Virus record (IMG/VR): IMGVR_UViG_3300010885_061525
Span: 1 to 64,000 of that record
Direction: 5' to 3' (one strand)
From: a virus
DNA: 64,000 nt
Every line of letters begins with the position of its first letter. Positions within the stretch are counted from its first letter, which is position 1. Both the position numbers and the translations under genes were made by a program. This document shows, one piece after another, positions 1 through 64,000 of the stretch. Under the pieces are notes generated by a model, which had not been told where the DNA came from, made no database searches, and saw nothing but the letters and a program-made list of their open reading frames with translations.

Positions 1-873
1 ACGCTCACGATGGGAGGCACGAGCGGTGGCACGACTGCGCTTAGGAATGCCGAAACTAAGCTAGGTGTTACGACAGCGCAAATAACGACGAACGGCGGAA
101 CAACTAACGCTCTTCAGCTTGGTCCGTATGGTAATTTGAATTTAGTTCCAACGACTACTGCTGCCAGTGCTGGTGGTACTAATACTTCATTAATTATCAC
201 CAACGCAAACGACGGCGTTGGTACTGTCACAGTGGCAGGTGGTGATCTTGTATTAGGCACGAAGATGACTGATGAATTTACAACATCAGCCGTTAAACTA
301 ATTTTCGAAGGTGCTACAGACAATGCTTTCGATACCACGCTCACGGTAACAGATCCTACCGCCAACAGAACCATTACGCTTCCTAATCTCACAGGTACGG
401 TGGCTCTTACAACTGATCTGTCTCAATTTGCAGCCACATCATCAGCACAACTTGCTACACTAATTAGTGATGAAACTGGTTCTGGAGCATTAGTATTTGC
501 AACTTCGCCCACACTTGTCACACCGACTCTAGGAGCGGCAGCAGCCACATCCGTAACATCTGATGCATACATACTGTCTTCAAGCGGAATACAAGCAAAG
601 ACCGCTAGTTATACTTTAGTTGCAGGAGACAACGGTAAAATCATAACAATGAATGTGGCATCAGCAAACACGCTTACAGTTCCTGCGTCATTAGCCGTAG
701 GATTCAACTGCACCGTTATTCAACTTGGTGCAGGTCAAACTACTGTTACGGCATCGGGTACTACTCTAAACTCCTATCAGGGCTACTTAAAAATAAGTGG
801 GCAGCATGGATCAGCAAGCATCGTGAGTTACACATCTAATGTCTACAATGTTGCAGGAAGTCTAAGTGCATGA
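1..873 (+). CDS. Tail-fibre-like virion protein, 5' end outside window
   Basis: The frame is open from the first base, so the gene almost certainly starts left of the window; the first ATG inside it is at 10. The product is rich in Thr, Ala, Gly and Ser and low in charge. Around residues 95-135 it has a stretch of the type FEGATDNAFDTTLTVTDPT followed by ANRTITLPNLTGTVALT, wording that recurs in tail-fibre and appendage proteins of marine phages. The C-terminal part (TASYTLVAGDNGKIITMN onward) resembles a beta-rich domain found at the ends of such fibres. It probably sits on the virion surface and may contact the host. The stop overlaps the next start (ATGA at 870). Family resemblance is from memory; the exact role is inferred. 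Confidence 0.6.
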   Translation, partial: TLTMGGTSGGTTALRNAETKLGVTTAQITTNGGTTNALQLGPYGNLNLVPTTTAASAGGTNTSLIITNANDGVGTVTVAGGDLVLGTKMTDEFTTSAVKLIFEGATDNAFDTTLTVTDPTANRTITLPNLTGTVALTTDLSQFAATSSAQLATLISDETGSGALVFATSPTLVTPTLGAAAATSVTSDAYILSSSGIQAKTASYTLVAGDNGKIITMNVASANTLTVPASLAVGFNCTVIQLGAGQTTVTASGTTLNSYQGYLKISGQHGSASIVSYTSNVYNVAGSLSA

Positions 874-1280
874 GAATTCCTTCTTTCCATGCAAGTAGAG
901 TGCCTAGGACTTCAGGACCTGATCTAACTCCTGCCGCTGTGGATTGGACTAATATAGTGATTAACGGTACTAGATTTACGACTCAACAAATAACTTCTAT
1001 TTCCTCCTCCATAACAGTTCAAGTGACTGCATCTGGTTCGCCAGGTACTAGGTTATGGTTTAAGATAGATACAACAGTACCAAGTTATACTACAAGCACC
1101 CCTTCAATTTATGGGTTTACAAATGTAGCAGCCTTTCCAGTAAATATAACTGTTAATAATAATGAATATCTTTCATTTGGAATGGGCGCAGGAATCGACA
1201 GAGGCGGTAGTTCCACTATGACTGTAACCAACACCAGTGATTCAAATACAGTTCTTGATACTTTTTTGATGTCTTTCTAA
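870..1280 (+). CDS. Small beta-rich protein, probably virion-associated
   Basis: This is a 136-residue product with no signal peptide and no membrane segment. It is rich in Ser, Thr, Asn and Val, with alternating hydrophobic residues suggesting a beta-sandwich, for example ITSISSSITVQVTASG. Its ATG overlaps the stop of the fibre-like gene in an ATGA arrangement, so the two are probably translated together and the product may be a fibre-associated or appendage protein. I do not recognise the family. The 190 bases that follow contain no convincing gene, only a TATAAT hexamer at 1428-1433 ahead of the next gene. Confidence 0.5.
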   Translation: MRIPSFHASRVPRTSGPDLTPAAVDWTNIVINGTRFTTQQITSISSSITVQVTASGSPGTRLWFKIDTTVPSYTTSTPSIYGFTNVAAFPVNITVNNNEYLSFGMGAGIDRGGSSTMTVTNTSDSNTVLDTFLMSF

Positions 1281-1470
1281 TGGTGTAAATATCTCGGAGA
1301 AACAGAAGAATGAAATAGGCTAGAAGTAGTGGTTTCGGTGCTTGAGATAACTTGATCGACATTATATCAACAAAAAGCCTCATAAGCACTTAGGTAGATC
1401 TTGGCGAATATGTCATTATGTGTAATATATAATAGAAAAGATATCTATTTTGACCTTAAAAGTGGACTAT

Positions 1471-2214
1471 ATGAAACTACATAATTACATTAAATCGTTA
1501 TTTGTGTTCTCAGTGTGTCTGACTAGTATGGCTACGGCTCAAAACGACCCCACAGCTAAATTGAATCTTACGCTGGTTGCCCCACAACAAGCTGTGACAA
1601 TAGATGATATCATTGAGGTACAACTCATGGTATCGGCAGAAAGCAACCCACAGCGTTTTGTGGTGGCTGATGTCCCCTTTGGGTGGGACAACACCAAGCT
1701 CCAGCTGTTGGGAGTGTCATTGGTTGGCTCTCACGTCGGGGTGATGGCAGGATATTCCACCTTTCCTACAAACGATTATACTTTATGTAATGAAGTAGTG
1801 CCACCCCAAGACGGTAACGGAATGTTTTACTGCTATGGAGTATTGGGTTACGAATGGATTGTAACCACCGAACCCGCACAGATGTGTAGATTCATATTCA
1901 AGGTGGTTGGGTTGGGTATATCAGAGGTTGTTCTGTATGAAAATCTACCCCTTAATCCACAATACCCGGCATCGTGTGTGGTATACGGCTGCTGCGTTGG
2001 GGGCAATGTTGTCACAGGATCGCTGACCAACGCCACCGTTGGACTTGCAGAGCAAGGTGATTTCAACAATGATGGATTGGTAAATGCTCAGGATATGGGT
2101 GAGCTTCTAGCAGACTGGGGAGCTGCTAGCTTTAAATACAATCCCCATGACATTAACGGAGATGGAATCGTCAACTCACAGGATCTAGCACTGCTAGTGA
2201 ATAATTGGAGTTGA
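1471..2214 (+). CDS. Secreted protein with cohesin-like domain and dockerin-type repeats
   Basis: I choose the ATG at 1471 because it begins a clear signal peptide (KLHNYIKSLFVFSVCLTSMA, cleavage likely near ATAQ); an in-frame TTG at 1450 would bury it. Residues about 30-190 resemble a cohesin-type beta domain (LNLTLVAPQQAVTIDDIIEV ... FGWDNTKLQLLGVSL). The C-terminus holds two calcium-binding dockerin type I loops, GDFNNDGLVNAQDMGELLAD and DINGDGIVNSQDLALLVNNW, each with Asp/Asn at the ligand positions. Eight or so Cys suggest disulfides. Such cohesin plus dockerin proteins are common in Planctomycetota. By eye it is less AT-rich than the replication genes, fitting recent acquisition from a host. 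Whether it decorates the cell, the virion or neither is unknown. Confidence 0.75.
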   Translation: MKLHNYIKSLFVFSVCLTSMATAQNDPTAKLNLTLVAPQQAVTIDDIIEVQLMVSAESNPQRFVVADVPFGWDNTKLQLLGVSLVGSHVGVMAGYSTFPTNDYTLCNEVVPPQDGNGMFYCYGVLGYEWIVTTEPAQMCRFIFKVVGLGISEVVLYENLPLNPQYPASCVVYGCCVGGNVVTGSLTNATVGLAEQGDFNNDGLVNAQDMGELLADWGAASFKYNPHDINGDGIVNSQDLALLVNNWS

Positions 2215-2232
2215 TATTTATTGAACAGGTGC

Positions 2233-2400
2233 ATGAAAAAATCAATCAAAATGGCGGGACCTAACTTGTTATTTACTCTCATTACTCTAAACTTAATCGC
2301 TACAAATTTATTGCTTGAATTGCCAAGGATCTATTTCACATATGGAAAACAGGCACTCAAAAACCTAGCCAAACTCAATAGAGCCAATAAAAAAATATAG
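2233..2400 (+). CDS. 55-residue membrane protein
   Basis: A short reading frame starts with ATG at 2233 (AGGT six bases upstream) and ends with TAG at 2400. The product begins with a basic stretch (MKKSIKM), then one hydrophobic segment (NLLFTLITLNLIATNLLLEL, residues 11-30), then a basic amphipathic tail (YGKQALKNLAKLNRANKKI). That layout suits a small inner-membrane protein; a holin or membrane-active peptide is possible but unproven. It lies in the same frame as the dockerin gene, separated from it by that gene's TGA and six codons, so read-through would add a membrane anchor to the dockerin protein. The frame match could be chance (one in three). Confidence 0.5.
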   Translation: MKKSIKMAGPNLLFTLITLNLIATNLLLELPRIYFTYGKQALKNLAKLNRANKKI

Positions 2401-2427
2401 CGATTATGATCCATTTTTCCAAGAATG

Positions 2428-2458
2428 TTGATCTTTGGTCTTAGTCTATCCGTATAAT
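2428..2458 (+). promoter_or_regulatory. Sigma-70-like promoter candidate
   Basis: TTGATC at 2428-2433 and a perfect TATAAT at 2453-2458 are separated by 19 bases, in the short gap between the small membrane gene and the gene at 2517. A start point near 2465 would transcribe the 69-residue gene, the tRNA and the sigma factor as one unit. The spacer is slightly long, so this is a candidate only. Confidence 0.4.
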
Positions 2459-2516
2459 ATAATGGAACAATCGAAGATAAGCAAAAACAATGCTTCGATT
2501 AAGTATAGGAATAAAA

Positions 2517-2726
2517 ATGTACGTTAACGTAGAAATTAAAACAACCTCTTTTGAAACTCTTGAAAAAATAACATATGCGGCAAGCTGCGAGCCGGTGCCT
2601 CATCAGGCCATCAATTGTGGATACGGTAATATTAATGTAGTTTACTGTTGTTCAAAAAATGATGTCTCAGCAATTAAAAGGCATTGGAAGTCAAACATTT
2701 CCGAGTGCTTTATAGTCTCTATTTAA
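2517..2726 (+). CDS. Unknown 69-residue protein
   Basis: I start at ATG 2517 because TAGGA lies seven bases upstream; an in-frame TTG/ATG-like start further up (2490) has no ribosome site. The product (MYVNVEIKTTSFETLEKITY...) is soluble and mixed alpha/beta, with paired cysteines in VVYCCSKNDVSA. I do not recognise it. It is the first gene after the promoter candidate and sits six bases before the tRNA, so transcript processing at the tRNA would separate it from the sigma factor gene. Confidence 0.5.
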   Translation: MYVNVEIKTTSFETLEKITYAASCEPVPHQAINCGYGNINVVYCCSKNDVSAIKRHWKSNISECFIVSI

Positions 2727-2731
2727 AATTT

Positions 2732-2805
2732 GCTCTCGTAGCTCAGTTGGATAGAGTAACGGATTTCTAATCCGTATGTCGGAGGTTCGAGTCCTCCCGA
2801 GAGCG
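2732..2805 (+). tRNA. tRNA-Arg (anticodon UCU)
   Basis: The cloverleaf folds cleanly. Acceptor GCTCTCG (2732-2738) pairs with CGAGAGC (2798-2804), discriminator G at 2805. The anticodon stem ACGGA (2759-2763) pairs with TCCGT (2771-2775) around loop TTTCTAA, giving anticodon TCT at 2766-2768. The T arm GGAGG/CCTCC (2781-2785/2793-2797) encloses TTCGAGT. No CCA is encoded. It reads AGA, which appears to be the favoured arginine codon in the neighbouring genes, so it probably supplements the host tRNA pool during late translation. The sigma factor start lies only two bases after the discriminator. Confidence 0.95.
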
Positions 2806-2807
2806 TT

Positions 2808-3332
2808 ATGGCAAAACCAAATTTCAAAATCTTGCCCGAAGACGAAGCTAAAAAGTTTATCTTTGAGCATATCAAAAAACGATTTACAAAAAACGGTCCT
2901 ATTATTGGTAAGCTTCCAAGGGACTATCGAGAAGATGCTTTGAATGAAATTTATATAGATCTATGGAATAATAGATTTAATTACAATCCAAGCTTAGCTG
3001 ATTTTACCACCTATGCCTATAATAGAGGTAGAGGAGTTATCAAGGCGATGCTCCAATCTTCTGGAAGAATAACAAGGATTAGAAAGAAGATATCAAAAGA
3101 AAATAGATGTAACTCCTTGGAAAAGACTGACACCTTTGAGGGCAAGGAGTTTTGTGATAGACTTCTTGGAGTTCTTACTGAAGAAGAGCGTAAAATAATG
3201 ACAATGAGATTTGTAGAGTCTGTCCATATTGAGGACATAGCTGAAAACCTAAACTTAAACCCTCAAAAGATATATTCTATAATTAGGGACGCTAAAATGA
3301 AGTGTATTAGAAGTAAATGGAATCAAAAATAA
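2808..3332 (+). CDS. RNA polymerase sigma factor, sigma-70 family
   Basis: The 174-residue product has the two domains of a minimal sigma factor. Residues about 40-100 match region 2 (YREDALNEIYIDLWNNRF, then FTTYAYNRGRGVIKAM and a basic RITRIRKKI), which binds core polymerase and the -10 element. Residues about 120-170 match region 4 (LTEEERKIMTMRFVESVHIE then an HTH with NLNPQKIYSIIRDAK). It should redirect host RNA polymerase to phage promoters, most likely those of the late genes. Start ATG 2808 follows the tRNA by two bases; the only purine-rich stretch upstream is GAGAG in the tRNA acceptor strand. It overlaps the next gene by 16 bases. Confidence 0.85.
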   Translation: MAKPNFKILPEDEAKKFIFEHIKKRFTKNGPIIGKLPRDYREDALNEIYIDLWNNRFNYNPSLADFTTYAYNRGRGVIKAMLQSSGRITRIRKKISKENRCNSLEKTDTFEGKEFCDRLLGVLTEEERKIMTMRFVESVHIEDIAENLNLNPQKIYSIIRDAKMKCIRSKWNQK

Positions 3333-3721
3333 AAGCTAGAAGCGTTTTAAACGCAAATTACAAGCAGATAATGTCTGCTTTTAGTTCCATATATACTCAG
3401 CTTGAATTTGGAGATACCACTGACGACAATAAAGCGCTTCGACTTGCTGCGTTTTACACTGTCGTTTTTTTCCGAGCGGTCGGAGTTGCTCCTATAGTAA
3501 GTCATATAGATCTATACATGAGCAAAAATCCAAAAGTGCTCTTAACAAGTGATGATCTAAATTTGGCTGCAGAGATATTGGTGGAAAATCACATTCATGA
3601 ACTCAAGGTTGGAGGAATGATTAATGTGAGCCATTTCGAAGATGGCAGTTGCGAAATAACCCTGACAGAAAAAGGTCAAGCTGAATCTAAACTTGCCGGT
3701 AAGGATATAAGACTTCTATGA
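3317..3721 (+). CDS. Unknown protein, possible winged-helix end
   Basis: This 134-residue soluble product begins inside the end of the sigma factor gene and ends with an ATGA overlap with the following gene. The first 80 residues look helical. The last 50 (LAAEILVENHIHELKVGG... then SCEITLTEKGQAESKLAG) have the order of a winged helix, with the LTEKG phrase often seen at the wing of small regulators. That hint is weak. Its position right after the sigma factor fits a co-regulator, but I do not recognise a family. Confidence 0.55.
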   Translation: MESKIKARSVLNANYKQIMSAFSSIYTQLEFGDTTDDNKALRLAAFYTVVFFRAVGVAPIVSHIDLYMSKNPKVLLTSDDLNLAAEILVENHIHELKVGGMINVSHFEDGSCEITLTEKGQAESKLAGKDIRLL

Positions 3722-4128
3722 ACACGTCAATCATGTCATCGTTCTTCTTTATTCCGATGGTAGACAACTACAACATTATTCAGGCTAAGCTTACTAAGCC
3801 TCTATATTCCAAGGACTTTTTAAACCATAAATCGGATATCATGTCGTTGTTCTCTAGATTATATACTGTGATGGAGACGCAGGCTATAGGTCTTCCTATT
3901 AGTGAGCAGGACCTAGACATAAGTTCTGCATTAGTGTGCGCGTTTTCATGGATTTGGATGCATGGAAACGAAGACCCGTATTTAGTGACCGAACTTATGT
4001 GGCAAGGATATATGGAGGGGGACTTGGCTCTTAAAAGCAAGCACTACACCTCCCTTCACTCTCTTGCTTATAACATCTTGAAGGAAGATAAAAAGCATAG
4101 ATCTTCAAATGCATCAAAGCCAAAGTAA
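3718..4128 (+). CDS. Unknown 136-residue protein
   Basis: The product is mostly helical, with an aromatic-rich middle (ALVCAFSWIWMHGNEDPY). It has no signal peptide or clear membrane segment. The first ATG overlaps the stop of the upstream gene; a second Met at residue 6 is an alternative start. It overlaps the nuclease-like gene at 4109 by 20 bases, so it belongs to the same tightly coupled operon as the sigma factor. No family recognised. Confidence 0.5.
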   Translation: MNTSIMSSFFFIPMVDNYNIIQAKLTKPLYSKDFLNHKSDIMSLFSRLYTVMETQAIGLPISEQDLDISSALVCAFSWIWMHGNEDPYLVTELMWQGYMEGDLALKSKHYTSLHSLAYNILKEDKKHRSSNASKPK

Positions 4129-4504
4129 GGGAAAAGCTGCAGAAATACTATTTGAGCTTCTTTGTATGAAGAAGCAATGGCACTGTTGCAAGCCTATAGC
4201 TGACTTCATGCATTACGACTATATAGTTGACTTTGGCGATGGGGTATTTAAAAAGATACAAGTGAAGACCGTGTTCTACGATAAAAAGACAAAGCAACAC
4301 AGATGCGATTTACGTAAGAACAAGAACGGAACTAAGAACAAAGAGAAATACAACCAAGGTGACTTCGATATAGTTGCCATAAGTGTAGAGATTAACTCCT
4401 GGCTTTTAATTCCTTGGGATTCAATAAAGTCAAACACAGAAATAAAACTCTCAGATAAAAGAATAAAAAATGAGCCAATTTGGAATGTATCCTTCGATCT
4501 ATAA
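4109..4504 (+). CDS. PD-(D/E)XK endonuclease-like protein
   Basis: The 131-residue protein has the layout of small PD-(D/E)XK nucleases related to group I intron endonucleases and archaeal Holliday-junction resolvases. An N-terminal helix with GKAAEILFELL supplies the first Glu; YDYIVDFGDG gives the metal-binding Asp; KKIQVKTVFY holds the QVK catalytic strand; and a later strand has FDIVAISVE. It is predicted to cut DNA, possibly branched intermediates during replication or recombination, but the substrate cannot be read from sequence. There is no sign of a host intron around it. It overlaps both neighbours, as expected in this operon. Confidence 0.65.
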   Translation: MHQSQSKGKAAEILFELLCMKKQWHCCKPIADFMHYDYIVDFGDGVFKKIQVKTVFYDKKTKQHRCDLRKNKNGTKNKEKYNQGDFDIVAISVEINSWLLIPWDSIKSNTEIKLSDKRIKNEPIWNVSFDL

Positions 4505-5018
4505 GTATAAGACTTACGAAGAAGCAATACTAGCTCTTGAGAATCGTAAAAACGAAAACATAAAAAACCTTGACACAATAACGAACTATAGTTCGCTTAT
4601 AATCAAAGGCGTTACAAAATGCCTTGTTCTCTACGGAGAAGATGGTGAAATAAAATCTTGTCTTTGTACAAAATGCCTCAACAAAATAAATCGATCTCCC
4701 GTATATAATGGTGCATACGTTTATCCATTATGTATTGATTGTCTTAGTGATGTAGAACACATTGAAAATATACAGAAAAAGGATGCTAAAATGAAGACCA
4801 ATAGTAAGAAGAATGATATCGCAAAAATCAATTTTGACTGGGTGGCTTTTGAGAAAATGATAGTAGATGGTACTGCAAAATTAGTTAAGCTTTCAGAAGA
4901 ACACAATGTTTATCCAACTCAATTGAAAGAAGCCATCATTTCCAAATATGGAAGTCAGATATCTTTCAAAAAGGGACGTAACGGCGGAATCATGTGGACT
5001 GTAAAAGCGGTTGGGTAA
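4470..5018 (+). CDS. Unknown protein with four-cysteine zinc site
   Basis: Residues about 63-90 contain CLCTKCL and, about 20 residues later, CIDCL, a CX2C...CX2C pattern expected to bind zinc. The C-terminal third (KLSEEHNVYPTQLKEAIISK) looks like a helix-turn-helix that could contact DNA, and the end is basic (KKGRNGG). A sequence-specific DNA-binding role is plausible but unproven. The start at 4470 overlaps the nuclease gene; Met at residue 6 is an alternative. The gene ends five bases before the chosen start of the P-loop ATPase. Confidence 0.55.
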   Translation: MSQFGMYPSIYKYKTYEEAILALENRKNENIKNLDTITNYSSLIIKGVTKCLVLYGEDGEIKSCLCTKCLNKINRSPVYNGAYVYPLCIDCLSDVEHIENIQKKDAKMKTNSKKNDIAKINFDWVAFEKMIVDGTAKLVKLSEEHNVYPTQLKEAIISKYGSQISFKKGRNGGIMWTVKAVG

Positions 5019-5022
5019 TAAA

Positions 5023-5634
5023 ATGTTTAATTGGACTGACTGTAAAGTTGTAGCTGTTGTAGGACATACGGGCAGCGGAAAAACTGCTTCTTGTTTTAAT
5101 ATAATGGATTCGATTAAGGGCAAGTCAAAATACATCATTGACCACCCATTTCCAGAAGCTCTTTCTGGAACCGGCATTACTAATATCCCTAGCATAGATT
5201 TTGAGAATCTATCCGATAGCGCCATATGGATAGATGAGCCTCAGCTTGTTTTTCCAAAAGGAGAGAAGAGGGGAAATGAAGCTCTTATGATGATGTGCTC
5301 ACTTGCTCGTCAACGAGATATAACTTTGGTTTTTTCAACAAGTGACACTCGTTGGATAAATAGAGGCATGGAATCCTATGTTGATACGTGGCTAATTAAA
5401 CACTTAGACTTTAACTTGGTTAAACAGGGTAGTATTACTCAGAAAATCATCAAGCAAAAATACTACAACATTATGCCGTCTTCGTTTAGACTTGGAGTTG
5501 ACGAAGGTATTTTATATTGCCCATCTCAGATTGAACGTCCAATTAAAGTTAATATTCCTCTTCCATCGTATTGGTCAGAGAGGCTAAGTAAGCCATATAA
5601 GTTTTCAGCAGACAAAGTAAACAAGGTATTCTAA
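5023..5634 (+). CDS. P-loop ATPase
   Basis: Starting at ATG 5023 (an in-frame TTG at 5011 would overlap the previous stop), the protein has Walker A GHTGSGKT at residues 14-21 and a Walker B strand AIWIDEP near 67-73. A sensor-like segment (LARQRDITLVFSTSDTRWIN) follows. The size and motif spacing fit small AAA-like or Zot-like phage ATPases that act on DNA or proteins. No helicase, terminase or kinase signature is visible, so only ATP binding and hydrolysis can be claimed. Its stop overlaps the next ATG (TAATG). Confidence 0.7.
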   Translation: MFNWTDCKVVAVVGHTGSGKTASCFNIMDSIKGKSKYIIDHPFPEALSGTGITNIPSIDFENLSDSAIWIDEPQLVFPKGEKRGNEALMMMCSLARQRDITLVFSTSDTRWINRGMESYVDTWLIKHLDFNLVKQGSITQKIIKQKYYNIMPSSFRLGVDEGILYCPSQIERPIKVNIPLPSYWSERLSKPYKFSADKVNKVF

Positions 5635-5867
5635 TGTTCATAAAGATTCTATCAAAAATAAATGACTCGGGCAATTTTTACTATGTAAGTTTAGTATCTC
5701 CAGCTAGCGATGTTATTCATATTGCAAGCTCAGAATTCTCTATTATTGAGGGGCAGACCTATAGAGCCATCCCTTCTGTCCATTGGGTTCGAGACTCTGA
5801 AGACGGTGCGCCTTTAGCTCATTTTAAGATTCAAGGAAAACAAAAATCTATGGAGCAATCTATATGA
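5634..5867 (+). CDS. Unknown 77-residue protein
   Basis: A small soluble product with a probable beta-strand core (YYVSLVSPASDVIHIASSEF) and a polar C-terminus. It begins at a TAATG overlap with the ATPase gene and ends in ATGA with the next gene, so it is certainly placed like a translated operon member. No motif or family is recognised. Confidence 0.5.
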   Translation: MFIKILSKINDSGNFYYVSLVSPASDVIHIASSEFSIIEGQTYRAIPSVHWVRDSEDGAPLAHFKIQGKQKSMEQSI

Positions 5868-6169
5868 TAAACATGTGCTTTTCAATTTCTAGCGACGAGA
5901 TTATCGCGAAGATAGAGCTTCCCGAAGAACCTCCAGCTTTAGAATTGATCATAAAAGCAACAATGGCATGTCAGTTCGATTCTACCGCTACGAACCTTAT
6001 ATCAGAACAAATCCGTAGCAAATATGGAGATGACTATTATAATAAAACTGTACAAGCGATGTCTGCAGTCATTAAAAGCTTTAGGGAAATAATTCAGAAC
6101 TCATTAGCTCTAGACCCGGAAGCTCCTGCGGTTCCCGTTATTTACATGGCTCCTAGAGGTCAAAAATGA
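5864..6169 (+). CDS. Unknown 101-residue protein
   Basis: A short, acidic, mainly helical protein (IIAKIELPEEPPALELIIKA ...). It has no transmembrane segment or cysteine motif. ATGA overlaps at both ends tie it to its neighbours. No family recognised. Confidence 0.5.
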   Translation: MINMCFSISSDEIIAKIELPEEPPALELIIKATMACQFDSTATNLISEQIRSKYGDDYYNKTVQAMSAVIKSFREIIQNSLALDPEAPAVPVIYMAPRGQK

Positions 6170-6594
6170 AAAACGTTGACTGGTCAAAAGAGCCTGAGAT
6201 TAGATGGGAGAAGAGGATATGCCCAATATGCCACGAACCAACTGGCGAGAATAGCCAGTGTTTTAGCATAGAAAATCCTGCTGAAATAATGAGTTCAGCA
6301 GACTACGAAGGCTCAGCAAAGACAATAGAAATAAATGGCGAGCTGTTTCCGGTGTTTGCTAAGCAGTGCTATTACCGAAAAAACAATGAGTATTGGTTGT
6401 ACACTAACTATCCAATATCTATTCCTTTAGCTAACATGATAGAATCTATTGAAGGAATAGAAATTGTAGTAATAAGAACCGCATATAAATGCTCTGTTGT
6501 AATTGCTGATCAGTTTGATGATGCTGTTGTGAAAAATTTAACAAACAAGAAGTATAGGGATTTTATAAATGGATTTAGAAAAGACAAGAATTGA
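6166..6594 (+). CDS. Unknown protein with N-terminal CPIC motif
   Basis: The first 35 residues contain CPICHEP and further Cys near CFS and later CYYRK, which might bind a metal. The rest is mixed alpha/beta and ends in a basic segment (FINGFRKDKN). It overlaps the thymidylate synthase gene by 26 bases. A role in nucleotide metabolism is suggested only by position. Confidence 0.5.
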   Translation: MKNVDWSKEPEIRWEKRICPICHEPTGENSQCFSIENPAEIMSSADYEGSAKTIEINGELFPVFAKQCYYRKNNEYWLYTNYPISIPLANMIESIEGIEIVVIRTAYKCSVVIADQFDDAVVKNLTNKKYRDFINGFRKDKN

Positions 6595-7270
6595 TGTCTT
6601 GGATTCCGGGTTCGTTCGGTATATAGACCACATGGGTAGCGATCTAACGGTTGTCAATGCGGCAAGGGTTTCCTTCAATAAGGAAAGCTCATGGGAATGT
6701 TCTGATTCCGAGTTTGCCCAAAAAAGCATTTCTGACAAAGACGAAAAACTGATTGGATATCTAGCGAAGCATGATCATTGGACCCCGTTTGCTCATCCTC
6801 AAATATCTCTTCACATAAAGGCTCCAATATTTGTTAGAACCCAATTCTTTAAACACAAGGTTGGCTTTGTTGAAAATGAAATATCAAGACGATACATAAA
6901 AGAAGATGTCGAATATTATGTTCCACTGTGGAGATCGGCTCCTACTAATGGAGCTAAGCAAGGAAGCGGAGATGCATTGCCCTACACTACAGGTATAACT
7001 GATATGTTTCAAAACATCTGCGAAGATGCCATAAATCATTATAAGTTTCTAATAGAAGAAGGAGTTGCTCCTGAACAAGCAAGAGCTGTTCTTCCTCAAA
7101 GTGCTTATACCGAATGGTGGTGGACTGGCAGTTTGTCAGCATACGCTAGGTTCTACAATCAAAGAAGTGATAAACATGCACAATGGGAAATACAGCAATA
7201 TGCAAAAGCCATCAGCCTTTTAATAGAGCCTCTTTTCCCAAAGGCTTGGAAGGTTTTAATTGAGCATTGA
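6569..7270 (+). CDS. thyX: FAD-dependent thymidylate synthase ThyX
   Basis: The enzyme makes dTMP from dUMP using methylene-tetrahydrofolate and FAD/NADPH. The 233-residue length fits the family. The diagnostic ThyX region is present as FVRTQFFKHKVGF followed by NEISRRY, a phage variant of the RHRxxSxNExSxRY signature. HDHWTPFAHPQISLHIKAP upstream and EQARAVLPQSAYTEWWWTGS downstream are also typical of ThyX, the latter shaping the dUMP site. Together with the ribonucleotide reductase, dUTPase and dNMP kinase further right it supplies thymidine nucleotides for phage DNA synthesis. The first Met is supported by the family-typical N-terminus. Confidence 0.93.
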   Translation: MDLEKTRIDVLDSGFVRYIDHMGSDLTVVNAARVSFNKESSWECSDSEFAQKSISDKDEKLIGYLAKHDHWTPFAHPQISLHIKAPIFVRTQFFKHKVGFVENEISRRYIKEDVEYYVPLWRSAPTNGAKQGSGDALPYTTGITDMFQNICEDAINHYKFLIEEGVAPEQARAVLPQSAYTEWWWTGSLSAYARFYNQRSDKHAQWEIQQYAKAISLLIEPLFPKAWKVLIEH

Positions 7271-7913
7271 TATTAGAGACAGAATAATATGCACCAGTTT
7301 TTCATCTGTCTCCACAGACAAGGAGATAAGGGCTAGTTTGGCCTTGGCTTCTGAGCAGAGTTTCAAAGGGTCTTTAATAGACTTAAACTCATATGATGAA
7401 TTGATAGAAGACGTGGCTTTTCATAAAAATGTCAACGTGGCTATAAATTTCCCATATCAAGGACTTTCAAACTCTGTAGTTTTAGCAACAGCAGGGGCTT
7501 TAGGTGATTCTTATTACATCAATGATTTTTATATAACGCTAAATAAGTTCGATGTATCTAAATCTAGGACATCTGATATAAGGGCTTATATAAAAGACCT
7601 CAATAACTCTTGCAATAAAAATATCAATTTTACGCTTGAGCTAAGCTGGTTAAAGTCACTAGAGTCTATTGATAAAATATGCTCAATTCTAGAACCTTAT
7701 GAAAGACACAGTTTATCTATAAGCACTTACTGCAAAAAACCCGACAAATTAAGTGATATATTGGCGATAGGAAAGCATCTTAGCTCTAATGGCTCATGTA
7801 AGTATTCTTATTTTGGAGCGCTGCCTGCTAAAAAGGAGGGTATTATTGAACTTTTGGGGGGAGGCTTTTTGTATTGCGGTGTGCCGAAACAATTTTTGGG
7901 GTCCGTAATTTAG
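7260..7913 (+). CDS. DeoC-like TIM-barrel protein (tentative)
   Basis: A TTG start at 7260 overlaps the ThyX stop. The order of strands resembles the deoxyribose-phosphate aldolase fold: an early helix with TDKEIRASLALASEQSF, a strand VNVAINFPYQG where DeoC has its GFP loop, then YYINDFYITLNKFD and NINFTLELSWL where DeoC has the strands bearing its catalytic Lys. I do not see a clear Schiff-base lysine motif, so catalysis is doubtful and the protein may have a changed role. Next to ThyX, a link with deoxynucleotide metabolism is attractive. Remote similarity only. Confidence 0.45.
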   Translation: MSIDIRDRIICTSFSSVSTDKEIRASLALASEQSFKGSLIDLNSYDELIEDVAFHKNVNVAINFPYQGLSNSVVLATAGALGDSYYINDFYITLNKFDVSKSRTSDIRAYIKDLNNSCNKNINFTLELSWLKSLESIDKICSILEPYERHSLSISTYCKKPDKLSDILAIGKHLSSNGSCKYSYFGALPAKKEGIIELLGGGFLYCGVPKQFLGSVI

Positions 7914-7953
7914 AGCCTTTTAACAATTGTGTATTACTCAGAGAGATAATAAC

Positions 7954-8454
7954 ATGGCTACTTCAGGAACAATAAACAATAAACCCGCAGTGCTTAGAAG
8001 AGTAACATCATCTAACGATAAAAGCTTAATTACGTTCGCCAATGTGACCCAAGGTCAATTGGACACTATTAATCCTAGATCTTTAACCACCACAAGCAGC
8101 AGTCTTTCTAGAATAAACATTGCTCTTGGAGGACTAGTTCAATTTTCAAAGGTCGGAGGAAATGTATATCATAGCTCAATTACCACCGTTAAAGATTATA
8201 ATTTAACTGGAGCTGCAACTACTAAGGTTTTGGATATATACGGAAGAGTTGTTAAAGTAACTGGATCTAACATAATAGTTGATAAAGCAACTAGTGGTAG
8301 CCCAAAGTTCGGCGTTACCGCTACTACTTTTGACGCAGATAACGCTCCAGGAAATCTCACTAAGGCCGGAAACGATGGTCTTACTTACTATGTGAAGATG
8401 ACAGGAAGCTTCGGTCCAACAACACAAACCGTAGGAGATTCTTTAGCTAGCTAA
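7954..8454 (+). CDS. Virion-type protein (beta-rich, 166 residues)
   Basis: I start at ATG 7954 (AGAGAG upstream), not at an in-frame ATG at 7927 that gives an odd Cys-containing extension. The product (ATSGTINNKPAVLRRV...) is rich in Thr, Ser, Gly and Val, with short hydrophobic strands such as AATTKVLDIYGRVVKVTGS. This composition is typical of phage tail, decoration or fibre proteins. It is followed after 13 bases by another virion-type gene with a GGAG ribosome site, so the two are probably made together. No specific family recognised. Confidence 0.5.
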   Translation: MATSGTINNKPAVLRRVTSSNDKSLITFANVTQGQLDTINPRSLTTTSSSLSRINIALGGLVQFSKVGGNVYHSSITTVKDYNLTGAATTKVLDIYGRVVKVTGSNIIVDKATSGSPKFGVTATTFDADNAPGNLTKAGNDGLTYYVKMTGSFGPTTQTVGDSLAS

Positions 8455-8467
8455 GGAGAAAAATAAT

Positions 8468-9070
8468 ATGTCAATACAAGGAACAATAACATCGTCGTTT
8501 TCATTCCAAAAAGGTAGCGGTCTTCAAGTCGCTCAAGGTAATCCTATTGAGTCAAGAAGGAATCTTCCTGTGCAGAACTTGGCTAACGGGGCTTTTGCCC
8601 CAAGAATACCCGAACTAATAACTCCAACTGCTGGGACGAGTGAAACTTTTTCTGCGCGCTCATCTCTATATGAGAATGATAATGAAGTATATACATTCTT
8701 CTTTCCGGCGATTGCAGACGCCGTCAATACTCATCTCATGATAGCCAACTTTAGTTACGCCATTGATTCTATCAAGGCTAAGTTTGTCACTGCTTCTTCT
8801 GCCGGAACAGTGGATGTAAAAATTTGCGACAATGGAGAGGCTATCAGCGCAGGAACTAGCGTTTTAGCATCTACTATGTCAATAGCAGGATCTGCTGACA
8901 CGAATGTTGTTGGAAGTCTTACAACAGTTCAAGCTGATAGAAAACTAGCTCGTGGTCAGTCATTGGCTATCGCATTCGGAGGATCTTTAACTAGTATAGC
9001 TGGACTTACAGTTACAGTAGTTCTAAGAAGAATGGTCGCTCCTGCTAGAAACGGGAACTACTTTGAATAA
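8468..9070 (+). CDS. Virion-type protein (200 residues)
   Basis: AAGGAGAAA eight bases upstream of the ATG is a strong ribosome-binding site, which suggests high expression. The protein starts SIQGTITSSFSFQKGSG and is low in charge, with strands such as IKAKFVTASSAGTVDVKICD and LTVTVVLRRM typical of beta-sandwich virion proteins. It shares its general character and N-terminal flavour (GTI, then polar strands) with the gene at 7954. A decoration or tail-appendage role is inferred. Confidence 0.5.
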   Translation: MSIQGTITSSFSFQKGSGLQVAQGNPIESRRNLPVQNLANGAFAPRIPELITPTAGTSETFSARSSLYENDNEVYTFFFPAIADAVNTHLMIANFSYAIDSIKAKFVTASSAGTVDVKICDNGEAISAGTSVLASTMSIAGSADTNVVGSLTTVQADRKLARGQSLAIAFGGSLTSIAGLTVTVVLRRMVAPARNGNYFE

Positions 9071-9089
9071 TGAAAATCTATGAGAAAAG

Positions 9090-9106
9090 CATGCTATAAT
9101 AGCATG
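9090..9106 (+). promoter_or_regulatory. Palindrome with embedded extended -10 box
   Basis: Bases 9090-9106 read as a perfect palindrome with 8-base arms (CATGCTAT, central A, ATAGCATG). Inside is TGCTATAAT (9092-9100), a perfect extended -10 element. Transcription would start around 9106-9107, right at the GTG start codon of the next gene, so the message might be leaderless. There is no good -35 box. The palindrome could also be a repressor site that covers the promoter. Confidence 0.4.
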
Positions 9107-10017
9107 TGAAAAAAGCAATAATCTACACAATCATTAATCCAAAACAGCCCGGCAGTCATCTGTCGGGCGGTTTTGCTGCTACAGACTCTCTTATTGAGGC
9201 TATTGAGTCCAATGGATTTACTGTCGATATAATAACACCAGTTGATAAATGGGTTGATCCAACCACTGCTGATCTTTGTATATATGTTGATATATTCAAC
9301 GACCCTGAAGGCAGTAATGGGTGGTTTGAAAAAGAGCATTACGGCAGCTTCTTGAAGGCAAAAAAATACATTGTTCTTGAGTGCGCTTATACTGGATGCA
9401 CTCCAACGCCCTACGGCCTAGGAGGTAGAGTTGATGGTGGCTCTTATGAACAAACGCAGCTATCTGAATATATGGCTCACCTGACTAAAGGATCTTCATT
9501 GAATATCTTTTTAAGCCCATTACATCGCTATGAATTTCAAAAATTCCTTGGGTGTACGATAGATAGAGTTTATGATTTCTTTCAGCCAATTGATATTGAG
9601 GTTTTTAACAATCAGAATAAAGAAAGAGATATTCCGTTTTTGTTTGTTGGAGCTTTAAATTGGTTTAAGGGCTTAGACAATGTGTTGGAAATTTTTGGTA
9701 ATAAGGGACTTCACGTGGTTGGTAGAAGAACTGACGTAGTGTCTGCTCTTCCTAACTCAGTAACCTATCTTGGAGAAAAAACTCCTAAAGAGTTGGCTGA
9801 AGTATACAATAGAACTAAAAGATTCATACATCTTCCAAGATGGCAAGAGCCTTCTGCAAGAACTGTAGTAGAGGCCGCTTTATGTGGATGCGATTTGATA
9901 GTTAACGAAAACGTTGGAGTTTTAAGCTTTGGATATGATATAAGAGATCCAAATCTTAGCGCTCTATCTAAGAGTCACATAAATAAAGTCTTAGGAGAAG
10001 TATTAAATGCTAACTAA
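9106..10017 (+). CDS. Glycosyltransferase, GT4-like
   Basis: The 303-residue product starts at GTG 9106 (next codons AAA AAA GCA). Its N-terminal half is a Rossmann-like domain (AIIYTIINPKQPGSHLSGG). The C-terminal half has the family features of retaining GT4 enzymes: FLFVGALNWFKGLDNVLEIF, then YLGEKTPKELAEVYN, and the donor-binding end PRWQEPSARTVVEAALCGCD containing the E-x7-E-like region. It should transfer a sugar from a nucleotide donor; acceptor unknown. The stop overlaps the methyltransferase at 10007, so sugar transfer and methylation are probably coupled. Confidence 0.75.
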   Translation: MKKAIIYTIINPKQPGSHLSGGFAATDSLIEAIESNGFTVDIITPVDKWVDPTTADLCIYVDIFNDPEGSNGWFEKEHYGSFLKAKKYIVLECAYTGCTPTPYGLGGRVDGGSYEQTQLSEYMAHLTKGSSLNIFLSPLHRYEFQKFLGCTIDRVYDFFQPIDIEVFNNQNKERDIPFLFVGALNWFKGLDNVLEIFGNKGLHVVGRRTDVVSALPNSVTYLGEKTPKELAEVYNRTKRFIHLPRWQEPSARTVVEAALCGCDLIVNENVGVLSFGYDIRDPNLSALSKSHINKVLGEVLNAN

Positions 10018-10597
10018 AGTCACTGATTTTATGGGTAAAAGTTTTGGAGAAAACGAAGTTGTAAAAATAGATGTAGCTCATGGTCTTTATGTGCTAGGAC
10101 TTGTTACTGCTTCAAAACCGAAAACCATACTAGAGCTTGGTATTGGATCAGGTTACACTACTGACTTAATAATAAAGGCAGCATCAATTAATCAAAATAA
10201 TCCAAAGATAGACGTAGTAGATAATTGGTCTGATTTTAATTTTCAAGCTCCTATCGATGCTATACAAAAATATTCAAAACTAGTAAACTTAATTAATATG
10301 AGTGAGTTAGAATATGTATTCTCGACTGAAAATCGTTATGATTTCATATTTAGCGATGCGGACCATAATAACACGGATAAATGGTTTTCATATGTATACC
10401 AAAATCTACTTAACCCAGGAGGCTACTTAATGTATCACGATGTAACAAACGCGAGCTTTCCTAATTTGAAAAACATTCTTGCTTTATGCCACATGTCAAA
10501 GCTAAACTATAGACTTTTTTACAAAAATTCTAATAATTCAGAAAGATGCGATAGGGGTCTTCTATGCATTCATAAAGACGAGGTAGTCGCCAAATGA
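10007..10597 (+). CDS. Class I SAM-dependent methyltransferase
   Basis: Residues about 38-55 carry the glycine-rich SAM loop (PKTILELGIGSGYTTDLI), followed by KIDVVDNW (acidic ribose-binding position) and YDFIFSDADHNNTDKW, then GGYLMYHDV. This order matches small methyltransferases of the TylF/Methyltransf_24 type, which often methylate sugars. The gene overlaps both the preceding glycosyltransferase and the next methyltransferase, suggesting a short pathway that builds and methylates a glycan. Substrate unknown. Confidence 0.75.
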   Translation: MLTKVTDFMGKSFGENEVVKIDVAHGLYVLGLVTASKPKTILELGIGSGYTTDLIIKAASINQNNPKIDVVDNWSDFNFQAPIDAIQKYSKLVNLINMSELEYVFSTENRYDFIFSDADHNNTDKWFSYVYQNLLNPGGYLMYHDVTNASFPNLKNILALCHMSKLNYRLFYKNSNNSERCDRGLLCIHKDEVVAK

Positions 10598-11214
10598 ACA
10601 CACCATTAGAAACAGACAGTCTTGATTATGACGTTCTTTTTGAAGCGTCAAAAATGATAAAAAATGTAGATGGCGCTATATGTGAAATAGGAACACGGAG
10701 AGGAGGAAGCGTTCAACACATAGTCAAAGGCTTGTTTTCAAACAGCGATTTTGGCAGAAACATTGTATTAATAGATCCATATGGAAATATAGATTACGAC
10801 GCAGGAGAAGTTAGTAAGAACATAAAATTGGATTATACAAATACAATGCGTTATCAAGCGACATCTGATATATGTGAAATGGTTAAGCATTTAAATGTAA
10901 ATATAATATTCATGACTTTAGAGGATTCAGAGTTCATGAAAAGATTCAGCGACGGAGTTCCGTTTTATCTAGATAATAAAAAATTAGAGGATAAATACGC
11001 CTTAGTCTTCTTTGATGGACCTCACTCTAATCTTAAAGTTTTAGAAGAAGCCAAGTTTTTTGTAGAACGTTCTTCACCGGGATCTGTCTTTGTTTTTGAC
11101 GATCTGCCCGCTTACGACCACTCAATCACAGAAGATTACCTTTATAGTAACGGATTCACCTTAATAAGGTATGGTTTACATAAAAACAAAGCGAGCTATG
11201 TAAGACTGAAATGA
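10594..11214 (+). CDS. Class I SAM-dependent methyltransferase
   Basis: The 206-residue protein has a SAM-binding loop AICEIGTRRGGSVQHIV, an acidic strand end NIVLIDPYGNIDYD, then ALVFFDGPHSNLKVLEEAKF and GSVFVFDDLPAYDH. That pattern matches the TylF/CmcI-like group acting on sugars or small molecules. It begins in an ATGA overlap with the upstream methyltransferase. Its sequence differs too much from its neighbour to be a recent duplicate. It closes this three-gene unit; about 140 bases without a gene follow. Confidence 0.72.
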   Translation: MNTPLETDSLDYDVLFEASKMIKNVDGAICEIGTRRGGSVQHIVKGLFSNSDFGRNIVLIDPYGNIDYDAGEVSKNIKLDYTNTMRYQATSDICEMVKHLNVNIIFMTLEDSEFMKRFSDGVPFYLDNKKLEDKYALVFFDGPHSNLKVLEEAKFFVERSSPGSVFVFDDLPAYDHSITEDYLYSNGFTLIRYGLHKNKASYVRLK

Positions 11215-11342
11215 TAGTAAAACTATTCAAATCTATGCGTTATTAATTGTAATTTTCAATAAAACTTTAATGATTAATTAATCCACTTCAAATTTATTGA
11301 AGAATGGGGTTTTCTATACTTTTTGTGGCTTTAAATTTATTT

Positions 11343-11350
11343 TATAAATA
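11343..11350 (+). promoter_or_regulatory. TATAAATA element, T4-late-like
   Basis: The octamer TATAAATA, the known late-promoter -10 sequence of phage T4, lies three bases before the ATG at 11354, in a 140-base AT-rich gap with no gene. The gap also has a small inverted repeat (CTTCAA 11286-11291 / TTGAAG 11297-11302). In such AT-rich DNA the octamer may arise by chance, and no other clear cluster of it was seen. Confidence 0.25.
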
Positions 11351-11353
11351 TAT

Positions 11354-11854
11354 ATGAAACCTATATCACTTTCAGAATCAGAGATCAAGATTTGCTCGTG
11401 GCTGGCAAGCCATAGATATACTAACAATAGAGCGGGTTCTATAACCGATAGAAAAATAGGGCCTCAGAGCGTGGAATCAACAGACCTTGAAGGAATCTGT
11501 GGAGAGTTTGCTGTTTGTAAATATTTAAATATATATCCAGACCTTTCTATTCACGTTAGAAAAGGCGGGGAAGATGGATTACTAAAGAAGCTCTCCTTTG
11601 ACGTAAAGACGACAAAATATAAAACTGGTAAGCTGATCGCCTCAATAACAAAGAACACCTCTGAGACTAACATCTATATACTTGCGATTGGATTCAAAGG
11701 AGAGTATACAATAGCGGGATGGTGCTTTGCTGTAGATTTATTTAAAGATGAAAACATAACCGATCTTGGTTACGGACCAGTGTATGGTCTTTCCCAAGAT
11801 CGGCTAAATGTTTCTATCGAAGGTCTTAAATTCATTAACGTGATTAATACATGA
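11354..11854 (+). CDS. PD-(D/E)XK nuclease-like protein
   Basis: The 166-residue product has the order of a restriction-enzyme-like fold: a helix LEGICGEFAVCKYLNI with the conserved Glu, then a strand with KGGEDG and SFDVKTTKYKTGKL, where Asp and DVK form the catalytic core, then NIYILAIGFKGEYTIAGWCF. This arrangement is common in uncharacterised phage nucleases. No specificity domain is attached. It is the last forward gene before the first reverse-strand island, whose nearest gene converges on it with a 21-base gap. Confidence 0.6.
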   Translation: MKPISLSESEIKICSWLASHRYTNNRAGSITDRKIGPQSVESTDLEGICGEFAVCKYLNIYPDLSIHVRKGGEDGLLKKLSFDVKTTKYKTGKLIASITKNTSETNIYILAIGFKGEYTIAGWCFAVDLFKDENITDLGYGPVYGLSQDRLNVSIEGLKFINVINT

Positions 11855-11875
11855 TACTCTTACTTAATATTCTTA

Positions 11876-12103
11876 TCAAAAATTTTTCTCGAAGAACACA
11901 GATGGGCATTTACACACGTTATGTCTTAGAGTAATGTCACCCCAGTGAAAAATGTGATGTCCTTTTCTATATAAACAAACGGTTTTTTGATTTTGACATT
12001 CCTTGTAGTCCTTGCAGAATTTAGAGCATGGAGGATCTGGTGACGTATCATAAGAGATCACCTTTATCAATTTACTTAATTCGTTTTTTAATGAATTTTT
12101 CAT
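11876..12103 (-). CDS. 75-residue leader-bearing Cys-rich protein
   Basis: A longer reading frame overlaps the Pro-rich end of the upstream gene, but the sensible start is ATG 12103, 16 bases after that gene's stop. The product begins MKNSLKNELSKLIKVISYD, resembling the short amphipathic leader seen on other proteins of this phage, then has seven Cys including PCSKFCKDYKEC (a CX3C) and HNVCKC, and a His pair. It is likely disulfide-bonded or metal-binding. It is the last gene of the 14314-11876 operon. Confidence 0.55.
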   Translation of the reverse strand: MKNSLKNELSKLIKVISYDTSPDPPCSKFCKDYKECQNQKTVCLYRKGHHIFHWGDITLRHNVCKCPSVFFEKNF

Positions 12104-12119
12104 AACATTTTTACTTTTA

Positions 12120-13235
12120 TTATCTTCGTCTTGAAGCGTTAGAGTTGGTGGTAGGGGTGGTTGAATTAGGCTTATAGTTGGCAGGAGGCATTCCTCCTGC
12201 AGGAAGAGTTCCGCCTCCGGGAGGGGTTCCTCCTCCGGGAGGGGTTCCTCCTCCGGGAGGATTTCCGTCCGGAGGAGTAGTGTCCTCGTCAGTAGAATTT
12301 CCTTCGTCAGTAGCATCACCGGTCGGAGTTCCGCATTGTAAATCTTTAACTTCACCTAGCAAAGTATCAATATAGCGGTCAGCGTCAATTCCTGCAGGCA
12401 ATATGCCTGCGGCGGTAATAACCCCTGCTAGAGCAGCGCGAGCAGCCGCTAAATCTACCAGTAGCGCTGCTCCTATAGTACCCCCACTAGCCGTATTAAT
12501 TGCTATGGCAGCTATTAGTGCGACTATCAATACTAAATAAGTAGAAATCTGATCAATAGTTTGCCAAGGCACGTTTGAAAATTTATTTCTTAAGTACAAG
12601 GTATATACAGCGGCGGAACTACAGAATTCTGCGCATGTCTTGGCTCCATTGTATAATCCATCTATTATTAGAGCTAGCGCTGCCATTGCAGCGCCAACTC
12701 CCTCTAAGCTCAGCTTCTGTCCTAGTGTAGCCCATTCGTCTTCAGTCAATAAATCCTCACCCACGTTAATCTTTAGAAGTTCAAGTATTTTCTCAGGATC
12801 ACAGCCCTGTCTATTCATCTCTGATAATATCTTCAATAACGAATTCAAAGCCTCGTCTATTCGTATCTTTTCATGTTTCCATAAAATATCTTTAAAATAT
12901 TGACGCATCCCGGGAATTTTTTCGCAACTTATGTTGATTATATGTTTTAAAGCCCCAGCAAGGTCTCCCGGACGCATAGGGATGTTACGACCGCTTTCAT
13001 AATCATGTATCAGCATGCGCTTCTCTTTCAATAAGCTCTCAAACAGATCAGCGCAACGTTTATTTGCTTTCCTCCATAGCACATAAAATAAAACAACTGC
13101 CGCACCGCCGTACCCCGCAATTAGCTGGACCCAAGGACTAGCCCACCAACTAGTGTCCTCTTGAATAACAATAGCGTTAATACTATTTATGAATCTTTGA
13201 GAAGCCAAGGAACGATTACTGTTATTAAATGCCAT
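12120..13235 (-). CDS. Leader-bearing membrane protein with Pro/Gly repeat tail
   Basis: The 371-residue protein has four parts: a 25-residue N-terminal leader (FNNSNRSLASQRFINSINA) shared with the next protein upstream; a first membrane helix (LIAGYGGAAVVLFYVLW, near residues 38-55); a soluble helical middle; and a hydrophobic pair of segments (YLVLIVALIAAIAINTAS and later AALAGVITAAGILPAG). The C-terminus is acidic then a GGGTPP repeat and a basic SRRR end. Two more Cys lie in the middle (AEFCSS) and tail (LQCG). It is a probable inner-membrane or virion-internal protein of unknown role. The body is unrelated in detail to its tandem partner although the plan is the same. Confidence 0.65.
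   Translation of the reverse strand: MAFNNSNRSLASQRFINSINAIVIQEDTSWWASPWVQLIAGYGGAAVVLFYVLWRKANKRCADLFESLLKEKRMLIHDYESGRNIPMRPGDLAGALKHIINISCEKIPGMRQYFKDILWKHEKIRIDEALNSLLKILSEMNRQGCDPEKILELLKINVGEDLLTEDEWATLGQKLSLEGVGAAMAALALIIDGLYNGAKTCAEFCSSAAVYTLYLRNKFSNVPWQTIDQISTYLVLIVALIAAIAINTASGGTIGAALLVDLAAARAALAGVITAAGILPAGIDADRYIDTLLGEVKDLQCGTPTGDATDEGNSTDEDTTPPDGNPPGGGTPPGGGTPPGGGTLPAGGMPPANYKPNSTTPTTNSNASRRR
12208..12261 (-). repeat. Three tandem 18-base units encoding GGGTPP
   Basis: Units at 12208-12225, 12226-12243 and 12244-12261 differ by single bases (forward-strand unit GTTCCTCCTCCGGGAGGG). On the reverse strand they encode successive GGGTPP hexapeptides in the flexible tail of the 371-residue membrane protein. 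Copy number probably varies by slippage between related phages. Confidence 0.85.
13161..13235 (-). repeat. Leader-coding DNA, copy 1 (pairs with 14240-14314)
   Basis: The first 25 codons of the 12120-13235 gene match those of the 13241-14314 gene with about five base differences in 75, nearly all silent, and the match continues a few bases past the ATG into the upstream side (ATTTATGG context). Similarity stops abruptly after the VIQ codons. Confidence 0.8.
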
Positions 13236-13240
13236 AAATA

Positions 13241-14314
13241 TTAACTCAACTTTCTATTAAAAATTTGTCTTGAAGCGTTAGAGTTGGTGGCAGGAGGGGC
13301 TTTCGGAGGAGGCATTCCTCCTCCAGGAGGAGTGTCATCTTCCTCTTCATCGGTGAAAATTGGCGCGCCTGCAGGAGGAGTGCCATCGTCACTAGTATCT
13401 ACGGCTCGACTTTCGCAACCTATATTGGCAGTTTGATCAAGCAAACTTTGAATAAATTCATCAGTGCTCATTCCATCAGGAACCATCTTGGCCGCCTCAA
13501 CCGCTGCAGAAAGTTGTCCTGTGGCCACAACTAAAAGTGCGGCTGCGCCTCCTACGGTGCCTATTACAGCGCCGGCTCTAACAAGTATATATAGCGCTGC
13601 GACTAATACAATAAGACCGGCAATAACCGATAGAATATCTATCGCAATATCTGGAAATATATTTTTCAAATAATTTGAGACCGCAGCTGCTCTGGAGCAT
13701 GCTCCAGAGCAGGTTTTTTGAAAGTCAAACCAGGCCTTGACCATCCAAGCGGCCAAACCAGCCACAGCAGCAGCTTCAGTCAAATTTTGTAACTTGTCAA
13801 GCTCCTTCCAATGCCCGGCGGGAACTCTATCCTTTGTCATGCTTTTAAGTCTATCAAGGATTTCCTTCATTGTACAACCTGCGTCCAAAGCTTGTTGTAT
13901 TACGTTTCCTACTCTGTTTACGAGGGACGCTCCCAGTTCCGGATTGGAGTAATTGCCAAACTCATCCAGTGGTCCCCTCAATTTATCCATATACTCACCA
14001 AGTCCCGTCCATGAAGTACATTTAATTAGTCGCATTTGCCCCGCCACAAAATTCAAAGCTTTGACCAATTTGTCAAGGGCTTTATCAGCATCTCCCTTCT
14101 TCGCCAAAATCTTGTTCAAAGCTTTGAGGCAGGGATCTTCCTGTCTCTGCCACAGCCGCCATGCAGCGCCTAATAATACAATTCCGGTCGTTAAGTTGGC
14201 TAGGCCCCACTCCCAACCATCCCAATCACCCCAATCCGGTTGAATAACAATAGCATTGATACTATTTATGAATCTTTGAGAAGCAAAGGAGCGATTGCTG
14301 TTATTAAATGCCAT
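13241..14314 (-). CDS. Leader-bearing membrane protein, paralogue of the 12120-13235 product
   Basis: The 357-residue product begins with the same leader as the downstream protein (one change, Leu to Phe, in 25 residues) and follows the same plan: a Trp-rich segment, a membrane helix (LTTGIVLLGAAWRLW), a helical domain with Cys at CTSWTG and CTMKEIL, two C-terminal hydrophobic segments (ILSVIAGLIVLVAALYIL and VGGAAALLVVATG), then an acidic and Pro-rich tail ending NSNASRQIF. The bodies share few identical residues, so the leader is conserved while the rest diverges. This is the promoter-proximal gene of the reverse operon; AGGTG lies upstream but rather far (11 bases) from the ATG. Confidence 0.65.
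   Translation of the reverse strand: MAFNNSNRSFASQRFINSINAIVIQPDWGDWDGWEWGLANLTTGIVLLGAAWRLWQRQEDPCLKALNKILAKKGDADKALDKLVKALNFVAGQMRLIKCTSWTGLGEYMDKLRGPLDEFGNYSNPELGASLVNRVGNVIQQALDAGCTMKEILDRLKSMTKDRVPAGHWKELDKLQNLTEAAAVAGLAAWMVKAWFDFQKTCSGACSRAAAVSNYLKNIFPDIAIDILSVIAGLIVLVAALYILVRAGAVIGTVGGAAALLVVATGQLSAAVEAAKMVPDGMSTDEFIQSLLDQTANIGCESRAVDTSDDGTPPAGAPIFTDEEEDDTPPGGGMPPPKAPPATNSNASRQIFNRKLS
14240..14314 (-). repeat. Leader-coding DNA, copy 2 (pairs with 13161-13235)
   Basis: This is the partner of the copy at 13161-13235. The sharp boundary between near-identical leader DNA and unrelated body DNA suggests copying or gene conversion of the leader alone. Confidence 0.8.
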
Positions 14315-14402
14315 AAATATAAATACACCTCAATGGGAGTATTAAGTAAAACCCTCCCGTGCGATTTTAATTAAAGATCTCTTTTTGCCGTTCAATAGTC
14401 CT

Positions 14403-14431
14403 TTGACATCAAATTGAGATCGATTCTTATC
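14403..14431 (+). promoter_or_regulatory. Weak sigma-70-like promoter candidate
   Basis: A perfect TTGACA at 14403-14408 is followed 16-17 bases later only by poor -10 matches (TCTTAT or CTTATC, 14425-14431). It lies in the 164-base divergent gap between the reverse operon and the glycosyltransferase at 14479. The same gap has a TATAAATA on the forward strand at 14318-14325. Confidence 0.25.
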
Positions 14432-14478
14432 AAAATCCTTAAATAGATCCTTGAAATAGGCCACAATATACACCCACC

Positions 14479-15513
14479 ATGAAAATAGCCTTTATTAATA
14501 ACTTCTACAATTCGGGCGGTTCAACGCAAACTGCTTATGCTTTAGCTGCCGAACTTTGTTCAAATAATCAAATGAGTTTCTACGGGTTTTGGGATGGTCC
14601 ATACAGAGATAAATTCCAAAAATTGGGCAAGGCAAATCTTTTAAAGACTTCTAAAATTTGTGATGGCACATTGGAATTTGAGTACGGTGACGATTTAATC
14701 GAAATGCTAGAAAAAGAAGATCCTGATATTATCCATATATTTTTACCGGGTTTCCAAAACCCAAAATACCTCCCAAAACTTCCGCAGAAAGCAAAAAAGT
14801 TTGTAACTGTATTATGCGAACAGGAGATAATATTTGATCCAAATTTCTTTGATAAGGTCTTTTTTCAATCAAAACACCAAATTAAATTTTGTAAAAATCC
14901 AGAGAATTCTATATGTGTTAGGCCCAGCATAGAACTTGACTTTTCGGAAAAACCTCAAAGTAAAAACCCCGTATTAGCGAGGGTTTCAGCGTTCTGCTCA
15001 TCAAAATTAGTAGATCATACAATGCAATGCGCTTTTAACTCCATGAGTAGCAAATGGATAATAGCAGGGGAGATACAAAGCGTGGAGACGTATGACCAAA
15101 TAATGCGTATTAAAGAAAGCAATAAATTAACCAATGTTGGAATTGTGGCTAATATAAACGAAAGTTTAAAACGCAAAATTATAAGTAATTGTGATATATG
15201 GCATTATCCAACTTCAGGAGAGGTTTTCTGTTTTTCCATTCTTGAAGCTTTTGCGGCCAGAAAGCCTGTCTTATCGTATAAGAACGCAGCCATTCCTGAG
15301 TTGTTTGACTCCGATGAATGGTTGGCAGACGATATTGATGACCTAATAGAAAAAACGGGCCGCTTAATAAGAACTCATCCGTCTGAAAGAGATCTTATAG
15401 GAAAAAATAACTATGGGCTGTATCTTAAGAACTCCCAGCAAATATTCGCTAATAATATCCTTAGTGAATATAAAAAGGCCATGTCTCGAACCCAATCGGC
15501 TCAGTTGCTATAA
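14479..15513 (+). CDS. Glycosyltransferase, GT4-like
   Basis: The 344-residue product begins with a Rossmann strand (KIAFINNFYNSGGSTQTAYA), the usual opening of GT-B enzymes, followed by a DIIHIFLPGFQ acceptor-domain segment. The C-terminal domain carries WHYPTSGEVFCFSILEAFAA, then RKPVLSYKNAAIPELF, which is the nucleotide-sugar binding region of GT4 proteins with its E-x7-E-type spacing. Acceptor unknown. It is the first forward gene after the reverse island and ends ten bases before the ribonucleotide reductase, so it may share a transcript with it. Confidence 0.75.
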   Translation: MKIAFINNFYNSGGSTQTAYALAAELCSNNQMSFYGFWDGPYRDKFQKLGKANLLKTSKICDGTLEFEYGDDLIEMLEKEDPDIIHIFLPGFQNPKYLPKLPQKAKKFVTVLCEQEIIFDPNFFDKVFFQSKHQIKFCKNPENSICVRPSIELDFSEKPQSKNPVLARVSAFCSSKLVDHTMQCAFNSMSSKWIIAGEIQSVETYDQIMRIKESNKLTNVGIVANINESLKRKIISNCDIWHYPTSGEVFCFSILEAFAARKPVLSYKNAAIPELFDSDEWLADDIDDLIEKTGRLIRTHPSERDLIGKNNYGLYLKNSQQIFANNILSEYKKAMSRTQSAQLL

Positions 15514-15523
15514 TAGGTTCTAA

Positions 15524-17455
15524 ATGTATAAGAATAAAACGCTACCAACTCCGTATCAGCAGTTCATACATCTAAGTAGATATTCTAGATGGCTCTCAGA
15601 TGAAAAGCGAAGAGAAACATGGGAAGAGACTGTCGATAGATACTTTAACTTTTTTAAAGATCATCTCAAGTCTAATCATAGTTATAATTTAGATTCTAAA
15701 CTTGAAAATGAATTGCGTAACGCTATTCTCAATTTAGATATAATGCCAAGCATGCGGGCTTTAATGACAGCTGGTGAAGCTCTTAAAAGAGACAACACCG
15801 CTGGATATAACTGCTCATACGTCGCTGTAAATAATGTGCGCTCATTTGATGAGATCTTATACATACTGATGTGTGGAACCGGAGTTGGATTTAGTGTAGA
15901 AAGACAGTATGTTGAAAAGCTTCCAACAATTGCTGAAACGTTCTACATCTCTGATACGACTATCATTGTACAAGATAGTAAAGCTGGTTGGGCTAAATCG
16001 TTCAAGGAACTTGTCGCCCTACTTATTGGTGGGCAAATACCGAAGTGGGATCTCAGTAAGGTTCGTCTTGCTGGAGCGCGACTTAAAACTTTTGGTGGAA
16101 GAGCCTCGGGACCTGCTCCTCTTGATGACCTCTTCCGATTTACAATTGATGCTTTTAAAAAGGCTGCTGGAAGAAAACTCACTTCCATCGAATGTCATGA
16201 CATCGTTTGTAAGATTGCGGAAGTTGTCGTTGTTGGAGGTGTCAGAAGATCCGCTCTTATCTCTCTTAGTAATCTCACTGACGAAAGAATGCGAGACGCA
16301 AAAAGCGGAGCATGGTGGCACGAAAATCCACAACGCGCGCTTGCTAACAATTCAGTCGCCTATAAAGAAAAGCCTGAAATAGGAACGTTTATGGAGGAGT
16401 GGATCTCCTTATATAAAAGTAAAAGCGGAGAGCGAGGCATTTTCAATAGAGAGGCTTGCAAAAAAACCGTTGCTAAATTAGGCGACAGAAGAGATCCTAA
16501 TTTTGAATTTGGCACTAATCCATGTAGTGAGATTATTCTCAGAGACAAGGAGTTTTGCAACCTGTCAGAAGTCATAGTGAGAGCAAATGATACAGTTGAG
16601 ACACTAGCAAACAAAGTAAGATTGGCAACGATTCTTGGAACATTTCAGGCTTCGCTAACGTATTTTCCATATCTTTCAACCTCTTGGAAGAAAAACTGCG
16701 AAGAAGAGGCCTTGTTGGGAGTCTCACTTACAGGAATAACCGACAATGTCATGATGAGAGATTTAGAAACCATACCAAAAACATTGGATGATCTAAAAAA
16801 CATAGCCATATCGACCAATAAGTTCTTCTCAAAGGAGATTGGAATAAAGCAAGCCGCAGCTATTACCTGCGTAAAACCATCTGGAACAGTATCCCAACTT
16901 GTCGATGCTGCTTCTGGAATCCACGCTAGGCACAATAACTTCTATATAAGAACAGTTAGAGCCGACAAAAAAGACCCTCTGTGTAAAATGATGGTCGATG
17001 CAGGATTTCCATACGAGCCTTGTGTTTCTAAACCCGAGAACACTATGGTCTTTGCGTTCCCTACAAAATCGCCAGAAAAATGCATTACTAGAAATGACAT
17101 GACGGCTTTAGATCAATTAAAGCTTTGGGTTGCTTATCAAAGATATTGGTGCGAACATAAGCCTTCAGTTACTATAACTGTTAAAGAGCATGAATGGATG
17201 GAAGTAGGAGCATGGGTATACAGTCATTTTGATGAGATATCTGGAATATCATTCCTTCCTCACTCAGATCATTCATACAAGCAGGCTCCATATCAGGATT
17301 GCACGAAAGAGCAGTACGAAACAGCGCTTGCCAAAATGCCTAGCGGAATTGATTGGTCTAAACTTTCAGATTACGAATCTGAAGATAATACTAAGGGAAC
17401 TCAGACATACGCTTGCTCTGGTGATTCTTGTGAAGTTGTCGATTTATCAAACTAA
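15524..17455 (+). CDS. nrdJ: Class II (B12-dependent) ribonucleotide reductase
   Basis: The enzyme reduces ribonucleotides to deoxyribonucleotides using adenosylcobalamin. The 643-residue chain resembles the monomeric ribonucleoside-triphosphate reductase of the Lactobacillus leichmannii type rather than NrdA. Visible features: AGYNCSYVAVNNVRSFDEIL near residues 90-110 (a conserved redox Cys), CGTGVGFSVER, the active-site NPCSEIILRDKEFCNLSE near 331-348 (catalytic Cys and Glu), KPSGTVSQLV, and a C-terminal CX4C (CSGDSC, residues 631-636) that re-reduces the active site. No separate radical subunit is needed and none is seen nearby. With the dUTPase immediately after it, it supplies precursors for phage DNA. 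Confidence 0.92.
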   Translation: MYKNKTLPTPYQQFIHLSRYSRWLSDEKRRETWEETVDRYFNFFKDHLKSNHSYNLDSKLENELRNAILNLDIMPSMRALMTAGEALKRDNTAGYNCSYVAVNNVRSFDEILYILMCGTGVGFSVERQYVEKLPTIAETFYISDTTIIVQDSKAGWAKSFKELVALLIGGQIPKWDLSKVRLAGARLKTFGGRASGPAPLDDLFRFTIDAFKKAAGRKLTSIECHDIVCKIAEVVVVGGVRRSALISLSNLTDERMRDAKSGAWWHENPQRALANNSVAYKEKPEIGTFMEEWISLYKSKSGERGIFNREACKKTVAKLGDRRDPNFEFGTNPCSEIILRDKEFCNLSEVIVRANDTVETLANKVRLATILGTFQASLTYFPYLSTSWKKNCEEEALLGVSLTGITDNVMMRDLETIPKTLDDLKNIAISTNKFFSKEIGIKQAAAITCVKPSGTVSQLVDAASGIHARHNNFYIRTVRADKKDPLCKMMVDAGFPYEPCVSKPENTMVFAFPTKSPEKCITRNDMTALDQLKLWVAYQRYWCEHKPSVTITVKEHEWMEVGAWVYSHFDEISGISFLPHSDHSYKQAPYQDCTKEQYETALAKMPSGIDWSKLSDYESEDNTKGTQTYACSGDSCEVVDLSN

Positions 17456-17464
17456 GTAATTACT

Positions 17465-17902
17465 ATGAACATCAACATCAAATTTTTAGAAAACAATCTA
17501 CTTAAACAGCTTCCACTATACGCTACTGAAGGCTCTGCAGGTATGGATTTCTTCGCATGTGGCAATTACGAGCTTCTGCCAGGAGATGTTAGACTTATTA
17601 AAACGGGAATAGCAATGGAGATTCCCGAAGGATACGAGTTACAAATTCGTTCTAGAAGCGGACTGGCTCTTAAAAATAAAATATTTGTACTTAACGCTCC
17701 CGGAACTATTGATTCGGACTATCGTGGAGAGATAGGTGTAATAATTTGCAATGTCGGTCAGTATAGTTATAGAATTAATGAAGGGGATAGGGTCGCTCAA
17801 GGAGTTATATCTAAATATGATAAAGCTGAATTCAATTTAGTGGAAGAGGTTGGTAGCACATTGCGGTCTATAGGGGGTTTCGGGTCTACAGGATTGAAAT
17901 AA
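17465..17902 (+). CDS. dut: dUTPase (dUTP diphosphatase)
   Basis: The 145-residue protein has all five trimeric dUTPase motifs in order: GSAGMDFFA (motif 1), RSRSGLALKN (2), NAPGTIDSDYRGEIGVI (3, with the catalytic Asp), GDRVAQGVI (4), and the glycine-rich IGGFGSTG end (5). It hydrolyses dUTP to dUMP and pyrophosphate, keeping uracil out of DNA and feeding ThyX. It starts nine bases after the ribonucleotide reductase stop and is clearly in the same operon. Confidence 0.95.
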   Translation: MNINIKFLENNLLKQLPLYATEGSAGMDFFACGNYELLPGDVRLIKTGIAMEIPEGYELQIRSRSGLALKNKIFVLNAPGTIDSDYRGEIGVIICNVGQYSYRINEGDRVAQGVISKYDKAEFNLVEEVGSTLRSIGGFGSTGLK

Positions 17903-17916
17903 GTGTATAATACTCT

Positions 17917-18294
17917 ATGAGTTTAAGCGCAGAAAAATATGTTATTAAATATAAGATAGAACTGTTTAAACTCTACTCCGCTTTTTATTCGGGTCTTGAG
18001 TTAGATATAGCTCTATATGAAAAAACCGTAGACCAAGAGATGCAAAAAAGAGCTTGTTACTTAGCAGTATTATCTCATAAAAATAAAGATTTTGAATTAA
18101 ACTTTTCGCTAGATAAAGAAGTTGCTAGTTCTAAATCTGATGTCATATTATCTGATGAGTTATTTTCTGTGACGCTGTGTGAGGAGCAAGTTAAAATAGG
18201 CAACCTTAAACGAGCGGGAGATTTTTACATCAGCGATTCATCGGAAAAATTTAAAACTATACCTAAGTATAAAAAATATATAAGAATTATATAA
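17917..18294 (+). CDS. Unknown 125-residue protein
   Basis: A soluble, Lys-rich protein of no recognised family; the first half is helical and the last half has alternating strands (LFSVTLCEEQVKIGNLKRAG). There is no ribosome site before the ATG; instead TATAAT lies at 17906-17911, five bases from the start, which might mean a leaderless transcript or simple translational coupling to the dUTPase. It overlaps the next ATG by one base. Confidence 0.5.
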   Translation: MSLSAEKYVIKYKIELFKLYSAFYSGLELDIALYEKTVDQEMQKRACYLAVLSHKNKDFELNFSLDKEVASSKSDVILSDELFSVTLCEEQVKIGNLKRAGDFYISDSSEKFKTIPKYKKYIRII

Positions 18295-18647
18295 TGCCAA
18301 TATATCCATTTTATTGCGAAAAGTGTGGACATAATGAAGAATTGTTCTTGAAAATGAGCGATTTGAAGCCAGACGTTTGTCCTCAAAAGAATTGTAATGG
18401 AAAGTACATTCGTGACTTTTCTGGAATCAATGCGGTTATGGACTCTAAGCAAGCAAAGACTGTTGGAGATTTGGCTGATAAAAATACTGAAAGAATGGTC
18501 AAGGATGGATCTCTGCCTAAATCAGCATTGAACTGGGATTCTAATAAAAAAGAAATAAAGAAGAAGAAAAGACACGCTGCGGATATAGCTAAAATGACGC
18601 AGACTCAGAAGACTCACTATATAATGACCGGAGAAAAAAAGATATGA
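18294..18647 (+). CDS. FmdB-like zinc-ribbon protein
   Basis: The first 45 residues match the small zinc-ribbon domain of FmdB-type proteins: MPIYPFYCEKCGHNEELF, a second half DVCPQKNCNGKYIRDFSG, giving CX2C...CX4C. The rest is a basic tail with KKEIKKKKRHAADIAKM. Such ribbons bind zinc and are often called regulators, but function in phages is not established. ATGA overlap with the next gene. Confidence 0.65.
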   Translation: MPIYPFYCEKCGHNEELFLKMSDLKPDVCPQKNCNGKYIRDFSGINAVMDSKQAKTVGDLADKNTERMVKDGSLPKSALNWDSNKKEIKKKKRHAADIAKMTQTQKTHYIMTGEKKI

Positions 18648-18946
18648 GTATTAAATATTCCTCTATAGAGAAGGATGGATTTAACGCTAATATAGCTACA
18701 ATATATTGTGACTTAAGTGGTCTTAAGATGTTTGAGGTTATAATACGAGAATCGGAACGGGTAAATACTGTTGAGGCTCAATGGGAGGACTCCAACGGTC
18801 AAGTTAGTGGAAAACATGAGATTATTGGTAGTCTATATTGCAGTCCTATTGAAACAGTAAGTCAAAAAACTGCTATAATCAAAATATCAACAGATAAAAA
18901 AGATAATATCTTAATCAATAGATTGGTAATAAAAAAAATCAAATGA
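18644..18946 (+). CDS. Unknown 100-residue beta-rich protein
   Basis: Alternating hydrophobic residues (ANIATIYCDLSGLKMFEVII and QKTAIIKISTDKKDNILINR) suggest a small beta-sandwich or barrel. No signal, membrane segment or motif. It is coupled to its neighbours by ATGA overlaps on both sides. Confidence 0.5.
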   Translation: MSIKYSSIEKDGFNANIATIYCDLSGLKMFEVIIRESERVNTVEAQWEDSNGQVSGKHEIIGSLYCSPIETVSQKTAIIKISTDKKDNILINRLVIKKIK

Positions 18947-19281
18947 AATTTATAAGCGAAACTAGTCAAATGAGAGACGACTTTAAATCAACCAGTGTTT
19001 TTATAGGGACAGGAGGAATAGAAATAAAAGAGGAGAATTCAGCCGCAGCTAAATCCATCATTATGTCCTCGACAAATAAATTCTTTGTAAGATCCTCAAA
19101 AAGACAAAGAAGACTTTTTAATCCGCTTATCGACAAGATAGACCAAAAAAGCGTTTTAAGAACCGAGTTGGAGTTTGAGTTTAGAGAAGTTCCTAAAGAA
19201 TGCTACGATTCTTACGTTGAATTCTTAAAGACAAAACACAGTCTTATGCTAACAAGATCCGAATTATTTTCAAAGAGATAA
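18943..19281 (+). CDS. Unknown 112-residue protein
   Basis: The product has a glycine patch near the start (VFIGTGGIEIKEENS) and a basic central stretch (FVRSSKRQRRLFNPLIDK) that could bind nucleic acid. No family recognised. It follows the previous gene in ATGA overlap and is one base from the next. Confidence 0.5.
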   Translation: MKFISETSQMRDDFKSTSVFIGTGGIEIKEENSAAAKSIIMSSTNKFFVRSSKRQRRLFNPLIDKIDQKSVLRTELEFEFREVPKECYDSYVEFLKTKHSLMLTRSELFSKR

Positions 19282-19282
19282 C

Positions 19283-19540
19283 ATGAATAAAAATAAATTA
19301 TTAAAGCTAAAGAGATCTATTTTTTCAATAGTTAATGAGCAATGCACCGATGAAGATTCTCAGCTTTTGTCCTCCCATTTGGACAAGGCTATTAATGATT
19401 ACTTTAATCCAATTAAAACTATTCAAAAGACAAAAGGGTATCTAGCTCCAACTGGAGAAGAAAATATCAAAATTGAGTCTCTTGTAAGAACAAAGGGACA
19501 ATCCGAAAAAGCCGACAGTCTTATTGGAAAAGGTCCTTGA
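19283..19540 (+). CDS. Unknown 85-residue protein
   Basis: A small, polar, mainly helical protein (KLKRSIFSIVNEQCTDEDSQ ...). No motif recognised. Start ATG 19283 is one base after the preceding stop. Its stop overlaps the TTG start of the next gene. Confidence 0.45.
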   Translation: MNKNKLLKLKRSIFSIVNEQCTDEDSQLLSSHLDKAINDYFNPIKTIQKTKGYLAPTGEENIKIESLVRTKGQSEKADSLIGKGP

Positions 19541-19974
19541 ATCTAACAATAGATACATCGATTAGAATATCTTGGTTTCTTAAATTAAATAATGAGACTC
19601 TCATTTATAATAAGGCCACTGAAACTAATGATATTGCTGAATGGTCTAAAGTACAAAACGAATTGGGAGATGAGCATTTTCCAATAGCGATTGGGCTTGT
19701 ACTACTATCAATCAGTGGAGAAGTATTAAAATCAATAACCATTGGAGAAGGATCAAATAAATTCTTTTTCTCCAACAGAGTATCTTATTGTCTTGGAGAC
19801 AACTCTTCAAAAGAAGACTATGGAATAGGCTATTATGATAGCAGTACTGGTCTTGTTCAAATATCATGGTACGACCATGATTTAAATCCAATTCAGCTTG
19901 AAAGCAGAGATTTCGAAAAATGTCAGCATATGATGATACCAAAGACTATGATAGTATCTTCGTTCCAAAATTAA
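19537..19974 (+). CDS. Unknown 145-residue protein, TTG start
   Basis: The frame opens at TTG 19537, overlapping the preceding TGA; no ATG occurs early enough to give the full conserved-looking start (NLTIDTSIRISWFLKL). The sequence is mixed alpha/beta with aromatic residues (YGIGYYDSSTGLVQISWYD). It overlaps the next gene by 55 bases, long for this genome, so one of the two starts may be slightly wrong. Confidence 0.45.
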   Translation: MNLTIDTSIRISWFLKLNNETLIYNKATETNDIAEWSKVQNELGDEHFPIAIGLVLLSISGEVLKSITIGEGSNKFFFSNRVSYCLGDNSSKEDYGIGYYDSSTGLVQISWYDHDLNPIQLESRDFEKCQHMMIPKTMIVSSFQN

Positions 19975-20378
19975 AAATCCCAATTGACGCTCTTATCACA
20001 GAGAGCATAATAGACAACAAAATAAAATGGAAGGCTAAGGCGGGGGCTGAAATGACACGGCCCCTCGTTCCTTTTTGGCGAAAATCCATATGCAAAGATT
20101 ATCCTGAGCTTAAACAGCTTTCTGAAGAATACTCATTGGAGATATCTTATGTTAAAAATCTTCTTAAAATATTTAGCGCCACTACAGTGCTAGAATACGT
20201 TAAGGATAGAGGGATAATTACATTTAGATTTCTTCCTTTAGACAAACAGAAAACAGTTCTCTACAATCTATACCAAAAAGAATTAGACTTAATCGCAGGA
20301 CGCAAAGACAGAAAAGAAGTCGTTATTCCTAAAGAAAAAACGTTCTTTCGTCAGAGTAAAGGTTCTTCAATAATATGA
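19920..20378 (+). CDS. Unknown 152-residue protein upstream of recombinase
   Basis: A soluble, charged, mostly helical protein containing a possible helix-turn-helix (ELKQLSEEYSLEISYVKNLL) in the middle and a Lys-rich end (GRKDRKEVVIPKEKT). The ATGA overlap with the RecA-like gene suggests a role in recombination or replication. No family recognised. Confidence 0.5.
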   Translation: MSAYDDTKDYDSIFVPKLKIPIDALITESIIDNKIKWKAKAGAEMTRPLVPFWRKSICKDYPELKQLSEEYSLEISYVKNLLKIFSATTVLEYVKDRGIITFRFLPLDKQKTVLYNLYQKELDLIAGRKDRKEVVIPKEKTFFRQSKGSSII

Positions 20379-21355
20379 GCAAAACAGACTTAACTTTAGA
20401 AAACTTCCTAATCCCTATTTCCTCTCTAAAAGAAGAGCAGGGCAGAACTTTCAGGACTACTCTTTCACTAGACATTGCCTTATCAGGAGGAATTCCTGAA
20501 GGGTCAAGCGTGTTGATGAGCGGAAAACCAAAAGTTGGAAAGACAACTCTAGCACTGCATTACGTTCAACAATGTCATAGAGCAGATCCTACAAAAAAAG
20601 CATTTTTCTTTGATGTCGAAGGACGGTTAAGAACGGAGTTATTAGATTGCTTTCCAGACTTAAATAAAGAGAATATATCTATAGTCAGATCAAATGAGAA
20701 CAAGATATTAAGCGCTGAAGATTTCCTTAACTTATTATATCAAACTCTAAAGGATTTCCCTAAATGCATTTGTATATTGGATTCAATTGCGGCCTTATGT
20801 CCTGAAGCTGAATTGTCATCTAATATTGGTGACGGGGTAAAGATGGCGGGAACGGCAAGCTTGATGTATAAAATGTTTAGACGGGTAAGTCAGATATTGC
20901 CTGTTACACAAAGTACATTTGTTGCGCTAACTCATATGATCGCCAATCCAAATCCAGGCCCTGGTAAGAAGAGTTATGGCGTAGGAGGCAACGCTCCTCA
21001 ATATGGAGCTTCTGTATGGTTAGAGGGTGGTTGGAAGCAAGATATTGAAGACTCTAATAATAAAACGATTGGTCAGAATGCAAATTTTTATATTGTATCT
21101 TCCGCATTAGGCGCACCTGGAGCCAAAGTGGCCATTCCAATAATCTATGGAAAGGGCGTAGATGAAGTCATGGACGTCTTTAACTTGGCCTGTGAGTTTG
21201 GAATTATTAATAAATCGGGAGCTTGGTATGCAGTGCCCGGCAATAAAGACAAAATACAGGGACAGGCTGCCGTTATCGATTTTATTCGGAAGAATAAGGA
21301 TTTATACAACTCAATTTATGATCAAATTAGAGAAATGGCAATACCTAAAAAATGA
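20375..21355 (+). CDS. RecA/UvsX-like recombinase
   Basis: The 326-residue product has the RecA core: LDIALSGGIPEGSSVLMSG leading into Walker A GKPKVGKT (residues 50-57), a Walker B strand CICILDSIAAL near 127-137, THMIANPNPGPGKKS and the nucleotide-linked GNAPQYGASVWLE segment. It should form filaments on single-stranded DNA and drive strand exchange, supporting recombination-dependent replication and repair. The C-terminal domain of bacterial RecA is missing, as in phage UvsX proteins. Neighbours (nuclease, helicase, primase) agree. Confidence 0.9.
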   Translation: MSKTDLTLENFLIPISSLKEEQGRTFRTTLSLDIALSGGIPEGSSVLMSGKPKVGKTTLALHYVQQCHRADPTKKAFFFDVEGRLRTELLDCFPDLNKENISIVRSNENKILSAEDFLNLLYQTLKDFPKCICILDSIAALCPEAELSSNIGDGVKMAGTASLMYKMFRRVSQILPVTQSTFVALTHMIANPNPGPGKKSYGVGGNAPQYGASVWLEGGWKQDIEDSNNKTIGQNANFYIVSSALGAPGAKVAIPIIYGKGVDEVMDVFNLACEFGIINKSGAWYAVPGNKDKIQGQAAVIDFIRKNKDLYNSIYDQIREMAIPKK

Positions 21356-21750
21356 GAGTAAAATCAGTTAACAACCCAGATCAAATCATCACTTGGAATA
21401 CAAGAGAAAGCAATTGGCCTCAGAAAACAGAGTCTAGTTGCCGATCAAAGATACAGTTTCAAATTGGACAAATAATTAAAAAGAGATATCCGCTAGATCC
21501 TGTTCTAGAAGATATAACTATTCCCGACACAAGACTATCTTTAGACTTTTTTATACCGCATAGAAAGCTAGCTGTAGAAGTGCAGGGAGAACAGCACGAT
21601 CAAATGAATCCGTACTTTCATAAATCTAATGCGGAGTTTGAAGAACAAAAAGAAAGAGATGAGATGAAGCGATTCTTTTGCGAATTAAATAGCATAAAGC
21701 TATTAGAGATACGAACAGTAAAGGATGCAAACAAATATTTCTATGTCTGA
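21352..21750 (+). CDS. PD-(D/E)XK endonuclease-like protein
   Basis: The 132-residue protein contains LEDITIPDTRLSLDFFIPHR followed by KLAVEVQGEQH, matching the catalytic D...ExQ/K strands of DUF559/Vsr-like PD-(D/E)XK nucleases, with a later LLEIRTVKDANK. The helical start (SSCRSKIQFQIGQIIKKRYP) fits the same fold. In this position, directly after the recombinase, a role in processing recombination intermediates is likely. ATGA overlap upstream. Confidence 0.68.
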   Translation: MRVKSVNNPDQIITWNTRESNWPQKTESSCRSKIQFQIGQIIKKRYPLDPVLEDITIPDTRLSLDFFIPHRKLAVEVQGEQHDQMNPYFHKSNAEFEEQKERDEMKRFFCELNSIKLLEIRTVKDANKYFYV

Positions 21751-22222
21751 AGATCAACACGCTATTAAAACAAAGATAATAGATAAAATCCATGACATGC
21801 AAGGGTCAGTAAAGCTTAATTTTACAGTCCCTGAAGAAATAGATAATATCATAAATCTTAATAGATCCCAATTAAAAGCATTGGCAAGCGAAGAGCTTTC
21901 TATCAATTGCATACGTTTAGCTCAATATGCCCTTTTTATTAAAACAGAAATAAATAAGATAAGATCGGCAGAAGAGTGGTGTCAAGCTAATATAGACAGT
22001 ATATTAGGAAGAGAAGTTAGCAATACAAACGGGTATGGCTTGGCTGAAAAAAGCCTAATCATTAAAAGAAACGATCCTGTAGCTAAGGAATTGGAGCAAG
22101 CAAGGCTTCAATTCTCTACGAAGCTCAGGATGCTTGAGGATATAGATAGAAAGATAGAATTCTTAGCAAACTCACACAAGTCTTTATCAATAGAAAAAAG
22201 AGGATCATTCCATGATAGATAG
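21743..22222 (+). CDS. Conserved-type helical phage protein near UvsX
   Basis: Most of the 159 residues form long amphipathic helices (EELSINCIRLAQYALFIKTE, then EQARLQFSTKLRMLEDIDRK). The layout, with an early LAxEELSxNxxRLxQYAxF phrase, resembles small uncharacterised proteins encoded beside UvsX in other phages. I start at ATG 21743; an in-frame ATG at 21725 is possible. Recombination mediator or loader is a guess from context only. Overlaps the next gene. Confidence 0.5.
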   Translation: MSEDQHAIKTKIIDKIHDMQGSVKLNFTVPEEIDNIINLNRSQLKALASEELSINCIRLAQYALFIKTEINKIRSAEEWCQANIDSILGREVSNTNGYGLAEKSLIIKRNDPVAKELEQARLQFSTKLRMLEDIDRKIEFLANSHKSLSIEKRGSFHDR

Positions 22223-22730
22223 AAAAGAACAACTACAAAAAGCGATCATCACAAACGACATGAATTTAGTAGTGCAATTTTACGAATTTGTTTTTAGCGA
22301 AAAAGCCCCTAAGACAATAATCGAAAAGAAAGATAATTCAGTGGAGGTAATGAAGGATATAAGACGAGTTGTTGATCTTCTGTCTGGATATATAGTAGAG
22401 GGCGCGGCCCCTGCTAAAACAGAGGCTAAAAAGGCTGTAGCTAAATCTTCTCCAAAACCCAAAAAACAAGAAGTTTTAGCCTCGTCTGGCGATACGATAT
22501 TTATATCAAGCAAGGAGTTTGAACTTCCTGAAGACGGGATTCCCGAGTATGCCGAAATGATGAAAAAGCTTTCTAAAAGAAAGAAAACTACTAGAGAGCC
22601 GTATAGGCCAAAAATGATTCATTGCGATTCATGTAATAAAGAGTTCGACTACCATAAAGAGTATCCAGCTGGACAGCTAGAATCAGGACCAAATGCCAAA
22701 CCCAAATGCAACAACTGCAGGTCAAAGTAA
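22212..22730 (+). CDS. Zinc-ribbon protein upstream of helicase
   Basis: The 172-residue protein has a helical N-terminus, a Lys/Ala/Pro-rich linker near residues 67-90 (AKTEAKKAVAKSSPKPKKQ), and a C-terminal zinc ribbon IHCDSCNKEF ... PKCNNCRSK (CX2C...CX2C). The ribbon probably binds DNA or a replication protein. It overlaps the DnaB gene by 38 bases. Confidence 0.6.
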   Translation: MIDRKEQLQKAIITNDMNLVVQFYEFVFSEKAPKTIIEKKDNSVEVMKDIRRVVDLLSGYIVEGAAPAKTEAKKAVAKSSPKPKKQEVLASSGDTIFISSKEFELPEDGIPEYAEMMKKLSKRKKTTREPYRPKMIHCDSCNKEFDYHKEYPAGQLESGPNAKPKCNNCRSK

Positions 22731-24156
22731 ATTTGATTTAGAATCAGAATACTCTGTCATTAAGTACGCTATAGGCTCTGGATCTCAGAGCTTTTATAGT
22801 ATTCTTTCTGATATATCTGACGAGCATTTCTATGATGAAACTACCGGCTTCATTTTTAAAATGATAGCTAATCTGTATGAGAAAGAGAATGTAGAAAGAT
22901 TATCTCCCGATAGCGTTGCTAGTCAAGCTAGGAATTCAGGTTATTGGGAAGCTCTTGATAAAGATAAATTTATTAAGATCCTTAAGGCCTGTTCTGACAA
23001 TGATGTAACATCTAATGATGCTCAGCTAGCCTGTAAGAGAGTTAAGTATTGGTTTGTCATTAGAAAACTGATGAAGAAGGTAAAAGATGCGCATCTAATA
23101 GTCTCAAAAACTAAGGGTGACGAGGAGATAATTGATATAATCTCTAGTGTTGAAGAGTCCATCTTTAACTTCATACCAGAGATAAAAAGAGAAAATGACT
23201 ATACTAATATATCGGAATTTTCTGTAGGCCACATAGATTATATAGCAAAGAATCCCGTGACCATGGTTGGAATCCCAACGGGCTTTCCAAGATATGATCA
23301 GTGCATAGGTGGAGGCTTCAGAAGAGGAACCGTGAATGTTGTTGGAGCAAGACCAAAGATTGGAAAGAGTACTTTCTGTCTAAATGTTGCCAAAAATATT
23401 TCATTTGCAGGAATACCTGTACTGTATTTAGATACAGAAATGAAAAAAGAAACACAGTCTATTAAATGGGCCTCCTTATGTTCTGGAATCCCCCAAAACG
23501 AGATAGAGACTGGAGCCTTCGCTGCTAATGAAAGATCTGTCCTTCGTATGAAGGAGGCTATGGACGAGTTTAAAACGAAGCCGTTCTATCACATAAGCGT
23601 AGCTGGAATGAAACCTCAGGAAATATTCTCAGTATGCAGAAGGTGGCTAGCCACCGTTGTTGGTAAAAATAAAGACGGATCTATAAAAGACTGTCTTATC
23701 ATATTAGACTACTTAAAGACCATGGATTTAGGGGATTTGGGAGATTTTCAAGAGTATCAATATCTAGGTGACTTAATCACAAAGCTTCATAACTTTTCAG
23801 TTAAAAACGACCTACCTATCTTAGCTACAGTACAGCTGAACAGAGATGGAATAAATAAAGAAGACGGTAGCGTGGTATCTGGAAGCGATAGAATTTTATG
23901 GCTTTGTTCCAGTTTAACATATCTAAAGAAGAAGACAGACGAAGATATAGCAGCCGGCGATAATAGGGCTAATGGAGATCGAAAAATGGTTGTTGTAGAA
24001 ACTAGATATGGTAAAGGAATGGACTCTTCATCGGAATATATCAATGTAGTATCAAATATGGAGAAATCTCAATTCACTGAAGGAAAGTTCAATTTTGAAG
24101 TGTTAGATACTAATAACAACTTAAATCCAAATGATAACGAAGAATTCGACTTCTGA
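22693..24156 (+). CDS. Replicative DNA helicase, DnaB family
   Basis: The 487-residue protein has the two DnaB domains. Residues 10-160 resemble the helical N-terminal domain that contacts primase. Residues from about 190 form the RecA-like motor: TGFPRYDQCIGGGFRRGTVN, Walker A GARPKIGKST (218-227), VLYLDTEMKKE, a Walker B strand CLIILDYLKTM, and the VQLNRDG sensor region followed by SGSDRILWLCSSL. It should unwind the template 5'-to-3' at the phage fork. The primase gene follows with a 26-base overlap. The start at 22693 lies in the previous gene; the next Met is at residue 57, too far in. Confidence 0.88.
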   Translation: MPNPNATTAGQSKFDLESEYSVIKYAIGSGSQSFYSILSDISDEHFYDETTGFIFKMIANLYEKENVERLSPDSVASQARNSGYWEALDKDKFIKILKACSDNDVTSNDAQLACKRVKYWFVIRKLMKKVKDAHLIVSKTKGDEEIIDIISSVEESIFNFIPEIKRENDYTNISEFSVGHIDYIAKNPVTMVGIPTGFPRYDQCIGGGFRRGTVNVVGARPKIGKSTFCLNVAKNISFAGIPVLYLDTEMKKETQSIKWASLCSGIPQNEIETGAFAANERSVLRMKEAMDEFKTKPFYHISVAGMKPQEIFSVCRRWLATVVGKNKDGSIKDCLIILDYLKTMDLGDLGDFQEYQYLGDLITKLHNFSVKNDLPILATVQLNRDGINKEDGSVVSGSDRILWLCSSLTYLKKKTDEDIAAGDNRANGDRKMVVVETRYGKGMDSSSEYINVVSNMEKSQFTEGKFNFEVLDTNNNLNPNDNEEFDF

Positions 24157-25198
24157 GTTTAAAAAATTAGCCTGCTCTTATGACGGGTTAATACTAGAAA
24201 AACTTGGCTTTACTAGCATAACTCCTAGAGGGGTTCAGCAGTCTTGTCCCGTTCACGGAGGCAATAATCCGGCTGGATTTTCATACGACAGAACCAGGTG
24301 CTGCTGGTCATGCTTTACTCATGGTTGTCATCAAAAATTTGGAAACGACATAATAGGACTTGTAAGAGCGTTAAAAAACTGTTCATTCACTGAGGCCGTT
24401 CAATGGATGGAACTAATTATAAACGACCCTGAAATATCAGCTGGATATATAGCCAACGATATAGTTGAGGCCAAGCCTAGAGAGAACAATTCTATAGATG
24501 AGAGTTTCATCGATAGGCTTTATCCTGATTTCAGCTCAATATTAGACAGGGGTTTTAATCAGTCAACTTTAAAACATTTTCAGTGCGGTGTTTCATCAGA
24601 AAAATCAAAGATTCAACACCGTAGACTAATGATCCCAATTAGGGATATAGATGGAAAACTGATAGGATTTACAGGAAGAAGCATTTATAATAAATGTGAT
24701 AGAACAGGCTCCTATCATCCTGAATGGAGCAATGATGACGGAGCTTATTCTTCCGTATTTTCTAAATGGAGGCACTATCCAAAAGGCCTCAACAAAAGCG
24801 TTGAGCTTTATAATCTTAACGAAGCCAAAAAATATATAGATAGAATCGGATTTGTGGTAGTCGTTGAAGGACCTTTCGATCTTTGGAGGCTGTGGGAGCT
24901 TGGCGTTAAAAATTGCGTTGCTTCATTTGGCTGTTCCCTCTCCAGAGAGCAAATAAACAAACTCAAGCCAATAGCCTCCTGCATAGCTGTATGCTTTGAC
25001 GACGATAAACCAGGCTCAAACGGATTCGAAAAGGCAAAAATTCTATATGACAAGGATATTAAAATAGAAAAATTAACGTTGCCTAGAGACAAAGACCCAG
25101 GAGCTATTTCTCTAGAAGACTATAATTACATAATCAAACCGCAGCTTTCTGTACTGAGAAGTCGATATGAGAACAAAAATCATAATAATAACTGGTAA
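24131..25198 (+). CDS. DNA primase, DnaG family
   Basis: The 355-residue protein begins with a zinc-binding region (SCPVHGG, then CCWSCFTHGC) matching the CHC2-type domain. The middle holds HRRLMIPIRDIDGKLIGFTG, the RNA polymerase-basic motif. The TOPRIM domain follows, with FVVVVEGPFDLWRLWELG (Glu) and IAVCFDDDKPGSNGFEKA (the DxD metal site). It makes RNA primers and should work with the DnaB-like helicase just upstream. It lacks the long C-terminal helicase-binding domain of bacterial DnaG, as in several phages. Confidence 0.87.
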   Translation: MITKNSTSEFKKLACSYDGLILEKLGFTSITPRGVQQSCPVHGGNNPAGFSYDRTRCCWSCFTHGCHQKFGNDIIGLVRALKNCSFTEAVQWMELIINDPEISAGYIANDIVEAKPRENNSIDESFIDRLYPDFSSILDRGFNQSTLKHFQCGVSSEKSKIQHRRLMIPIRDIDGKLIGFTGRSIYNKCDRTGSYHPEWSNDDGAYSSVFSKWRHYPKGLNKSVELYNLNEAKKYIDRIGFVVVVEGPFDLWRLWELGVKNCVASFGCSLSREQINKLKPIASCIAVCFDDDKPGSNGFEKAKILYDKDIKIEKLTLPRDKDPGAISLEDYNYIIKPQLSVLRSRYENKNHNNNW

Positions 25199-25805
25199 AG
25201 CTCAAAGTGGAAAAGATACGGCTGCTAATCACATTAGAAATATTTTAAAGATCAACGGTCGATCATCTTCAATCTATCCATTTGCCGAGGAATTAAAGCA
25301 AATATGCCATAATATGTTTGGGTTATCTCACATCCAATGCTGGGGTGAAAATAAGGATAAGAATACTACTGTTGATTTTAAATGGTCAGACCTTCCTCTT
25401 AACTCAAATGATTTGGCCAAGCTGATGTTGAACTCAAGTCTTAAGAAAACTAGCGACCAATTGACTGCAAGAGAAGTGATGCAGATTTGGGGTACAGAAA
25501 TCTTCAGAAAATTTGATCCAAACTGTTGGGTAAGATCCACAATAAATAAAATCAAAAAAGACTCTCTAGACTTTGCTATCATATCTGATGCAAGATTTCC
25601 AAATGAAATAGATTTTGCCAAGGAATATGACCCGATAATTATTAGATTGACAAGAGATGTATTGGAAGATAAACATCAGAGTGAGATATCTTTAGATGAC
25701 TATAATTTTGACACTTTGAAAGACAGCTATATTATTAATAATACCATGATCTCACTTGATCAAAAAAATGAGAAAATAGAAAAAATAATAAAGAAATATT
25801 TATGA
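25167..25805 (+). CDS. Deoxynucleoside monophosphate kinase, T4 gp1-like
   Basis: The 212-residue enzyme has Walker A GKAQSGKDTAAN at residues 10-21 and the gp1-type features LTAREVMQIWGTEIFRKFDP, CWVRSTINK and IISDARFPNEIDF, the last being the strand with the conserved Asp-Arg of dNMP kinases. It phosphorylates dNMPs (in T4 dGMP, dTMP and hydroxymethyl-dCMP) to dNDPs. It overlaps the primase gene by 32 bases and links salvage of dNMPs with replication. Confidence 0.85.
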   Translation: MRTKIIIITGKAQSGKDTAANHIRNILKINGRSSSIYPFAEELKQICHNMFGLSHIQCWGENKDKNTTVDFKWSDLPLNSNDLAKLMLNSSLKKTSDQLTAREVMQIWGTEIFRKFDPNCWVRSTINKIKKDSLDFAIISDARFPNEIDFAKEYDPIIIRLTRDVLEDKHQSEISLDDYNFDTLKDSYIINNTMISLDQKNEKIEKIIKKYL

Positions 25806-26260
25806 TAGTCGGCCTTGGTAGTGATTCTTTTACTATAGATATATATGATGAAGACAATCATATACGTAAATCTATCTATTCAAAACTAGAAAAGGTCCTG
25901 CTTAATTTTCCAAAAGGTCAAGTTAAATGCATAGGAAAATACAAGAACGGAATATCGATGGACTTTTGCGGAATATGCGCGAAAATGAATTCATTACAAG
26001 AAGTTTTGGTTCCATACGAAGATAATGATAATTCTTGGCCAGATCCGGTAAAAATTAAATTCAAAGAAATACTTAAGAAATCAAAACAAATAAGACTCCT
26101 AGCCACGGGAGGCTTTAATCCAAAAAAGATAAGAGAGATGGATTTGTACATAAATAAAACGGCTGACTTAGTGATTGACATTCGTATAAGTAATAATCAA
26201 ATTCACTTAAGTATCGCGAGGAAAAATGAACATAAAATTTTTGAGAGCCTCATCCATTAA
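25802..26260 (+). CDS. Unknown 152-residue protein
   Basis: A mixed alpha/beta protein with a pair of Cys (FCGICAKM) and a basic segment near RLLATGGFNPKKIREM. I do not recognise it. It starts in an ATGA overlap with the kinase and runs 35 bases into the following nuclease gene, which has its own GAGGAAAA ribosome site. Confidence 0.48.
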   Translation: MIVGLGSDSFTIDIYDEDNHIRKSIYSKLEKVLLNFPKGQVKCIGKYKNGISMDFCGICAKMNSLQEVLVPYEDNDNSWPDPVKIKFKEILKKSKQIRLLATGGFNPKKIREMDLYINKTADLVIDIRISNNQIHLSIARKNEHKIFESLIH

Positions 26261-27212
26261 CACCTATAGAGGCTGTGAATTTCAATTCTTCATGGAGCAA
26301 ATACTAGAGCTTCCATCAAAAAGTGGAAAAAAGGCTCTTCTCGGAACAATAGTTCACCATGTTCTTGAGCTTATGGCTAAAGGAAGCAAGACCAATAGAG
26401 ATTTTGGATTAATAGTAGATCATAATAAATTATTGGACATATGTTGGAATAGATACATAAAAGAAAATCCCGACATGGTAATGAAGCCTGCGGACAAGAA
26501 ATTTTGCCTTAAAACAATAGAAAAAGTCTTGGGAACTCAATATGACCCTAGAAAAATGAAAATACTGTTTACAGAAAAACAGTTCAAAATACCTCTATTG
26601 ATGGATGGTTTTAAATATGAGTATTATGATTTGGTTAAAGGCTCTATAGACAAAGGAAACTATGAGATACGAGGGACTATTGACTTAATTACAGAAGTCG
26701 ATAAAGATACTATAGAAATAGTTGATTGGAAAACAGGGTCTAGAAAATGTTGGAACAGCGGTGAAGTTAAAGAATATGAGTATCTCCAATCAAAAGATAT
26801 ACAGTTGAGAATGTATGATTTGGCATGCTCAATGATTTTTCCACAGTACAAAAATATTATACTGACCATTCATTTTATAAATGACGGAGGTCCATTTACT
26901 GTGAGCTTCGATAATAGTCAAAGAAAAGAAACCATAGATATAATTAAAAACTCGTTCAACGCCATCAAATGGAATCAGCTTCCTTCTAGAATCAAGGATA
27001 CCAAAGCTTCTGATAGATGGAAGTGCAAGAGTGTTTGCCATTTTGGTAAGACCCTTACTAATGCCGGCTGTAGTATCTGTGATACGATACATTCTTACGC
27101 TGTTGGAAACGGTATAGATAAAACCGTGTCGCAAATAAACGCTTTAAGAGCAGCTAAGGCTACAGAAAAAGCCAAATTGACCAGCAATCGTAGAAATACA
27201 TTTGAGGAATGA
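26226..27212 (+). CDS. RecB/Cas4-like PD-(D/E)XK nuclease with probable Fe-S cluster
   Basis: The 328-residue product shows the RecB-family nuclease order: LRASSINTYRGCEFQFF at the start (first Cys), GTIVHHVLELMAKG (His of the HxxxE motif), GTIDLIT and IEIVDWKTGSRKC (Asp and the DWKTG catalytic strand), then DIQLRMYDLACSM (the QxxxY motif). Near the end CKSVCHFG and GCSICD supply more Cys. A first Cys before the core and a cluster of Cys after it is how Cas4 and AddB bind a 4Fe-4S cluster. It likely trims DNA ends during recombination or replication. GAGGAAAA precedes the ATG. Confidence 0.8.
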   Translation: MNIKFLRASSINTYRGCEFQFFMEQILELPSKSGKKALLGTIVHHVLELMAKGSKTNRDFGLIVDHNKLLDICWNRYIKENPDMVMKPADKKFCLKTIEKVLGTQYDPRKMKILFTEKQFKIPLLMDGFKYEYYDLVKGSIDKGNYEIRGTIDLITEVDKDTIEIVDWKTGSRKCWNSGEVKEYEYLQSKDIQLRMYDLACSMIFPQYKNIILTIHFINDGGPFTVSFDNSQRKETIDIIKNSFNAIKWNQLPSRIKDTKASDRWKCKSVCHFGKTLTNAGCSICDTIHSYAVGNGIDKTVSQINALRAAKATEKAKLTSNRRNTFEE

Positions 27213-27213
27213 A

Positions 27214-29070
27214 ATGAACTATATACCGCTGCATGTACATACCGGATGGTCTCTATTAGATAGCACTCTCGATGTTGTCGAGTATGTAAATTTTATTAGT
27301 GAAAATGGCGGAAAAGCCTGCTCTATTACAGATCATAATAATATAAAGGCCCTAGTACCTTTTGCAAAAGCCTGCAAAAATAAAGGAATAAAGCCGATAA
27401 TTGGATGTGAACTAGACGTCTGGAATAATGACAGTTTTTTAGGTAGAATTACTCTAATAGCCAAAAACAAAACAGGATATAAAAATCTTGTTTCTATTGT
27501 TTCCATAGCAAGAAGTAAGAACCGAGTAGAATCTGACGGATATCCAAAGTCATTTTTAAATGAACTTCATCAGTATTCGGCTGGTCTTATTTGCCTTATT
27601 GGAGACTTGAGAAGTGAGATTTTCACTGAGTCATTCGTCAATCCCGAAATGGCATATAATTCAGACAGCGAAGAAGAGTGTAAGAAGCTACTACGGCATG
27701 ATTTTAAATCGTCTATAGACTTAGTCATCAAAAAGTATCGTAAGATTTTCAATGATGTATTTATATACTTTGACTATTCTAAACTCCCCTGTCTTAAGAT
27801 ACTAGGGTTGGCAATTAGGGATAATTTTCCGGAAGCTCTTCCGTCAAATAATATTCATTATCTTTCAAAATCAGACTACATCATTCATAAGTTAATTGTC
27901 AATGATGAAGACAGGCTGTCAAATCCAATAGATGATAAACGAATTTTTAATGAGGAATATACCTTTTCTCACATTTTAAAATCTCTTCCTGACGGGGAAA
28001 GGACTTTTAAACTGCTCGATTTAATTGAGAATTTTTCAATTGAAGAGAGGCCCATGATTCCAGATTTCAAGATTAAAGATCATATAATTTCAGATCAAGA
28101 TGAATATCTAAGGAATATCTGTAGAAAGGGATTCTCAGAAAAAATACTTCCAAGGATAGGGGAGTCTTCAGAGATTAAAGCGGTATATCTAGAAAGAATT
28201 AAACACGAGCTTTTTGTATTTAAACAAGCGAAAATATCAGGATATTTTTTGATTGTTAAAGACATAGTGGACTTCATTAAGTCTTTTGGTTATCCTGCAG
28301 ACAGCAGAGGATCTTCATCTGGATCGATTATCTCTTACTTAATTGGAGTGTCGTCTATTGATCCGATTCTTCCAGACCCTACTCTAACCTACTCTAAGGA
28401 AAGAGAGCTTTCGTTTGAAAGATTCTATAACGAAGGAAGAAACACAGCCAGTAATGTTTCATTGCCAGATATAGATATGGATCTACCACCTTCTATAAGA
28501 ACGGATGTTATTGATCACATTAGAAATAAGTATGGAAACGATTGCGTTGCCCATATTATAACCCATTCTAGATTTAAAGGAAAGGGCGCTATTAAAGAGG
28601 CCTTTAGAATACTTAAGCCTATTAGCAACTACTTTGACGTAGCTAACGAAATAACAAAATTATTTGCAGAAGAGTCTAAGATTTCTGATGAACTTAGCGA
28701 GATCCAAGAAGAAGATCCGTCATATGGAATTATCCGCTGGAACATTGATAATATTTCGGATGTAGCCAAACACTATGAAAAGTACAAAGAGGCTTTTGAC
28801 TTTGCTATTAGAATAGAAAAACTCCCTAAAAATGAAAGCGTTCATGCCGCAGGCATTATCATAAGCGATAAAATGCTTTCTAACCATTTTCCGATGACTT
28901 ATTCTCAAAAGCTAGACCAAATGATAATCGATGTAGAAGGGGCTGATATAGAAATGCTGGGAGGGGTAAAGTTTGACATTCTTGGGGTTTCAGCCCTAGA
29001 AAAAATATATCAAATAGAAAAAATGATAAATCGTAAATTAAATGAAGTTCAATTTGGAATCTTGACTTGA
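27214..29070 (+). CDS. dnaE: DNA polymerase III alpha, N-terminal fragment (PHP + palm)
   Basis: I start at ATG 27214 (GAGG upstream), not the in-frame TTG at 27202. The 618-residue product begins with the PHP domain (PLHVHTGWSLLDS, CSITDHNN, IIGCELDVW) and continues into the polymerase palm: GYPADSRGSSSGSIISYLIG, PDIDMDLPPSIRTDVIDHI (two catalytic Asp, about 418-422), VHAAGIIISD and GVKFDILGVSALEKIYQIEK (third Asp, about 588). It stops right after that helix. Everything from the following VFQLES region onward is in a second gene at 36380. No intein signature is seen. The two fragments must presumably associate to form an active enzyme. Confidence 0.9.
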   Translation: MNYIPLHVHTGWSLLDSTLDVVEYVNFISENGGKACSITDHNNIKALVPFAKACKNKGIKPIIGCELDVWNNDSFLGRITLIAKNKTGYKNLVSIVSIARSKNRVESDGYPKSFLNELHQYSAGLICLIGDLRSEIFTESFVNPEMAYNSDSEEECKKLLRHDFKSSIDLVIKKYRKIFNDVFIYFDYSKLPCLKILGLAIRDNFPEALPSNNIHYLSKSDYIIHKLIVNDEDRLSNPIDDKRIFNEEYTFSHILKSLPDGERTFKLLDLIENFSIEERPMIPDFKIKDHIISDQDEYLRNICRKGFSEKILPRIGESSEIKAVYLERIKHELFVFKQAKISGYFLIVKDIVDFIKSFGYPADSRGSSSGSIISYLIGVSSIDPILPDPTLTYSKERELSFERFYNEGRNTASNVSLPDIDMDLPPSIRTDVIDHIRNKYGNDCVAHIITHSRFKGKGAIKEAFRILKPISNYFDVANEITKLFAEESKISDELSEIQEEDPSYGIIRWNIDNISDVAKHYEKYKEAFDFAIRIEKLPKNESVHAAGIIISDKMLSNHFPMTYSQKLDQMIIDVEGADIEMLGGVKFDILGVSALEKIYQIEKMINRKLNEVQFGILT

Positions 29071-29144
29071 GAGAATAAGAGGACTTAATTGACTCTAGAA
29101 TAATTGAAGCCATATAAGAATAGAAATGTGTATGTCTATACAAG

Positions 29145-30113
29145 ATGAAAGATAAAGACCTTTTTATTTTATTAAACGATATAGCCAATACTTCTAAGGC
29201 CTTTAAGCCGTTTGAAGGAAATCCGCCCCCAAATGTTGACCTGCCGGCAGATCATGGGATAGAAGATTTAATTCCTGCAGATGCAGATATAACCCCTGGA
29301 TGGTTACTACGATATGGTATAACTTTTTCTGGTGGGCCTCTATTAATTGTGCTGTTAATAAAAGGAATGAGAGCCAAAAAATGGACTAGTAAGATGATAC
29401 TAGATTGGCTTAAGAGGTACTTTTCTAATGATCCAACAAACCCAGGACAGTCTGATGAGTGTATGAGAAATCTTAAAGAATTAAACGATTACTTAAAAAA
29501 ACAGTCAACTGTTAATATGGGGGGAAATATACAGTTAGTTCTTGACTTTCTTAAAGCCGCACAATTACTTATTTCCCTTGTAATGAGTCAGTGCAACTTC
29601 ACGGATGATATGATAGAGCTGTTACTCCTTGGGTTTCTTTTAGAAAGACTCTTAGCCGCAGGTCTCACGGAAGCCCAAGCGAGAGCTTATATCAAATTAT
29701 ACGTAGAGTGGATTAGAAATGGTGCCAATGGACCTATGCCTACTCCGACAGGATCTTCTTCTGATCCTGAATGCGCCCCTGACGAAGAGAAAATAAAAGA
29801 GAAACTAAAAGATCGAGGGCTTATGGACGATATAGGAGAGGTGGCATGGAAAGCAGCCGTTCTTGCCGCAATAATAGCGTTAATCGCGTTAGTAGCTGGT
29901 ATTATTAGTGGATCTGGTGGAATTGGAACTCCTGCGACTATTCCTATAATTGCTCAAATTATCGCCTTGGCCGCTTTGATTGGGATTACTCTTTCAGAAG
30001 ATGACGTTCGTGCTATTTCTAGAGATGCCTCTGCTAACTGTCAACAGACAGGAGTAGATACTGGTGGCCCTGTTGAAGCTTTGGTCAAAAGACTAAAAAA
30101 TAGAAATAAATGA
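29145..30113 (+). CDS. Leader-type membrane protein, third member of the 12120/13241 class
   Basis: This 322-residue protein is forward-coded but has the same plan as the two reverse-strand proteins at 12120-14314: a short amphipathic start (KDLFILLNDIANTSKAF), a Pro-rich stretch, a membrane helix (YGITFSGGPLLIVLLI), a soluble helical middle with Cys, two C-terminal hydrophobic segments (AAVLAAIIALIALVAGII and IAQIIALAALIGITL), and a charged tail with an isolated Cys (ANCQQTGVDTG). Clear identity to them is low, so common descent is an inference from layout. It lies directly after the first polymerase fragment and before a strong hairpin. Confidence 0.6.
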   Translation: MKDKDLFILLNDIANTSKAFKPFEGNPPPNVDLPADHGIEDLIPADADITPGWLLRYGITFSGGPLLIVLLIKGMRAKKWTSKMILDWLKRYFSNDPTNPGQSDECMRNLKELNDYLKKQSTVNMGGNIQLVLDFLKAAQLLISLVMSQCNFTDDMIELLLLGFLLERLLAAGLTEAQARAYIKLYVEWIRNGANGPMPTPTGSSSDPECAPDEEKIKEKLKDRGLMDDIGEVAWKAAVLAAIIALIALVAGIISGSGGIGTPATIPIIAQIIALAALIGITLSEDDVRAISRDASANCQQTGVDTGGPVEALVKRLKNRNK

Positions 30114-30125
30114 ATGACGAGATTT

Positions 30126-30159
30126 AATAAAGCGCACCCATTCTCGGGTGCGCTTTATT
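30126..30159 (+). terminator. Hairpin terminator candidate
   Basis: Arms 30126-30139 and 30146-30159 form a perfect 14-base-pair stem (core AAAGCGCACCC / GGGTGCGCTTT) around a 6-base loop, ten bases after the stop of the membrane protein gene. The flanking A/T-rich ends let it act in either direction. It separates the polymerase/membrane unit from the next glycosyltransferase. Confidence 0.75.
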
Positions 30160-30181
30160 TATAAGTGTATTTATTCGTAAG

Positions 30182-31246
30182 ATGCCTAATCATCAAAACG
30201 ATAAAATTTTATTTGTTGTAAAAGAAAGACAAGTGTACGGAGGGACCGCTAAAGCATATGGTCTACTTAACTCTTGTAAATTTGTCGCTGAGACGCTCTC
30301 AAGAAAAGGCATTCCTTCTGAAGTAGTGTCAGTTTTAGACAACAATTTCATCGATGCCGAGGTTGCTAGATTTAAGCCTAAGTTCTGCTTTATAGAAGCT
30401 GTATGGGTGGTCCCTTCTAAATTTGAAGTTTTGGCCGAATTGCATCCAAATGTAAATTGGATAGTTAGAATACATTCAATGATCCCATTCTTAGCTGCTG
30501 AAAGTTTCGCTTTTGAATGGCTAAATGACTACATAGAGTTACGTAAAAAAGGTATAAAAATATCTTTAAGCTGTAATAACAAAAGACTTTATAATGACAT
30601 TCAGCCGATTTTTAACTATGTCTCATATACTCCAAATATATATATCGAAGACACGGAACCATCAAATCTAACATTTGATTTTAGTGCTAAAGACACTATT
30701 AACATAGGTTGTTTTGGAGCATTAAGACCGTTGAAAAATACGGTAAAACAAGCTATTTTAGCGATTAAATTTGCAAATGAAATAAATAAGCATCTTAAAT
30801 TTCACATAAACATATCTGAATACGAGCAAGCCTTAGCTGGACCCACCTTAAAAAACTTGAGAGAAGTGTTTTCAAACATATCCGCAGAGCTTGTAGAGCA
30901 CCCTTGGTACGATCACAATGATTTTCTTAAACTAGTTGGGGCTATGGATATAGGCATGCAGTTATCACTAAGTGAAACATTTAATATAACTGCGGCAGAC
31001 TTTGTTAGTCAAGGAATTCCTATCGTAGTTTCCAAGGAAATTGAATTTATTGATGATCGTTGTAGAGTTGACGTTCATAGTGATAAAGAAGCAATTAAGG
31101 CTCTTCGCTACGCCTACTATAAATCATTCGACGATGGAAGAGTTTATCATCAAAGAAGAAATATAGCTGAAGATAATAGAGAAAAACTGCAATACCATAA
31201 CCATGAAGCAACTCATGCCTGGATCACTTTTATGCAAAATTCTTAA
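30182..31246 (+). CDS. Conserved phage glycosyltransferase-like protein
   Basis: The 354-residue product has phrases I associate with a glycosyltransferase-like family conserved among large phages: FVVKERQVYGG, VVSVLDNNFIDAEV, FIEAVWVVPSKFEVLAELHP and WIVRIHSMIPFLAAE in the N-terminal domain, then GCFGALRPLKNTVKQAI and LSLSETFNITAADFV in a GT-B C-terminal domain. The classical E-x7-E is replaced by SETFNITAADF. It probably glycosylates a phage component. It lies alone between the hairpin and the second reverse island, with which it converges (stop-to-stop). Confidence 0.65.
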   Translation: MPNHQNDKILFVVKERQVYGGTAKAYGLLNSCKFVAETLSRKGIPSEVVSVLDNNFIDAEVARFKPKFCFIEAVWVVPSKFEVLAELHPNVNWIVRIHSMIPFLAAESFAFEWLNDYIELRKKGIKISLSCNNKRLYNDIQPIFNYVSYTPNIYIEDTEPSNLTFDFSAKDTINIGCFGALRPLKNTVKQAILAIKFANEINKHLKFHINISEYEQALAGPTLKNLREVFSNISAELVEHPWYDHNDFLKLVGAMDIGMQLSLSETFNITAADFVSQGIPIVVSKEIEFIDDRCRVDVHSDKEAIKALRYAYYKSFDDGRVYHQRRNIAEDNREKLQYHNHEATHAWITFMQNS

Positions 31247-31600
31247 TTATTTCAGTTTTTGAAGTAAATCTATATCAAACTGTTTATTTCTAAATTTTCC
31301 ATTAACAATGGCGTAAATAAAGCTCTCTACTCGATGATATCCCCACTCATCAGGAGCGTCTTCAGATGCAGCTCTTGAGGATGAATTAGTTTTATGAGCG
31401 GCTACTCCTCTTCTAAAAACTTTCATTAATATTTTATATGTTATTTTTTTTGAAGACTCAAGTCCAAAAGTTGAATTATGCGCTTCGGCAATAGCCTTCA
31501 AGTTCTCAATTGCGTCAGCTGATATTTTTTCTGCCGATGCGAAAAAGACTATATCTAAAAAACTCAAGTTTAATTCAGCTTCCGGTATCAACTTTTTCAT
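31247..31600 (-). CDS. Small phage protein with RGVAAH...RVESF motif
   Basis: The 117-residue protein ends with a pattern seen in many environmental phage proteins: ILMKVFRRGVAAHKTN, then DEWGYHRVESFIYAIVNGK and a basic FRNKQFDIDLLQKL. The N-terminal helical part (ADAIENLKAIAEAHNSTFG) also fits. The function of this domain is unknown to me; in other phages it often accompanies head-maturation or structural genes. It is the last gene of the 34435-31247 operon and overlaps the lipoprotein gene by 26 bases. Confidence 0.55.
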   Translation of the reverse strand: MKKLIPEAELNLSFLDIVFFASAEKISADAIENLKAIAEAHNSTFGLESSKKITYKILMKVFRRGVAAHKTNSSSRAASEDAPDEWGYHRVESFIYAIVNGKFRNKQFDIDLLQKLK

Positions 31601-31844
31601 TTGAGCTATCCATTTTTTTTAAACTGTCACTATTATCTTTTTTAATAAACTCGCTATACGACCACATCATCCCAATAAAAGCTATCGGAACATACCAAAA
31701 TAACCAACCCCAGCCCGCTTCTTTTATGACCAAGTTAGATGAAGCATACACACCAGGCTGTTCAATTGGTTTTTTATATATGATCTCAGGAGTTCCTGAG
31801 CATCCAAATAACATTAACATTAAACATATTCTTATTTTTTTCAT
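31575..31844 (-). CDS. Lipoprotein with a transmembrane segment, spanin-like candidate
   Basis: The 89-residue protein starts KKIRICLMLMLFGCSGTPE, a lipoprotein signal with a lipobox (LFGC) at Cys15. A membrane helix follows (WLFWYVPIAFIGMMW, about residues 47-62), then a polar tail. A lipid-anchored N-terminus plus a C-terminal membrane helix is the layout of unimolecular spanins such as T1 gp11, which join outer and inner membranes in lysis. The stretch between anchor and helix is only about 30 residues, short for spanning a periplasm, so the assignment is tentative. ATGA overlap with the 3-helix membrane gene. Confidence 0.55.
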   Translation of the reverse strand: MKKIRICLMLMLFGCSGTPEIIYKKPIEQPGVYASSNLVIKEAGWGWLFWYVPIAFIGMMWSYSEFIKKDNSDSLKKMDSSNEKVDTGS

Positions 31845-32272
31845 GACTTATTGGCCGCAGCGGCGCTCCCAAAGTAAAAGCCCACAATGCTCAATAAAAC
31901 CTGTCTATATTCAGCTGCGTATAGGTATCCGCTAACTTCAACAAAAAACGTCTTACTCACTGATGGTATAATACCCATGTCAGGAGTTTGAGTTTGAACC
32001 TCTACGAACGTTGAAATTCCAAAAAATGGAAGTATAAAAGGGGCAGCTAGTGTAGAGAATAAGACTACTATTACGATAAGCCTTCTAACGCCTTTTCCTA
32101 TATCAATAGGAACTCTTTTAGCGGCACTGTCTAAAGCCTTCTCTTTTTGCTCATTTAAGGCGACGAGCCGTTCAAACATGACTTTATCGTTATCTCTTTT
32201 TTCGGCTAAGTATCTGAATATAAATCCAGTAATACTTCCGCCTAACATAGAGAGTAGTTCTAACGGTATCAT
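31841..32272 (-). CDS. Membrane protein, possible holin
   Basis: The 143-residue protein has hydrophobic segments near the start (LELLSMLGGSITGFIFRYL), in the middle (RLIVIVVLFSTLAAPFILPF) and at the end (QVLLSIVGFYFGSAAAA), with a charged helical linker (ALNEQKEKALDSAAKRVPID) between the first two. Size, segment count and position next to a spanin-like lipoprotein suit a holin. Other phage membrane proteins have the same shape, so function is inferred from context. ATGA-type overlaps on both sides. Confidence 0.6.
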   Translation of the reverse strand: MIPLELLSMLGGSITGFIFRYLAEKRDNDKVMFERLVALNEQKEKALDSAAKRVPIDIGKGVRRLIVIVVLFSTLAAPFILPFFGISTFVEVQTQTPDMGIIPSVSKTFFVEVSGYLYAAEYRQVLLSIVGFYFGSAAAANKS

Positions 32273-32601
32273 GTTTGATTATTTATATATTCTATAAATT
32301 TCCTGTGAATTGTTGATGATGTGTAATCGGTTACACTCTTACCGCCCTCCCACATCTTACAAGACCAATATCTAGCCTTCCATTTTGGCCCAACGTTATC
32401 ATCGCAACTATGTCTAGCTCTGAAATTCTTTCTTCTAGCGGGGTTGTCTCTTTTGATCTCCATATTAGGATCTCCAAAAGTAACGCGAACAACGTTTCCT
32501 CTATCGTTTTTAACGTATACAGCAAATTTCTTTTTGCCGTAACCCGGCTCGCCTTTACCGATTCTTCTTGGCTTATTTAATGTTACATTCTTCTTATCCA
32601 T
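32269..32601 (-). CDS. Conserved phage protein with GDPNMEIKRDNPARRKNFRA motif
   Basis: I start at ATG 32601, preceded by AAAGGG at good spacing; the longer frame from 32652 lacks a site. The 110-residue product carries a domain I have seen widely in phage genomes: KKFAVYVKNDRGNVVRVTFG, then GDPNMEIKRDNPARRKNFRA, RHSCDD and GPKWKARYWSCKMWEGGKSV. The conserved His and Cys could bind zinc. It is very basic. Its function is not established; in several phages it accompanies head maturation genes. Confidence 0.65.
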   Translation of the reverse strand: MDKKNVTLNKPRRIGKGEPGYGKKKFAVYVKNDRGNVVRVTFGDPNMEIKRDNPARRKNFRARHSCDDNVGPKWKARYWSCKMWEGGKSVTDYTSSTIHRKFIEYINNQT

Positions 32602-32632
32602 TTTATTTACCCTTTGCGCTCCGTTATACCAA

Positions 32633-33187
32633 CTATAAAGTACGCCGCACAACTTCCCAAGCTACTCGGGGAAAAGCTCCTAAAGGATCGAAAATATTCG
32701 CGGCAGGTGGATTTATTAAAGGAGGTTTGGGTGCTAGCGTAACACATTTACCGATACAATCCATCATTTTTTGGGTGCCGCTTTGGTATCCTAGATTAGA
32801 ACAGTGAATCCAGCATTCCGCATAATTTGCAGATGCCCAAAAATTTGGACAATTGAGTGCCGCAGTTGCCACTGTATCTATCCCGCTAACATCCGAGCCT
32901 CTACTTAATCCCAAGTGGCGAAAACAGTAAGTTGTTATCCACTTGAGATGTGCATCCCACCCATCCCTACTAGTTACCAAATCAGTAGCCTGATCCAAAA
33001 GATCGTGAATACAGTTACAATATTTTCGAGTCCTTTCTTGTCGAGTTGTCCCTGAGGGAGTTATTTGGAAGTCCATGTCATCATTTATTTCATAATTCGG
33101 GTGGGTGGGCGGTGTTTTTTGTTGGACCGAAGCTCGATCAGCTCCGCTAATTTTATTAAGTACTCTTTTTAAATTATCATTATTCAT
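32633..33187 (-). CDS. Leader-bearing twin-CX3C protein A
   Basis: ATG 33187 starts the shared leader (LKRVLNKISGADRASVQ); the longer frame from 33199 adds four residues only. After a Pro-rich linker and DDMDFQIT, the 184-residue protein shows a Cys framework: CNC, a lone C in TTYC, C in LNCP, then two CX3C pairs, ECWIHC and DCIGKC, which predict a disulfide-bonded helical hairpin. Such bonds form in oxidising places (periplasm, outside the cell, a mature virion), not in normal cytoplasm. It is tandem with two paralogues upstream. Function unknown. Confidence 0.6.
   Translation of the reverse strand: MNNDNLKRVLNKISGADRASVQQKTPPTHPNYEINDDMDFQITPSGTTRQERTRKYCNCIHDLLDQATDLVTSRDGWDAHLKWITTYCFRHLGLSRGSDVSGIDTVATAALNCPNFWASANYAECWIHCSNLGYQSGTQKMMDCIGKCVTLAPKPPLINPPAANIFDPLGAFPRVAWEVVRRTL
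33107..33187 (-). repeat. Leader-coding DNA, copy 3 (pairs with 33678-33758)
   Basis: The first 27 codons of genes A and B differ at only about two bases in this stretch, and the likeness runs on to about codon 45 apart from small indels near the Pro-rich linker. The bodies beyond are much less alike. A third, more diverged version starts the gene at 34176. Confidence 0.85.
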
Positions 33188-33218
33188 TTTATTTACCATT
33201 TGTACTCTGTTTCCCTAA

Positions 33219-33758
33219 CTATAAAAAACGCCGTTGAAGATGCCAAAGTATTCGGGGATAATCGCTTAAAGGATCGAAACCATTCGTGGGGGGTACATAG
33301 TATGGAGGTAAGGGTCCTAGCTCAACACATTTACCGACACATTTTGTAAATTTTGAGCTTGATCTTATGTATCCTAGATTTTCACAGTGAATCTCGCATT
33401 CCACATAAGTTTCCATCGACCGAAACCATGAACAAACGTGTCTCGCAGCTGCCACTGTATCTATCCCGTTGTATACAACATCATATCCGGGACGAAATAG
33501 GTGGGGAATACAGGAAGTTGTTATCGACTTTAGCTGTGCATCCCACCCCTCTGTCGTAGCAGTAGCATTATTCATAAGACCGTAAAGACAGTCACAAAAT
33601 TTTTCAATTCTTTGTTTTTCAGTTGGAATCTCTGTGGGAGTTATTTGGAAGTCCATGTCATCATTTTGTTCATATCCAGGTGGTGTTTTTTGTTGGACCG
33701 AAGCTCGATCAGCTCCGCTAATTTTATTGAGAACTCTTTTTAAATTATCATTATTCAT
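33219..33758 (-). CDS. Leader-bearing twin-CX3C protein B
   Basis: The 179-residue paralogue of the downstream protein has an identical first 27 residues and the same Cys framework: CDC, TTSC, C in HVCS, then ECEIHC and KCVGKC. Outside the leader and the DDMDFQIT segment the two differ a lot but keep spacing, for example EGWDAQLKSITTSC versus DGWDAHLKWITTYC and GIDTVA. Both end in a basic RR-aromatic/hydrophobic segment. AAAGGA seven bases before the ATG is a good ribosome site. Function unknown. Confidence 0.62.
   Translation of the reverse strand: MNNDNLKRVLNKISGADRASVQQKTPPGYEQNDDMDFQITPTEIPTEKQRIEKFCDCLYGLMNNATATTEGWDAQLKSITTSCIPHLFRPGYDVVYNGIDTVAAARHVCSWFRSMETYVECEIHCENLGYIRSSSKFTKCVGKCVELGPLPPYYVPPTNGFDPLSDYPRILWHLQRRFL
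33678..33758 (-). repeat. Leader-coding DNA, copy 4 (pairs with 33107-33187)
   Basis: Partner of the copy at 33107-33187, encoding the identical leader of protein B. Near identity at DNA level, including silent positions, points to recent copying or conversion of this segment. Confidence 0.85.
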
Positions 33759-33795
33759 TTAGCGTTCCTTTACGCCATCTCTGATAGTACCATTA

Positions 33796-34176
33796 TCAAG
33801 CATGGTAGGGCAATGGGTGTTCAAGACATCCTCTAACACATGTGTTGAGGTCCGGATTGGTTGTGAATCCTCTGTTAATACATCTAAGCCTGCACTGTGC
33901 CAAACGAAGCGTATAATCAAGATTTGGGCATTTTAATTTAGCAAAAGCTAAGGAGTCTACAGTTTCTGGCGCGGAATAGTTATTGGTTTTTAAACATTCA
34001 CTTGTTATCTGCCTGACAACTTTTTCGTCTCTCAGAGTTTCCAAATCTTGACTTAGGAAATTTTTACGTATCTTACTTATACCCACGTACACACAGTCGC
34101 AATAGTTTGAAATTTGAAAAGTTGACTGATCGATGCCGCTAATTTTATTGAGTATTCTTTTTAAATTATTATTCAT
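33796..34176 (-). CDS. Leader-bearing twin-CX3C protein C
   Basis: The 126-residue protein is the shortest and most diverged of the three tandem paralogues. From ATG 34176 it reads MNNNLKRILNKISGIDQSTF, then directly the Cys framework CDC, TSEC, C in LKCP, and the two CX3C pairs QCRLRC and TCVRGC. The Pro-rich linker and the DDMDFQIT segment of A and B are missing, showing that the leader and Cys hairpin are the conserved parts. It overlaps the end of the upstream gene by eight bases. Confidence 0.6.
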   Translation of the reverse strand: MNNNLKRILNKISGIDQSTFQISNYCDCVYVGISKIRKNFLSQDLETLRDEKVVRQITSECLKTNNYSAPETVDSLAFAKLKCPNLDYTLRLAQCRLRCINRGFTTNPDLNTCVRGCLEHPLPYHA

Positions 34177-34435
34177 TTTTAGATCCAAGTGAAAGTTGAT
34201 CTTCTGTCTTGCTTAGGACGTCTCCAGGACTAAACGTAGCCCCATTGTTTGCGACCTTATAATGTATTACGTATCCAGAGTTATTACCTAACTCCTCAAT
34301 CCTCACCACCTCTCCCATACTTCCGTAATGTATACATTTTTTATTAGTGTTAACCACTATATCCCCAATCCTAAAGCCCTTATAGCTAGAGATTGTGTAT
34401 CTGAGGAGTTTATTTATCGCTTCTTTTAAGGACAT
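34169..34435 (-). CDS. Conserved phage SH3-like small protein
   Basis: Starting at ATG 34435 (AAGGA upstream), the 88-residue protein has a pattern found in many phages: FRIGDIVVNT, HYGSMGEVVRIEEL, GYVIHYKVANNGATFSPGD and VLSKTEDQL. The Gly spacing suggests a small SH3/KOW-like barrel. Its function is not known to me. It is the first gene of the reverse operon and diverges from the metallopeptidase gene across 29 bases. Confidence 0.6.
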   Translation of the reverse strand: MSLKEAINKLLRYTISSYKGFRIGDIVVNTNKKCIHYGSMGEVVRIEELGNNSGYVIHYKVANNGATFSPGDVLSKTEDQLSLGSKNE

Positions 34436-34450
34436 TTTACAAATCCACAA

Positions 34451-34460
34451 GTGTATACAC
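34451..34460. promoter_or_regulatory. Palindrome GTGTATACAC in divergent gap
   Basis: A perfect 10-base palindrome sits centrally in the 29-base gap between the reverse gene starting at 34435 and the forward gene starting at 34465. It could be a small operator or overlapping promoter element for both strands; the gap leaves no room for complete, separate promoters. Confidence 0.35.
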
Positions 34461-34464
34461 ATAT

Positions 34465-35076
34465 ATGTTGAGTTCAAGGAGCGCCAAACGTTTTTTGAAG
34501 CACGTAAGACAGACATGCAAAAAACATGGAGTCAGTTTTAAAATCGGTAGAGGAAAACTCATACGAATGCGTCCGTATGGTTTTATGGTGGCAGGATATT
34601 TTGATGAAGATGAAAAAGTTCTAGTCTGCTCAAAAGGAACTTCCCAAGAAAGCTTTCTTTCCATCTTGGTCCATGAATTTGCCCACCTTCTTCAGTGGAT
34701 AGAAAATGAAAAAACTTACTGCTTGTGCAGCCATGTGAAATATGGTAATGTTCAAAACGCTATATGTATGTGGATAAGTAATGAACTTACCATAAAGGAT
34801 AGCTTAGTAAGATCTTACACTAAGAAAATGATAGCCTGCGAACTGAACGCGGAAAGAAGAGCTGTCAAGCTTATAAAGCAGTTCAACCTTCCCATAAATC
34901 TAGATGAATACTCGTCCTCAGCCTCCGCTGGCTTATTTACTCATTTAATGACGGCTAAGACTAAGCAGTGGGATTTTAAAATAGGAATAAAGCAAAAAAT
35001 GGCGAGTGGTACATCCTTGAGAAGATCATTTAAAACTTTGCCAAAGAGTGTAGAAACAACATTCTCCGAAGCCTAA
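34465..35076 (+). CDS. Zinc metallopeptidase-like protein (HEFAH)
   Basis: The 203-residue protein has a zinc motif FLSILVHEFAHLLQWIE at residues about 66-82, with HExxH as catalytic core, and a third probable ligand in ACELNAERRAVKLI about 55 residues later (the Glu of glu-zincin-like or SprT-like proteins). A basic N-terminal region (LKHVRQTCKKHGVSFKIGRG) precedes it. It may cleave a phage or host protein. It is not a clear prohead protease. It lies next to the proofreading exonuclease gene. Confidence 0.68.
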   Translation: MLSSRSAKRFLKHVRQTCKKHGVSFKIGRGKLIRMRPYGFMVAGYFDEDEKVLVCSKGTSQESFLSILVHEFAHLLQWIENEKTYCLCSHVKYGNVQNAICMWISNELTIKDSLVRSYTKKMIACELNAERRAVKLIKQFNLPINLDEYSSSASAGLFTHLMTAKTKQWDFKIGIKQKMASGTSLRRSFKTLPKSVETTFSEA

Positions 35077-35084
35077 AATAACCC

Positions 35085-35741
35085 GTGCCAAACAATAGAA
35101 ATTTCGTTGTATTCGATATAGAAACATCGGGTTTAGATCCAAATAAAGGTGCTGAAATTGTTCAAATAGCAGCGGTGGCGTTAAGATACTCAGATTATTC
35201 TGAAATCGAAGGAAGTGAATTCAATTTACTTCTAAAGCCTCAAAAACCCGAATTGGCCAGCAAAGAAGCTTTGACTGTAATAGGCGATAGTCTTTGGAAA
35301 GACTCTTGTGAAAAAGGACTTCATCCAAAAGTTGGAATAAGAAAATTCAAAGAGTATTTAGAGTCATTCAATCCCACAAAGAAATTTTGGACGGCCCCTA
35401 TTCTTGTAGGCTTTAACATTGTTAATTTTGACACACCTTTTATTAAGCACCAAATGGCCGCTTATAAAATAAGCTCTGGCGACGACGATTTTCCTTGGTC
35501 CAATATGCAGATAGATATGCTTCCATTGATGTTTTCCATCTTTGGAAGAGATGGACTTAAGAACAATAAAATGGATACATATGCGGGACTGTTAGGGCTG
35601 GCAAGAGCCTCAGAAAATCATGACGCTAAAGAGGATATAGATATAACAAAACAGATGTTCCAAAGATATATGAACTTTATGAATTTTAAGATCAGACCAA
35701 AGATAAAGACGAAAGAGAAAAATGAACAAGTTGCCGTTTAA
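35085..35741 (+). CDS. DEDDh 3'-5' exonuclease, DnaQ-like
   Basis: GTG start at 35085; the catalytic motif comes at once: VVFDIETSGLDPNKGAEIVQ (Asp and Glu of Exo I), then FNIVNFDTPFIKHQM (Exo II Asp) and ENHDAKEDIDITKQMF (Exo III His and Asp). The 218-residue size fits a stand-alone epsilon-type proofreading exonuclease. The polymerase alpha fragments lack a recognisable exonuclease domain, and the second fragment follows three genes later, so it is the likely proofreader of the split polymerase. Confidence 0.85.
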   Translation: MPNNRNFVVFDIETSGLDPNKGAEIVQIAAVALRYSDYSEIEGSEFNLLLKPQKPELASKEALTVIGDSLWKDSCEKGLHPKVGIRKFKEYLESFNPTKKFWTAPILVGFNIVNFDTPFIKHQMAAYKISSGDDDFPWSNMQIDMLPLMFSIFGRDGLKNNKMDTYAGLLGLARASENHDAKEDIDITKQMFQRYMNFMNFKIRPKIKTKEKNEQVAV

Positions 35742-35823
35742 AACCAATCCCCAATGCTTGAATGATTTATTAGACGAGTTTGGATTAACAATGAATTATG
35801 AAGCTGGAAAAATAAATGAATAA
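35722..35823 (+). CDS. Very small ORF (33 residues)
   Basis: An ATG at 35722, inside the last codons of the exonuclease, opens a 33-codon frame (NKLPFKTNPQCLNDLLDEFG ...) that ends at TAA 35821-35823 and overlaps the next ATG at 35816. Overlaps at both ends are the style of this genome, which supports translation. No function can be suggested; it may only serve to couple translation of its neighbours. Confidence 0.4.
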   Translation: MNKLPFKTNPQCLNDLLDEFGLTMNYEAGKINE

Positions 35824-36355
35824 TTTTAAATATGCTTACGAAAGAATAGTAAACAAAACAGAGGCTTTCGATAACACTGATAGAGATTTAATATTTTCTA
35901 AAGTTTTATCGTTATTTAACGGAGGTTCTGTAGATATTTTTCAGGTTGGAGCGATAGAAACCTTTGATGAGAGATGGAGATATGGATCAGGATGGTCCGA
36001 TATAATCTTTGGCAATTATATAAAAAATAATGGAGGATCTCTAACCATTTGCGACATTCATTTAGATAATATAGCAAATAGTTATTTCGCGGCATCTCAT
36101 ATGGGTTATAAAATTAACTTTGAGTTAGCAGACGCAGGAGAAATAATCTCAGGAAAAGACTACGATATCTACTACCTAGACGGTGGTAACGATCCTAATG
36201 AAACCGAAAAGCAATTTAATAGTATTACAGCAAAAAAATGCGCGGTAATTATTGACGATCTTTTAATCAAAGGAGTTACTCTGATGGATAACATTGATTT
36301 TAATCATAAATACAAAGTAGCCAATGGAGTAGGCTTAATTCTTAAGGGTTTTTAA
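35816..36355 (+). CDS. Methyltransferase-like protein (class I fold)
   Basis: The 179-residue protein has a SAM-binding-like order: SVDIFQVGAIETFDERW where a glycine loop would be, then SLTICDIHLDNIANSYF, YDIYYLDGGNDPNETEKQF and CAVIIDDLLIKG. This matches the TylF/Methyltransf_24 group seen in the genes at 10007 and 10594, but the first loop is poor in glycine, so cofactor binding may be altered. It sits just before the second polymerase fragment. Confidence 0.55.
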   Translation: MNNFKYAYERIVNKTEAFDNTDRDLIFSKVLSLFNGGSVDIFQVGAIETFDERWRYGSGWSDIIFGNYIKNNGGSLTICDIHLDNIANSYFAASHMGYKINFELADAGEIISGKDYDIYYLDGGNDPNETEKQFNSITAKKCAVIIDDLLIKGVTLMDNIDFNHKYKVANGVGLILKGF

Positions 36356-36379
36356 AATATTTTTTAAGAAACACAAAAT

Positions 36380-37900
36380 ATGAAGTTTGACGCATCAGAT
36401 ATATCCCTTAAAAATGATAAGACTTGGCGCTTAATCCAAAACGGCTATACTGTTGGAGTGTTCCAGCTCGAAAGCGATCTAGGTAAAAAATGGGCTGCAA
36501 CAATAAAGCCTACTAATATAAATGAACTTAGCGCCGTAATATCTCTTATTAGGCCAGCCTGTCTTGAAGCAGGTATGACTGAGATATACTCTAAAGTTAA
36601 AAACGGATTAGCTGAAAAGCCAGATTATAATGATGAGGCTGTTAATAACATATTATCTCCCACAATGGGGGTTTTGATATATCAAGAACAGTTGATGAAA
36701 TTTGGTGGGGAAATAGCATGGGGAGATATGCCGTATTTAGATAGACTTGTTATTGTTGATAAGTTAAGAAAAGGCATTGGTAAAAAAGATCAGAAAATAA
36801 TTATTGATCTTAAAGATAAATTCATTAATGGGTGTCTCAGAAATGGTCGATCTAAGGAAATAGCCGAACGGTTATTTGCCCTAATTGAAGGAGCTGGAAG
36901 ATACGCCTTTAATGACGCTCACGCTAAAAAATACGCTCTTTGGTCATACAAGACGGCGTATTTAAAAGCCAATTTCCCACTCGAGTTTTATTGCGTATAT
37001 CTTACATATAGCAAGGGTAAGCAAAAGCCTCGTGAAGAGATACAAGATCTCATCAACGAAGGAAGAATGCTTGAAATAGATATCCTTGCCCCTTCTATCG
37101 AAAAGTCACAGTCCGACTTTAGCATACAAAATAATAAAATCGTGTTTGGTCTATCGCATATAAAGCAAGTTGGAGATTCCGATTCTGCCGTAATTATGAA
37201 GTACCGACCGAGTAAGTTCACTGATTTTATCAGACTTCATTTTAATACAGAGGGGGAAAAGCTAAGATCTCTTGCGGTAGAAAGCCTAATAGGCTGCGGG
37301 GCTTGTGATGCTTATGGATTGTCTAGAGCCGCAATGATGAGCGTTTATCTAATGCTCAAAGAATTGACCCCTAAAGAAATAGAATTTATATTTGCAAACA
37401 CTCCAAGCGGAGCAGACACAAAAGAATTGATAGATGTCGTTTATAGGTGCGCTAATGAAAAGTCAATCAAAAAACGCAAAGATATAGTATCTTCCGAAGC
37501 TTCTTCAATAAATCTTTTGATAGACGATTCAATAATAATCAAAAGCTCATCAGAAAAAGATCTTATGGGTTTCTCCTTTAGCTACGATCATAACGTAAAT
37601 ACTGAAGACAATTGGTCTTGCAAAGAATGTTTTAACAGAGCAAAAAACAACAGAAATTTAACCGCTGTGTTTACAGCCAAAATAGATAAGATTAAAAAAA
37701 CAATCACTAAGAAAGGAAAAAACCCAGGTCAGGAAATGTGTCAAATTTCAATATCAGATAACACTGGATCTATAAGTGTTGTTTGTTTTCCTGAACAGTA
37801 TGGCAAGCATAAAAAGGAATTATACGAAGGATCTTATTGTACACTCAAGCTAAAAGGAGCCGGTTTCGGTTGGTCGATAGAAACGATCAAAATCAATTAA
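36380..37900 (+). CDS. dnaE: DNA polymerase III alpha, C-terminal fragment (fingers, HhH, OB)
   Basis: The 506-residue product starts with its own ATG exactly where the alpha chain resumes after the palm: ASDISLKNDKTWRLIQNG, TVGVFQLESDLGKKW, LSAVISLIRPACLEAGM, then the fingers region (GVLIYQEQLMKFGGEI and EGAGRYAFNDAHAKKYALWS). A helical part and a C-terminal OB domain (FTAKIDKIKKTITKKG, SISDNTGSISVVCFPEQYG) follow. No part seems lost relative to a single-chain DnaE. Stops precede the ATG in frame, so it is not a simple frameshift remnant. It must work with the 27214-29070 product. Confidence 0.9.
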   Translation: MKFDASDISLKNDKTWRLIQNGYTVGVFQLESDLGKKWAATIKPTNINELSAVISLIRPACLEAGMTEIYSKVKNGLAEKPDYNDEAVNNILSPTMGVLIYQEQLMKFGGEIAWGDMPYLDRLVIVDKLRKGIGKKDQKIIIDLKDKFINGCLRNGRSKEIAERLFALIEGAGRYAFNDAHAKKYALWSYKTAYLKANFPLEFYCVYLTYSKGKQKPREEIQDLINEGRMLEIDILAPSIEKSQSDFSIQNNKIVFGLSHIKQVGDSDSAVIMKYRPSKFTDFIRLHFNTEGEKLRSLAVESLIGCGACDAYGLSRAAMMSVYLMLKELTPKEIEFIFANTPSGADTKELIDVVYRCANEKSIKKRKDIVSSEASSINLLIDDSIIIKSSSEKDLMGFSFSYDHNVNTEDNWSCKECFNRAKNNRNLTAVFTAKIDKIKKTITKKGKNPGQEMCQISISDNTGSISVVCFPEQYGKHKKELYEGSYCTLKLKGAGFGWSIETIKIN

Positions 37901-37941
37901 AACCAAACGGGCGAAAGACTATAATTAATCACGAGATAAAC

Positions 37942-38361
37942 ATGGCAAATTTTAATAAAGTTATCGTTGCAGGAAATCTAGTTTCAGATCCAGAAGTTAA
38001 AACTATTGGAGACTCAAGCGTTGTGCGTTTTAGGATTGCTATCAATCGTAAATTCACAACAAAATCTGGAGAGAAGAAGGAGGAGAGTACTTATATTGAC
38101 GCTGAAATGTGGGGACCACGAGCGGATGTAATATCTAAGTATGTCAAAAAGGGAGATCCTATCCTAATGGAGGGTCGTCTCAAACAAGAAAATTGGGAAA
38201 CTAAAGACGGTGAAAAGCGTAGTAAAATTCTTGTAGCAATTGATGATTTTGAATTTATGAATGGAAAAAAGGATAGTGATGAAAAAGCCTCTGCTGATTC
38301 AAAGCCTTACGTTAAAACGAAGCCTAAACAAGAAGTGTCATTACAAGATATTCCATTCTAA
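37942..38361 (+). CDS. ssb: Single-stranded DNA-binding protein
   Basis: I use ATG 37942, which gives the canonical start ANFNKVIVAGNLVSDPEVK; the longer frame from 37837 overlaps the polymerase gene. The 139-residue protein has the SSB OB fold (RFRIAINRKF, ESTYIDAEMWGPRADVISKY, GDPILMEGRLKQENWETKDG), a polar linker and the acidic tip LQDIPF that in bacterial SSB recruits other repair and replication proteins. It is placed directly after the polymerase fragment. Confidence 0.93.
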   Translation: MANFNKVIVAGNLVSDPEVKTIGDSSVVRFRIAINRKFTTKSGEKKEESTYIDAEMWGPRADVISKYVKKGDPILMEGRLKQENWETKDGEKRSKILVAIDDFEFMNGKKDSDEKASADSKPYVKTKPKQEVSLQDIPF

Positions 38362-38555
38362 TGTCTAATAAATACTTAACAGAATTTCTCTCATTCTTAG
38401 ATAAGGAGGGGCTTTTAAAAAGGCCCCTCTCTTTTAATGAGATAATCGATAAATTTCAAAACAAAGCTACTGCTAGCACAAACATAAAGGCGCCAACAGG
38501 ATATGCAGGATTCACAACAGGAAAATCGGAAAAAAAGAGTACTTCTGGTAACTGA
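38361..38555 (+). CDS. Unknown 64-residue protein containing a hairpin
   Basis: It starts at a TAATG overlap with the SSB gene. The product (SNKYLTEFLSFLDKEGLLKR...) has a helical start and a polar tail with no known motif. The codons for KEGLLKRPLSF fold as a strong terminator-like hairpin at 38406-38429. The frame may be a real gene with built-in attenuation, or an incidental frame over a terminator; the overlap start favours a gene. Confidence 0.4.
   Translation: MSNKYLTEFLSFLDKEGLLKRPLSFNEIIDKFQNKATASTNIKAPTGYAGFTTGKSEKKSTSGN
38406..38435 (+). terminator. Intrinsic-terminator-like hairpin after ssb
   Basis: GAGGGGC (38406-38412) pairs with GCCCCTC (38423-38429), extended inward by three or four T-A/T-G pairs, and is followed by TCTTTT. 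It lies 45 bases past the SSB stop, at the boundary between replication genes and the glycosyltransferase block, inside the small ORF at 38361-38555. Confidence 0.6.
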
Positions 38556-40185
38556 ATTTAGTCAATTAAATACCGGGTTCTCAGTAATGGCTAATGATAT
38601 TCTCATCGCCATGCATAATAGCGGTAAGTACGAAGTAGCGGAATTGGCTTCCTACTTAGAGGACGGTTCCCCAAGGATCAATTCTGTTCCTTGGAAGGTC
38701 TATCCTGTAATACCGTCAGACCCAAAAGAGAATCAAGAATACCAGCAAAACTATAGAACATCTCAATTTGGAAGTCACAGATTTGATAAGGCTGTTATAG
38801 ATTTCAAACCTGATGTCGTATTTTCATACCGAGATTTTTGGCATGATGAATGGATAACAAAATCGGCATCAAGATATCTTTTTAATTACGTCTGGTCTGC
38901 TTGTATAGATTCTGAACCTCCAAAAGTTGATTGGATGGGAATATATTCAACAGTAGATAGAATGACCTCATACACAGATTGGGGAATGTCCGTTCTAAAG
39001 AAATACTCTGGACGGCAGCTCAAAATGGCCGACACCAACACTATGCCAGGTGTAGATCAAAATGTCTTCAAGCCAATTAAAAAGAGTGATGCTAGACATT
39101 CATTAGGAATCAAAGATGACATCAATGTAGTATTAACAGTGATGAGAAATCAACCAAGAAAGCTTTTTCCTGATCTTATGTTTGCGTTTTCTAAAACATT
39201 AGAAACGTGGAACGACCTTGGTCGAACTGATCTAGTAGATAATACATATCTGTACTTACATACCAGTTATCCAGATGTTGGTTTTGATATTGGAAAAGAC
39301 ATATTAAAGTATAAGCTGTCTTCAAAGGTTTTGATGACGTATTGTTGTAATCATTGCCATGCGTATTTTGCCTCGTTTTTCAACGGGGAAATTTGCGCAT
39401 GCAATAATTGCGGAAACTTCACCGCCCATCCCCCAAACACAGCCATGGGTCTTACAAGAGAGCAGTTGGCTGTAGTATATAATACCGCCGATCTTTACGC
39501 TCAACTAAGCATTGCCGGCGCTCTAGAGATTCCATTGATAGAAGCTAAGGCTTGCGGAATTCCTACAATAGCCACCGACTACGCTGCTATGCATGAAATA
39601 AACTCTCTTGGAGGATCGTATGGAAGCATCAAAGTTTCAGCGTGGAGAGAGGAGTCAGATAAGGAGACAGGTCAAATCAGAGCAATGCCTGATCCAATTG
39701 ACTGCTCTAAAAAGATCGCTGATTTCTTCATGGAGTCAAAATCCTTTAAAGAACAACTTTCAATTGATGCATTAAATACAGTCAAGCGACATCATTCTAA
39801 CGAAGAGACGTATAATAAATGGGACAAAATATTCGATTCAATGCCCTTTCTACCTGATGATAGATGGTATAAAAAACCAAATGTGATCGATACGAGCAAG
39901 ATAGACTTGAACATCGCTTATAATGATGAAGATTTTATCAATTATTTAGTTTTTAATTTTACCCCTCCAAAGGCTGCGCTAAGAGCTTTTGCTGCAAGAA
40001 AAGAGTTGTCTGCAGCCCTAAAGACTAAGATTAAAACGGAAAATAATGCAGCTAGAAAATTGAATAGGTCTGATATAGTAACAGCTGTAGTACAAACTGC
40101 TCATCAGTTTAATGCTTTTGAGCAATTCAGATACGGCGTGGTTAACAAGATTAAAAACAAAATTGATATGGTGGAGGTGGTATGA
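38503..40185 (+). CDS. Large glycosyltransferase with inserted zinc ribbon
   Basis: The 560-residue product is GT-B-like: KKRVLLVTEFSQLNTGFSVM at the start, FKPDVVFSYRDFWHDEWI, and a C-terminal donor domain with LAVVYNTADLYAQLSIAGA, then LEIPLIEAKACGIPTIATDY. Between the two halves, about residues 280-305, lies a Cys-rich insertion, CCNHCHAYFASFF then CACNNCGNF, expected to bind zinc. That is unusual inside a glycosyltransferase. The final 100 residues are helical and basic. It begins inside the 38361 gene and ends overlapping the next glycosyltransferase. Confidence 0.7.
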   Translation: MQDSQQENRKKRVLLVTEFSQLNTGFSVMANDILIAMHNSGKYEVAELASYLEDGSPRINSVPWKVYPVIPSDPKENQEYQQNYRTSQFGSHRFDKAVIDFKPDVVFSYRDFWHDEWITKSASRYLFNYVWSACIDSEPPKVDWMGIYSTVDRMTSYTDWGMSVLKKYSGRQLKMADTNTMPGVDQNVFKPIKKSDARHSLGIKDDINVVLTVMRNQPRKLFPDLMFAFSKTLETWNDLGRTDLVDNTYLYLHTSYPDVGFDIGKDILKYKLSSKVLMTYCCNHCHAYFASFFNGEICACNNCGNFTAHPPNTAMGLTREQLAVVYNTADLYAQLSIAGALEIPLIEAKACGIPTIATDYAAMHEINSLGGSYGSIKVSAWREESDKETGQIRAMPDPIDCSKKIADFFMESKSFKEQLSIDALNTVKRHHSNEETYNKWDKIFDSMPFLPDDRWYKKPNVIDTSKIDLNIAYNDEDFINYLVFNFTPPKAALRAFAARKELSAALKTKIKTENNAARKLNRSDIVTAVVQTAHQFNAFEQFRYGVVNKIKNKIDMVEVV

Positions 40186-41282
40186 AAAAAATAGCTTATA
40201 TATCAGTATATAGAGATGGAACTGGCTACGGAAATGCTGCAATATCGATGATCAAAGCTATCGATAAGGCCGGTATAGATATTGTCCCAATTTGGCTAAG
40301 CCTGAACATGTTCCCATTAAAAAATACAGAGAGAATTTCCGAGCTAGAGAAGGGGAGTTTGGATGGAGTGTCTACGGTAATCCAACAATCTCTTCCTGAC
40401 ACGTTTGTTAGGATAGAAGGGGTAAAGAATATAGGATATTTCTTTTGGGAAACTGATAGCTTCGTAGGATCTGGTTGGAAAAGCGGGTGTGAGTTAATGG
40501 ATGAGATTTGGGTTACTACTGAAGAGCAGAAGGAGGCATGCGTTGCCTCTGGAGTCGATCCATTAAAAATACGCATTGTAGATCAACCTAAAGAGCTAAC
40601 GAAATCAGAACACAAGTTTGACTTCAAAAAGTATGGATTAGAAAATACTTTCAAATTTTATACTATATCTGATTATTCAAACAAGAAAAATATTAATGGG
40701 CTGATGCATAGTTTCCTAACCGAATTTTCGATATATGACAACGTCTCTTTAACAATTAAAGCTTATATAAGTTCAAGACCTCCAATTGAAAGTAAAAATC
40801 ATATTAAATCAACTATTCAAGAACTTAAAAAACAGATAGGAAAGCCTGATCATGTATATCCAAAAATTGCTATCATAACTGATATGCTGTCTGAAAATGA
40901 TTTATCGGGATTGGAAAACTCTTGCGACTGCTTTGTTTCTTCATCTCGCGGTGAAGGGGAAGGTCTTCCTATGGTTCAATCAGCATTAAAGGGGAAGCCA
41001 GTAATAGCTTCATGCATATCTGGAATTTCCAAAAATTTTAAAAACAAGGGACTGTTAATCAAAAACCTAATTAAAAAGAAGGTTTTCGGAATGAATAGCG
41101 GAGCATACTACAACTACAACGAAAATTGGCTAGACCCATCTACTACAGATATAGCTGATAAAATGCGCTATGTCCTAGAAAATCCAAACGAAGTACAAGA
41201 GATAGTCAAAGAGAATAAAGAGTATATAGAAGAGAACTTCTCAATAGAAGCCTGCGCAAAGAAACTGGCGGAAATACTATGA
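40182..41282 (+). CDS. Glycosyltransferase, GT4-like
   Basis: The 366-residue product has KKIAYISVYRDGTGYGNAAI as GT-B opening, KNIGYFFWETDSFVGSGWK and MDEIWVTTEEQKEACVASG in the acceptor domain, and ENSCDCFVSSSRGEGEGLPM then VQSALKGKPVIASCISG in the donor domain. The WETD phrase is typical of GT4 enzymes from phage and bacterial glycan clusters. It is the second of four glycosyltransferases in a row, with ATGA overlaps on both sides. Sugar and acceptor unknown. Confidence 0.78.
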   Translation: MKKIAYISVYRDGTGYGNAAISMIKAIDKAGIDIVPIWLSLNMFPLKNTERISELEKGSLDGVSTVIQQSLPDTFVRIEGVKNIGYFFWETDSFVGSGWKSGCELMDEIWVTTEEQKEACVASGVDPLKIRIVDQPKELTKSEHKFDFKKYGLENTFKFYTISDYSNKKNINGLMHSFLTEFSIYDNVSLTIKAYISSRPPIESKNHIKSTIQELKKQIGKPDHVYPKIAIITDMLSENDLSGLENSCDCFVSSSRGEGEGLPMVQSALKGKPVIASCISGISKNFKNKGLLIKNLIKKKVFGMNSGAYYNYNENWLDPSTTDIADKMRYVLENPNEVQEIVKENKEYIEENFSIEACAKKLAEIL

Positions 41283-42298
41283 ATCCTATTAGTTATATAA
41301 GCAATAAAATAAACAGAGTTAAAAAAGATAAATATAAAATCTTGACTTTTTCTACGCATGAAGCGTATCAAGAGGCCATGGCTAAAACCGGGCATCATTT
41401 CTACCTTCTTCAGACTGAAGGCTGCAAACAATGGAATGAGGATTTTAGAAAACTCCCAAGTAATTGCACTATTATTAATAATATAGAACATATACCGTAT
41501 GATATAGATTTTCTACTATCACAAGAGAGATACTCACAGCTGCAGAAAATGAGCGGATTATCTAATCATATTAGACTTCCATTGATACATTTAGACCATG
41601 TCGAACCCGTAAAAAACGAATCGTTTCCCGCGCTAAAAGCACTCAAAGCTGACTTCAACGTCTTTATAACAGAGCATAATAAGGAAAGCTGGGAAAATAC
41701 TGATGGAGTTGTTATATCTCATGGTATTAATACTGATACATTTTCGGGTTGGATTCCTAATACGTCTAAAACAGTTGTCTATATAGTCAATTACCTCAAA
41801 GAGAGAGATTTTTTCTGCGGATGGAAGGAGTGGGAATACATTAAAAATAAAGTAAACGCAATAGATCCTACGATAAAGTTTAAGTTGATAGGAGACAATC
41901 CTGGAATAAGTAAGACTATATCTGATCCAAAAGAGCTTGCTCTTGAATTAAAAAAATGCGCCTGTTATATCAACACGTCTAAATTCTCCCCTGTTCCAAT
42001 GTCTCTTCTTGAAGCTATGTCGTGCGGTATGCCGATAGTATCTACTAAACATCAACAAGTGGCTAAGCTTTTAAATGAGTCGAATTCAATATCATCTAAT
42101 GATTTAGATCAATTAGCAGATGGGATCGTTAATGTATGCAATAACAACAAACTTTATAAGAGCATTGGTGTTAATGCTAGAAATGAAATATTGAACAAGT
42201 TTTCAATGGAATCGTTTATGAATAACTGGAACGACATTTTCGATAAAGCCTATAATAAAAGACTTGGTGAATTAAATGAAATATTTTATAACAAATAA
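41279..42298 (+). CDS. Glycosyltransferase, GT4-like
   Basis: The 339-residue product shows IPYDIDFLLSQERYSQLQKM, RLPLIHLDHVEPV in the N-terminal domain and, in the donor domain, KKCACYINTSKFSPVPMSLL followed by EAMSCGMPIVSTKHQQVAKL, the classic GT4 end with conserved Glu. It overlaps the preceding gene by four bases and the next by 23. Part of the four-gene glycosyltransferase run. Confidence 0.75.
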   Translation: MNPISYISNKINRVKKDKYKILTFSTHEAYQEAMAKTGHHFYLLQTEGCKQWNEDFRKLPSNCTIINNIEHIPYDIDFLLSQERYSQLQKMSGLSNHIRLPLIHLDHVEPVKNESFPALKALKADFNVFITEHNKESWENTDGVVISHGINTDTFSGWIPNTSKTVVYIVNYLKERDFFCGWKEWEYIKNKVNAIDPTIKFKLIGDNPGISKTISDPKELALELKKCACYINTSKFSPVPMSLLEAMSCGMPIVSTKHQQVAKLLNESNSISSNDLDQLADGIVNVCNNNKLYKSIGVNARNEILNKFSMESFMNNWNDIFDKAYNKRLGELNEIFYNK

Positions 42299-42686
42299 AG
42301 AAGAAACGTATTTAGATTTTATAAAGATCACATCTGATGATTTTAAAAGTCTAAAGGAAAAAACTATTGAAGAAATTTTTGTGGCTAGCGGGACTTTTGA
42401 ATCTATCAAAGATCCAAGCTCACTAATTGAAGATATCAAAAAGGCAACAGATAATAAGTGTAAAATTGCATTAAATTTTATAAATATATATCAATTGTTT
42501 GTAGATGTAGCTTTTCATAGAACTGACATTGGTATTGGTCATTTAGTTTGCAGAAGCATGGAGAATCCATTTAATGTGAATGCTGCATCTTCCTTTGTTA
42601 AAAAGTCGGGGCTAAAAATAATTAGAACCAACCTAGAGGAAAATTCAAAATTTATCAGAATTGAGTGTGTTAATGAGTGGGAATAA
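42276..42686 (+). CDS. Unknown small protein in glycosyltransferase run, methyltransferase-like fragment
   Basis: The 136-residue product has strands and helices that might be the last two-thirds of a class I methyltransferase (TIEEIFVASGTFESIKDPSS, CKIALNFINIYQLFVDV, GLKIIRTNLEENSKFIRIEC), but no SAM-binding glycine loop is present. It may be a truncated methyltransferase or something unrelated. It is locked between two glycosyltransferases by overlaps. Confidence 0.4.
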   Translation: MKYFITNKEETYLDFIKITSDDFKSLKEKTIEEIFVASGTFESIKDPSSLIEDIKKATDNKCKIALNFINIYQLFVDVAFHRTDIGIGHLVCRSMENPFNVNAASSFVKKSGLKIIRTNLEENSKFIRIECVNEWE

Positions 42687-43386
42687 AAAAAATATATCTG
42701 TTATAATTACAACGTATAATGAAGAAAAATTCATAGCTGAAGCTTTAATGAGCGTTGTTAATCAAACGCTGAATCCATTAAATTTTGAAATAATCGTTGT
42801 AGATGATGGAGGGACTGATAATACGGATAAAGTTCTAAACAGTCTTAAGAAAGAGCATAATCTATCCTTTCGATACATGAAAAAGAAAAATGGAGGAACC
42901 GCATCTGCTCGTAATTTCGGCGTAGCAAACTCCACAGGGGAGTTTATAGCCTTCTTAGATGGCGACGACTCATATCTTCCTAACAAGCTGGTTAGTTCAG
43001 CTAGATTCATGGCTAAAGGCGGAAATATAGGAATTGTATATTCTGATTATATAGAAAAACACAGTGATAAATCTAACTATAGACTTAAGCAAAATTTCGA
43101 TAGAGATAAACTATTTAGCGAATGTATAATTTCCACCAACTCTATGGTCAGAAGGAGTGCTTTAGAGAAAGTTGGAGGCTTAGATGAGACATTCAAATAT
43201 GTGGAAGACTATGATCTTTGGTGTAGAATTGTCATGTCTGGATATTTTGCATTGAGAGTTCCAGAGCCTCTTTTTGTCTATAATTCACACGCTGCTAGCA
43301 AAACAAACTCAACAAATTTTGATAAAATCAACCCCGAATGGGCAAGAATAAGAGAAAGAATTTCAAAAAATGAATGGCATATCTAA
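42673..43386 (+). CDS. Glycosyltransferase, GT2 family (GT-A fold)
   Basis: Taking ATG 42673 (the in-frame TTG at 42661 adds four residues), the 237-residue protein has all GT2 landmarks: ISVIITTYNEEKFIAEALMS, FEIIVVDDGGTDNTDKVLN, GGTASARNFGVANSTGEFIA then FLDGDDSYLP (the metal-binding DxD), and the ETFKYVEDYDLWCRIVMSGY acceptor end with catalytic ED. It is the only GT-A enzyme in the window; the others are GT-B. It overlaps both neighbours. Confidence 0.85.
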   Translation: MSGNKKNISVIITTYNEEKFIAEALMSVVNQTLNPLNFEIIVVDDGGTDNTDKVLNSLKKEHNLSFRYMKKKNGGTASARNFGVANSTGEFIAFLDGDDSYLPNKLVSSARFMAKGGNIGIVYSDYIEKHSDKSNYRLKQNFDRDKLFSECIISTNSMVRRSALEKVGGLDETFKYVEDYDLWCRIVMSGYFALRVPEPLFVYNSHAASKTNSTNFDKINPEWARIRERISKNEWHI

Positions 43387-43888
43387 CGCTAATCCTATCC
43401 AAGACACGTTTTTAATTGGATCTAGATTCCCACAGACAAAATCTATAGCTGTTCTTTTAGACTCTTGTCGATCTCAAGAGTACTATGAATTATCTCAATC
43501 TATCTTTAGTAAAGAGGCTCATCAATACGATATAGCCATATTTTCATCAGACAACAATTCTCCTATCTTGATGCCTCCTTGTGGACTTTATTACTATAAC
43601 TATCTAGAGAATTACAGCGGAAGCGTTTTAGCCGTAACTGTAAGAGGGGCTGTCAATGCAATGGATTGTGGAGCTATCTTTGATAAAAAGGTTTGGCATA
43701 TATCGGATATATCAGATTTTTCCCAATTGGGAGTTACTCTTGATAATCTTTTTGACTTTTTTGATAATATAGTTTTCGTAAATAACTTCGTGAAAAAATC
43801 ATTTTTTAGTATATATAAAAATACGAGTGATGCAAAAACTTCAATCTCCGAAATGGATATAATCTCTCTAGAAACATATTTCCTATGA
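43370..43888 (+). CDS. Unknown 172-residue protein
   Basis: The sequence has alternating strands and helices (KSIAVLLDSCRSQEYYELSQ, YDIAIFSSDNNSPILMPP, SGSVLAVTVRGAVNAMDCGA) that suggest a Rossmann-like fold resembling the N-terminal half of a GT-B enzyme, without the donor half. That is a weak hint. It closes the glycosyltransferase run and overlaps the next gene by ATGA. Confidence 0.45.
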   Translation: MNGISNANPIQDTFLIGSRFPQTKSIAVLLDSCRSQEYYELSQSIFSKEAHQYDIAIFSSDNNSPILMPPCGLYYYNYLENYSGSVLAVTVRGAVNAMDCGAIFDKKVWHISDISDFSQLGVTLDNLFDFFDNIVFVNNFVKKSFFSIYKNTSDAKTSISEMDIISLETYFL

Positions 43889-44685
43889 AAAAAGAAGAAC
43901 TTATTGCCTTTATAACCCAAAATGGCGGTCATACAGAAATCGATATCTCAAAACTAAAGTTAAGTGAACTAAAGGAGATCAAGAATCAAATCGAAATAAA
44001 TAAAGAGCCTCAAAGCAATCACCCAGTGTCTGAATTTGACGAAGGATGGTCTGACTTTGTAATGAGCAACTTTTCAGAAAAAGAGCTAAGAGATAGCATG
44101 CCTACCTGCGATGGTCTTAGAAGAGTGTTTAAAAAATTAATTGGGGATATAACTCAGTGTTCAATGGATGTAATTAAAGCTCCAACCACTACAGATCAAA
44201 CCGCTACAGTATCATGTCACATATCATATGTTAAACATGGCTCTTCTAAGAGTAGAAGTATCAGCGATGCTTTTGATGTTAATCAAGACAATACACCGTG
44301 GCCTTATTGTAAATCAAGTGTTGGAACAGCAGCGACAAAGGCTGAGGCTAGAGCTTTGCGAAAAGCCCTTGGTCTAGTTAAAGTTTACTCAGCTGAAGAG
44401 GTGCAAGAGGGTCTTAATTCTGATGAAATGCAGAACTCGTCTCCTGACGCTAATCGACCAATCTCAGACAGTGCCAAGATTGCTATCAACACTATGTGCA
44501 ATCGTTTGTCTGTCAAGCCTTCCAAATTATTCAAATTTATGGGGGTAGAAAAAGATGACGTTTCACATTTGAGCTACGCAGAATCACATTCGGTTTTAGC
44601 TAAATTAAACGCCTTCACAAGAGGAGAGATGAATGGCGGAGAGTCAGTTCCTGATGGAATCAAATCATCGGAGATAATATTCTAA
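43885..44685 (+). CDS. Rad52-like single-strand annealing protein (tentative)
   Basis: The 266-residue protein has a core that resembles phage Rad52-type annealing proteins: CDGLRRVFKKLIGDITQCSM, TVSCHISYVKHG with alternating strands, and SSVGTAATKAEARALRKALG followed by LVKVYSAEEV, the helix that is the most typical part. The last 90 residues are a separate helical domain (NTMCNRLSVKPSKLFKFMGV). It would anneal complementary single strands in recombination. It ends overlapping the ssDNA-binding candidate at 44685, which supports a shared role. Confidence 0.55.
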   Translation: MKKEELIAFITQNGGHTEIDISKLKLSELKEIKNQIEINKEPQSNHPVSEFDEGWSDFVMSNFSEKELRDSMPTCDGLRRVFKKLIGDITQCSMDVIKAPTTTDQTATVSCHISYVKHGSSKSRSISDAFDVNQDNTPWPYCKSSVGTAATKAEARALRKALGLVKVYSAEEVQEGLNSDEMQNSSPDANRPISDSAKIAINTMCNRLSVKPSKLFKFMGVEKDDVSHLSYAESHSVLAKLNAFTRGEMNGGESVPDGIKSSEIIF

Positions 44686-45179
44686 TGCAAGACAAAAAAT
44701 ACAATCCTGCTTATAAGATATATAAGCCAAATCCAAAAGATACGAGCAAGGGTTCTGCTACATCTTGGGAATACAATCCCTCCACAAAGAATTTCTTCTT
44801 AACGATTGCTAAACAGAGTGAAGCAAAAGACGATTCTGGAAATGCCACATTTAAATGGAAGGATGATTCTGAGACTGTAAAACTTGATCTCGAAGAGTTG
44901 TCTGAGATAATGTTGGTTATTAGTAATAATAAATCACATCTTGGTTCTTCTGACGGTCAGACTCAAAAAGGAAAGGGTCTGTTTCATCAGACTAAGGACG
45001 GCAATACTATAGTTAAACTCTATCAAATAGATGGTGATAATGGTATTACATTTGGACTAGAAATAAGTTCTAAGAAATCAGATAAACTTTTTTGGTCAGG
45101 GCAAAGAATAACCCCAGCCGAAGCTGGGGTCATCTCGCAAATATGCTCTTTTTGCATCAAAGATATAATTTTTTACTGA
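44685..45179 (+). CDS. Candidate Whirly/PC4-like ssDNA-binding protein
   Basis: The 164-residue protein follows the plan of PC4/Whirly-like folds: GSATSWEYNPSTKNFFLTIA (strand-turn-strand), FKWKDDSETVKLDLEELSEI, then GKGLFHQTKDGNTIVKLYQI and FGLEISSKKSDK. Those proteins bind single-stranded DNA. It is next to the annealing protein. The end of the gene contains a strong hairpin (45111-45130) and overlaps the convergent gene by seven bases. Confidence 0.5.
   Translation: MQDKKYNPAYKIYKPNPKDTSKGSATSWEYNPSTKNFFLTIAKQSEAKDDSGNATFKWKDDSETVKLDLEELSEIMLVISNNKSHLGSSDGQTQKGKGLFHQTKDGNTIVKLYQIDGDNGITFGLEISSKKSDKLFWSGQRITPAEAGVISQICSFCIKDIIFY
45111..45130. terminator. GC-rich hairpin at convergent boundary
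   Basis: ACCCCAGC (45111-45118) pairs perfectly with GCTGGGGT (45123-45130) around a CGAA tetraloop, one of the most stable small hairpins. It lies inside the last codons of the forward gene, about 45 bases before the convergent stop codons. There is no U-tract on either side, so it may be a transcript-end stabiliser or a weak bidirectional terminator. Confidence 0.5.
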
Positions 45180-45568
45180 TCCATATAACCGGCGTCGTTT
45201 TCCATGGTAGTATCAAGATTGGACGAGTCTAAGCTCATCGGATCAACTCCTTCGACCCCCTCAACCTCTCCGGGTTCTTCCACCTCTGAATTTTCACTCT
45301 TCATATAATCTGTAGCCGACGATATATAATCAGCGGCCAGTGTTATTTTTGACTGTATCCATTCAGGAAGATCAGCTTCCTCCATGATCATGTCATGAAG
45401 TTCTTGGGCATTTCTAATAATAGATCTGAGATCTGATTTAGCCATACCCCCTTCTCCTCCAAGTTCGTCATTGTTTGACGAAGTATCTGGAGCTAACACT
45501 GGCGCCATTAGCTCAGTAGAGTCCATCGCCGCACGTAACTTATTTAGTAATTTTATTTTATTTTTCAT
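45173..45568 (-). CDS. Phage protein with LPEWIQSKITLAADYI motif, leader-like start
   Basis: The 131-residue acidic protein starts with a short basic amphipathic segment (KNKIKLLNKLRAAMDSTELM) like the leader of the Cys-rich proteins, then a domain known from many phages: AQELHDMIMEEADLPEWIQS with KITLAADYISSATDYM, and an acidic Glu/Val/Asp tail. In other phages this short domain occurs in virion or head-core-related proteins; its function is not established. It is the last gene of the reverse virion block. Confidence 0.6.
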   Translation of the reverse strand: MKNKIKLLNKLRAAMDSTELMAPVLAPDTSSNNDELGGEGGMAKSDLRSIIRNAQELHDMIMEEADLPEWIQSKITLAADYISSATDYMKSENSEVEEPGEVEGVEGVDPMSLDSSNLDTTMENDAGYMDQ

Positions 45569-45569
45569 A

Positions 45570-46325
45570 TTAGAATCCGCAGAATAAACTATTTGACATT
45601 TGTCTGATTGGTGACGTAATGGTAGGATGCGCAGTTTTACAAGCTCTTACAGAAGCGCTGTATTGAGAGCATAAATTCTTCAATTTAGTGTCAACGTCTG
45701 AGCAATTCATACTAGGTTGTTGAGAACAGAATTGTGTTACTATTCTTTCTAAGCCTCTCAATAATTCTCTTTCTACATTGCAATAACATGAATATGCATT
45801 TATACTTTCTGCGCTACCAGGCTCAGTAGGAGTGGTATTTGCCATAGCGCATAAACTATCGACTGCCGAGCATCTATTTCTAAGCCAATTATTTACGATT
45901 GCTTGCAATTTCTTTCTGCAACGATCTAATGGATCAGAAGCGGGCATAGGGCTTGATCCCACATTCATTGCGTTCAAACATCTTGCCCATGGAATCTTAT
46001 TAATAGTGCAACCATTTGTAGGTTCTACTGAAGTGGGTCTTTGGCCCCCACATCTGCTAGTTTCGCACGGTCCCTCACCAACCTGGGCTGTACGATTCGG
46101 AAAGTGTACAGAATCCATTTTCTGATTGCACATTTGTTGTAGTTCATTTCCCGAAATAATGGAGTCCGCAGTACTTAGATTGGTACAACTTACGTAAGAA
46201 CCATCGCGCTCTCTTATGCAGCAGTGTGATACGACGCTATAAACGTAAGGCCCTTCTATCGCTGGTTGCACGAAGGCCGCAGAAGCTCTCATCAATTTAT
46301 CAAGTATTACATTTAATTTATTCAT
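45570..46325 (-). CDS. Leader-bearing Cys-rich protein (251 residues)
   Basis: I start at ATG 46325, which overlaps the preceding stop (ATGA); the longer frame would run far into that gene. The leader NKLNVILDKLMRASAAFVQP is followed by about 20 Cys (for example SHCCIRER, CNVERELLR, SQYSASVRACKTAHP). The Cys-rich body differs from the twin-CX3C proteins at 32633-34176, but again predicts disulfides and an oxidising location. No enzyme motif seen. Its position at the end of the virion block suggests a virion or secreted role. Confidence 0.6.
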   Translation of the reverse strand: MNKLNVILDKLMRASAAFVQPAIEGPYVYSVVSHCCIRERDGSYVSCTNLSTADSIISGNELQQMCNQKMDSVHFPNRTAQVGEGPCETSRCGGQRPTSVEPTNGCTINKIPWARCLNAMNVGSSPMPASDPLDRCRKKLQAIVNNWLRNRCSAVDSLCAMANTTPTEPGSAESINAYSCYCNVERELLRGLERIVTQFCSQQPSMNCSDVDTKLKNLCSQYSASVRACKTAHPTITSPIRQMSNSLFCGF

Positions 46326-46540
46326 TTGATACCTAAAAAGTGAGTTACAAAGGTAATACCTACCGAAGCGAGACACGCGACCATTGCCGATCCAAAATAC
46401 ATTTTAGTCTTTAATATAGCTATTTCTTGCTTTATATGACTTAAATCTTCTTCAATCCGACTAAGTCTTAGATTAGACCTTGTCAGCTCTGAAAGTATTA
46501 GTTTTTTGTATTCGCCCCAGCCATTATTATCTTCTTCCAT
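46322..46540 (-). CDS. Small coiled-coil membrane protein, XhlA/holin-like
   Basis: The 72-residue protein has a polar start, a heptad-like helix (LRLSRIEEDLSHIKQEIAIL, residues about 24-43) and one C-terminal membrane helix (SAMVACLASVGITFVTHFL, about 50-68). A coiled coil followed by a single C-terminal helix is the shape of XhlA-type proteins that help holins in lysis. GAGGT precedes the ATG. Function inferred from shape only. Confidence 0.6.
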   Translation of the reverse strand: MEEDNNGWGEYKKLILSELTRSNLRLSRIEEDLSHIKQEIAILKTKMYFGSAMVACLASVGITFVTHFLGIK

Positions 46541-46549
46541 TCAATACCT

Positions 46550-47248
46550 CTATAGATACTCTATTATACACGAAAATGGCATTAATGGAGTAGAATTTAT
46601 ATCTCTCGGCTTTATGGCTAAAGCTAAATACCAATCGTGTGTATTGGACGGAATTCCTGTACTGCCAACCTTGGAATAAAGTCCGCTAGGACCAGGATTT
46701 GCGGTTAGGCTTATTGAAGTATTAGCCAAATATAATAATGAAGACCAAGATGTTGATCCTGATCCAATCACTCCCGTGGAGTTAGATGGATGACTTATTT
46801 CAGCCACATATATATCGACAGAATCAGATCTGTTGTTTAAGGGTTTGGCGAGGACATCAACTCCACCTGAATAGTATAATACGTCTAATCCCGATGCTGT
46901 CACATAGGCGGATGTTACATTATAAGAGGTTGCTCCTGTAGCGTTTCCAAAATTTATATTTATGGTTGAAGATGAATTTGGAATACGAACAAGAGAAATT
47001 TGCGTCTCCTCTGATTCATCAAATGATATTGATCCTGAAGTTGAACCAAAGGGCTTGATGTTATTAGCTGAAATGTGTCTTTTATACGAATTAGAATTCA
47101 ATATATTAGTACGATCTTGGTACTCACCAACTTTTATTTTAAAATTGGCTCCAGTTCCAGCGAATCCAAATACGTCAGTTCCTAAATTCTCATGCAGTAT
47201 ACCGCTAGCAGCATTGAATAGAGGGATTCTGAATTTTATCGCAGGCAT
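46550..47248 (-). CDS. Virion-type protein, paralogue of 47248-47892
   Basis: The 232-residue product is beta-rich and low in charge. It shares with the next gene upstream a segment KVGEYQDRTNILNSN (versus RINEYQDRTFISNAN), SHPSNSTGVIGSGSTSW (versus VHPETSQAVLGSGSTSW) and THDWYLALA...IEYL at the end (versus THDWYVCLS...IEYL). The pair evidently arose by duplication. It is likely a tail or neck component. Stop and start of the pair overlap. Confidence 0.6.
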   Translation of the reverse strand: MPAIKFRIPLFNAASGILHENLGTDVFGFAGTGANFKIKVGEYQDRTNILNSNSYKRHISANNIKPFGSTSGSISFDESEETQISLVRIPNSSSTININFGNATGATSYNVTSAYVTASGLDVLYYSGGVDVLAKPLNNRSDSVDIYVAEISHPSNSTGVIGSGSTSWSSLLYLANTSISLTANPGPSGLYSKVGSTGIPSNTHDWYLALAIKPRDINSTPLMPFSCIIEYL

Positions 47249-47892
47249 TACAGGTACTCAATAGAAAAGTAAAGTCCAAACGCAGTATGTGAGCCAATCC
47301 CTGTAGGAGAGGCAGATAAACAAACGTACCAATCGTGAGTTGTTGAATAAGTATTCGATCCACTGGGTCTCAATCCGCTTAAACCCGGACTGTCCGTTAG
47401 AGAAAGATACGGCGAGCTTCCGCTGCACGAAACCCATGAAGTAGAACCAGATCCAAGCACCGCTTGACTCGTCTCTGGATGCACTACTTCACATGCTTGA
47501 CAAATTACCCCAACTGGACCGGTGTTAATATCTGATCTGTTGTATACTTGTATTTTTCCGTTTTGAGTTCTAACAGAAGAGTCATTAGTAAATCTAACAT
47601 TTAAAGTAGACTTGTAATTTGGAATGTTCTTAATACCAATAGTGGCATCCGCAGTTCCTCCTCTTGATATTAAAGCGCCTGTTGCGCTGACATATTTAAC
47701 ATTGTCTATTTCCGCGCTTACCGCAGTTCCGTTTGCGTTGGAAATGAAAGTTCTATCCTGATACTCGTTTATTCTAACGCTAGAATAAGCTCCGCTATTA
47801 CCAAAAAATCCTAGTCCAGAGCCGCTCATATTCTGAACGCCAGAATTTATCGCCCCAACACCCTCATTCGCGAAAAAAGTTACAGTTGCCAT
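47248..47892 (-). CDS. Virion-type protein, paralogue of 46550-47248
   Basis: The 214-residue copy of the duplicated pair (VRINEYQDRTFISNANG, VLGSGSTSWVS, STTHDWYVCLSAS, FSIEYL). Gly, Ser and Thr are abundant, as in structural proteins. Between a distant AAGG and the ATG lies TATAAT four bases from the start, so a leaderless late transcript is conceivable. Tail or neck function inferred from the surrounding virion genes. Confidence 0.6.
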   Translation of the reverse strand: MATVTFFANEGVGAINSGVQNMSGSGLGFFGNSGAYSSVRINEYQDRTFISNANGTAVSAEIDNVKYVSATGALISRGGTADATIGIKNIPNYKSTLNVRFTNDSSVRTQNGKIQVYNRSDINTGPVGVICQACEVVHPETSQAVLGSGSTSWVSCSGSSPYLSLTDSPGLSGLRPSGSNTYSTTHDWYVCLSASPTGIGSHTAFGLYFSIEYL

Positions 47893-47909
47893 AGTATTAT
47901 ATACACCTT

Positions 47910-49220
47910 TTAATTAGTTCTCTTTACTGTAGTATTCTCTCCAGCTCCAGAATCATAAGTCAGATTTCTGAACGGCCAAATTCCAGTAGAACACGATCCG
48001 TCGTGAGCGTTTGGGCAACTGAAGTAATATACAGGACCATAATTTGTTACACTATTATTATCCATTCCTGTAAGTCTAGTACCCTCTACTATCGTGTTAT
48101 GAGAAATAGCCTTAATTGAGAATCCTGACGGATAAGCACTTTTTGATCCGCCAGGAATAACGACTCCAGTCCAATTCAAGTTTGGAGTAGAATTATTTAA
48201 TGCTACATCCTTTAAAACGGTTATAACTCCTGGAGATACCATTCCTCTTTGACCTACAGGATTTCCAAATTCAATTAAATTTATCGCTTGAGTATAGACT
48301 GCCGGTACATATGCTTTAAATCCACCCCAAGGACTGGCCCCAAATCCCTCATTATATGTTTTTTCAAAATAAACTACTTCAGCCTTATAGAGATATCTGT
48401 TGCAAAACCCAAGTCCAGCGGCTGTCCATTGGTCATCATCTGCTGCAAGAGGGGCTGGGTATCCTTCATTACTGTTCCATTCAATTCGTAAAAATACATT
48501 TTGCGTTGTATTATGATTAAATATATATATAGGCTTAAGAGTGAAGTCTGGATCCGAAGCTTGGTTCGGCGCCAAATAAGACTTTAATTCAATTATAGTT
48601 CCGCTAGCCACTTCTTGAAAAACGGCATCTTTTTCATTTAAAGTAAGCTCTGATAAATTAATAGCCTTTCCCTGAGCAGGTGCAGTAATAGTTCTATTAA
48701 TTGGATCTTTAGCGGTTCCGCCTATGACATCCTTCGTTATTTCAACTTCTTCCCAGCCATATATATTATAAACATTTTTATTGGCTCCAGCTTTTTCCAC
48801 GTATGTTATCTTGCCTAAAAATACAGGGTCCGCTTGCCAAACTCCGTGTCTTTGGTTATACCTTACGTCTAAAGCTCCTGCCACATATTTTTCTGCTGGA
48901 ACTTCAGCTCCGTATGGAGCAGGAGTCCCTCTTGTATCTATCGATGAGCCAGAGTTATTAGCAAACCCATATTGCGCGCTATTATCTTTAGATCCATTGT
49001 TAAGATTTGTCAAGCTAGTAGCTTGGCTTGGCGCCGGTCTTCCAAATATATCATATCCCCATCCTGCTATAATTAAAGGACCTTTGTGCGCCATTCCTCT
49101 TGCGTTATCCGCATTATACTCACCAGGAAAGGCTCCCATGGACACTCCAGGGCTTCCAGCATTTCTATTTATTCGCGCTCTAAAAGGATTAAGAGTATTT
49201 GTTCCAGTTGGATTTATCAT
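47910..49220 (-). CDS. Virion structural protein (436 residues)
   Basis: A strong GGGAGGAG ribosome site precedes the ATG at 49220, so abundant synthesis is expected. The sequence has many Asn, Gly, Pro and aromatic residues (INRNAGSPGVSMGAFPGEYN, FNHNTTQNVFLRIEWNSNEG) and no enzyme motif. It lies between the baseplate-like genes and the small virion paralogues. I cannot name a family; baseplate periphery or appendage is most likely by position. Confidence 0.55.
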   Translation of the reverse strand: MINPTGTNTLNPFRARINRNAGSPGVSMGAFPGEYNADNARGMAHKGPLIIAGWGYDIFGRPAPSQATSLTNLNNGSKDNSAQYGFANNSGSSIDTRGTPAPYGAEVPAEKYVAGALDVRYNQRHGVWQADPVFLGKITYVEKAGANKNVYNIYGWEEVEITKDVIGGTAKDPINRTITAPAQGKAINLSELTLNEKDAVFQEVASGTIIELKSYLAPNQASDPDFTLKPIYIFNHNTTQNVFLRIEWNSNEGYPAPLAADDDQWTAAGLGFCNRYLYKAEVVYFEKTYNEGFGASPWGGFKAYVPAVYTQAINLIEFGNPVGQRGMVSPGVITVLKDVALNNSTPNLNWTGVVIPGGSKSAYPSGFSIKAISHNTIVEGTRLTGMDNNSVTNYGPVYYFSCPNAHDGSCSTGIWPFRNLTYDSGAGENTTVKRTN

Positions 49221-49822
49221 GTTATAACTCCTCCCTCTATTGTAGGAACTCGATTCTTTGCGTTTGAAGCGGGAATAGTAGTATATACAGTGAATAGTGA
49301 GCTTAACTTTGCATCTGCTGATTCTTTATAAGCGTTATTATCTAACTCGGCTCTAGTTTTCACAACGTTTGGATTTTTAACCGTTGTTTCAGACGACTGT
49401 CCTACTGAATTAATATGTCCCGTTAAAGTAGAAACTCCTGGACTGTTTTGAGACTGAGGCATATAACCACCGTAATTATTTTTCATGAATTGAGCTTCCA
49501 TGTCTTCAAATATCTTACCGAAATTTATTACTCCACTGCGATTATTAGATGCTGAAAATGAATTATATGAAATAGCCTCTAACTCTGGTCTTTTTGTGAA
49601 GCCGATGGGGCCAAAAAACGTCTTAAATTTATAAGTTGTTTTCACTCCATCTGTTCCAAAACTAAGACTTATATCGCTAATATTACCCATATTGTCTGTT
49701 CCAGATTTTATTTCATAACCAAGATCAAATTCAGGATAGCCTTCAACGGTTACTGTCGCATATGACGTTGTATGAGTTTCAGTGTTGGCTCTTTGGGCTA
49801 TTATCTTTGCGGCGTCTGTCAT
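49217..49822 (-). CDS. C-terminal continuation of the 49844-52177 protein after an in-frame TGA
   Basis: This 201-residue frame is in phase with the 777-residue gene upstream. Between that gene's TGA (49844-49846) and this ATG lie only seven sense codons (N Y G S Y Q R). No ribosome site stands at useful distance from the ATG; AAAGA abuts it. The product (VTVEGYPEFDLGYEIKSG, then ISDISLSFGTDGVKTTYKFK and TFFGPIGF) looks like the end domain of a larger structural protein rather than a free-standing one. It may be made by read-through, by reinitiation, or not at all if the TGA is a mutation. Confidence 0.6.
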   Translation of the reverse strand: MTDAAKIIAQRANTETHTTSYATVTVEGYPEFDLGYEIKSGTDNMGNISDISLSFGTDGVKTTYKFKTFFGPIGFTKRPELEAISYNSFSASNNRSGVINFGKIFEDMEAQFMKNNYGGYMPQSQNSPGVSTLTGHINSVGQSSETTVKNPNVVKTRAELDNNAYKESADAKLSSLFTVYTTIPASNAKNRVPTIEGGVIT

Positions 49823-49843
49823 TCTTTGATAAGAACCATAATT

Positions 49844-52177
49844 TCAAGGATTTAACCTAGCATCTTCTATAACGTTAACGGGTCTGTTGTTATTACTTCC
49901 GTCTACCCAAGGACCGTATTTAATAAAATTCCATTGTAATGGAATATAAAAACCGCTCAAATTACTGTTGAAGTCAGATAGTCGATATTCAGCCAAGTTT
50001 AAATATTCTTGAAGGCCAATTGCTGAGGACTGAAGATATAAAAGATGGCTTACTCCTATAACTTTTGCTGCTAAATTCATTCGCTTTCTAATTCCAGTCG
50101 AATTCAAAAGCGTGTCGTTGTCAGAAACAACTGTAAAACCTGATATTATCCTAGAAATAAATTCAAGATAGCCCCCCGTTTTATCGAATTTAGTTATTGG
50201 AGAAGCTGCGGCCGCAAGACTCCAAGTAGTTATTACATTATTAGAATCTCTTACCACTGTTAATTTATAATAAGAGCCTATTCCACAGTTCAATGGATCG
50301 TTTAGTGTAACTACCGCAAATCTAGGGTCATACCTATAAGGCTCCACCGAAACTCCAGAATATAAAAGCGTTCCAGGTGTTAATATTCCCTCTGCCACGG
50401 TACTACTAGACCAAATGGAGTTGAAAGGACTAAATTGTTCATATCTTAAGTAATTATAATTTGGGGCTATGGTGGATATACTAAAATATGCAAAACACTT
50501 GAATAAACCATTTGGATTTCTAAATCCAGCTGAATCAGAATTTAATAACGAAATTGGGAATGTTATTGGTGTAGTATTAGTGTAATTAGCAATGTTAGGG
50601 GCCGCGTCAACTACTTCATATTCTATTGGTATTTTCTTTTGATTGTTGACATATGAAGGTCCTATCTCAGTACATATAGCTGAATCAGGAAGTCTGCACA
50701 TAAACTTTTTCCCATAATACTCTTGAGCAACTCTAAGAGTCGCTTGGTAACAAGCCTCCTTAATAGCTTCATTTAGAACGTCTGAATATTGACTGACAAC
50801 AGAAACAAAAGGGTCTCCGTTTTCAATAGAAAAAGCGGGAGAAAGTATTCCTAACTGGCCAGGATTCATTGAAAAATTAGCTGTTGTCTGCTCCGTCTCT
50901 GCACCAAAACCATATCCTATATCATAATCATTATATATATTATATCGCACATTCTTTGGCGCTCCAGAACTTATATCTCTATATTCATACCATATTGCAC
51001 TCACCCACGAATCTTTCGAATGCAAAGCTGCTCTTAAAACTGTTTCTGTAACAATATATCCCTTTCTACTTGCCGACAATTGATCTTTTACAGCAGTTGG
51101 AAAAGCTACTATACTGTTGCCGTTAACATCTACAGTGTTTGTAACAGAAGGAGCTATGGTCGTGTTTATAACCTTTAATGTTACCGTTGGAGGATTAGTC
51201 CACCCACCAATATTGGTAAAATCTAAACTTACGAATGGCATATCTATGGCTATACCATTACCTAGCTCAGAAAAAATATTAAATGTTCCACCCGGATGAG
51301 TGTTCCAAAGAGTTCTAACTCTATCTCCAACTACTATTGCGACCGAAGGCTCTTGTCTTAATTCTCTTCCGACCTCCCAAGAACTTACTCTATCAGCTCT
51401 ATCACTTATAAAAGTTTCCAAATCATTCTCCGCATTAAATACGTACTGATTTTTTCTTTTTATGCCGAAAATTTGAATAGTATTATACCCCGGATTAACT
51501 GTTAAATTAATTTTTATATACCAATCCATGCCAGCGTCTTTTGCTGCTTGATTAATAGCCTCTTCTACTGATCCGACTTGCTGTTTTAATCTATATCCTC
51601 CAATTAAATTTTGAGAGAAAGAAGAATGTAACGCTATTTTAAAATTTTTGCTATAGAAACCAAAAGTTTTTTGAGACAAAGCGGTCATCAATGTAGCAAA
51701 TCCAACACCCTGACTATGCCAATCTAATGTAACAGGATTATCAAAAATAGCAGGAGAACAAAATATATTCCAAGTAGTTGCGTTAAATGAAGTTGTATTT
51801 ATATTTAAATTTACATCATTTATAATTGGAATTTGCGACAGTAAAAATCTAGGGTCTGACATCTCAAGGTATATTAAATTTCCAGAAGTTGATTTTGTTC
51901 TTCTATAACCGGTAACAAAGCCTGTGAAATTTAGATTCTCGTCTGGCGTTGAAAACGTTGCTAAAGTTCCAGGATTTCCACTTGCTAAGGGGGTGCCTCC
52001 TGATGTTGCCGCAAGTTCATTGGCTATTGAATGATCATCAGCAAGAAAATTATCTGAATTGTCAAAATCTTCTGCCAAAGTGATAGACATAGTCGATGGA
52101 TTCGAGTTGAACCCCATCGTTGATGAAAAGCTGACAACACTACATCCTAAAAATTTAATAGTTGATATAGTTGTCAT
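49844..52177 (-). CDS. Baseplate/tail-hub-like protein, ends at an in-frame TGA
   Basis: The 777-residue product starts ISTIKFLGCSVVSFSSTMGF and contains a hub-like segment near residues 60-240 (ETLNFTGFVTG-type beta strands, QKTFGFYSKNFKIALHSSF, SVEEAINQAAKDAGMDWYI), consistent with a tail-hub or baseplate protein of the kind encoded after tape-measure genes. It ends ...VIEDARLNP then TGA, where proteins of this type, as far as I recall, continue PWNYGS. GGAG precedes the start. It overlaps by one base the stop of the upstream gene. Confidence 0.6.
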   Translation of the reverse strand: MTTISTIKFLGCSVVSFSSTMGFNSNPSTMSITLAEDFDNSDNFLADDHSIANELAATSGGTPLASGNPGTLATFSTPDENLNFTGFVTGYRRTKSTSGNLIYLEMSDPRFLLSQIPIINDVNLNINTTSFNATTWNIFCSPAIFDNPVTLDWHSQGVGFATLMTALSQKTFGFYSKNFKIALHSSFSQNLIGGYRLKQQVGSVEEAINQAAKDAGMDWYIKINLTVNPGYNTIQIFGIKRKNQYVFNAENDLETFISDRADRVSSWEVGRELRQEPSVAIVVGDRVRTLWNTHPGGTFNIFSELGNGIAIDMPFVSLDFTNIGGWTNPPTVTLKVINTTIAPSVTNTVDVNGNSIVAFPTAVKDQLSASRKGYIVTETVLRAALHSKDSWVSAIWYEYRDISSGAPKNVRYNIYNDYDIGYGFGAETEQTTANFSMNPGQLGILSPAFSIENGDPFVSVVSQYSDVLNEAIKEACYQATLRVAQEYYGKKFMCRLPDSAICTEIGPSYVNNQKKIPIEYEVVDAAPNIANYTNTTPITFPISLLNSDSAGFRNPNGLFKCFAYFSISTIAPNYNYLRYEQFSPFNSIWSSSTVAEGILTPGTLLYSGVSVEPYRYDPRFAVVTLNDPLNCGIGSYYKLTVVRDSNNVITTWSLAAAASPITKFDKTGGYLEFISRIISGFTVVSDNDTLLNSTGIRKRMNLAAKVIGVSHLLYLQSSAIGLQEYLNLAEYRLSDFNSNLSGFYIPLQWNFIKYGPWVDGSNNNRPVNVIEDARLNP

Positions 52178-53686
52178 TTATTTCTCCACGTATCCAATAT
52201 TCATAGAATATTTTCCGGCAATTATATCCAAATTATGTGAGAAAGATGTTTGCCAATAATCTGAGTTTGCCGTACCGGTAGGAGTCGCTCCTAATTTTCC
52301 TAGGAAAACGAAGCCGGAGGTCTTATAACCATTCATCAAATCAAATGTGGTTCCAGAAGATGATAAAATAAAATTAGCGGTAACAGATCTCTTTTTAGTC
52401 TGCCTTGTTACTATATCTTGAATTATTGGACCTTCTGCTCTGCCAGGTATGGCAATCTCCGCAATAACTCTTTCATCTATATTTTTAGACACGCTTAATT
52501 CTACGTCGTAAAAACAAGCGGGTAATTCGGCTATCTTTTTATAAAACTCATACTCATAACCTATGGTTCCAGCAAAATCATTGTGACTTACTACTGAATT
52601 CAAAGGTCCTAAAATTGACGGACTAGAAACTCCAAAAGCTGTGGCTATTCTACCCTTTAATATTGCAGTCGTTATAGTTGTAAAATAAGAAGTGGCGGCG
52701 TCATATGCGTCGTTTTTTGTATTTGAATTGCTTCCTTTGATTGATCCGCTTAATTTATAGCTAGTCTTATTTCCAATGATCGAATCGCTTTTTGATAAAG
52801 TATATTCATCTAACGAATACCTTCCTACACTCTTAACGGGTCCGTAAGTCCATGTTACGGTAACTCCATAATCGCCATTCAATCGGTCCATCTCTTCGGC
52901 AAGAACCGCTCCTACATATTCGTAGTCACCTGGAAGATCAACAATCGGAACTCCCGATATAGCTAATGTGGGAGCAGATCTAGGATCTGCAGGAAATTGT
53001 GCCTTAACCCACTCTCTTGCAAACTGCCACCCGCTTGTTGCGTTTATACCTCCTTGGATCTCATTATCAAATGACTTATAACCTTGAGCTTTGACCGATC
53101 TCGTTACCGATACTGTTTCATCTCTATCCGGCGATCTAGATATACTCATAGAGTCGTTAGCTGATCTTAAGTTGTAATCTTGAAAAGAGCCAGAGGCTGG
53201 ATTTATACTTTTGCCATTAAGTCTCACATCATTAGCGGTGAAATTAATAGTATAATTTGAAATAGTAGTAACGGTAGAAGGTTCGAACTCTATATTTCCA
53301 GCTAAATAATTAAATTCTATTCTGGTGCTTGTTTGCTGATTAATGTCTCCTCTCGTGTTAATTATCTCTACTTTTTTATTAGAACTATAGCCCGATCCTT
53401 CTAGTAAGACCAATTCCTTTATTGCTGCCTGTTTGTTTAGAAGTGATTCAAACCACTTCCTATCTGTATCTACGCTGGGTTCGAATAAATCTAAATCCTG
53501 ATCAGTACTATTAGACATTGCGCCAGCGCTCGTCGGATACCCTCTATCCGCGACCAATGATCCTGTAAGAGTGATGTTATATGTACATGACAAAATCACT
53601 CCACCTGCAGTTCTATTTATATCGTGAGATATTGCATAAAGGGGGGCTGGTACTATTCTTTTTCCGTCGATCCATACGTTAGCCAT
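52178..53686 (-). CDS. Tail/baseplate protein (502 residues)
   Basis: The product starts ANVWIDGKRIVPAPLYAISH and has repeated beta segments (ILSCTYNITLTGSLVADRG, SYKLSGSIKGSNSN, RSVTANFILSSSGTTFDLMN, YWQTSFSHNLDIIAGKYSMN). Signals for secretion or catalysis are absent. CAGGAG precedes the ATG. Placed between the hub-like gene and fibre-like genes, it is probably a baseplate or distal-tail component. Family not identified. Confidence 0.55.
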   Translation of the reverse strand: MANVWIDGKRIVPAPLYAISHDINRTAGGVILSCTYNITLTGSLVADRGYPTSAGAMSNSTDQDLDLFEPSVDTDRKWFESLLNKQAAIKELVLLEGSGYSSNKKVEIINTRGDINQQTSTRIEFNYLAGNIEFEPSTVTTISNYTINFTANDVRLNGKSINPASGSFQDYNLRSANDSMSISRSPDRDETVSVTRSVKAQGYKSFDNEIQGGINATSGWQFAREWVKAQFPADPRSAPTLAISGVPIVDLPGDYEYVGAVLAEEMDRLNGDYGVTVTWTYGPVKSVGRYSLDEYTLSKSDSIIGNKTSYKLSGSIKGSNSNTKNDAYDAATSYFTTITTAILKGRIATAFGVSSPSILGPLNSVVSHNDFAGTIGYEYEFYKKIAELPACFYDVELSVSKNIDERVIAEIAIPGRAEGPIIQDIVTRQTKKRSVTANFILSSSGTTFDLMNGYKTSGFVFLGKLGATPTGTANSDYWQTSFSHNLDIIAGKYSMNIGYVEK

Positions 53687-54473
53687 TTCTTAATACTCCT
53701 GATGCTATTCTTTGTCCAATCCAATTGATTCCATGATCGTAAGAATAAAAATCAAATATATCCATTTCTCCAGAAGTTGGAGCATATCCGCTCGGTGTAA
53801 GTTTTGGATATCTATTTAATGCTGAAGTCCATTGTCCGGAAGGAAAATGTATGTTTCCATTCGCTTGCCCTGTTGCGGGCCAAGATAAATCTCTACTTCC
53901 TGAGCCATCCTGTACTACTACTAATCGAAGCCAATAAGCTCTGTCAGTAGCAGCATAATAGTCATTTAAAATAAAAGTTGGGGTTGATATGGAAACGGTA
54001 GTTGACGAAGAAGTTATCGTAGCCTTGAATACAGGGCCTGTTTCGGGGTTTATGCTTATGCTACTAACCAGCCCGAGATTATTCATTACATATCCAAATG
54101 GGCCTGCCCCAAAGTTTGAAATGGTTCCATTGGACACCCCTCCTCCGTTTGATATAAGATCTATATCTCCTCCTAAAGTAAATAATCCCCTATTACTATC
54201 TACGGTAAGGACTTTGTTTGATTGAAAAATACCATCAGAAACAGATCTATTGAGTTTATTTAAGTCATCAACTGAGGCTATTAAACTTGTCCCGGAAAGG
54301 GATATTGCCCCAGATACATCAACTCCTGAAGTAGATATGCTGATAATTGAATCAGTACCACCTCCATCCCCCACTCTTTTAAGCGTGGAGTTTAAACCAG
54401 TATTACTATTACTTATTTTAAGTAAATCTATATAAGATTCAGAAGGCGTTTGTCCAGTTAAAGGTGTTCCCAT
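53679..54473 (-). CDS. Tail-fibre-like protein (264 residues)
   Basis: Low-complexity Ser/Thr/Gly/Asn-rich sequence (TDSIISISTSGVDVSGAISL) precedes a C-terminal part with YYAATDRAYWLRLVVVQDGS and GEMDIFDFYSYDHGINWIGQ, which resembles the end domain of small fibre proteins in marine phages. The start overlaps no ribosome site; TATAAT lies six bases upstream, inside the stop of the previous gene. It overlaps the 502-residue gene by eight bases. Confidence 0.55.
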   Translation of the reverse strand: MGTPLTGQTPSESYIDLLKISNSNTGLNSTLKRVGDGGGTDSIISISTSGVDVSGAISLSGTSLIASVDDLNKLNRSVSDGIFQSNKVLTVDSNRGLFTLGGDIDLISNGGGVSNGTISNFGAGPFGYVMNNLGLVSSISINPETGPVFKATITSSSTTVSISTPTFILNDYYAATDRAYWLRLVVVQDGSGSRDLSWPATGQANGNIHFPSGQWTSALNRYPKLTPSGYAPTSGEMDIFDFYSYDHGINWIGQRIASGVLRNG

Positions 54474-54479
54474 ATTTAA

Positions 54480-55109
54480 TTATATACCCGACACGAATAG
54501 TTTTATTATTCCTGTCGAATCTCCATAAGAATCGCAAAATATAGTGATATATCCACTAGAGTCCGGATACGATCCGCTCATAACCATTTCTAAATAAGAA
54601 CTTATTGCATCGTGACCGACTGTATTCAATGTAATACTATCATATTTTATTAATTCATTGTTTTCAGCATAAACAAATAAACCAATAGATTGATCTATAA
54701 ATCCCTCTCCGCTGTTATTAACAAAAAGAGGCATTGCTCCCGAAGTTGAAACCCTGTAAGCGCCCTTCGAGAAAAGAGTCATCTCATTTTTAACACCAGA
54801 AGTTCCTGCTGAGAAATATGGTATATATTCCCAATCTTGGCAAAAATTGGGCGCTCCTGTTGAGCATGAAATATTATACGCAGACCACTGATTTCCTAAA
54901 CTTTCCCAAGAGTTTGTTTTTGATATAGCTGCAAGATATAAAGATAAAGATTCTGTTTTAGTTTCTTTTGCTTGAAGAAATAAAGGCATTGCCCCAGAAG
55001 ACACATTGCCCGTTCCAGATATAAACAATGACGCAGTTCCAGAGGCATTATCAAATGAACCTGTGAAGTATAAATACGCTGCATTGTTTATTTTAATTGG
55101 AACAGACAT
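54480..55109 (-). CDS. Virion protein with repeated MPLF strands
   Basis: The 209-residue protein contains several copies of a short strand motif, SGAMPLFLQAKE, SGAMPLFVNNSG, SIGLFVYAENN and YITIFCDSYGDSTGIIKLFV. Such LF-x-x-G repeats form elongated beta structures in phage appendage proteins. It starts IKINNAAYLYFTGSFDNASG. AGGA precedes the ATG. It lies just after the tape-measure gene in transcription order. Confidence 0.55.
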   Translation of the reverse strand: MSVPIKINNAAYLYFTGSFDNASGTASLFISGTGNVSSGAMPLFLQAKETKTESLSLYLAAISKTNSWESLGNQWSAYNISCSTGAPNFCQDWEYIPYFSAGTSGVKNEMTLFSKGAYRVSTSGAMPLFVNNSGEGFIDQSIGLFVYAENNELIKYDSITLNTVGHDAISSYLEMVMSGSYPDSSGYITIFCDSYGDSTGIIKLFVSGI

Positions 55110-55111
55110 TT

Positions 55112-58100
55112 TTACAATCCTGGAAGAGGTATATTGCTAGCCTGGAATACCTCTCTGAGTTTTCCAATAACATTATCAAAAACCTTATCTCCAACGGTTC
55201 TCATTGACTCCTCTACCTTAGTAAGATCAAACGTAACGCTTATATCTTTGACTCCGCTTATTACTACATTTATCTGTTTTGGTATAGCGCTAATAGCAGC
55301 TGTTAGACTGCTTACTTGATCATTCATTATGCTTAAGTTTGCAGAAGTGGATTTGTCCATTTGCATTCTAGCCGATTGTATTTCCGTAGCTATTTTTTGA
55401 GCGTCTTGTATGAGCTTGTTTGCTTGATCTACAGTTGATTTTATGTCTGTTGTTTTAACATCAATTCCTAAGGCTTGGAATTCTGGTCTGCTGGCTAAGG
55501 CCGCCTGTATAGCCGCAGCCAATTGCTCTCCACTTAAACCTGATTGTGTTAGCGTGTTAGCACCGATCTGTCTTGAAAAATCCATCAACTCAGTTAGTTG
55601 CTTTGTGCTTAGACCTGCAATTTGATTTTCTACAAGTCTAGCAACATTTTGGTTTGTTAGAATTGTATTTACGCCTTGATCCTTGGCGTTTGGAATGGCT
55701 CTTGTTATTGCCGCAGCTATATCATTGGCATTTCCTGCGGCTCTTGAAAGAGTCATTTTATTCATTGAATTATCAGCAGGAGTTCCTCCATATAACTTTC
55801 CAATAAGTGATTCTAACGTCGCCTTTTGTTCTGACAGCTTCTTGGATGTTATGTCTACTTGACTTCCGACTAATTTAAACTGAGACTCCAACACCTCTAA
55901 TGAATTTATTAAACCTCTCTCAATCGAGCTTCTTAAATTCATTAAACGGCCGCTAAGCTCGAATACGTTATCGCTTATATTAAAACTAGAATCTAAAGCA
56001 GCAAGTTGGCTCATTAGATCCTTTATGTATGGAAGCTCAAGAATGTTACTAGGAGCATTATTTGGCATTGATGGATCTGCTGTCAGCGCCCTTTGAGCTT
56101 CTATACTTGTTTGTAATTGTTTGATAATAGAAAGCTCGGAACCTGCCTTACTAGGATCCCTAGTTGATATTGCTGCTGTTAACTCTGAGAGCGGATTAGC
56201 GGTCGTTGACTCAGGCGCTCTTGGCAGCTCAACTGCTCGCGCTGCTGTCGGAGGGACTTTTGGAAGTTTCTCGTCTGCTAATAGTTTACCTTGTGCGGCG
56301 AGATTAGTATTATCACTTTCTTTAATTGCATCAGAGACATTCGGACCAAGGGAGTTATGGCCTCTACTTTTATCTTTTCTGCTCTGCTGTATCACCTTCT
56401 GCATTATTACTCTTGCTTTATCTAACCGAGACTCTCTATCTTCCGACAACCCCCGCTGTTCTGCAGTATTAGGTAGCTGAGCTTGTAAACCATAAGGCAA
56501 TCTCTCTTCTACAGCTGGAAATTTATATGTTTGGTTAGACCTGAGCACGTCCCCAGGTTGCTGTGCCGCAGTACTAGGTTCCTGAATTGATAAATCATCA
56601 GATTGACCTCTAGTTTTTGCGTCTTTCACTTCCAATATCACTCGGTCCATTTTCGCTCTTGCGTCATCTAACCGAGACTCTCTATCTTTCGACAACCCCC
56701 GCTGTTCTGCAGTATTAGGTAGCTGAAGTTCTAAATTAGGACTTAGTTTGGCGTCTAATTTTAATCTCCTATAAGTCTTAGGTGGATCATCAGATTTACC
56801 TCTATTTTTATCGTTTGATGGTGATCGTTTGTCGTTAGTAGTAGTTGCATTTGAACTATTTACTACAGCTGACCCACTTTCAGTTTCTATATTTGTTTGT
56901 AATAGTCCAGCGGCAGTGGTCTTATTACCTATTATATTAGAGTTTGGTATATTTTGACGCTGGCTTAAGGCCTGTGTCTGAATATCTAAGGAAGCTTGAG
57001 CCGCCCCTCTTTGAGTTTTTAGACCAAGGGCGCCTTGAAAACCCTCTATAGTTGAGCGGTTGTCTGCAATAGCTTTGGCTAATTCAACTTGAGATTTATA
57101 TGACTCTTGTTCAGCCGCAGCCCTTGCTTCTATTGTTTTTGCCTGTAATTCATATGCGTTATTTGCTAATGTTATTAAGGCGTTTGCTTGAGCGATTTGG
57201 GCGGAACCAGCTTCGTCAACTCCTAAAAGTTTACTAGAATTAAACCCTCCGGTATTTTTATCTTGCAATGCCTTTCCTAATGCCTCTAGACTAAATGGTA
57301 ACTTTCCTTGTGATCCTGATTTTTGAATAATATCAAATAATTTTTGTCCTGCGCTACCCAATCCCTTCAGATCGCCGAGCCTATCGTCTATGACTGCTCT
57401 CACGTCTTTTGCTGACTGAAATGTAGTTCCACTCGTAACCGATCCGCTTTTTGCTGCGGCCGCATCTTCTTCTTGAGTGGCCCTAGCTTGAAGCCCTCCA
57501 ATCGCTTTTAAGCTTTCCGGCTCTAAATTAAGAAGTAAATTATTTTGAACATTCTTATCCGCTTGGCTGAATTGAATAAAAACTTCGTTGAGTGTGTTTT
57601 TTAATGACTGTATTTCAGGACTGTTTACTCTTTGAGCTTTTTGTCCAGTGATTGCTTCGATAGCGTTAGAAGCTGCTGCTACATTTCTATCGGTAGGATC
57701 TGTATTTATCTGCTGAATTGATCCAACCTTGAATGGAGAAGACAATATACCTTTAGTTGTTTCTAATTGAGTTGATAGTCTTTGAGTTTCTGAAACAAGA
57801 ACGCCTATTAAGGATGTTTGGCTTTTTATTGATGATGAAAGAGCGTTACTGAATACGTTTAATGAACGCTCCGCAGCATCTGATATTTCCGCTAATGATT
57901 TAAATGTAAACTTAAATCTAGTTATAGACGCAGTAAATACATCAGCCCCTTCTTCTACTGCTGTAAACTCGTCACGTAAAGACTTGAATATTTTTTCCTC
58001 ATCAAATTTAACTCCCTCAACAGTAAGTTTTTCGGCTAAAACTTTAGCGGTTTTCTCAGCAGCAGCTGTTCTTGTCTCAACATTATCTTGGCTCTCAGGT

Positions 58101-61100
58101 ATCGATCTAGCATTTCTTTGGAAATTAGAAATGATTGTGTTTCTTACGAACTCAGCCGTTGCGGCAAGCCCTTTTTCCGCTTCAGCTATTTTTTCTTCAT
58201 CGCCGCCAAAGGCTTGCTTGAGTGACTCTCTTATTTCCCCTTTATTTGTTTCGCTTGCTGACTTTCCAGCCCCTCCCGATATTAAAAAGTCTTGTATGCC
58301 ACCAGTAGTTGTCGCTGCTCCTGTGCCAACTTTATATTGCTGACCCTTTTTCAAAAACCCATTCTTTAACGCTTGCTTTTGTATCTCTTGCACTTTTGCT
58401 ATAGCTTTAAGATAATCCTCAGTGTCTTTATTTGCTGAAGGTAGGTCAAAATCCGTCTTTAATTCGCCAGAAGCTATCACTTTTTCAGCGGCGTTAAATC
58501 TGGATCCTCGATTAGATTGATCTCTAATTTTTCCCAACTCTTTTTCTTGAGCGTTTGATTCTGTAAGAGCGCCATATGCAGATATTCCAGCAGAAGCAAT
58601 AGCTGTTCCAGCAATAATGTATGGATTTCCGGTTAATAACGAAGCGGTGAGTCCTCCTAGAGCGCCACCTTGGACTGAAGATGATGCAATATTTTGATTA
58701 GCATCACTCATATCCGTCATAGGAAGAATAGTATTTACTATGGCTGGAGCCGCTGTAGCCGCAGCTAGTCCATACAAAGGATTTATTCCACCCGAAAGTC
58801 TTCCAATTAAGTTTCTACCGCCACCTCTTGCTGCTCCAGCAGCAGCACCAGCAACTCCTGCAGGTATTCCTCCTCCCGCGCCTCCTGGTCTTATTGCCGC
58901 CGCCATTCCTATAGCCTGCCCTCCAGCCCCTGGAGGTCTAATTGTTTCTATAGCGGTTCTTAATCTATCGAGAGACTGAGTATTTAATCTAACACTGTTT
59001 TGCCCCGCAACATAGGCTCTTATAGATCCTCTTAAAACTGCTACTATTCCTACTGTTATAGCGCCTTGCGCTAAAGGATTCAATACATCCGCCCCTTTTA
59101 CTGGGCCAATTCTTGCCTCTGGAACTGCTGACAGTATCGAACCCAATCCTACAGGAATTCTTAGTATGGCTTTAGTTCCGGGGTTATTATAAATTCCTTC
59201 TATGAATCTAAGGTAACTAGCTCTTATCTTATCAATAGCTGGGCCTATATCATCTAAGCGTCTTCTGGCGTCGTTCACTATGGAATCGGACGCCCCCGCG
59301 CTTAATTCTAGAATTCTAGTTTCAACTTCTTTTAATCCGTCTAAAAGAGACGCAAGCCTTCCTACAGACCTTACATCAACGATTGACGCTAGCGATTGCG
59401 TTGCACCTTGACTCTTGCTAATTTTTTGGTATTCCGTAGCTAAAGATATAAGTCTTTCGTATGGATCAGATATATTATCAACGTCAACTCCCAACTTTCT
59501 CATAGCCGCTTCGGCTCTAGGAGTGTTAATTCTAACAGAAAGGCTTTTCAAAAACGTTCCGATTGCAGGAGCGGCCTCTCTAGTCTTTTCTCTTAACACA
59601 GTAACTAACTTTATATAGTCTTCAAAGTTTCCTCCTACAGCAGCAAACGATCCTCCTCCTCGTTTAATAGCTTCGAATAAATCTTGTGCTTCAACAGCAT
59701 ATGCCTTTGAATACTCATTGACCAACCCTAATATGTACGGGGTTTCTGACAATGATCTATTAAACTGATTTACTGTAGCAATCAATCCGTCAATTACTTC
59801 CGCCGAGCTTCCGAAGCTGGGACCAAGAGTAGCAAAAGATACCGCTCTAATAGTCTCATCAAATCCCGGCTTTCCTCTACTAAATCCTGCCGCAGCAAGA
59901 GTCTTGGCTGATACAGCTAAAGATTTAGCAGTCTCCCCTGTAATCTCTGAAAGATCTAGAACTTGCTTCTTAGTTTTAGCTGCTGCTAATGACGCCTCAT
60001 CAAATGATTCTGCTAATGAACCAGTGTTATTAAATCCTGAGTCAAAAATCTGCTCTATACTAGTAATTTCTTTTTCTAACAAGGCTGTTTCTACAATCGC
60101 TGCTCTTGAAGCTGATATTAATCCGTATAAACCAATCGCTCCAAAAGCGTAAGAAGCTAGTTTTTGCGTGGCCAGTCCCACTCTTGCTCCTACGCGATCA
60201 AAAGCAGACTCCCCATACTTCGCTATAATTTCAAATCCAGATTTAGATCCTTGTGAAACGGCAGCTAGGTCATCATTGAATTGTCTCAGGCCTGCGCTCT
60301 GTTCACTCATTCTTTGCTGAGATCCGGTTCTTATTACCGACAATCTTTGACTTGGAATCTGTGTTAAATCTCTTCCCGCATCATCCCCCAATACCTGTCT
60401 TGTCGCCTGCGCTCTTAGTCTTTGTTGGTCTATTTGAATTGGTTTTAGAGGATCTCCGTTAGCATCAGAACCCCCTCTTCTAGAGAAATTGTTTACCGCC
60501 CGAGCCTGCTTTTCGAGAGCTAAAGTAGTTTGATCTATGAGTTTATTTATTGCCGCTATTTCTGCGACTTGGCGTCGTCTTTCTGTAGCTTCTTCTATTA
60601 ATCTCTGACGATTTCTAGCGTTAGTAGCGGCTACACGTCTTTCGTTCTCGGCCTCAAGCGCTCCTTGCGCTTTAATAGCCTCATTCTGAGCATTTGTCGC
60701 TACGACAATTTTGTTTCTAGTAGCTACATTCTCAGCAGCATCAGAAGAAGAAAGTGTTTGTCTGGCCGATGCTAACGTTTTCACCTCTGGCCCAGAATCA
60801 GATTTTCTAACATTACTGCTTACAATTTTAGCTTCTATGTCTGCGTTAGAAGGAGCCGCGCCTCCTGTAAATGCAGCTTTTCTTCTTTCTAATTCTATTT
60901 GTTTTTCTATTAATCTACTTAGGCGTCCAATATTCTTTTCCGTTGCAACTTCTATATTAGCCCTAGCTGATATGATTTGCAACTCCTGCTGTCTTTGATC
61001 CGATACAGGCTTGGTGGCGGAGGCCAATCTATCTCTTACCGCTCTTCTGTCAGGGTTCGCTAAATCCTCTTCGGTAATACCCAATCTTCTCAGAGCAAGC

Positions 61101-64000
61101 TCTCTTGGATTTCCTGCGGGAGCCACTTGAGTAACAGGACCTAAGCCTGACGGCGTAGAAGGAGCAGCTTCGCCCGTTTGCTTATTGAATACAACACCTT
61201 GTGTCGCTAACTTATCTTGTATTCTCAATCTTAGCTTAGCCTCATCTCTCATCACCTTTTCAATAGTTTGCTCAATGAAAAGATTGTCTTTCCTGAGAGC
61301 GTTCAACGCCCTATTTTGTTCGGTGAGAGCTTTTATGTCTTCTTTTTGAAGTTTAATTGATGCATTTATTGATCTTAGCGCTTTTTCTGTCTCTGCTAAT
61401 TTGGAGGTGTCAAGAACTGAAGATTCATTTACTTTAGTAGGGTCAGTTGCACTCATGCCAAAAGCGGCAGATCTAACTGCGTTCTTATTGCTTTCCAATA
61501 ATGTTCGCGCGCCAGTTTCTCTCAGAGCTGATGTAGTAGCGGCAGGATCAATATTTGCTCGTAACACTCCAGCCTTAGCTGATAATCTATCCGAATCTTC
61601 TAATCTTTGCTTAACAACCCTTGCTCTTTCTAATTGATTTAATCTACCAAGAGTGCCAACTAACTCCTCGCTTCGTTGTGAAGCTATATTGGGCCTCGCC
61701 TCTTTTAGCCTTGTTAGAAGCTCCGGAGTTGGATTTTGCATTTGCTCCGGAGTCACATTCAATCTTTGAATAGCCTTTTCTCTTGCGTCTGAGAACTCGG
61801 GCTTTATTCCAACATTACTAAGAGATTTTCCAATTCTATTCTGAAGATTCTTTTCTTCTTGGACCGTTCTCTCTACTATTGCTAAAACTTGCCTTCTTAG
61901 TTGAACGTCCGCAGATAGATTCCCCGTCATTTTTAAAGCAGCTTCAGCCTGCCGTTTCTCAAGATCAATGCCATTAGCCTTTGCTTTGTTTATTGCGTTC
62001 TCAAGTTTTAATATTCTATCGTCGTATTCTTGAACTTTACCCGCTTGTTGATTTCTATCCGAAATGGCGGTTCTAAAATTTTTCCTACTCATCTCTACGC
62101 CGCCGCTTTCAAATGATTCTTTTTCAAGTTCCTTTCTTTTCCCAGTCGCCTCCGTCGCAATTTTCTGCGCGGAATCTCTCTTTGCACGAATTTCAGTTAA
62201 CTGCTTTTCAGCGTTCGTTATTCTGTTTATTCCTGCAACTTTATCAGCATCTGATCTCTTTTCATTTTCCGCCCTCTGTAACTCTATAGCCCGTATATTC
62301 TCTTGTGCGTTTTGTTCTTTGATAAGATTGGTTACAACTGATTTAGCCTGAGATTCTGCCTTTTTGGCTAAAGATAACTTTTCATCAATACTTGCCATTT
62401 GAAGAAGTTTCAATCTCGCCGCAGAATTTGATTTATTCGTAGTTGCTTCTTGCACGTTTGCTGCTGCAGTAGTCCCCGCCTTCCCTCCTCCTTTACTAGC
62501 GTCCTCAAGGGCAGTTACTTTAGTCTGAGCCGCTTCCCGATTCTTATCGGCAGCTTCCCAAGCTTTATTCTTAGCTTCAGCAGCTTTTGTTGACGCCGCT
62601 ATCACCGCATTATGCGCCGCCTCTGCTTTAGCAACCGCATCTACTTGAGACTTAATCTCCTTCCAAGTGTTAGCTTGAGCTTGATCAAGAGTTAATAACT
62701 TAGAGGCTTCTAGAATCGAATTCTTTCTGATCTGAAGCGTCCTTTCAGCTGAAGAGACGACAAGTTCACTTTTTGCAATGTCTGCTCGAATAGGAACAAG
62801 ATCTGCTCCTTTTTTGACTTCGTCGAAAGCTCTATTGGCCGCAGATTTTTTGTCGGAGAAAGATTTAAGACTCGCGTCTCTGGCCTTAATATCTGTTTTT
62901 CCAGGGTTCGCTTTACCATAATCTGAAGCGGCTTTGTCATAAGCCTTTTGCGCAGCATCCGATGCTTTTCTTAAACTACCTAATTGATCATTTCTAACCG
63001 TTTCGGCACTGCTCAACTTTCCTTGCAGTGTAGTCAATTCCAGTTTAGCGTATGTCAGACTCCTTGACTCGTCTTTAAGCTGCTTTTTAGCGTCTCGTGT
63101 TTTTAGCGCATCCTCTTGTTTTTTACTAAACGCTTCCTCGGCTGCACGATTTTTTTGCTTGATAGCAACGTCAAGCGCGCTTCCTGTAGCACTAGGAGTT
63201 ATCCCATTTTTTAAGTTGTCTTTGACGAGTTTGGCTTCTTCCGCAGCCCGCTTTGCTCGCATAGTTTCTATCTTTTTGGAGGTTAAGTCGTCCTGAGCTA
63301 TAGCTATAGCTTTATCAGTCGGCTTCGCAGCGTTCTGAGCTTTTTGCGCTTGCTCTAATAATAAACCCTTACTCTTTAAATCTTCTTCAGCGCCTTTAAT
63401 GATCCCAGGTCTATCTGCAGCAGTAGTTTTTGAAACATTAGAAGCGTTTATAAAAGCCTGCTTAGCCTTGTCTCTGGCACTAGTAAGCGGATTTAGCCGT
63501 TCCGCAGCCGCGCTTCTATCGGCCTTTACTTGAGCAAGATGTTCAGCTAACTTGGCAGCACGAGTTGAAGCTCCTATTATTTTACTGTCAAATTTTCTAA
63601 CAGGCTCTAATTCTGGAGCCACTTGTATTTTTACAACTTTACTGGCGGATTTCTGTACAGTCTCAACGGCATTTTTAATAAGAGCGAGTTTTCCAAGTTC
63701 CTGCTCCGCGTTTGGGACAAACGTTGAGTTGTTACGGATAGCCGCCATGACCGTCTTGATACTGGTCAGAAGTGGTGGTATTAATGCTAATTTTCCAGCG
63801 GCATTGGTAAGCTCATTAGTGTTCAACACTATTGACGGAGCTATTTTTGCTTTGCCTATAGTATTTTGAAGATCGGTTACAAGACTATTTGCCGCACTTG
63901 TTACCTGTCCTATTTTGCCTATGTCAAAATCAACCGCAACCTTTTTTCTGATTGTGCTACTGCCTACACTTTTGGATATTCCAGCCAACGCATCTGTAAC
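55112..64000 (-). CDS. Tail tape-measure protein, 5' end outside window
   Basis: The frame is open through base 64000 (codons before the TTG at 63988 are sense), so the start lies to the right. At least 2,960 residues are visible. The first 1,200 are mainly coiled coil rich in Ala, Lys, Glu. Residues about 1230-1520 hold the TP901-type tape-measure core (FEIIAKYGESAFDRVGARVG, LEKEITSIEQIFDSGF, SVRINTPRAEAAMRKLG). A Gly/Ala-rich hydrophobic stretch follows near 1680-1800, then further helices. The protein sets tail length and helps DNA entry; at about 1.5 angstroms per residue the tail would exceed 400 nm. A 60-base internal repeat is present. Confidence 0.9.
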   Translation of the reverse strand, partial: VTDALAGISKSVGSSTIRKKVAVDFDIGKIGQVTSAANSLVTDLQNTIGKAKIAPSIVLNTNELTNAAGKLALIPPLLTSIKTVMAAIRNNSTFVPNAEQELGKLALIKNAVETVQKSASKVVKIQVAPELEPVRKFDSKIIGASTRAAKLAEHLAQVKADRSAAAERLNPLTSARDKAKQAFINASNVSKTTAADRPGIIKGAEEDLKSKGLLLEQAQKAQNAAKPTDKAIAIAQDDLTSKKIETMRAKRAAEEAKLVKDNLKNGITPSATGSALDVAIKQKNRAAEEAFSKKQEDALKTRDAKKQLKDESRSLTYAKLELTTLQGKLSSAETVRNDQLGSLRKASDAAQKAYDKAASDYGKANPGKTDIKARDASLKSFSDKKSAANRAFDEVKKGADLVPIRADIAKSELVVSSAERTLQIRKNSILEASKLLTLDQAQANTWKEIKSQVDAVAKAEAAHNAVIAASTKAAEAKNKAWEAADKNREAAQTKVTALEDASKGGGKAGTTAAANVQEATTNKSNSAARLKLLQMASIDEKLSLAKKAESQAKSVVTNLIKEQNAQENIRAIELQRAENEKRSDADKVAGINRITNAEKQLTEIRAKRDSAQKIATEATGKRKELEKESFESGGVEMSRKNFRTAISDRNQQAGKVQEYDDRILKLENAINKAKANGIDLEKRQAEAALKMTGNLSADVQLRRQVLAIVERTVQEEKNLQNRIGKSLSNVGIKPEFSDAREKAIQRLNVTPEQMQNPTPELLTRLKEARPNIASQRSEELVGTLGRLNQLERARVVKQRLEDSDRLSAKAGVLRANIDPAATTSALRETGARTLLESNKNAVRSAAFGMSATDPTKVNESSVLDTSKLAETEKALRSINASIKLQKEDIKALTEQNRALNALRKDNLFIEQTIEKVMRDEAKLRLRIQDKLATQGVVFNKQTGEAAPSTPSGLGPVTQVAPAGNPRELALRRLGITEEDLANPDRRAVRDRLASATKPVSDQRQQELQIISARANIEVATEKNIGRLSRLIEKQIELERRKAAFTGGAAPSNADIEAKIVSSNVRKSDSGPEVKTLASARQTLSSSDAAENVATRNKIVVATNAQNEAIKAQGALEAENERRVAATNARNRQRLIEEATERRRQVAEIAAINKLIDQTTLALEKQARAVNNFSRRGGSDANGDPLKPIQIDQQRLRAQATRQVLGDDAGRDLTQIPSQRLSVIRTGSQQRMSEQSAGLRQFNDDLAAVSQGSKSGFEIIAKYGESAFDRVGARVGLATQKLASYAFGAIGLYGLISASRAAIVETALLEKEITSIEQIFDSGFNNTGSLAESFDEASLAAAKTKKQVLDLSEITGETAKSLAVSAKTLAAAGFSRGKPGFDETIRAVSFATLGPSFGSSAEVIDGLIATVNQFNRSLSETPYILGLVNEYSKAYAVEAQDLFEAIKRGGGSFAAVGGNFEDYIKLVTVLREKTREAAPAIGTFLKSLSVRINTPRAEAAMRKLGVDVDNISDPYERLISLATEYQKISKSQGATQSLASIVDVRSVGRLASLLDGLKEVETRILELSAGASDSIVNDARRRLDDIGPAIDKIRASYLRFIEGIYNNPGTKAILRIPVGLGSILSAVPEARIGPVKGADVLNPLAQGAITVGIVAVLRGSIRAYVAGQNSVRLNTQSLDRLRTAIETIRPPGAGGQAIGMAAAIRPGGAGGGIPAGVAGAAAGAARGGGRNLIGRLSGGINPLYGLAAATAAPAIVNTILPMTDMSDANQNIASSSVQGGALGGLTASLLTGNPYIIAGTAIASAGISAYGALTESNAQEKELGKIRDQSNRGSRFNAAEKVIASGELKTDFDLPSANKDTEDYLKAIAKVQEIQKQALKNGFLKKGQQYKVGTGAATTTGGIQDFLISGGAGKSASETNKGEIRESLKQAFGGDEEKIAEAEKGLAATAEFVRNTIISNFQRNARSIPESQDNVETRTAAAEKTAKVLAEKLTVEGVKFDEEKIFKSLRDEFTAVEEGADVFTASITRFKFTFKSLAEISDAAERSLNVFSNALSSSIKSQTSLIGVLVSETQRLSTQLETTKGILSSPFKVGSIQQINTDPTDRNVAAASNAIEAITGQKAQRVNSPEIQSLKNTLNEVFIQFSQADKNVQNNLLLNLEPESLKAIGGLQARATQEEDAAAAKSGSVTSGTTFQSAKDVRAVIDDRLGDLKGLGSAGQKLFDIIQKSGSQGKLPFSLEALGKALQDKNTGGFNSSKLLGVDEAGSAQIAQANALITLANNAYELQAKTIEARAAAEQESYKSQVELAKAIADNRSTIEGFQGALGLKTQRGAAQASLDIQTQALSQRQNIPNSNIIGNKTTAAGLLQTNIETESGSAVVNSSNATTTNDKRSPSNDKNRGKSDDPPKTYRRLKLDAKLSPNLELQLPNTAEQRGLSKDRESRLDDARAKMDRVILEVKDAKTRGQSDDLSIQEPSTAAQQPGDVLRSNQTYKFPAVEERLPYGLQAQLPNTAEQRGLSEDRESRLDKARVIMQKVIQQSRKDKSRGHNSLGPNVSDAIKESDNTNLAAQGKLLADEKLPKVPPTAARAVELPRAPESTTANPLSELTAAISTRDPSKAGSELSIIKQLQTSIEAQRALTADPSMPNNAPSNILELPYIKDLMSQLAALDSSFNISDNVFELSGRLMNLRSSIERGLINSLEVLESQFKLVGSQVDITSKKLSEQKATLESLIGKLYGGTPADNSMNKMTLSRAAGNANDIAAAITRAIPNAKDQGVNTILTNQNVARLVENQIAGLSTKQLTELMDFSRQIGANTLTQSGLSGEQLAAAIQAALASRPEFQALGIDVKTTDIKSTVDQANKLIQDAQKIATEIQSARMQMDKSTSANLSIMNDQVSSLTAAISAIPKQINVVISGVKDISVTFDLTKVEESMRTVGDKVFDNVIGKLREVFQASNIPLPGL
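56421..56480 (-). repeat. Internal 60-base direct repeat in tape-measure gene, copy 1
   Basis: Identical to 56667-56726 except for one base. It encodes part of QLPNTAEQRGLSEDRESRLD, and the protein likeness extends into the following helix (KARVIMQKVI versus DDARAKMDRVI). Confidence 0.95.
56667..56726 (-). repeat. Internal 60-base direct repeat in tape-measure gene, copy 2
   Basis: Copy of 56421-56480, 246 bases away, which is 82 codons, so the reading frame is kept. It marks a recent in-frame duplication of one tape-measure segment. Confidence 0.95.

Follow-up and report, generated by a model that had tools for sequence, protein, structure and literature searches.

Why does a phage carry a gene for a secreted protein assembled from cohesin- and dockerin-type parts, and where did that gene come from? 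The question is raised by IMGVR_UViG_3300010885_061525, an IMG/VR virus contig of 90,574 bp, of which we analyzed positions 1 to 64,000 (the window). An earlier note on this DNA had recognized a signal peptide, a cohesin-like domain, two dockerin calcium loops and a lowered AT content in the gene, and had taken it for a captured gene, of a kind rare in phages, from a Planctomycetota-like host. We find instead a family of phage genes under selection and on the move among unrelated phages, and we consider it about an even bet that its product is an exported, dockerin-anchored surface-remodelling protein encoded by an accessory ("moron"-like) gene.

The features of the gene are collected in Table 1. 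Relatives align from the ATG at 1471 and not from the in-frame TTG at 1450. From the N to the C terminus, the product consists of a signal peptide, a divergent cohesin-like domain and a dockerin. Although the signal sequence varies, its hydrophobic core and an A-x-A-Q-like site are retained (judged by eye) across nearly all relatives. Window-type copies also share five invariant cysteines (106, 121, 169, 174 and 175) that are absent from cellular copies in the alignment.

Table 1. Features of the dockerin gene (window coordinates) and two genes of another carrier (coordinates of stretches L083 and L124)
Feature	Position	Strand	Description
Cohesin-like/dockerin secreted protein gene	1471..2214	+	247 aa plus stop; uninterrupted frame, relatives in 24 virus contigs, purifying selection, codon usage
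Signal peptide	1471..1539	+	Residues 1-23; cleavage after residue 23, between ATA and Q; predicted by eye from sequence
Divergent cohesin-like domain	1555..2043	+	Residues about 29-191; profile and fold matches are cohesins
Type I dockerin	2056..2211	+	Residues 196-247; PF00404, PDB dockerin matches with family profile, model pLDDT
Dockerin calcium loop 1	2059..2094	+	DFNNDGLVNAQD, residues 197-208, then LLADWG; ligand positions invariant in 11 relatives
Dockerin calcium loop 2	2149..2184	+	DINGDGIVNSQD, residues 227-238, then LLVNNWS; ligand positions invariant in 11 relatives
Dockerin-tailed subtilase	L083:12663-14114	-	Subtilase 142.5 bits; dockerin-like tail 14.0, under cut-off
Further PEP-CTERM-like protein	L124:3340-3849	+	Same myovirus contig as L083

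The C-terminal part is a type I dockerin: PF00404 matched residues 196-244 with 27.8 bits (Pfam cut-off 22.9), and both calcium loops hold the full D-x-N-x-D-G-x-x-x-x-x-D set of a two-loop dockerin. A family profile retrieved dockerins from the PDB at E 2.3e-6, and this part of a structure model reached pLDDT 71-86. The score for the GC-type dockerin NF041540 (16.5 bits) fell below its curated cut-off of 29. The N-terminal domain is more divergent. The window protein itself gave no match to Pfam Cohesin (PF00963), and weak matches appeared in 3 of 24 family members (best E 0.0012). All six PDB matches of the family profile to this domain up to E=10 were cohesins, the best at 0.027. A model built on an initial alignment of little depth was too poor to use (pLDDT 43); with the later model, itself poor (pLDDT 53), the 22 top Foldseek matches were all cohesin entries (best E 1.6e-4, TM about 0.3). 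Several weak tests thus agree, and we call the domain cohesin-like. The domain reading of the earlier note holds, with an N-terminal domain that is divergent and probably cohesin-like. From the predicted signal peptide and the dockerin we infer export and anchoring of the protein; the dockerin may bind a host cohesin in a calcium-dependent manner.

The gene stands out in composition as the earlier note had described. Its GC content is 0.460 against a gene mean of 0.380 (z 2.5) and its GC3 0.452 against 0.314 (z 3.3); among 50 window genes it has the highest GC3 and, in the codon-usage comparison that the note had proposed, the most atypical usage. Such values would suit a recently captured host gene carried as a passenger with no phage function. 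The gene is, however, under strong purifying selection: pairwise dN is 0.01-0.21, and dS is about 1 to saturated for distant pairs and low for close pairs only. A promoter scan of the window gave matches at chance level only, and a terminator-like hairpin was seen by eye 5' of the gene in two other carriers (L021 and L025).

Contigs encoding close relatives of the window protein numbered 11 and 13 in two scans of IMG/VR, and their full-length copies were 77-92% identical to it. Once cellular relatives had been included in the query, a copy at 39% identity (L083) came up, and a scan seeded with L083, L214 and L215 brought the family to 24 further IMG/VR contigs in all. Some contigs are near-identical (L019/L020/L026, L022/L023 and L016/L024/L027), so that the 25 contigs, the window included, represent about 20 distinct phages. 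Among them are T7-type podoviruses, phages bearing ribonucleotide reductase (RNR) and a 102-kb myovirus: L020 has T7-type head-tail adaptor and capsid genes, in L022 the gene lies next to and before a T7-type RNA polymerase, the window phage has replication and RNR genes, and the L083 contig encodes a sheath, a large terminase and a baseplate. GenBank phages yielded no full-length relative and a single weak dockerin-only match, and no relative was found in PLSDB plasmids. A limited search of full-text literature under PMC open licences found no phage-borne cohesin-dockerin family.

The gene moves between phages on its own, as a one-gene cassette, and enters unrelated positions. In DNA comparisons of the window with most other carriers, it was the sole or nearly sole common stretch. 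Between L002 and L007, dS was 0.195 for the dockerin gene and 1.9 for the ribonucleotide reductase gene that both contigs also carry. The gene is placed 3' of tail-fibre genes in the window and L017-L020, and after RNR in L016, L021 and L229. In the related phages L016 and L021 it lies on opposite sides of a nuclease gene. At the post-RNR locus, L016 has a window-type copy and L214 one about 35% identical to that of the window, so divergent alleles share one place. A mobile single gene found at varied positions in unrelated phages is what is expected of a moron or accessory gene.

These positions bear on two other roles. As a virion decoration or adhesin, a particle-borne protein would stick to the host cohesin network; its place 3' of tail-fibre genes in the window and L017-L020 would suit this, as would a Gly-rich, fibre-like protein with three dockerin-like segments (L216:8766-10166, + strand) on a 126-kb virus contig with a terminase match. 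We regard this role as improbable, given the predicted signal peptide and the early or replication genes that adjoin the gene in other phages. A role in lysis, in which envelope fragments would be cross-linked or coated as a decoy or in aggregation, is conceivable in that the cohesin-like and dockerin parts of one protein could in principle form chains; no conserved lysis-type small membrane protein was found in the neighbourhood, and we hold this role to be very improbable. Selection, mobility among unrelated phages and a position independent of any functional module favour a host-directed accessory role over a part of the virion.

Two candidate associations were discarded. A lysis-gene neighbourhood was rejected because a small membrane protein does not consistently adjoin the gene. 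Co-travel with a tail-fibre tip was rejected too: the tip domain at window 550-870 (+ strand) occurs in 54 virus contigs, with 82-90% identity in the five best matches, and of the stretches examined L151 alone, which belongs to the contig of L018, also carries the dockerin gene. One family member (L234:1953-2603, + strand) is flanked by large genes that by eye resemble primase/helicase and DNA polymerase genes.

To which cellular proteins is the family related? Our cellular searches covered sampled Planctomycetota and, outside the phylum, consisted of two whole-collection scans. The first of these used the phage alignment as query and recovered no cellular relative. When 84,980 species were scanned with a DNA pattern made of the first dockerin loop and the LLADWG-type tail, the only matches were 11 sites in two Planctomycetota metagenome-assembled genomes (MAGs), one of them named Phycisphaerales. 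In the class of the latter, 154 of 298 genomes matched the protein, mostly through the dockerin, and in some the match spanned the full length at 32-36% identity; two Planctomycetota genomes gave 129 and 92 dockerin matches. With a profile of the N-terminal domain, matches came from 24 of the 301 genomes taken from one order, against 2 of 392 spread across the phylum (thresholds 1e-5 and 1e-6). Full-length homologues, secreted proteins about 32-38% identical to the phage protein (L049, L050, L084 and L087-L098), occur in Phycisphaerae-class genomes; they share the order signal peptide, N-domain, dockerin and lack the five cysteines of the window-type group. Some cellular relatives carry a dockerin at the C terminus and others a PEP-CTERM-like tail, which suggests that these tags might be interchangeable surface-sorting signals.

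A tree of 59 proteins placed the 19 phage copies in one clade (100/100) on a long stem, apart from all 40 cellular copies. The nearest cellular group was the mainly dockerin-bearing one, with modest support for the join (84/49). A separate clade on a long stem points to an old capture followed by passage between phages. The simplest reading of the tree would be a single ancient acquisition or a single pool of exchange; an unsampled host family may lie closer to the phage clade. Together with purifying selection and the presence of the gene in about 20 distinct phages, the tree contradicts recent capture, and we find a functionless passenger hardly credible.

The attribution of the domain pair and its wording to Planctomycetota, made in the earlier note, is upheld by these searches, and its picture of a captured gene rare in phages gives way to a family with a clade of its own. 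The note had also named best matches in another phylum or in a wide phage family as outcomes at odds with its view; the second was what we found, and the pointer to Planctomycetota is kept. As to the host, the kinship of the gene and its tags indirectly suggests Planctomycetota, whereas a search for CRISPR-spacer-like matches between 20 kb of the window and the 301 genomes of the order returned only short matches at chance level.

The genes beside the family in other carriers were also considered. By sequence pattern, five dockerin carriers (L021, L025, L214, L215 and L233) encode a barrel-like exported protein with a C-terminal Phe, and three (L083, L229 and L231) have a PEP-CTERM-like protein beside the gene, a call that is sub-threshold (14.4 bits versus 20.7). 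L083 encodes in addition a subtilase with a dockerin-like tail (Table 1). Such exported, envelope-type neighbours count for surface remodelling, as does the preservation of signal peptide and intact dockerin in nearly all relatives. Two observations count against it: the signal peptide is absent from one family member (L234), and the window contig has no barrel-like, PEP-CTERM-like or dockerin-tailed subtilase neighbour. We suggest, as a tentative possibility, that unrelated Planctomycetota phages share a mobile "surface kit" that would rewire the cohesin-dockerin envelope network of the host through the host's own sorting tags, its putative members being the cohesin-dockerin protein, a dockerin-tailed protease, a PEP-CTERM-like protein and an outer-membrane-barrel-like protein.

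A host structure on which the phage dockerin might act has been proposed. Freshwater Phycisphaerae are proposed to have an extracellular cohesin-dockerin complex, the "planctosome" (PMC6461901), which would offer a plausible docking site; the suggestion of the earlier note that the protein might bind a host cell-surface cohesin network fits this hypothesis. The planctosome is also the basis of the main rival to surface remodelling, in which the protein would serve as a minimal adaptor of the host complex, held to the anchor by its dockerin and putatively binding dockerin-tagged peptidases through its cohesin-like domain, and would thereby increase the breakdown of polymers and the supply of nutrients to the infected cell. 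Its domain pair fits the planctosome adaptor proposed as signal peptide plus dockerin plus cohesin (PMC6461901), and one phage of the family encodes a dockerin-tailed subtilase. That protease, however, occurs in one contig only, and small T7-type phages, which seem less likely to profit from a slow nutritional gain, carry the gene as well. We therefore consider such a metabolic helper unlikely. The likeness to the adaptor, from Nemodlikiaceae, is one of general domain make-up: signal peptide, dockerin and cohesin stand in one secreted freshwater Phycisphaerae protein, but the window protein is phage-encoded, has 247 aa and no HYR domain, and bears its cohesin-like part N-terminal to the dockerin. 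Cellulosomal type I dockerin and cohesin proteins provide another comparison. The window dockerin is likewise above the Pfam cut-off and the fold matches are of cohesin type, but the window protein has no catalytic or cellulose-binding module and its cohesin part stays under sequence cut-offs.

For the surface-remodelling protein, we propose the following course of events. The gene would have been acquired long ago from a Phycisphaerae-type Planctomycetota surface protein and then exchanged between phages that infect such hosts. In an infected cell, the host Sec system would export the product and remove its signal peptide. The calcium-loaded dockerin would dock onto a putative cohesin belonging to the envelope network of the host, and the cohesin-like domain would thereby be displayed on the infected cell. 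A surface masked or remodelled in this way might block adsorption of other phages. Small exported phage proteins such as T5 Llp can block receptors (PMC9586334), and by analogy the window protein may be a small exported accessory protein acting at the envelope; Llp, in contrast, is a lipoprotein bound to FhuA without sequence kinship to it. Among specific effects we rank superinfection exclusion, a Llp-like effect, as the likeliest, though taken by itself it seems to us rather doubtful.

Few phages of Planctomycetota have been characterised, and the role of the many dockerin proteins in this phylum is obscure; a phage-owned cohesin-dockerin family offers a way into both problems. In metagenomic data it may flag candidate phages of these hosts, and its existence suggests that a phage can profit from hijacking the dockerin network as a surface system. 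A second family of virus-borne proteins, all of them small (L204, L206, L211 and L213; L211 is identical to part of L204), combines a Planctomycetota-type dockerin with a different N-terminal domain, its members being 33-37% mutually identical.

Several other features of the window were noted. Close 3' of the dockerin gene lie a tRNA-Arg (TCT; 2731-2806, + strand) and then a sigma-factor-like gene (2808-3332). Opposite-strand genes of 371 and 357 aa (12120-14314, - strand; GC 0.44-0.46) have no Pfam or PHROG match, and an open frame of more than 2,950 aa without a Pfam match (55112-64000, - strand) extends past the window edge. DNA polymerase III alpha is encoded in two genes about 7 kb apart (27202-29070 and 36380-37900, + strand); the junction falls before the finger domain, and by eye there is no obvious intein at the ends. 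Several glycosyltransferase-type genes are present at 9106-10017, 14479-15513 and 38503-42298 (+ strand).
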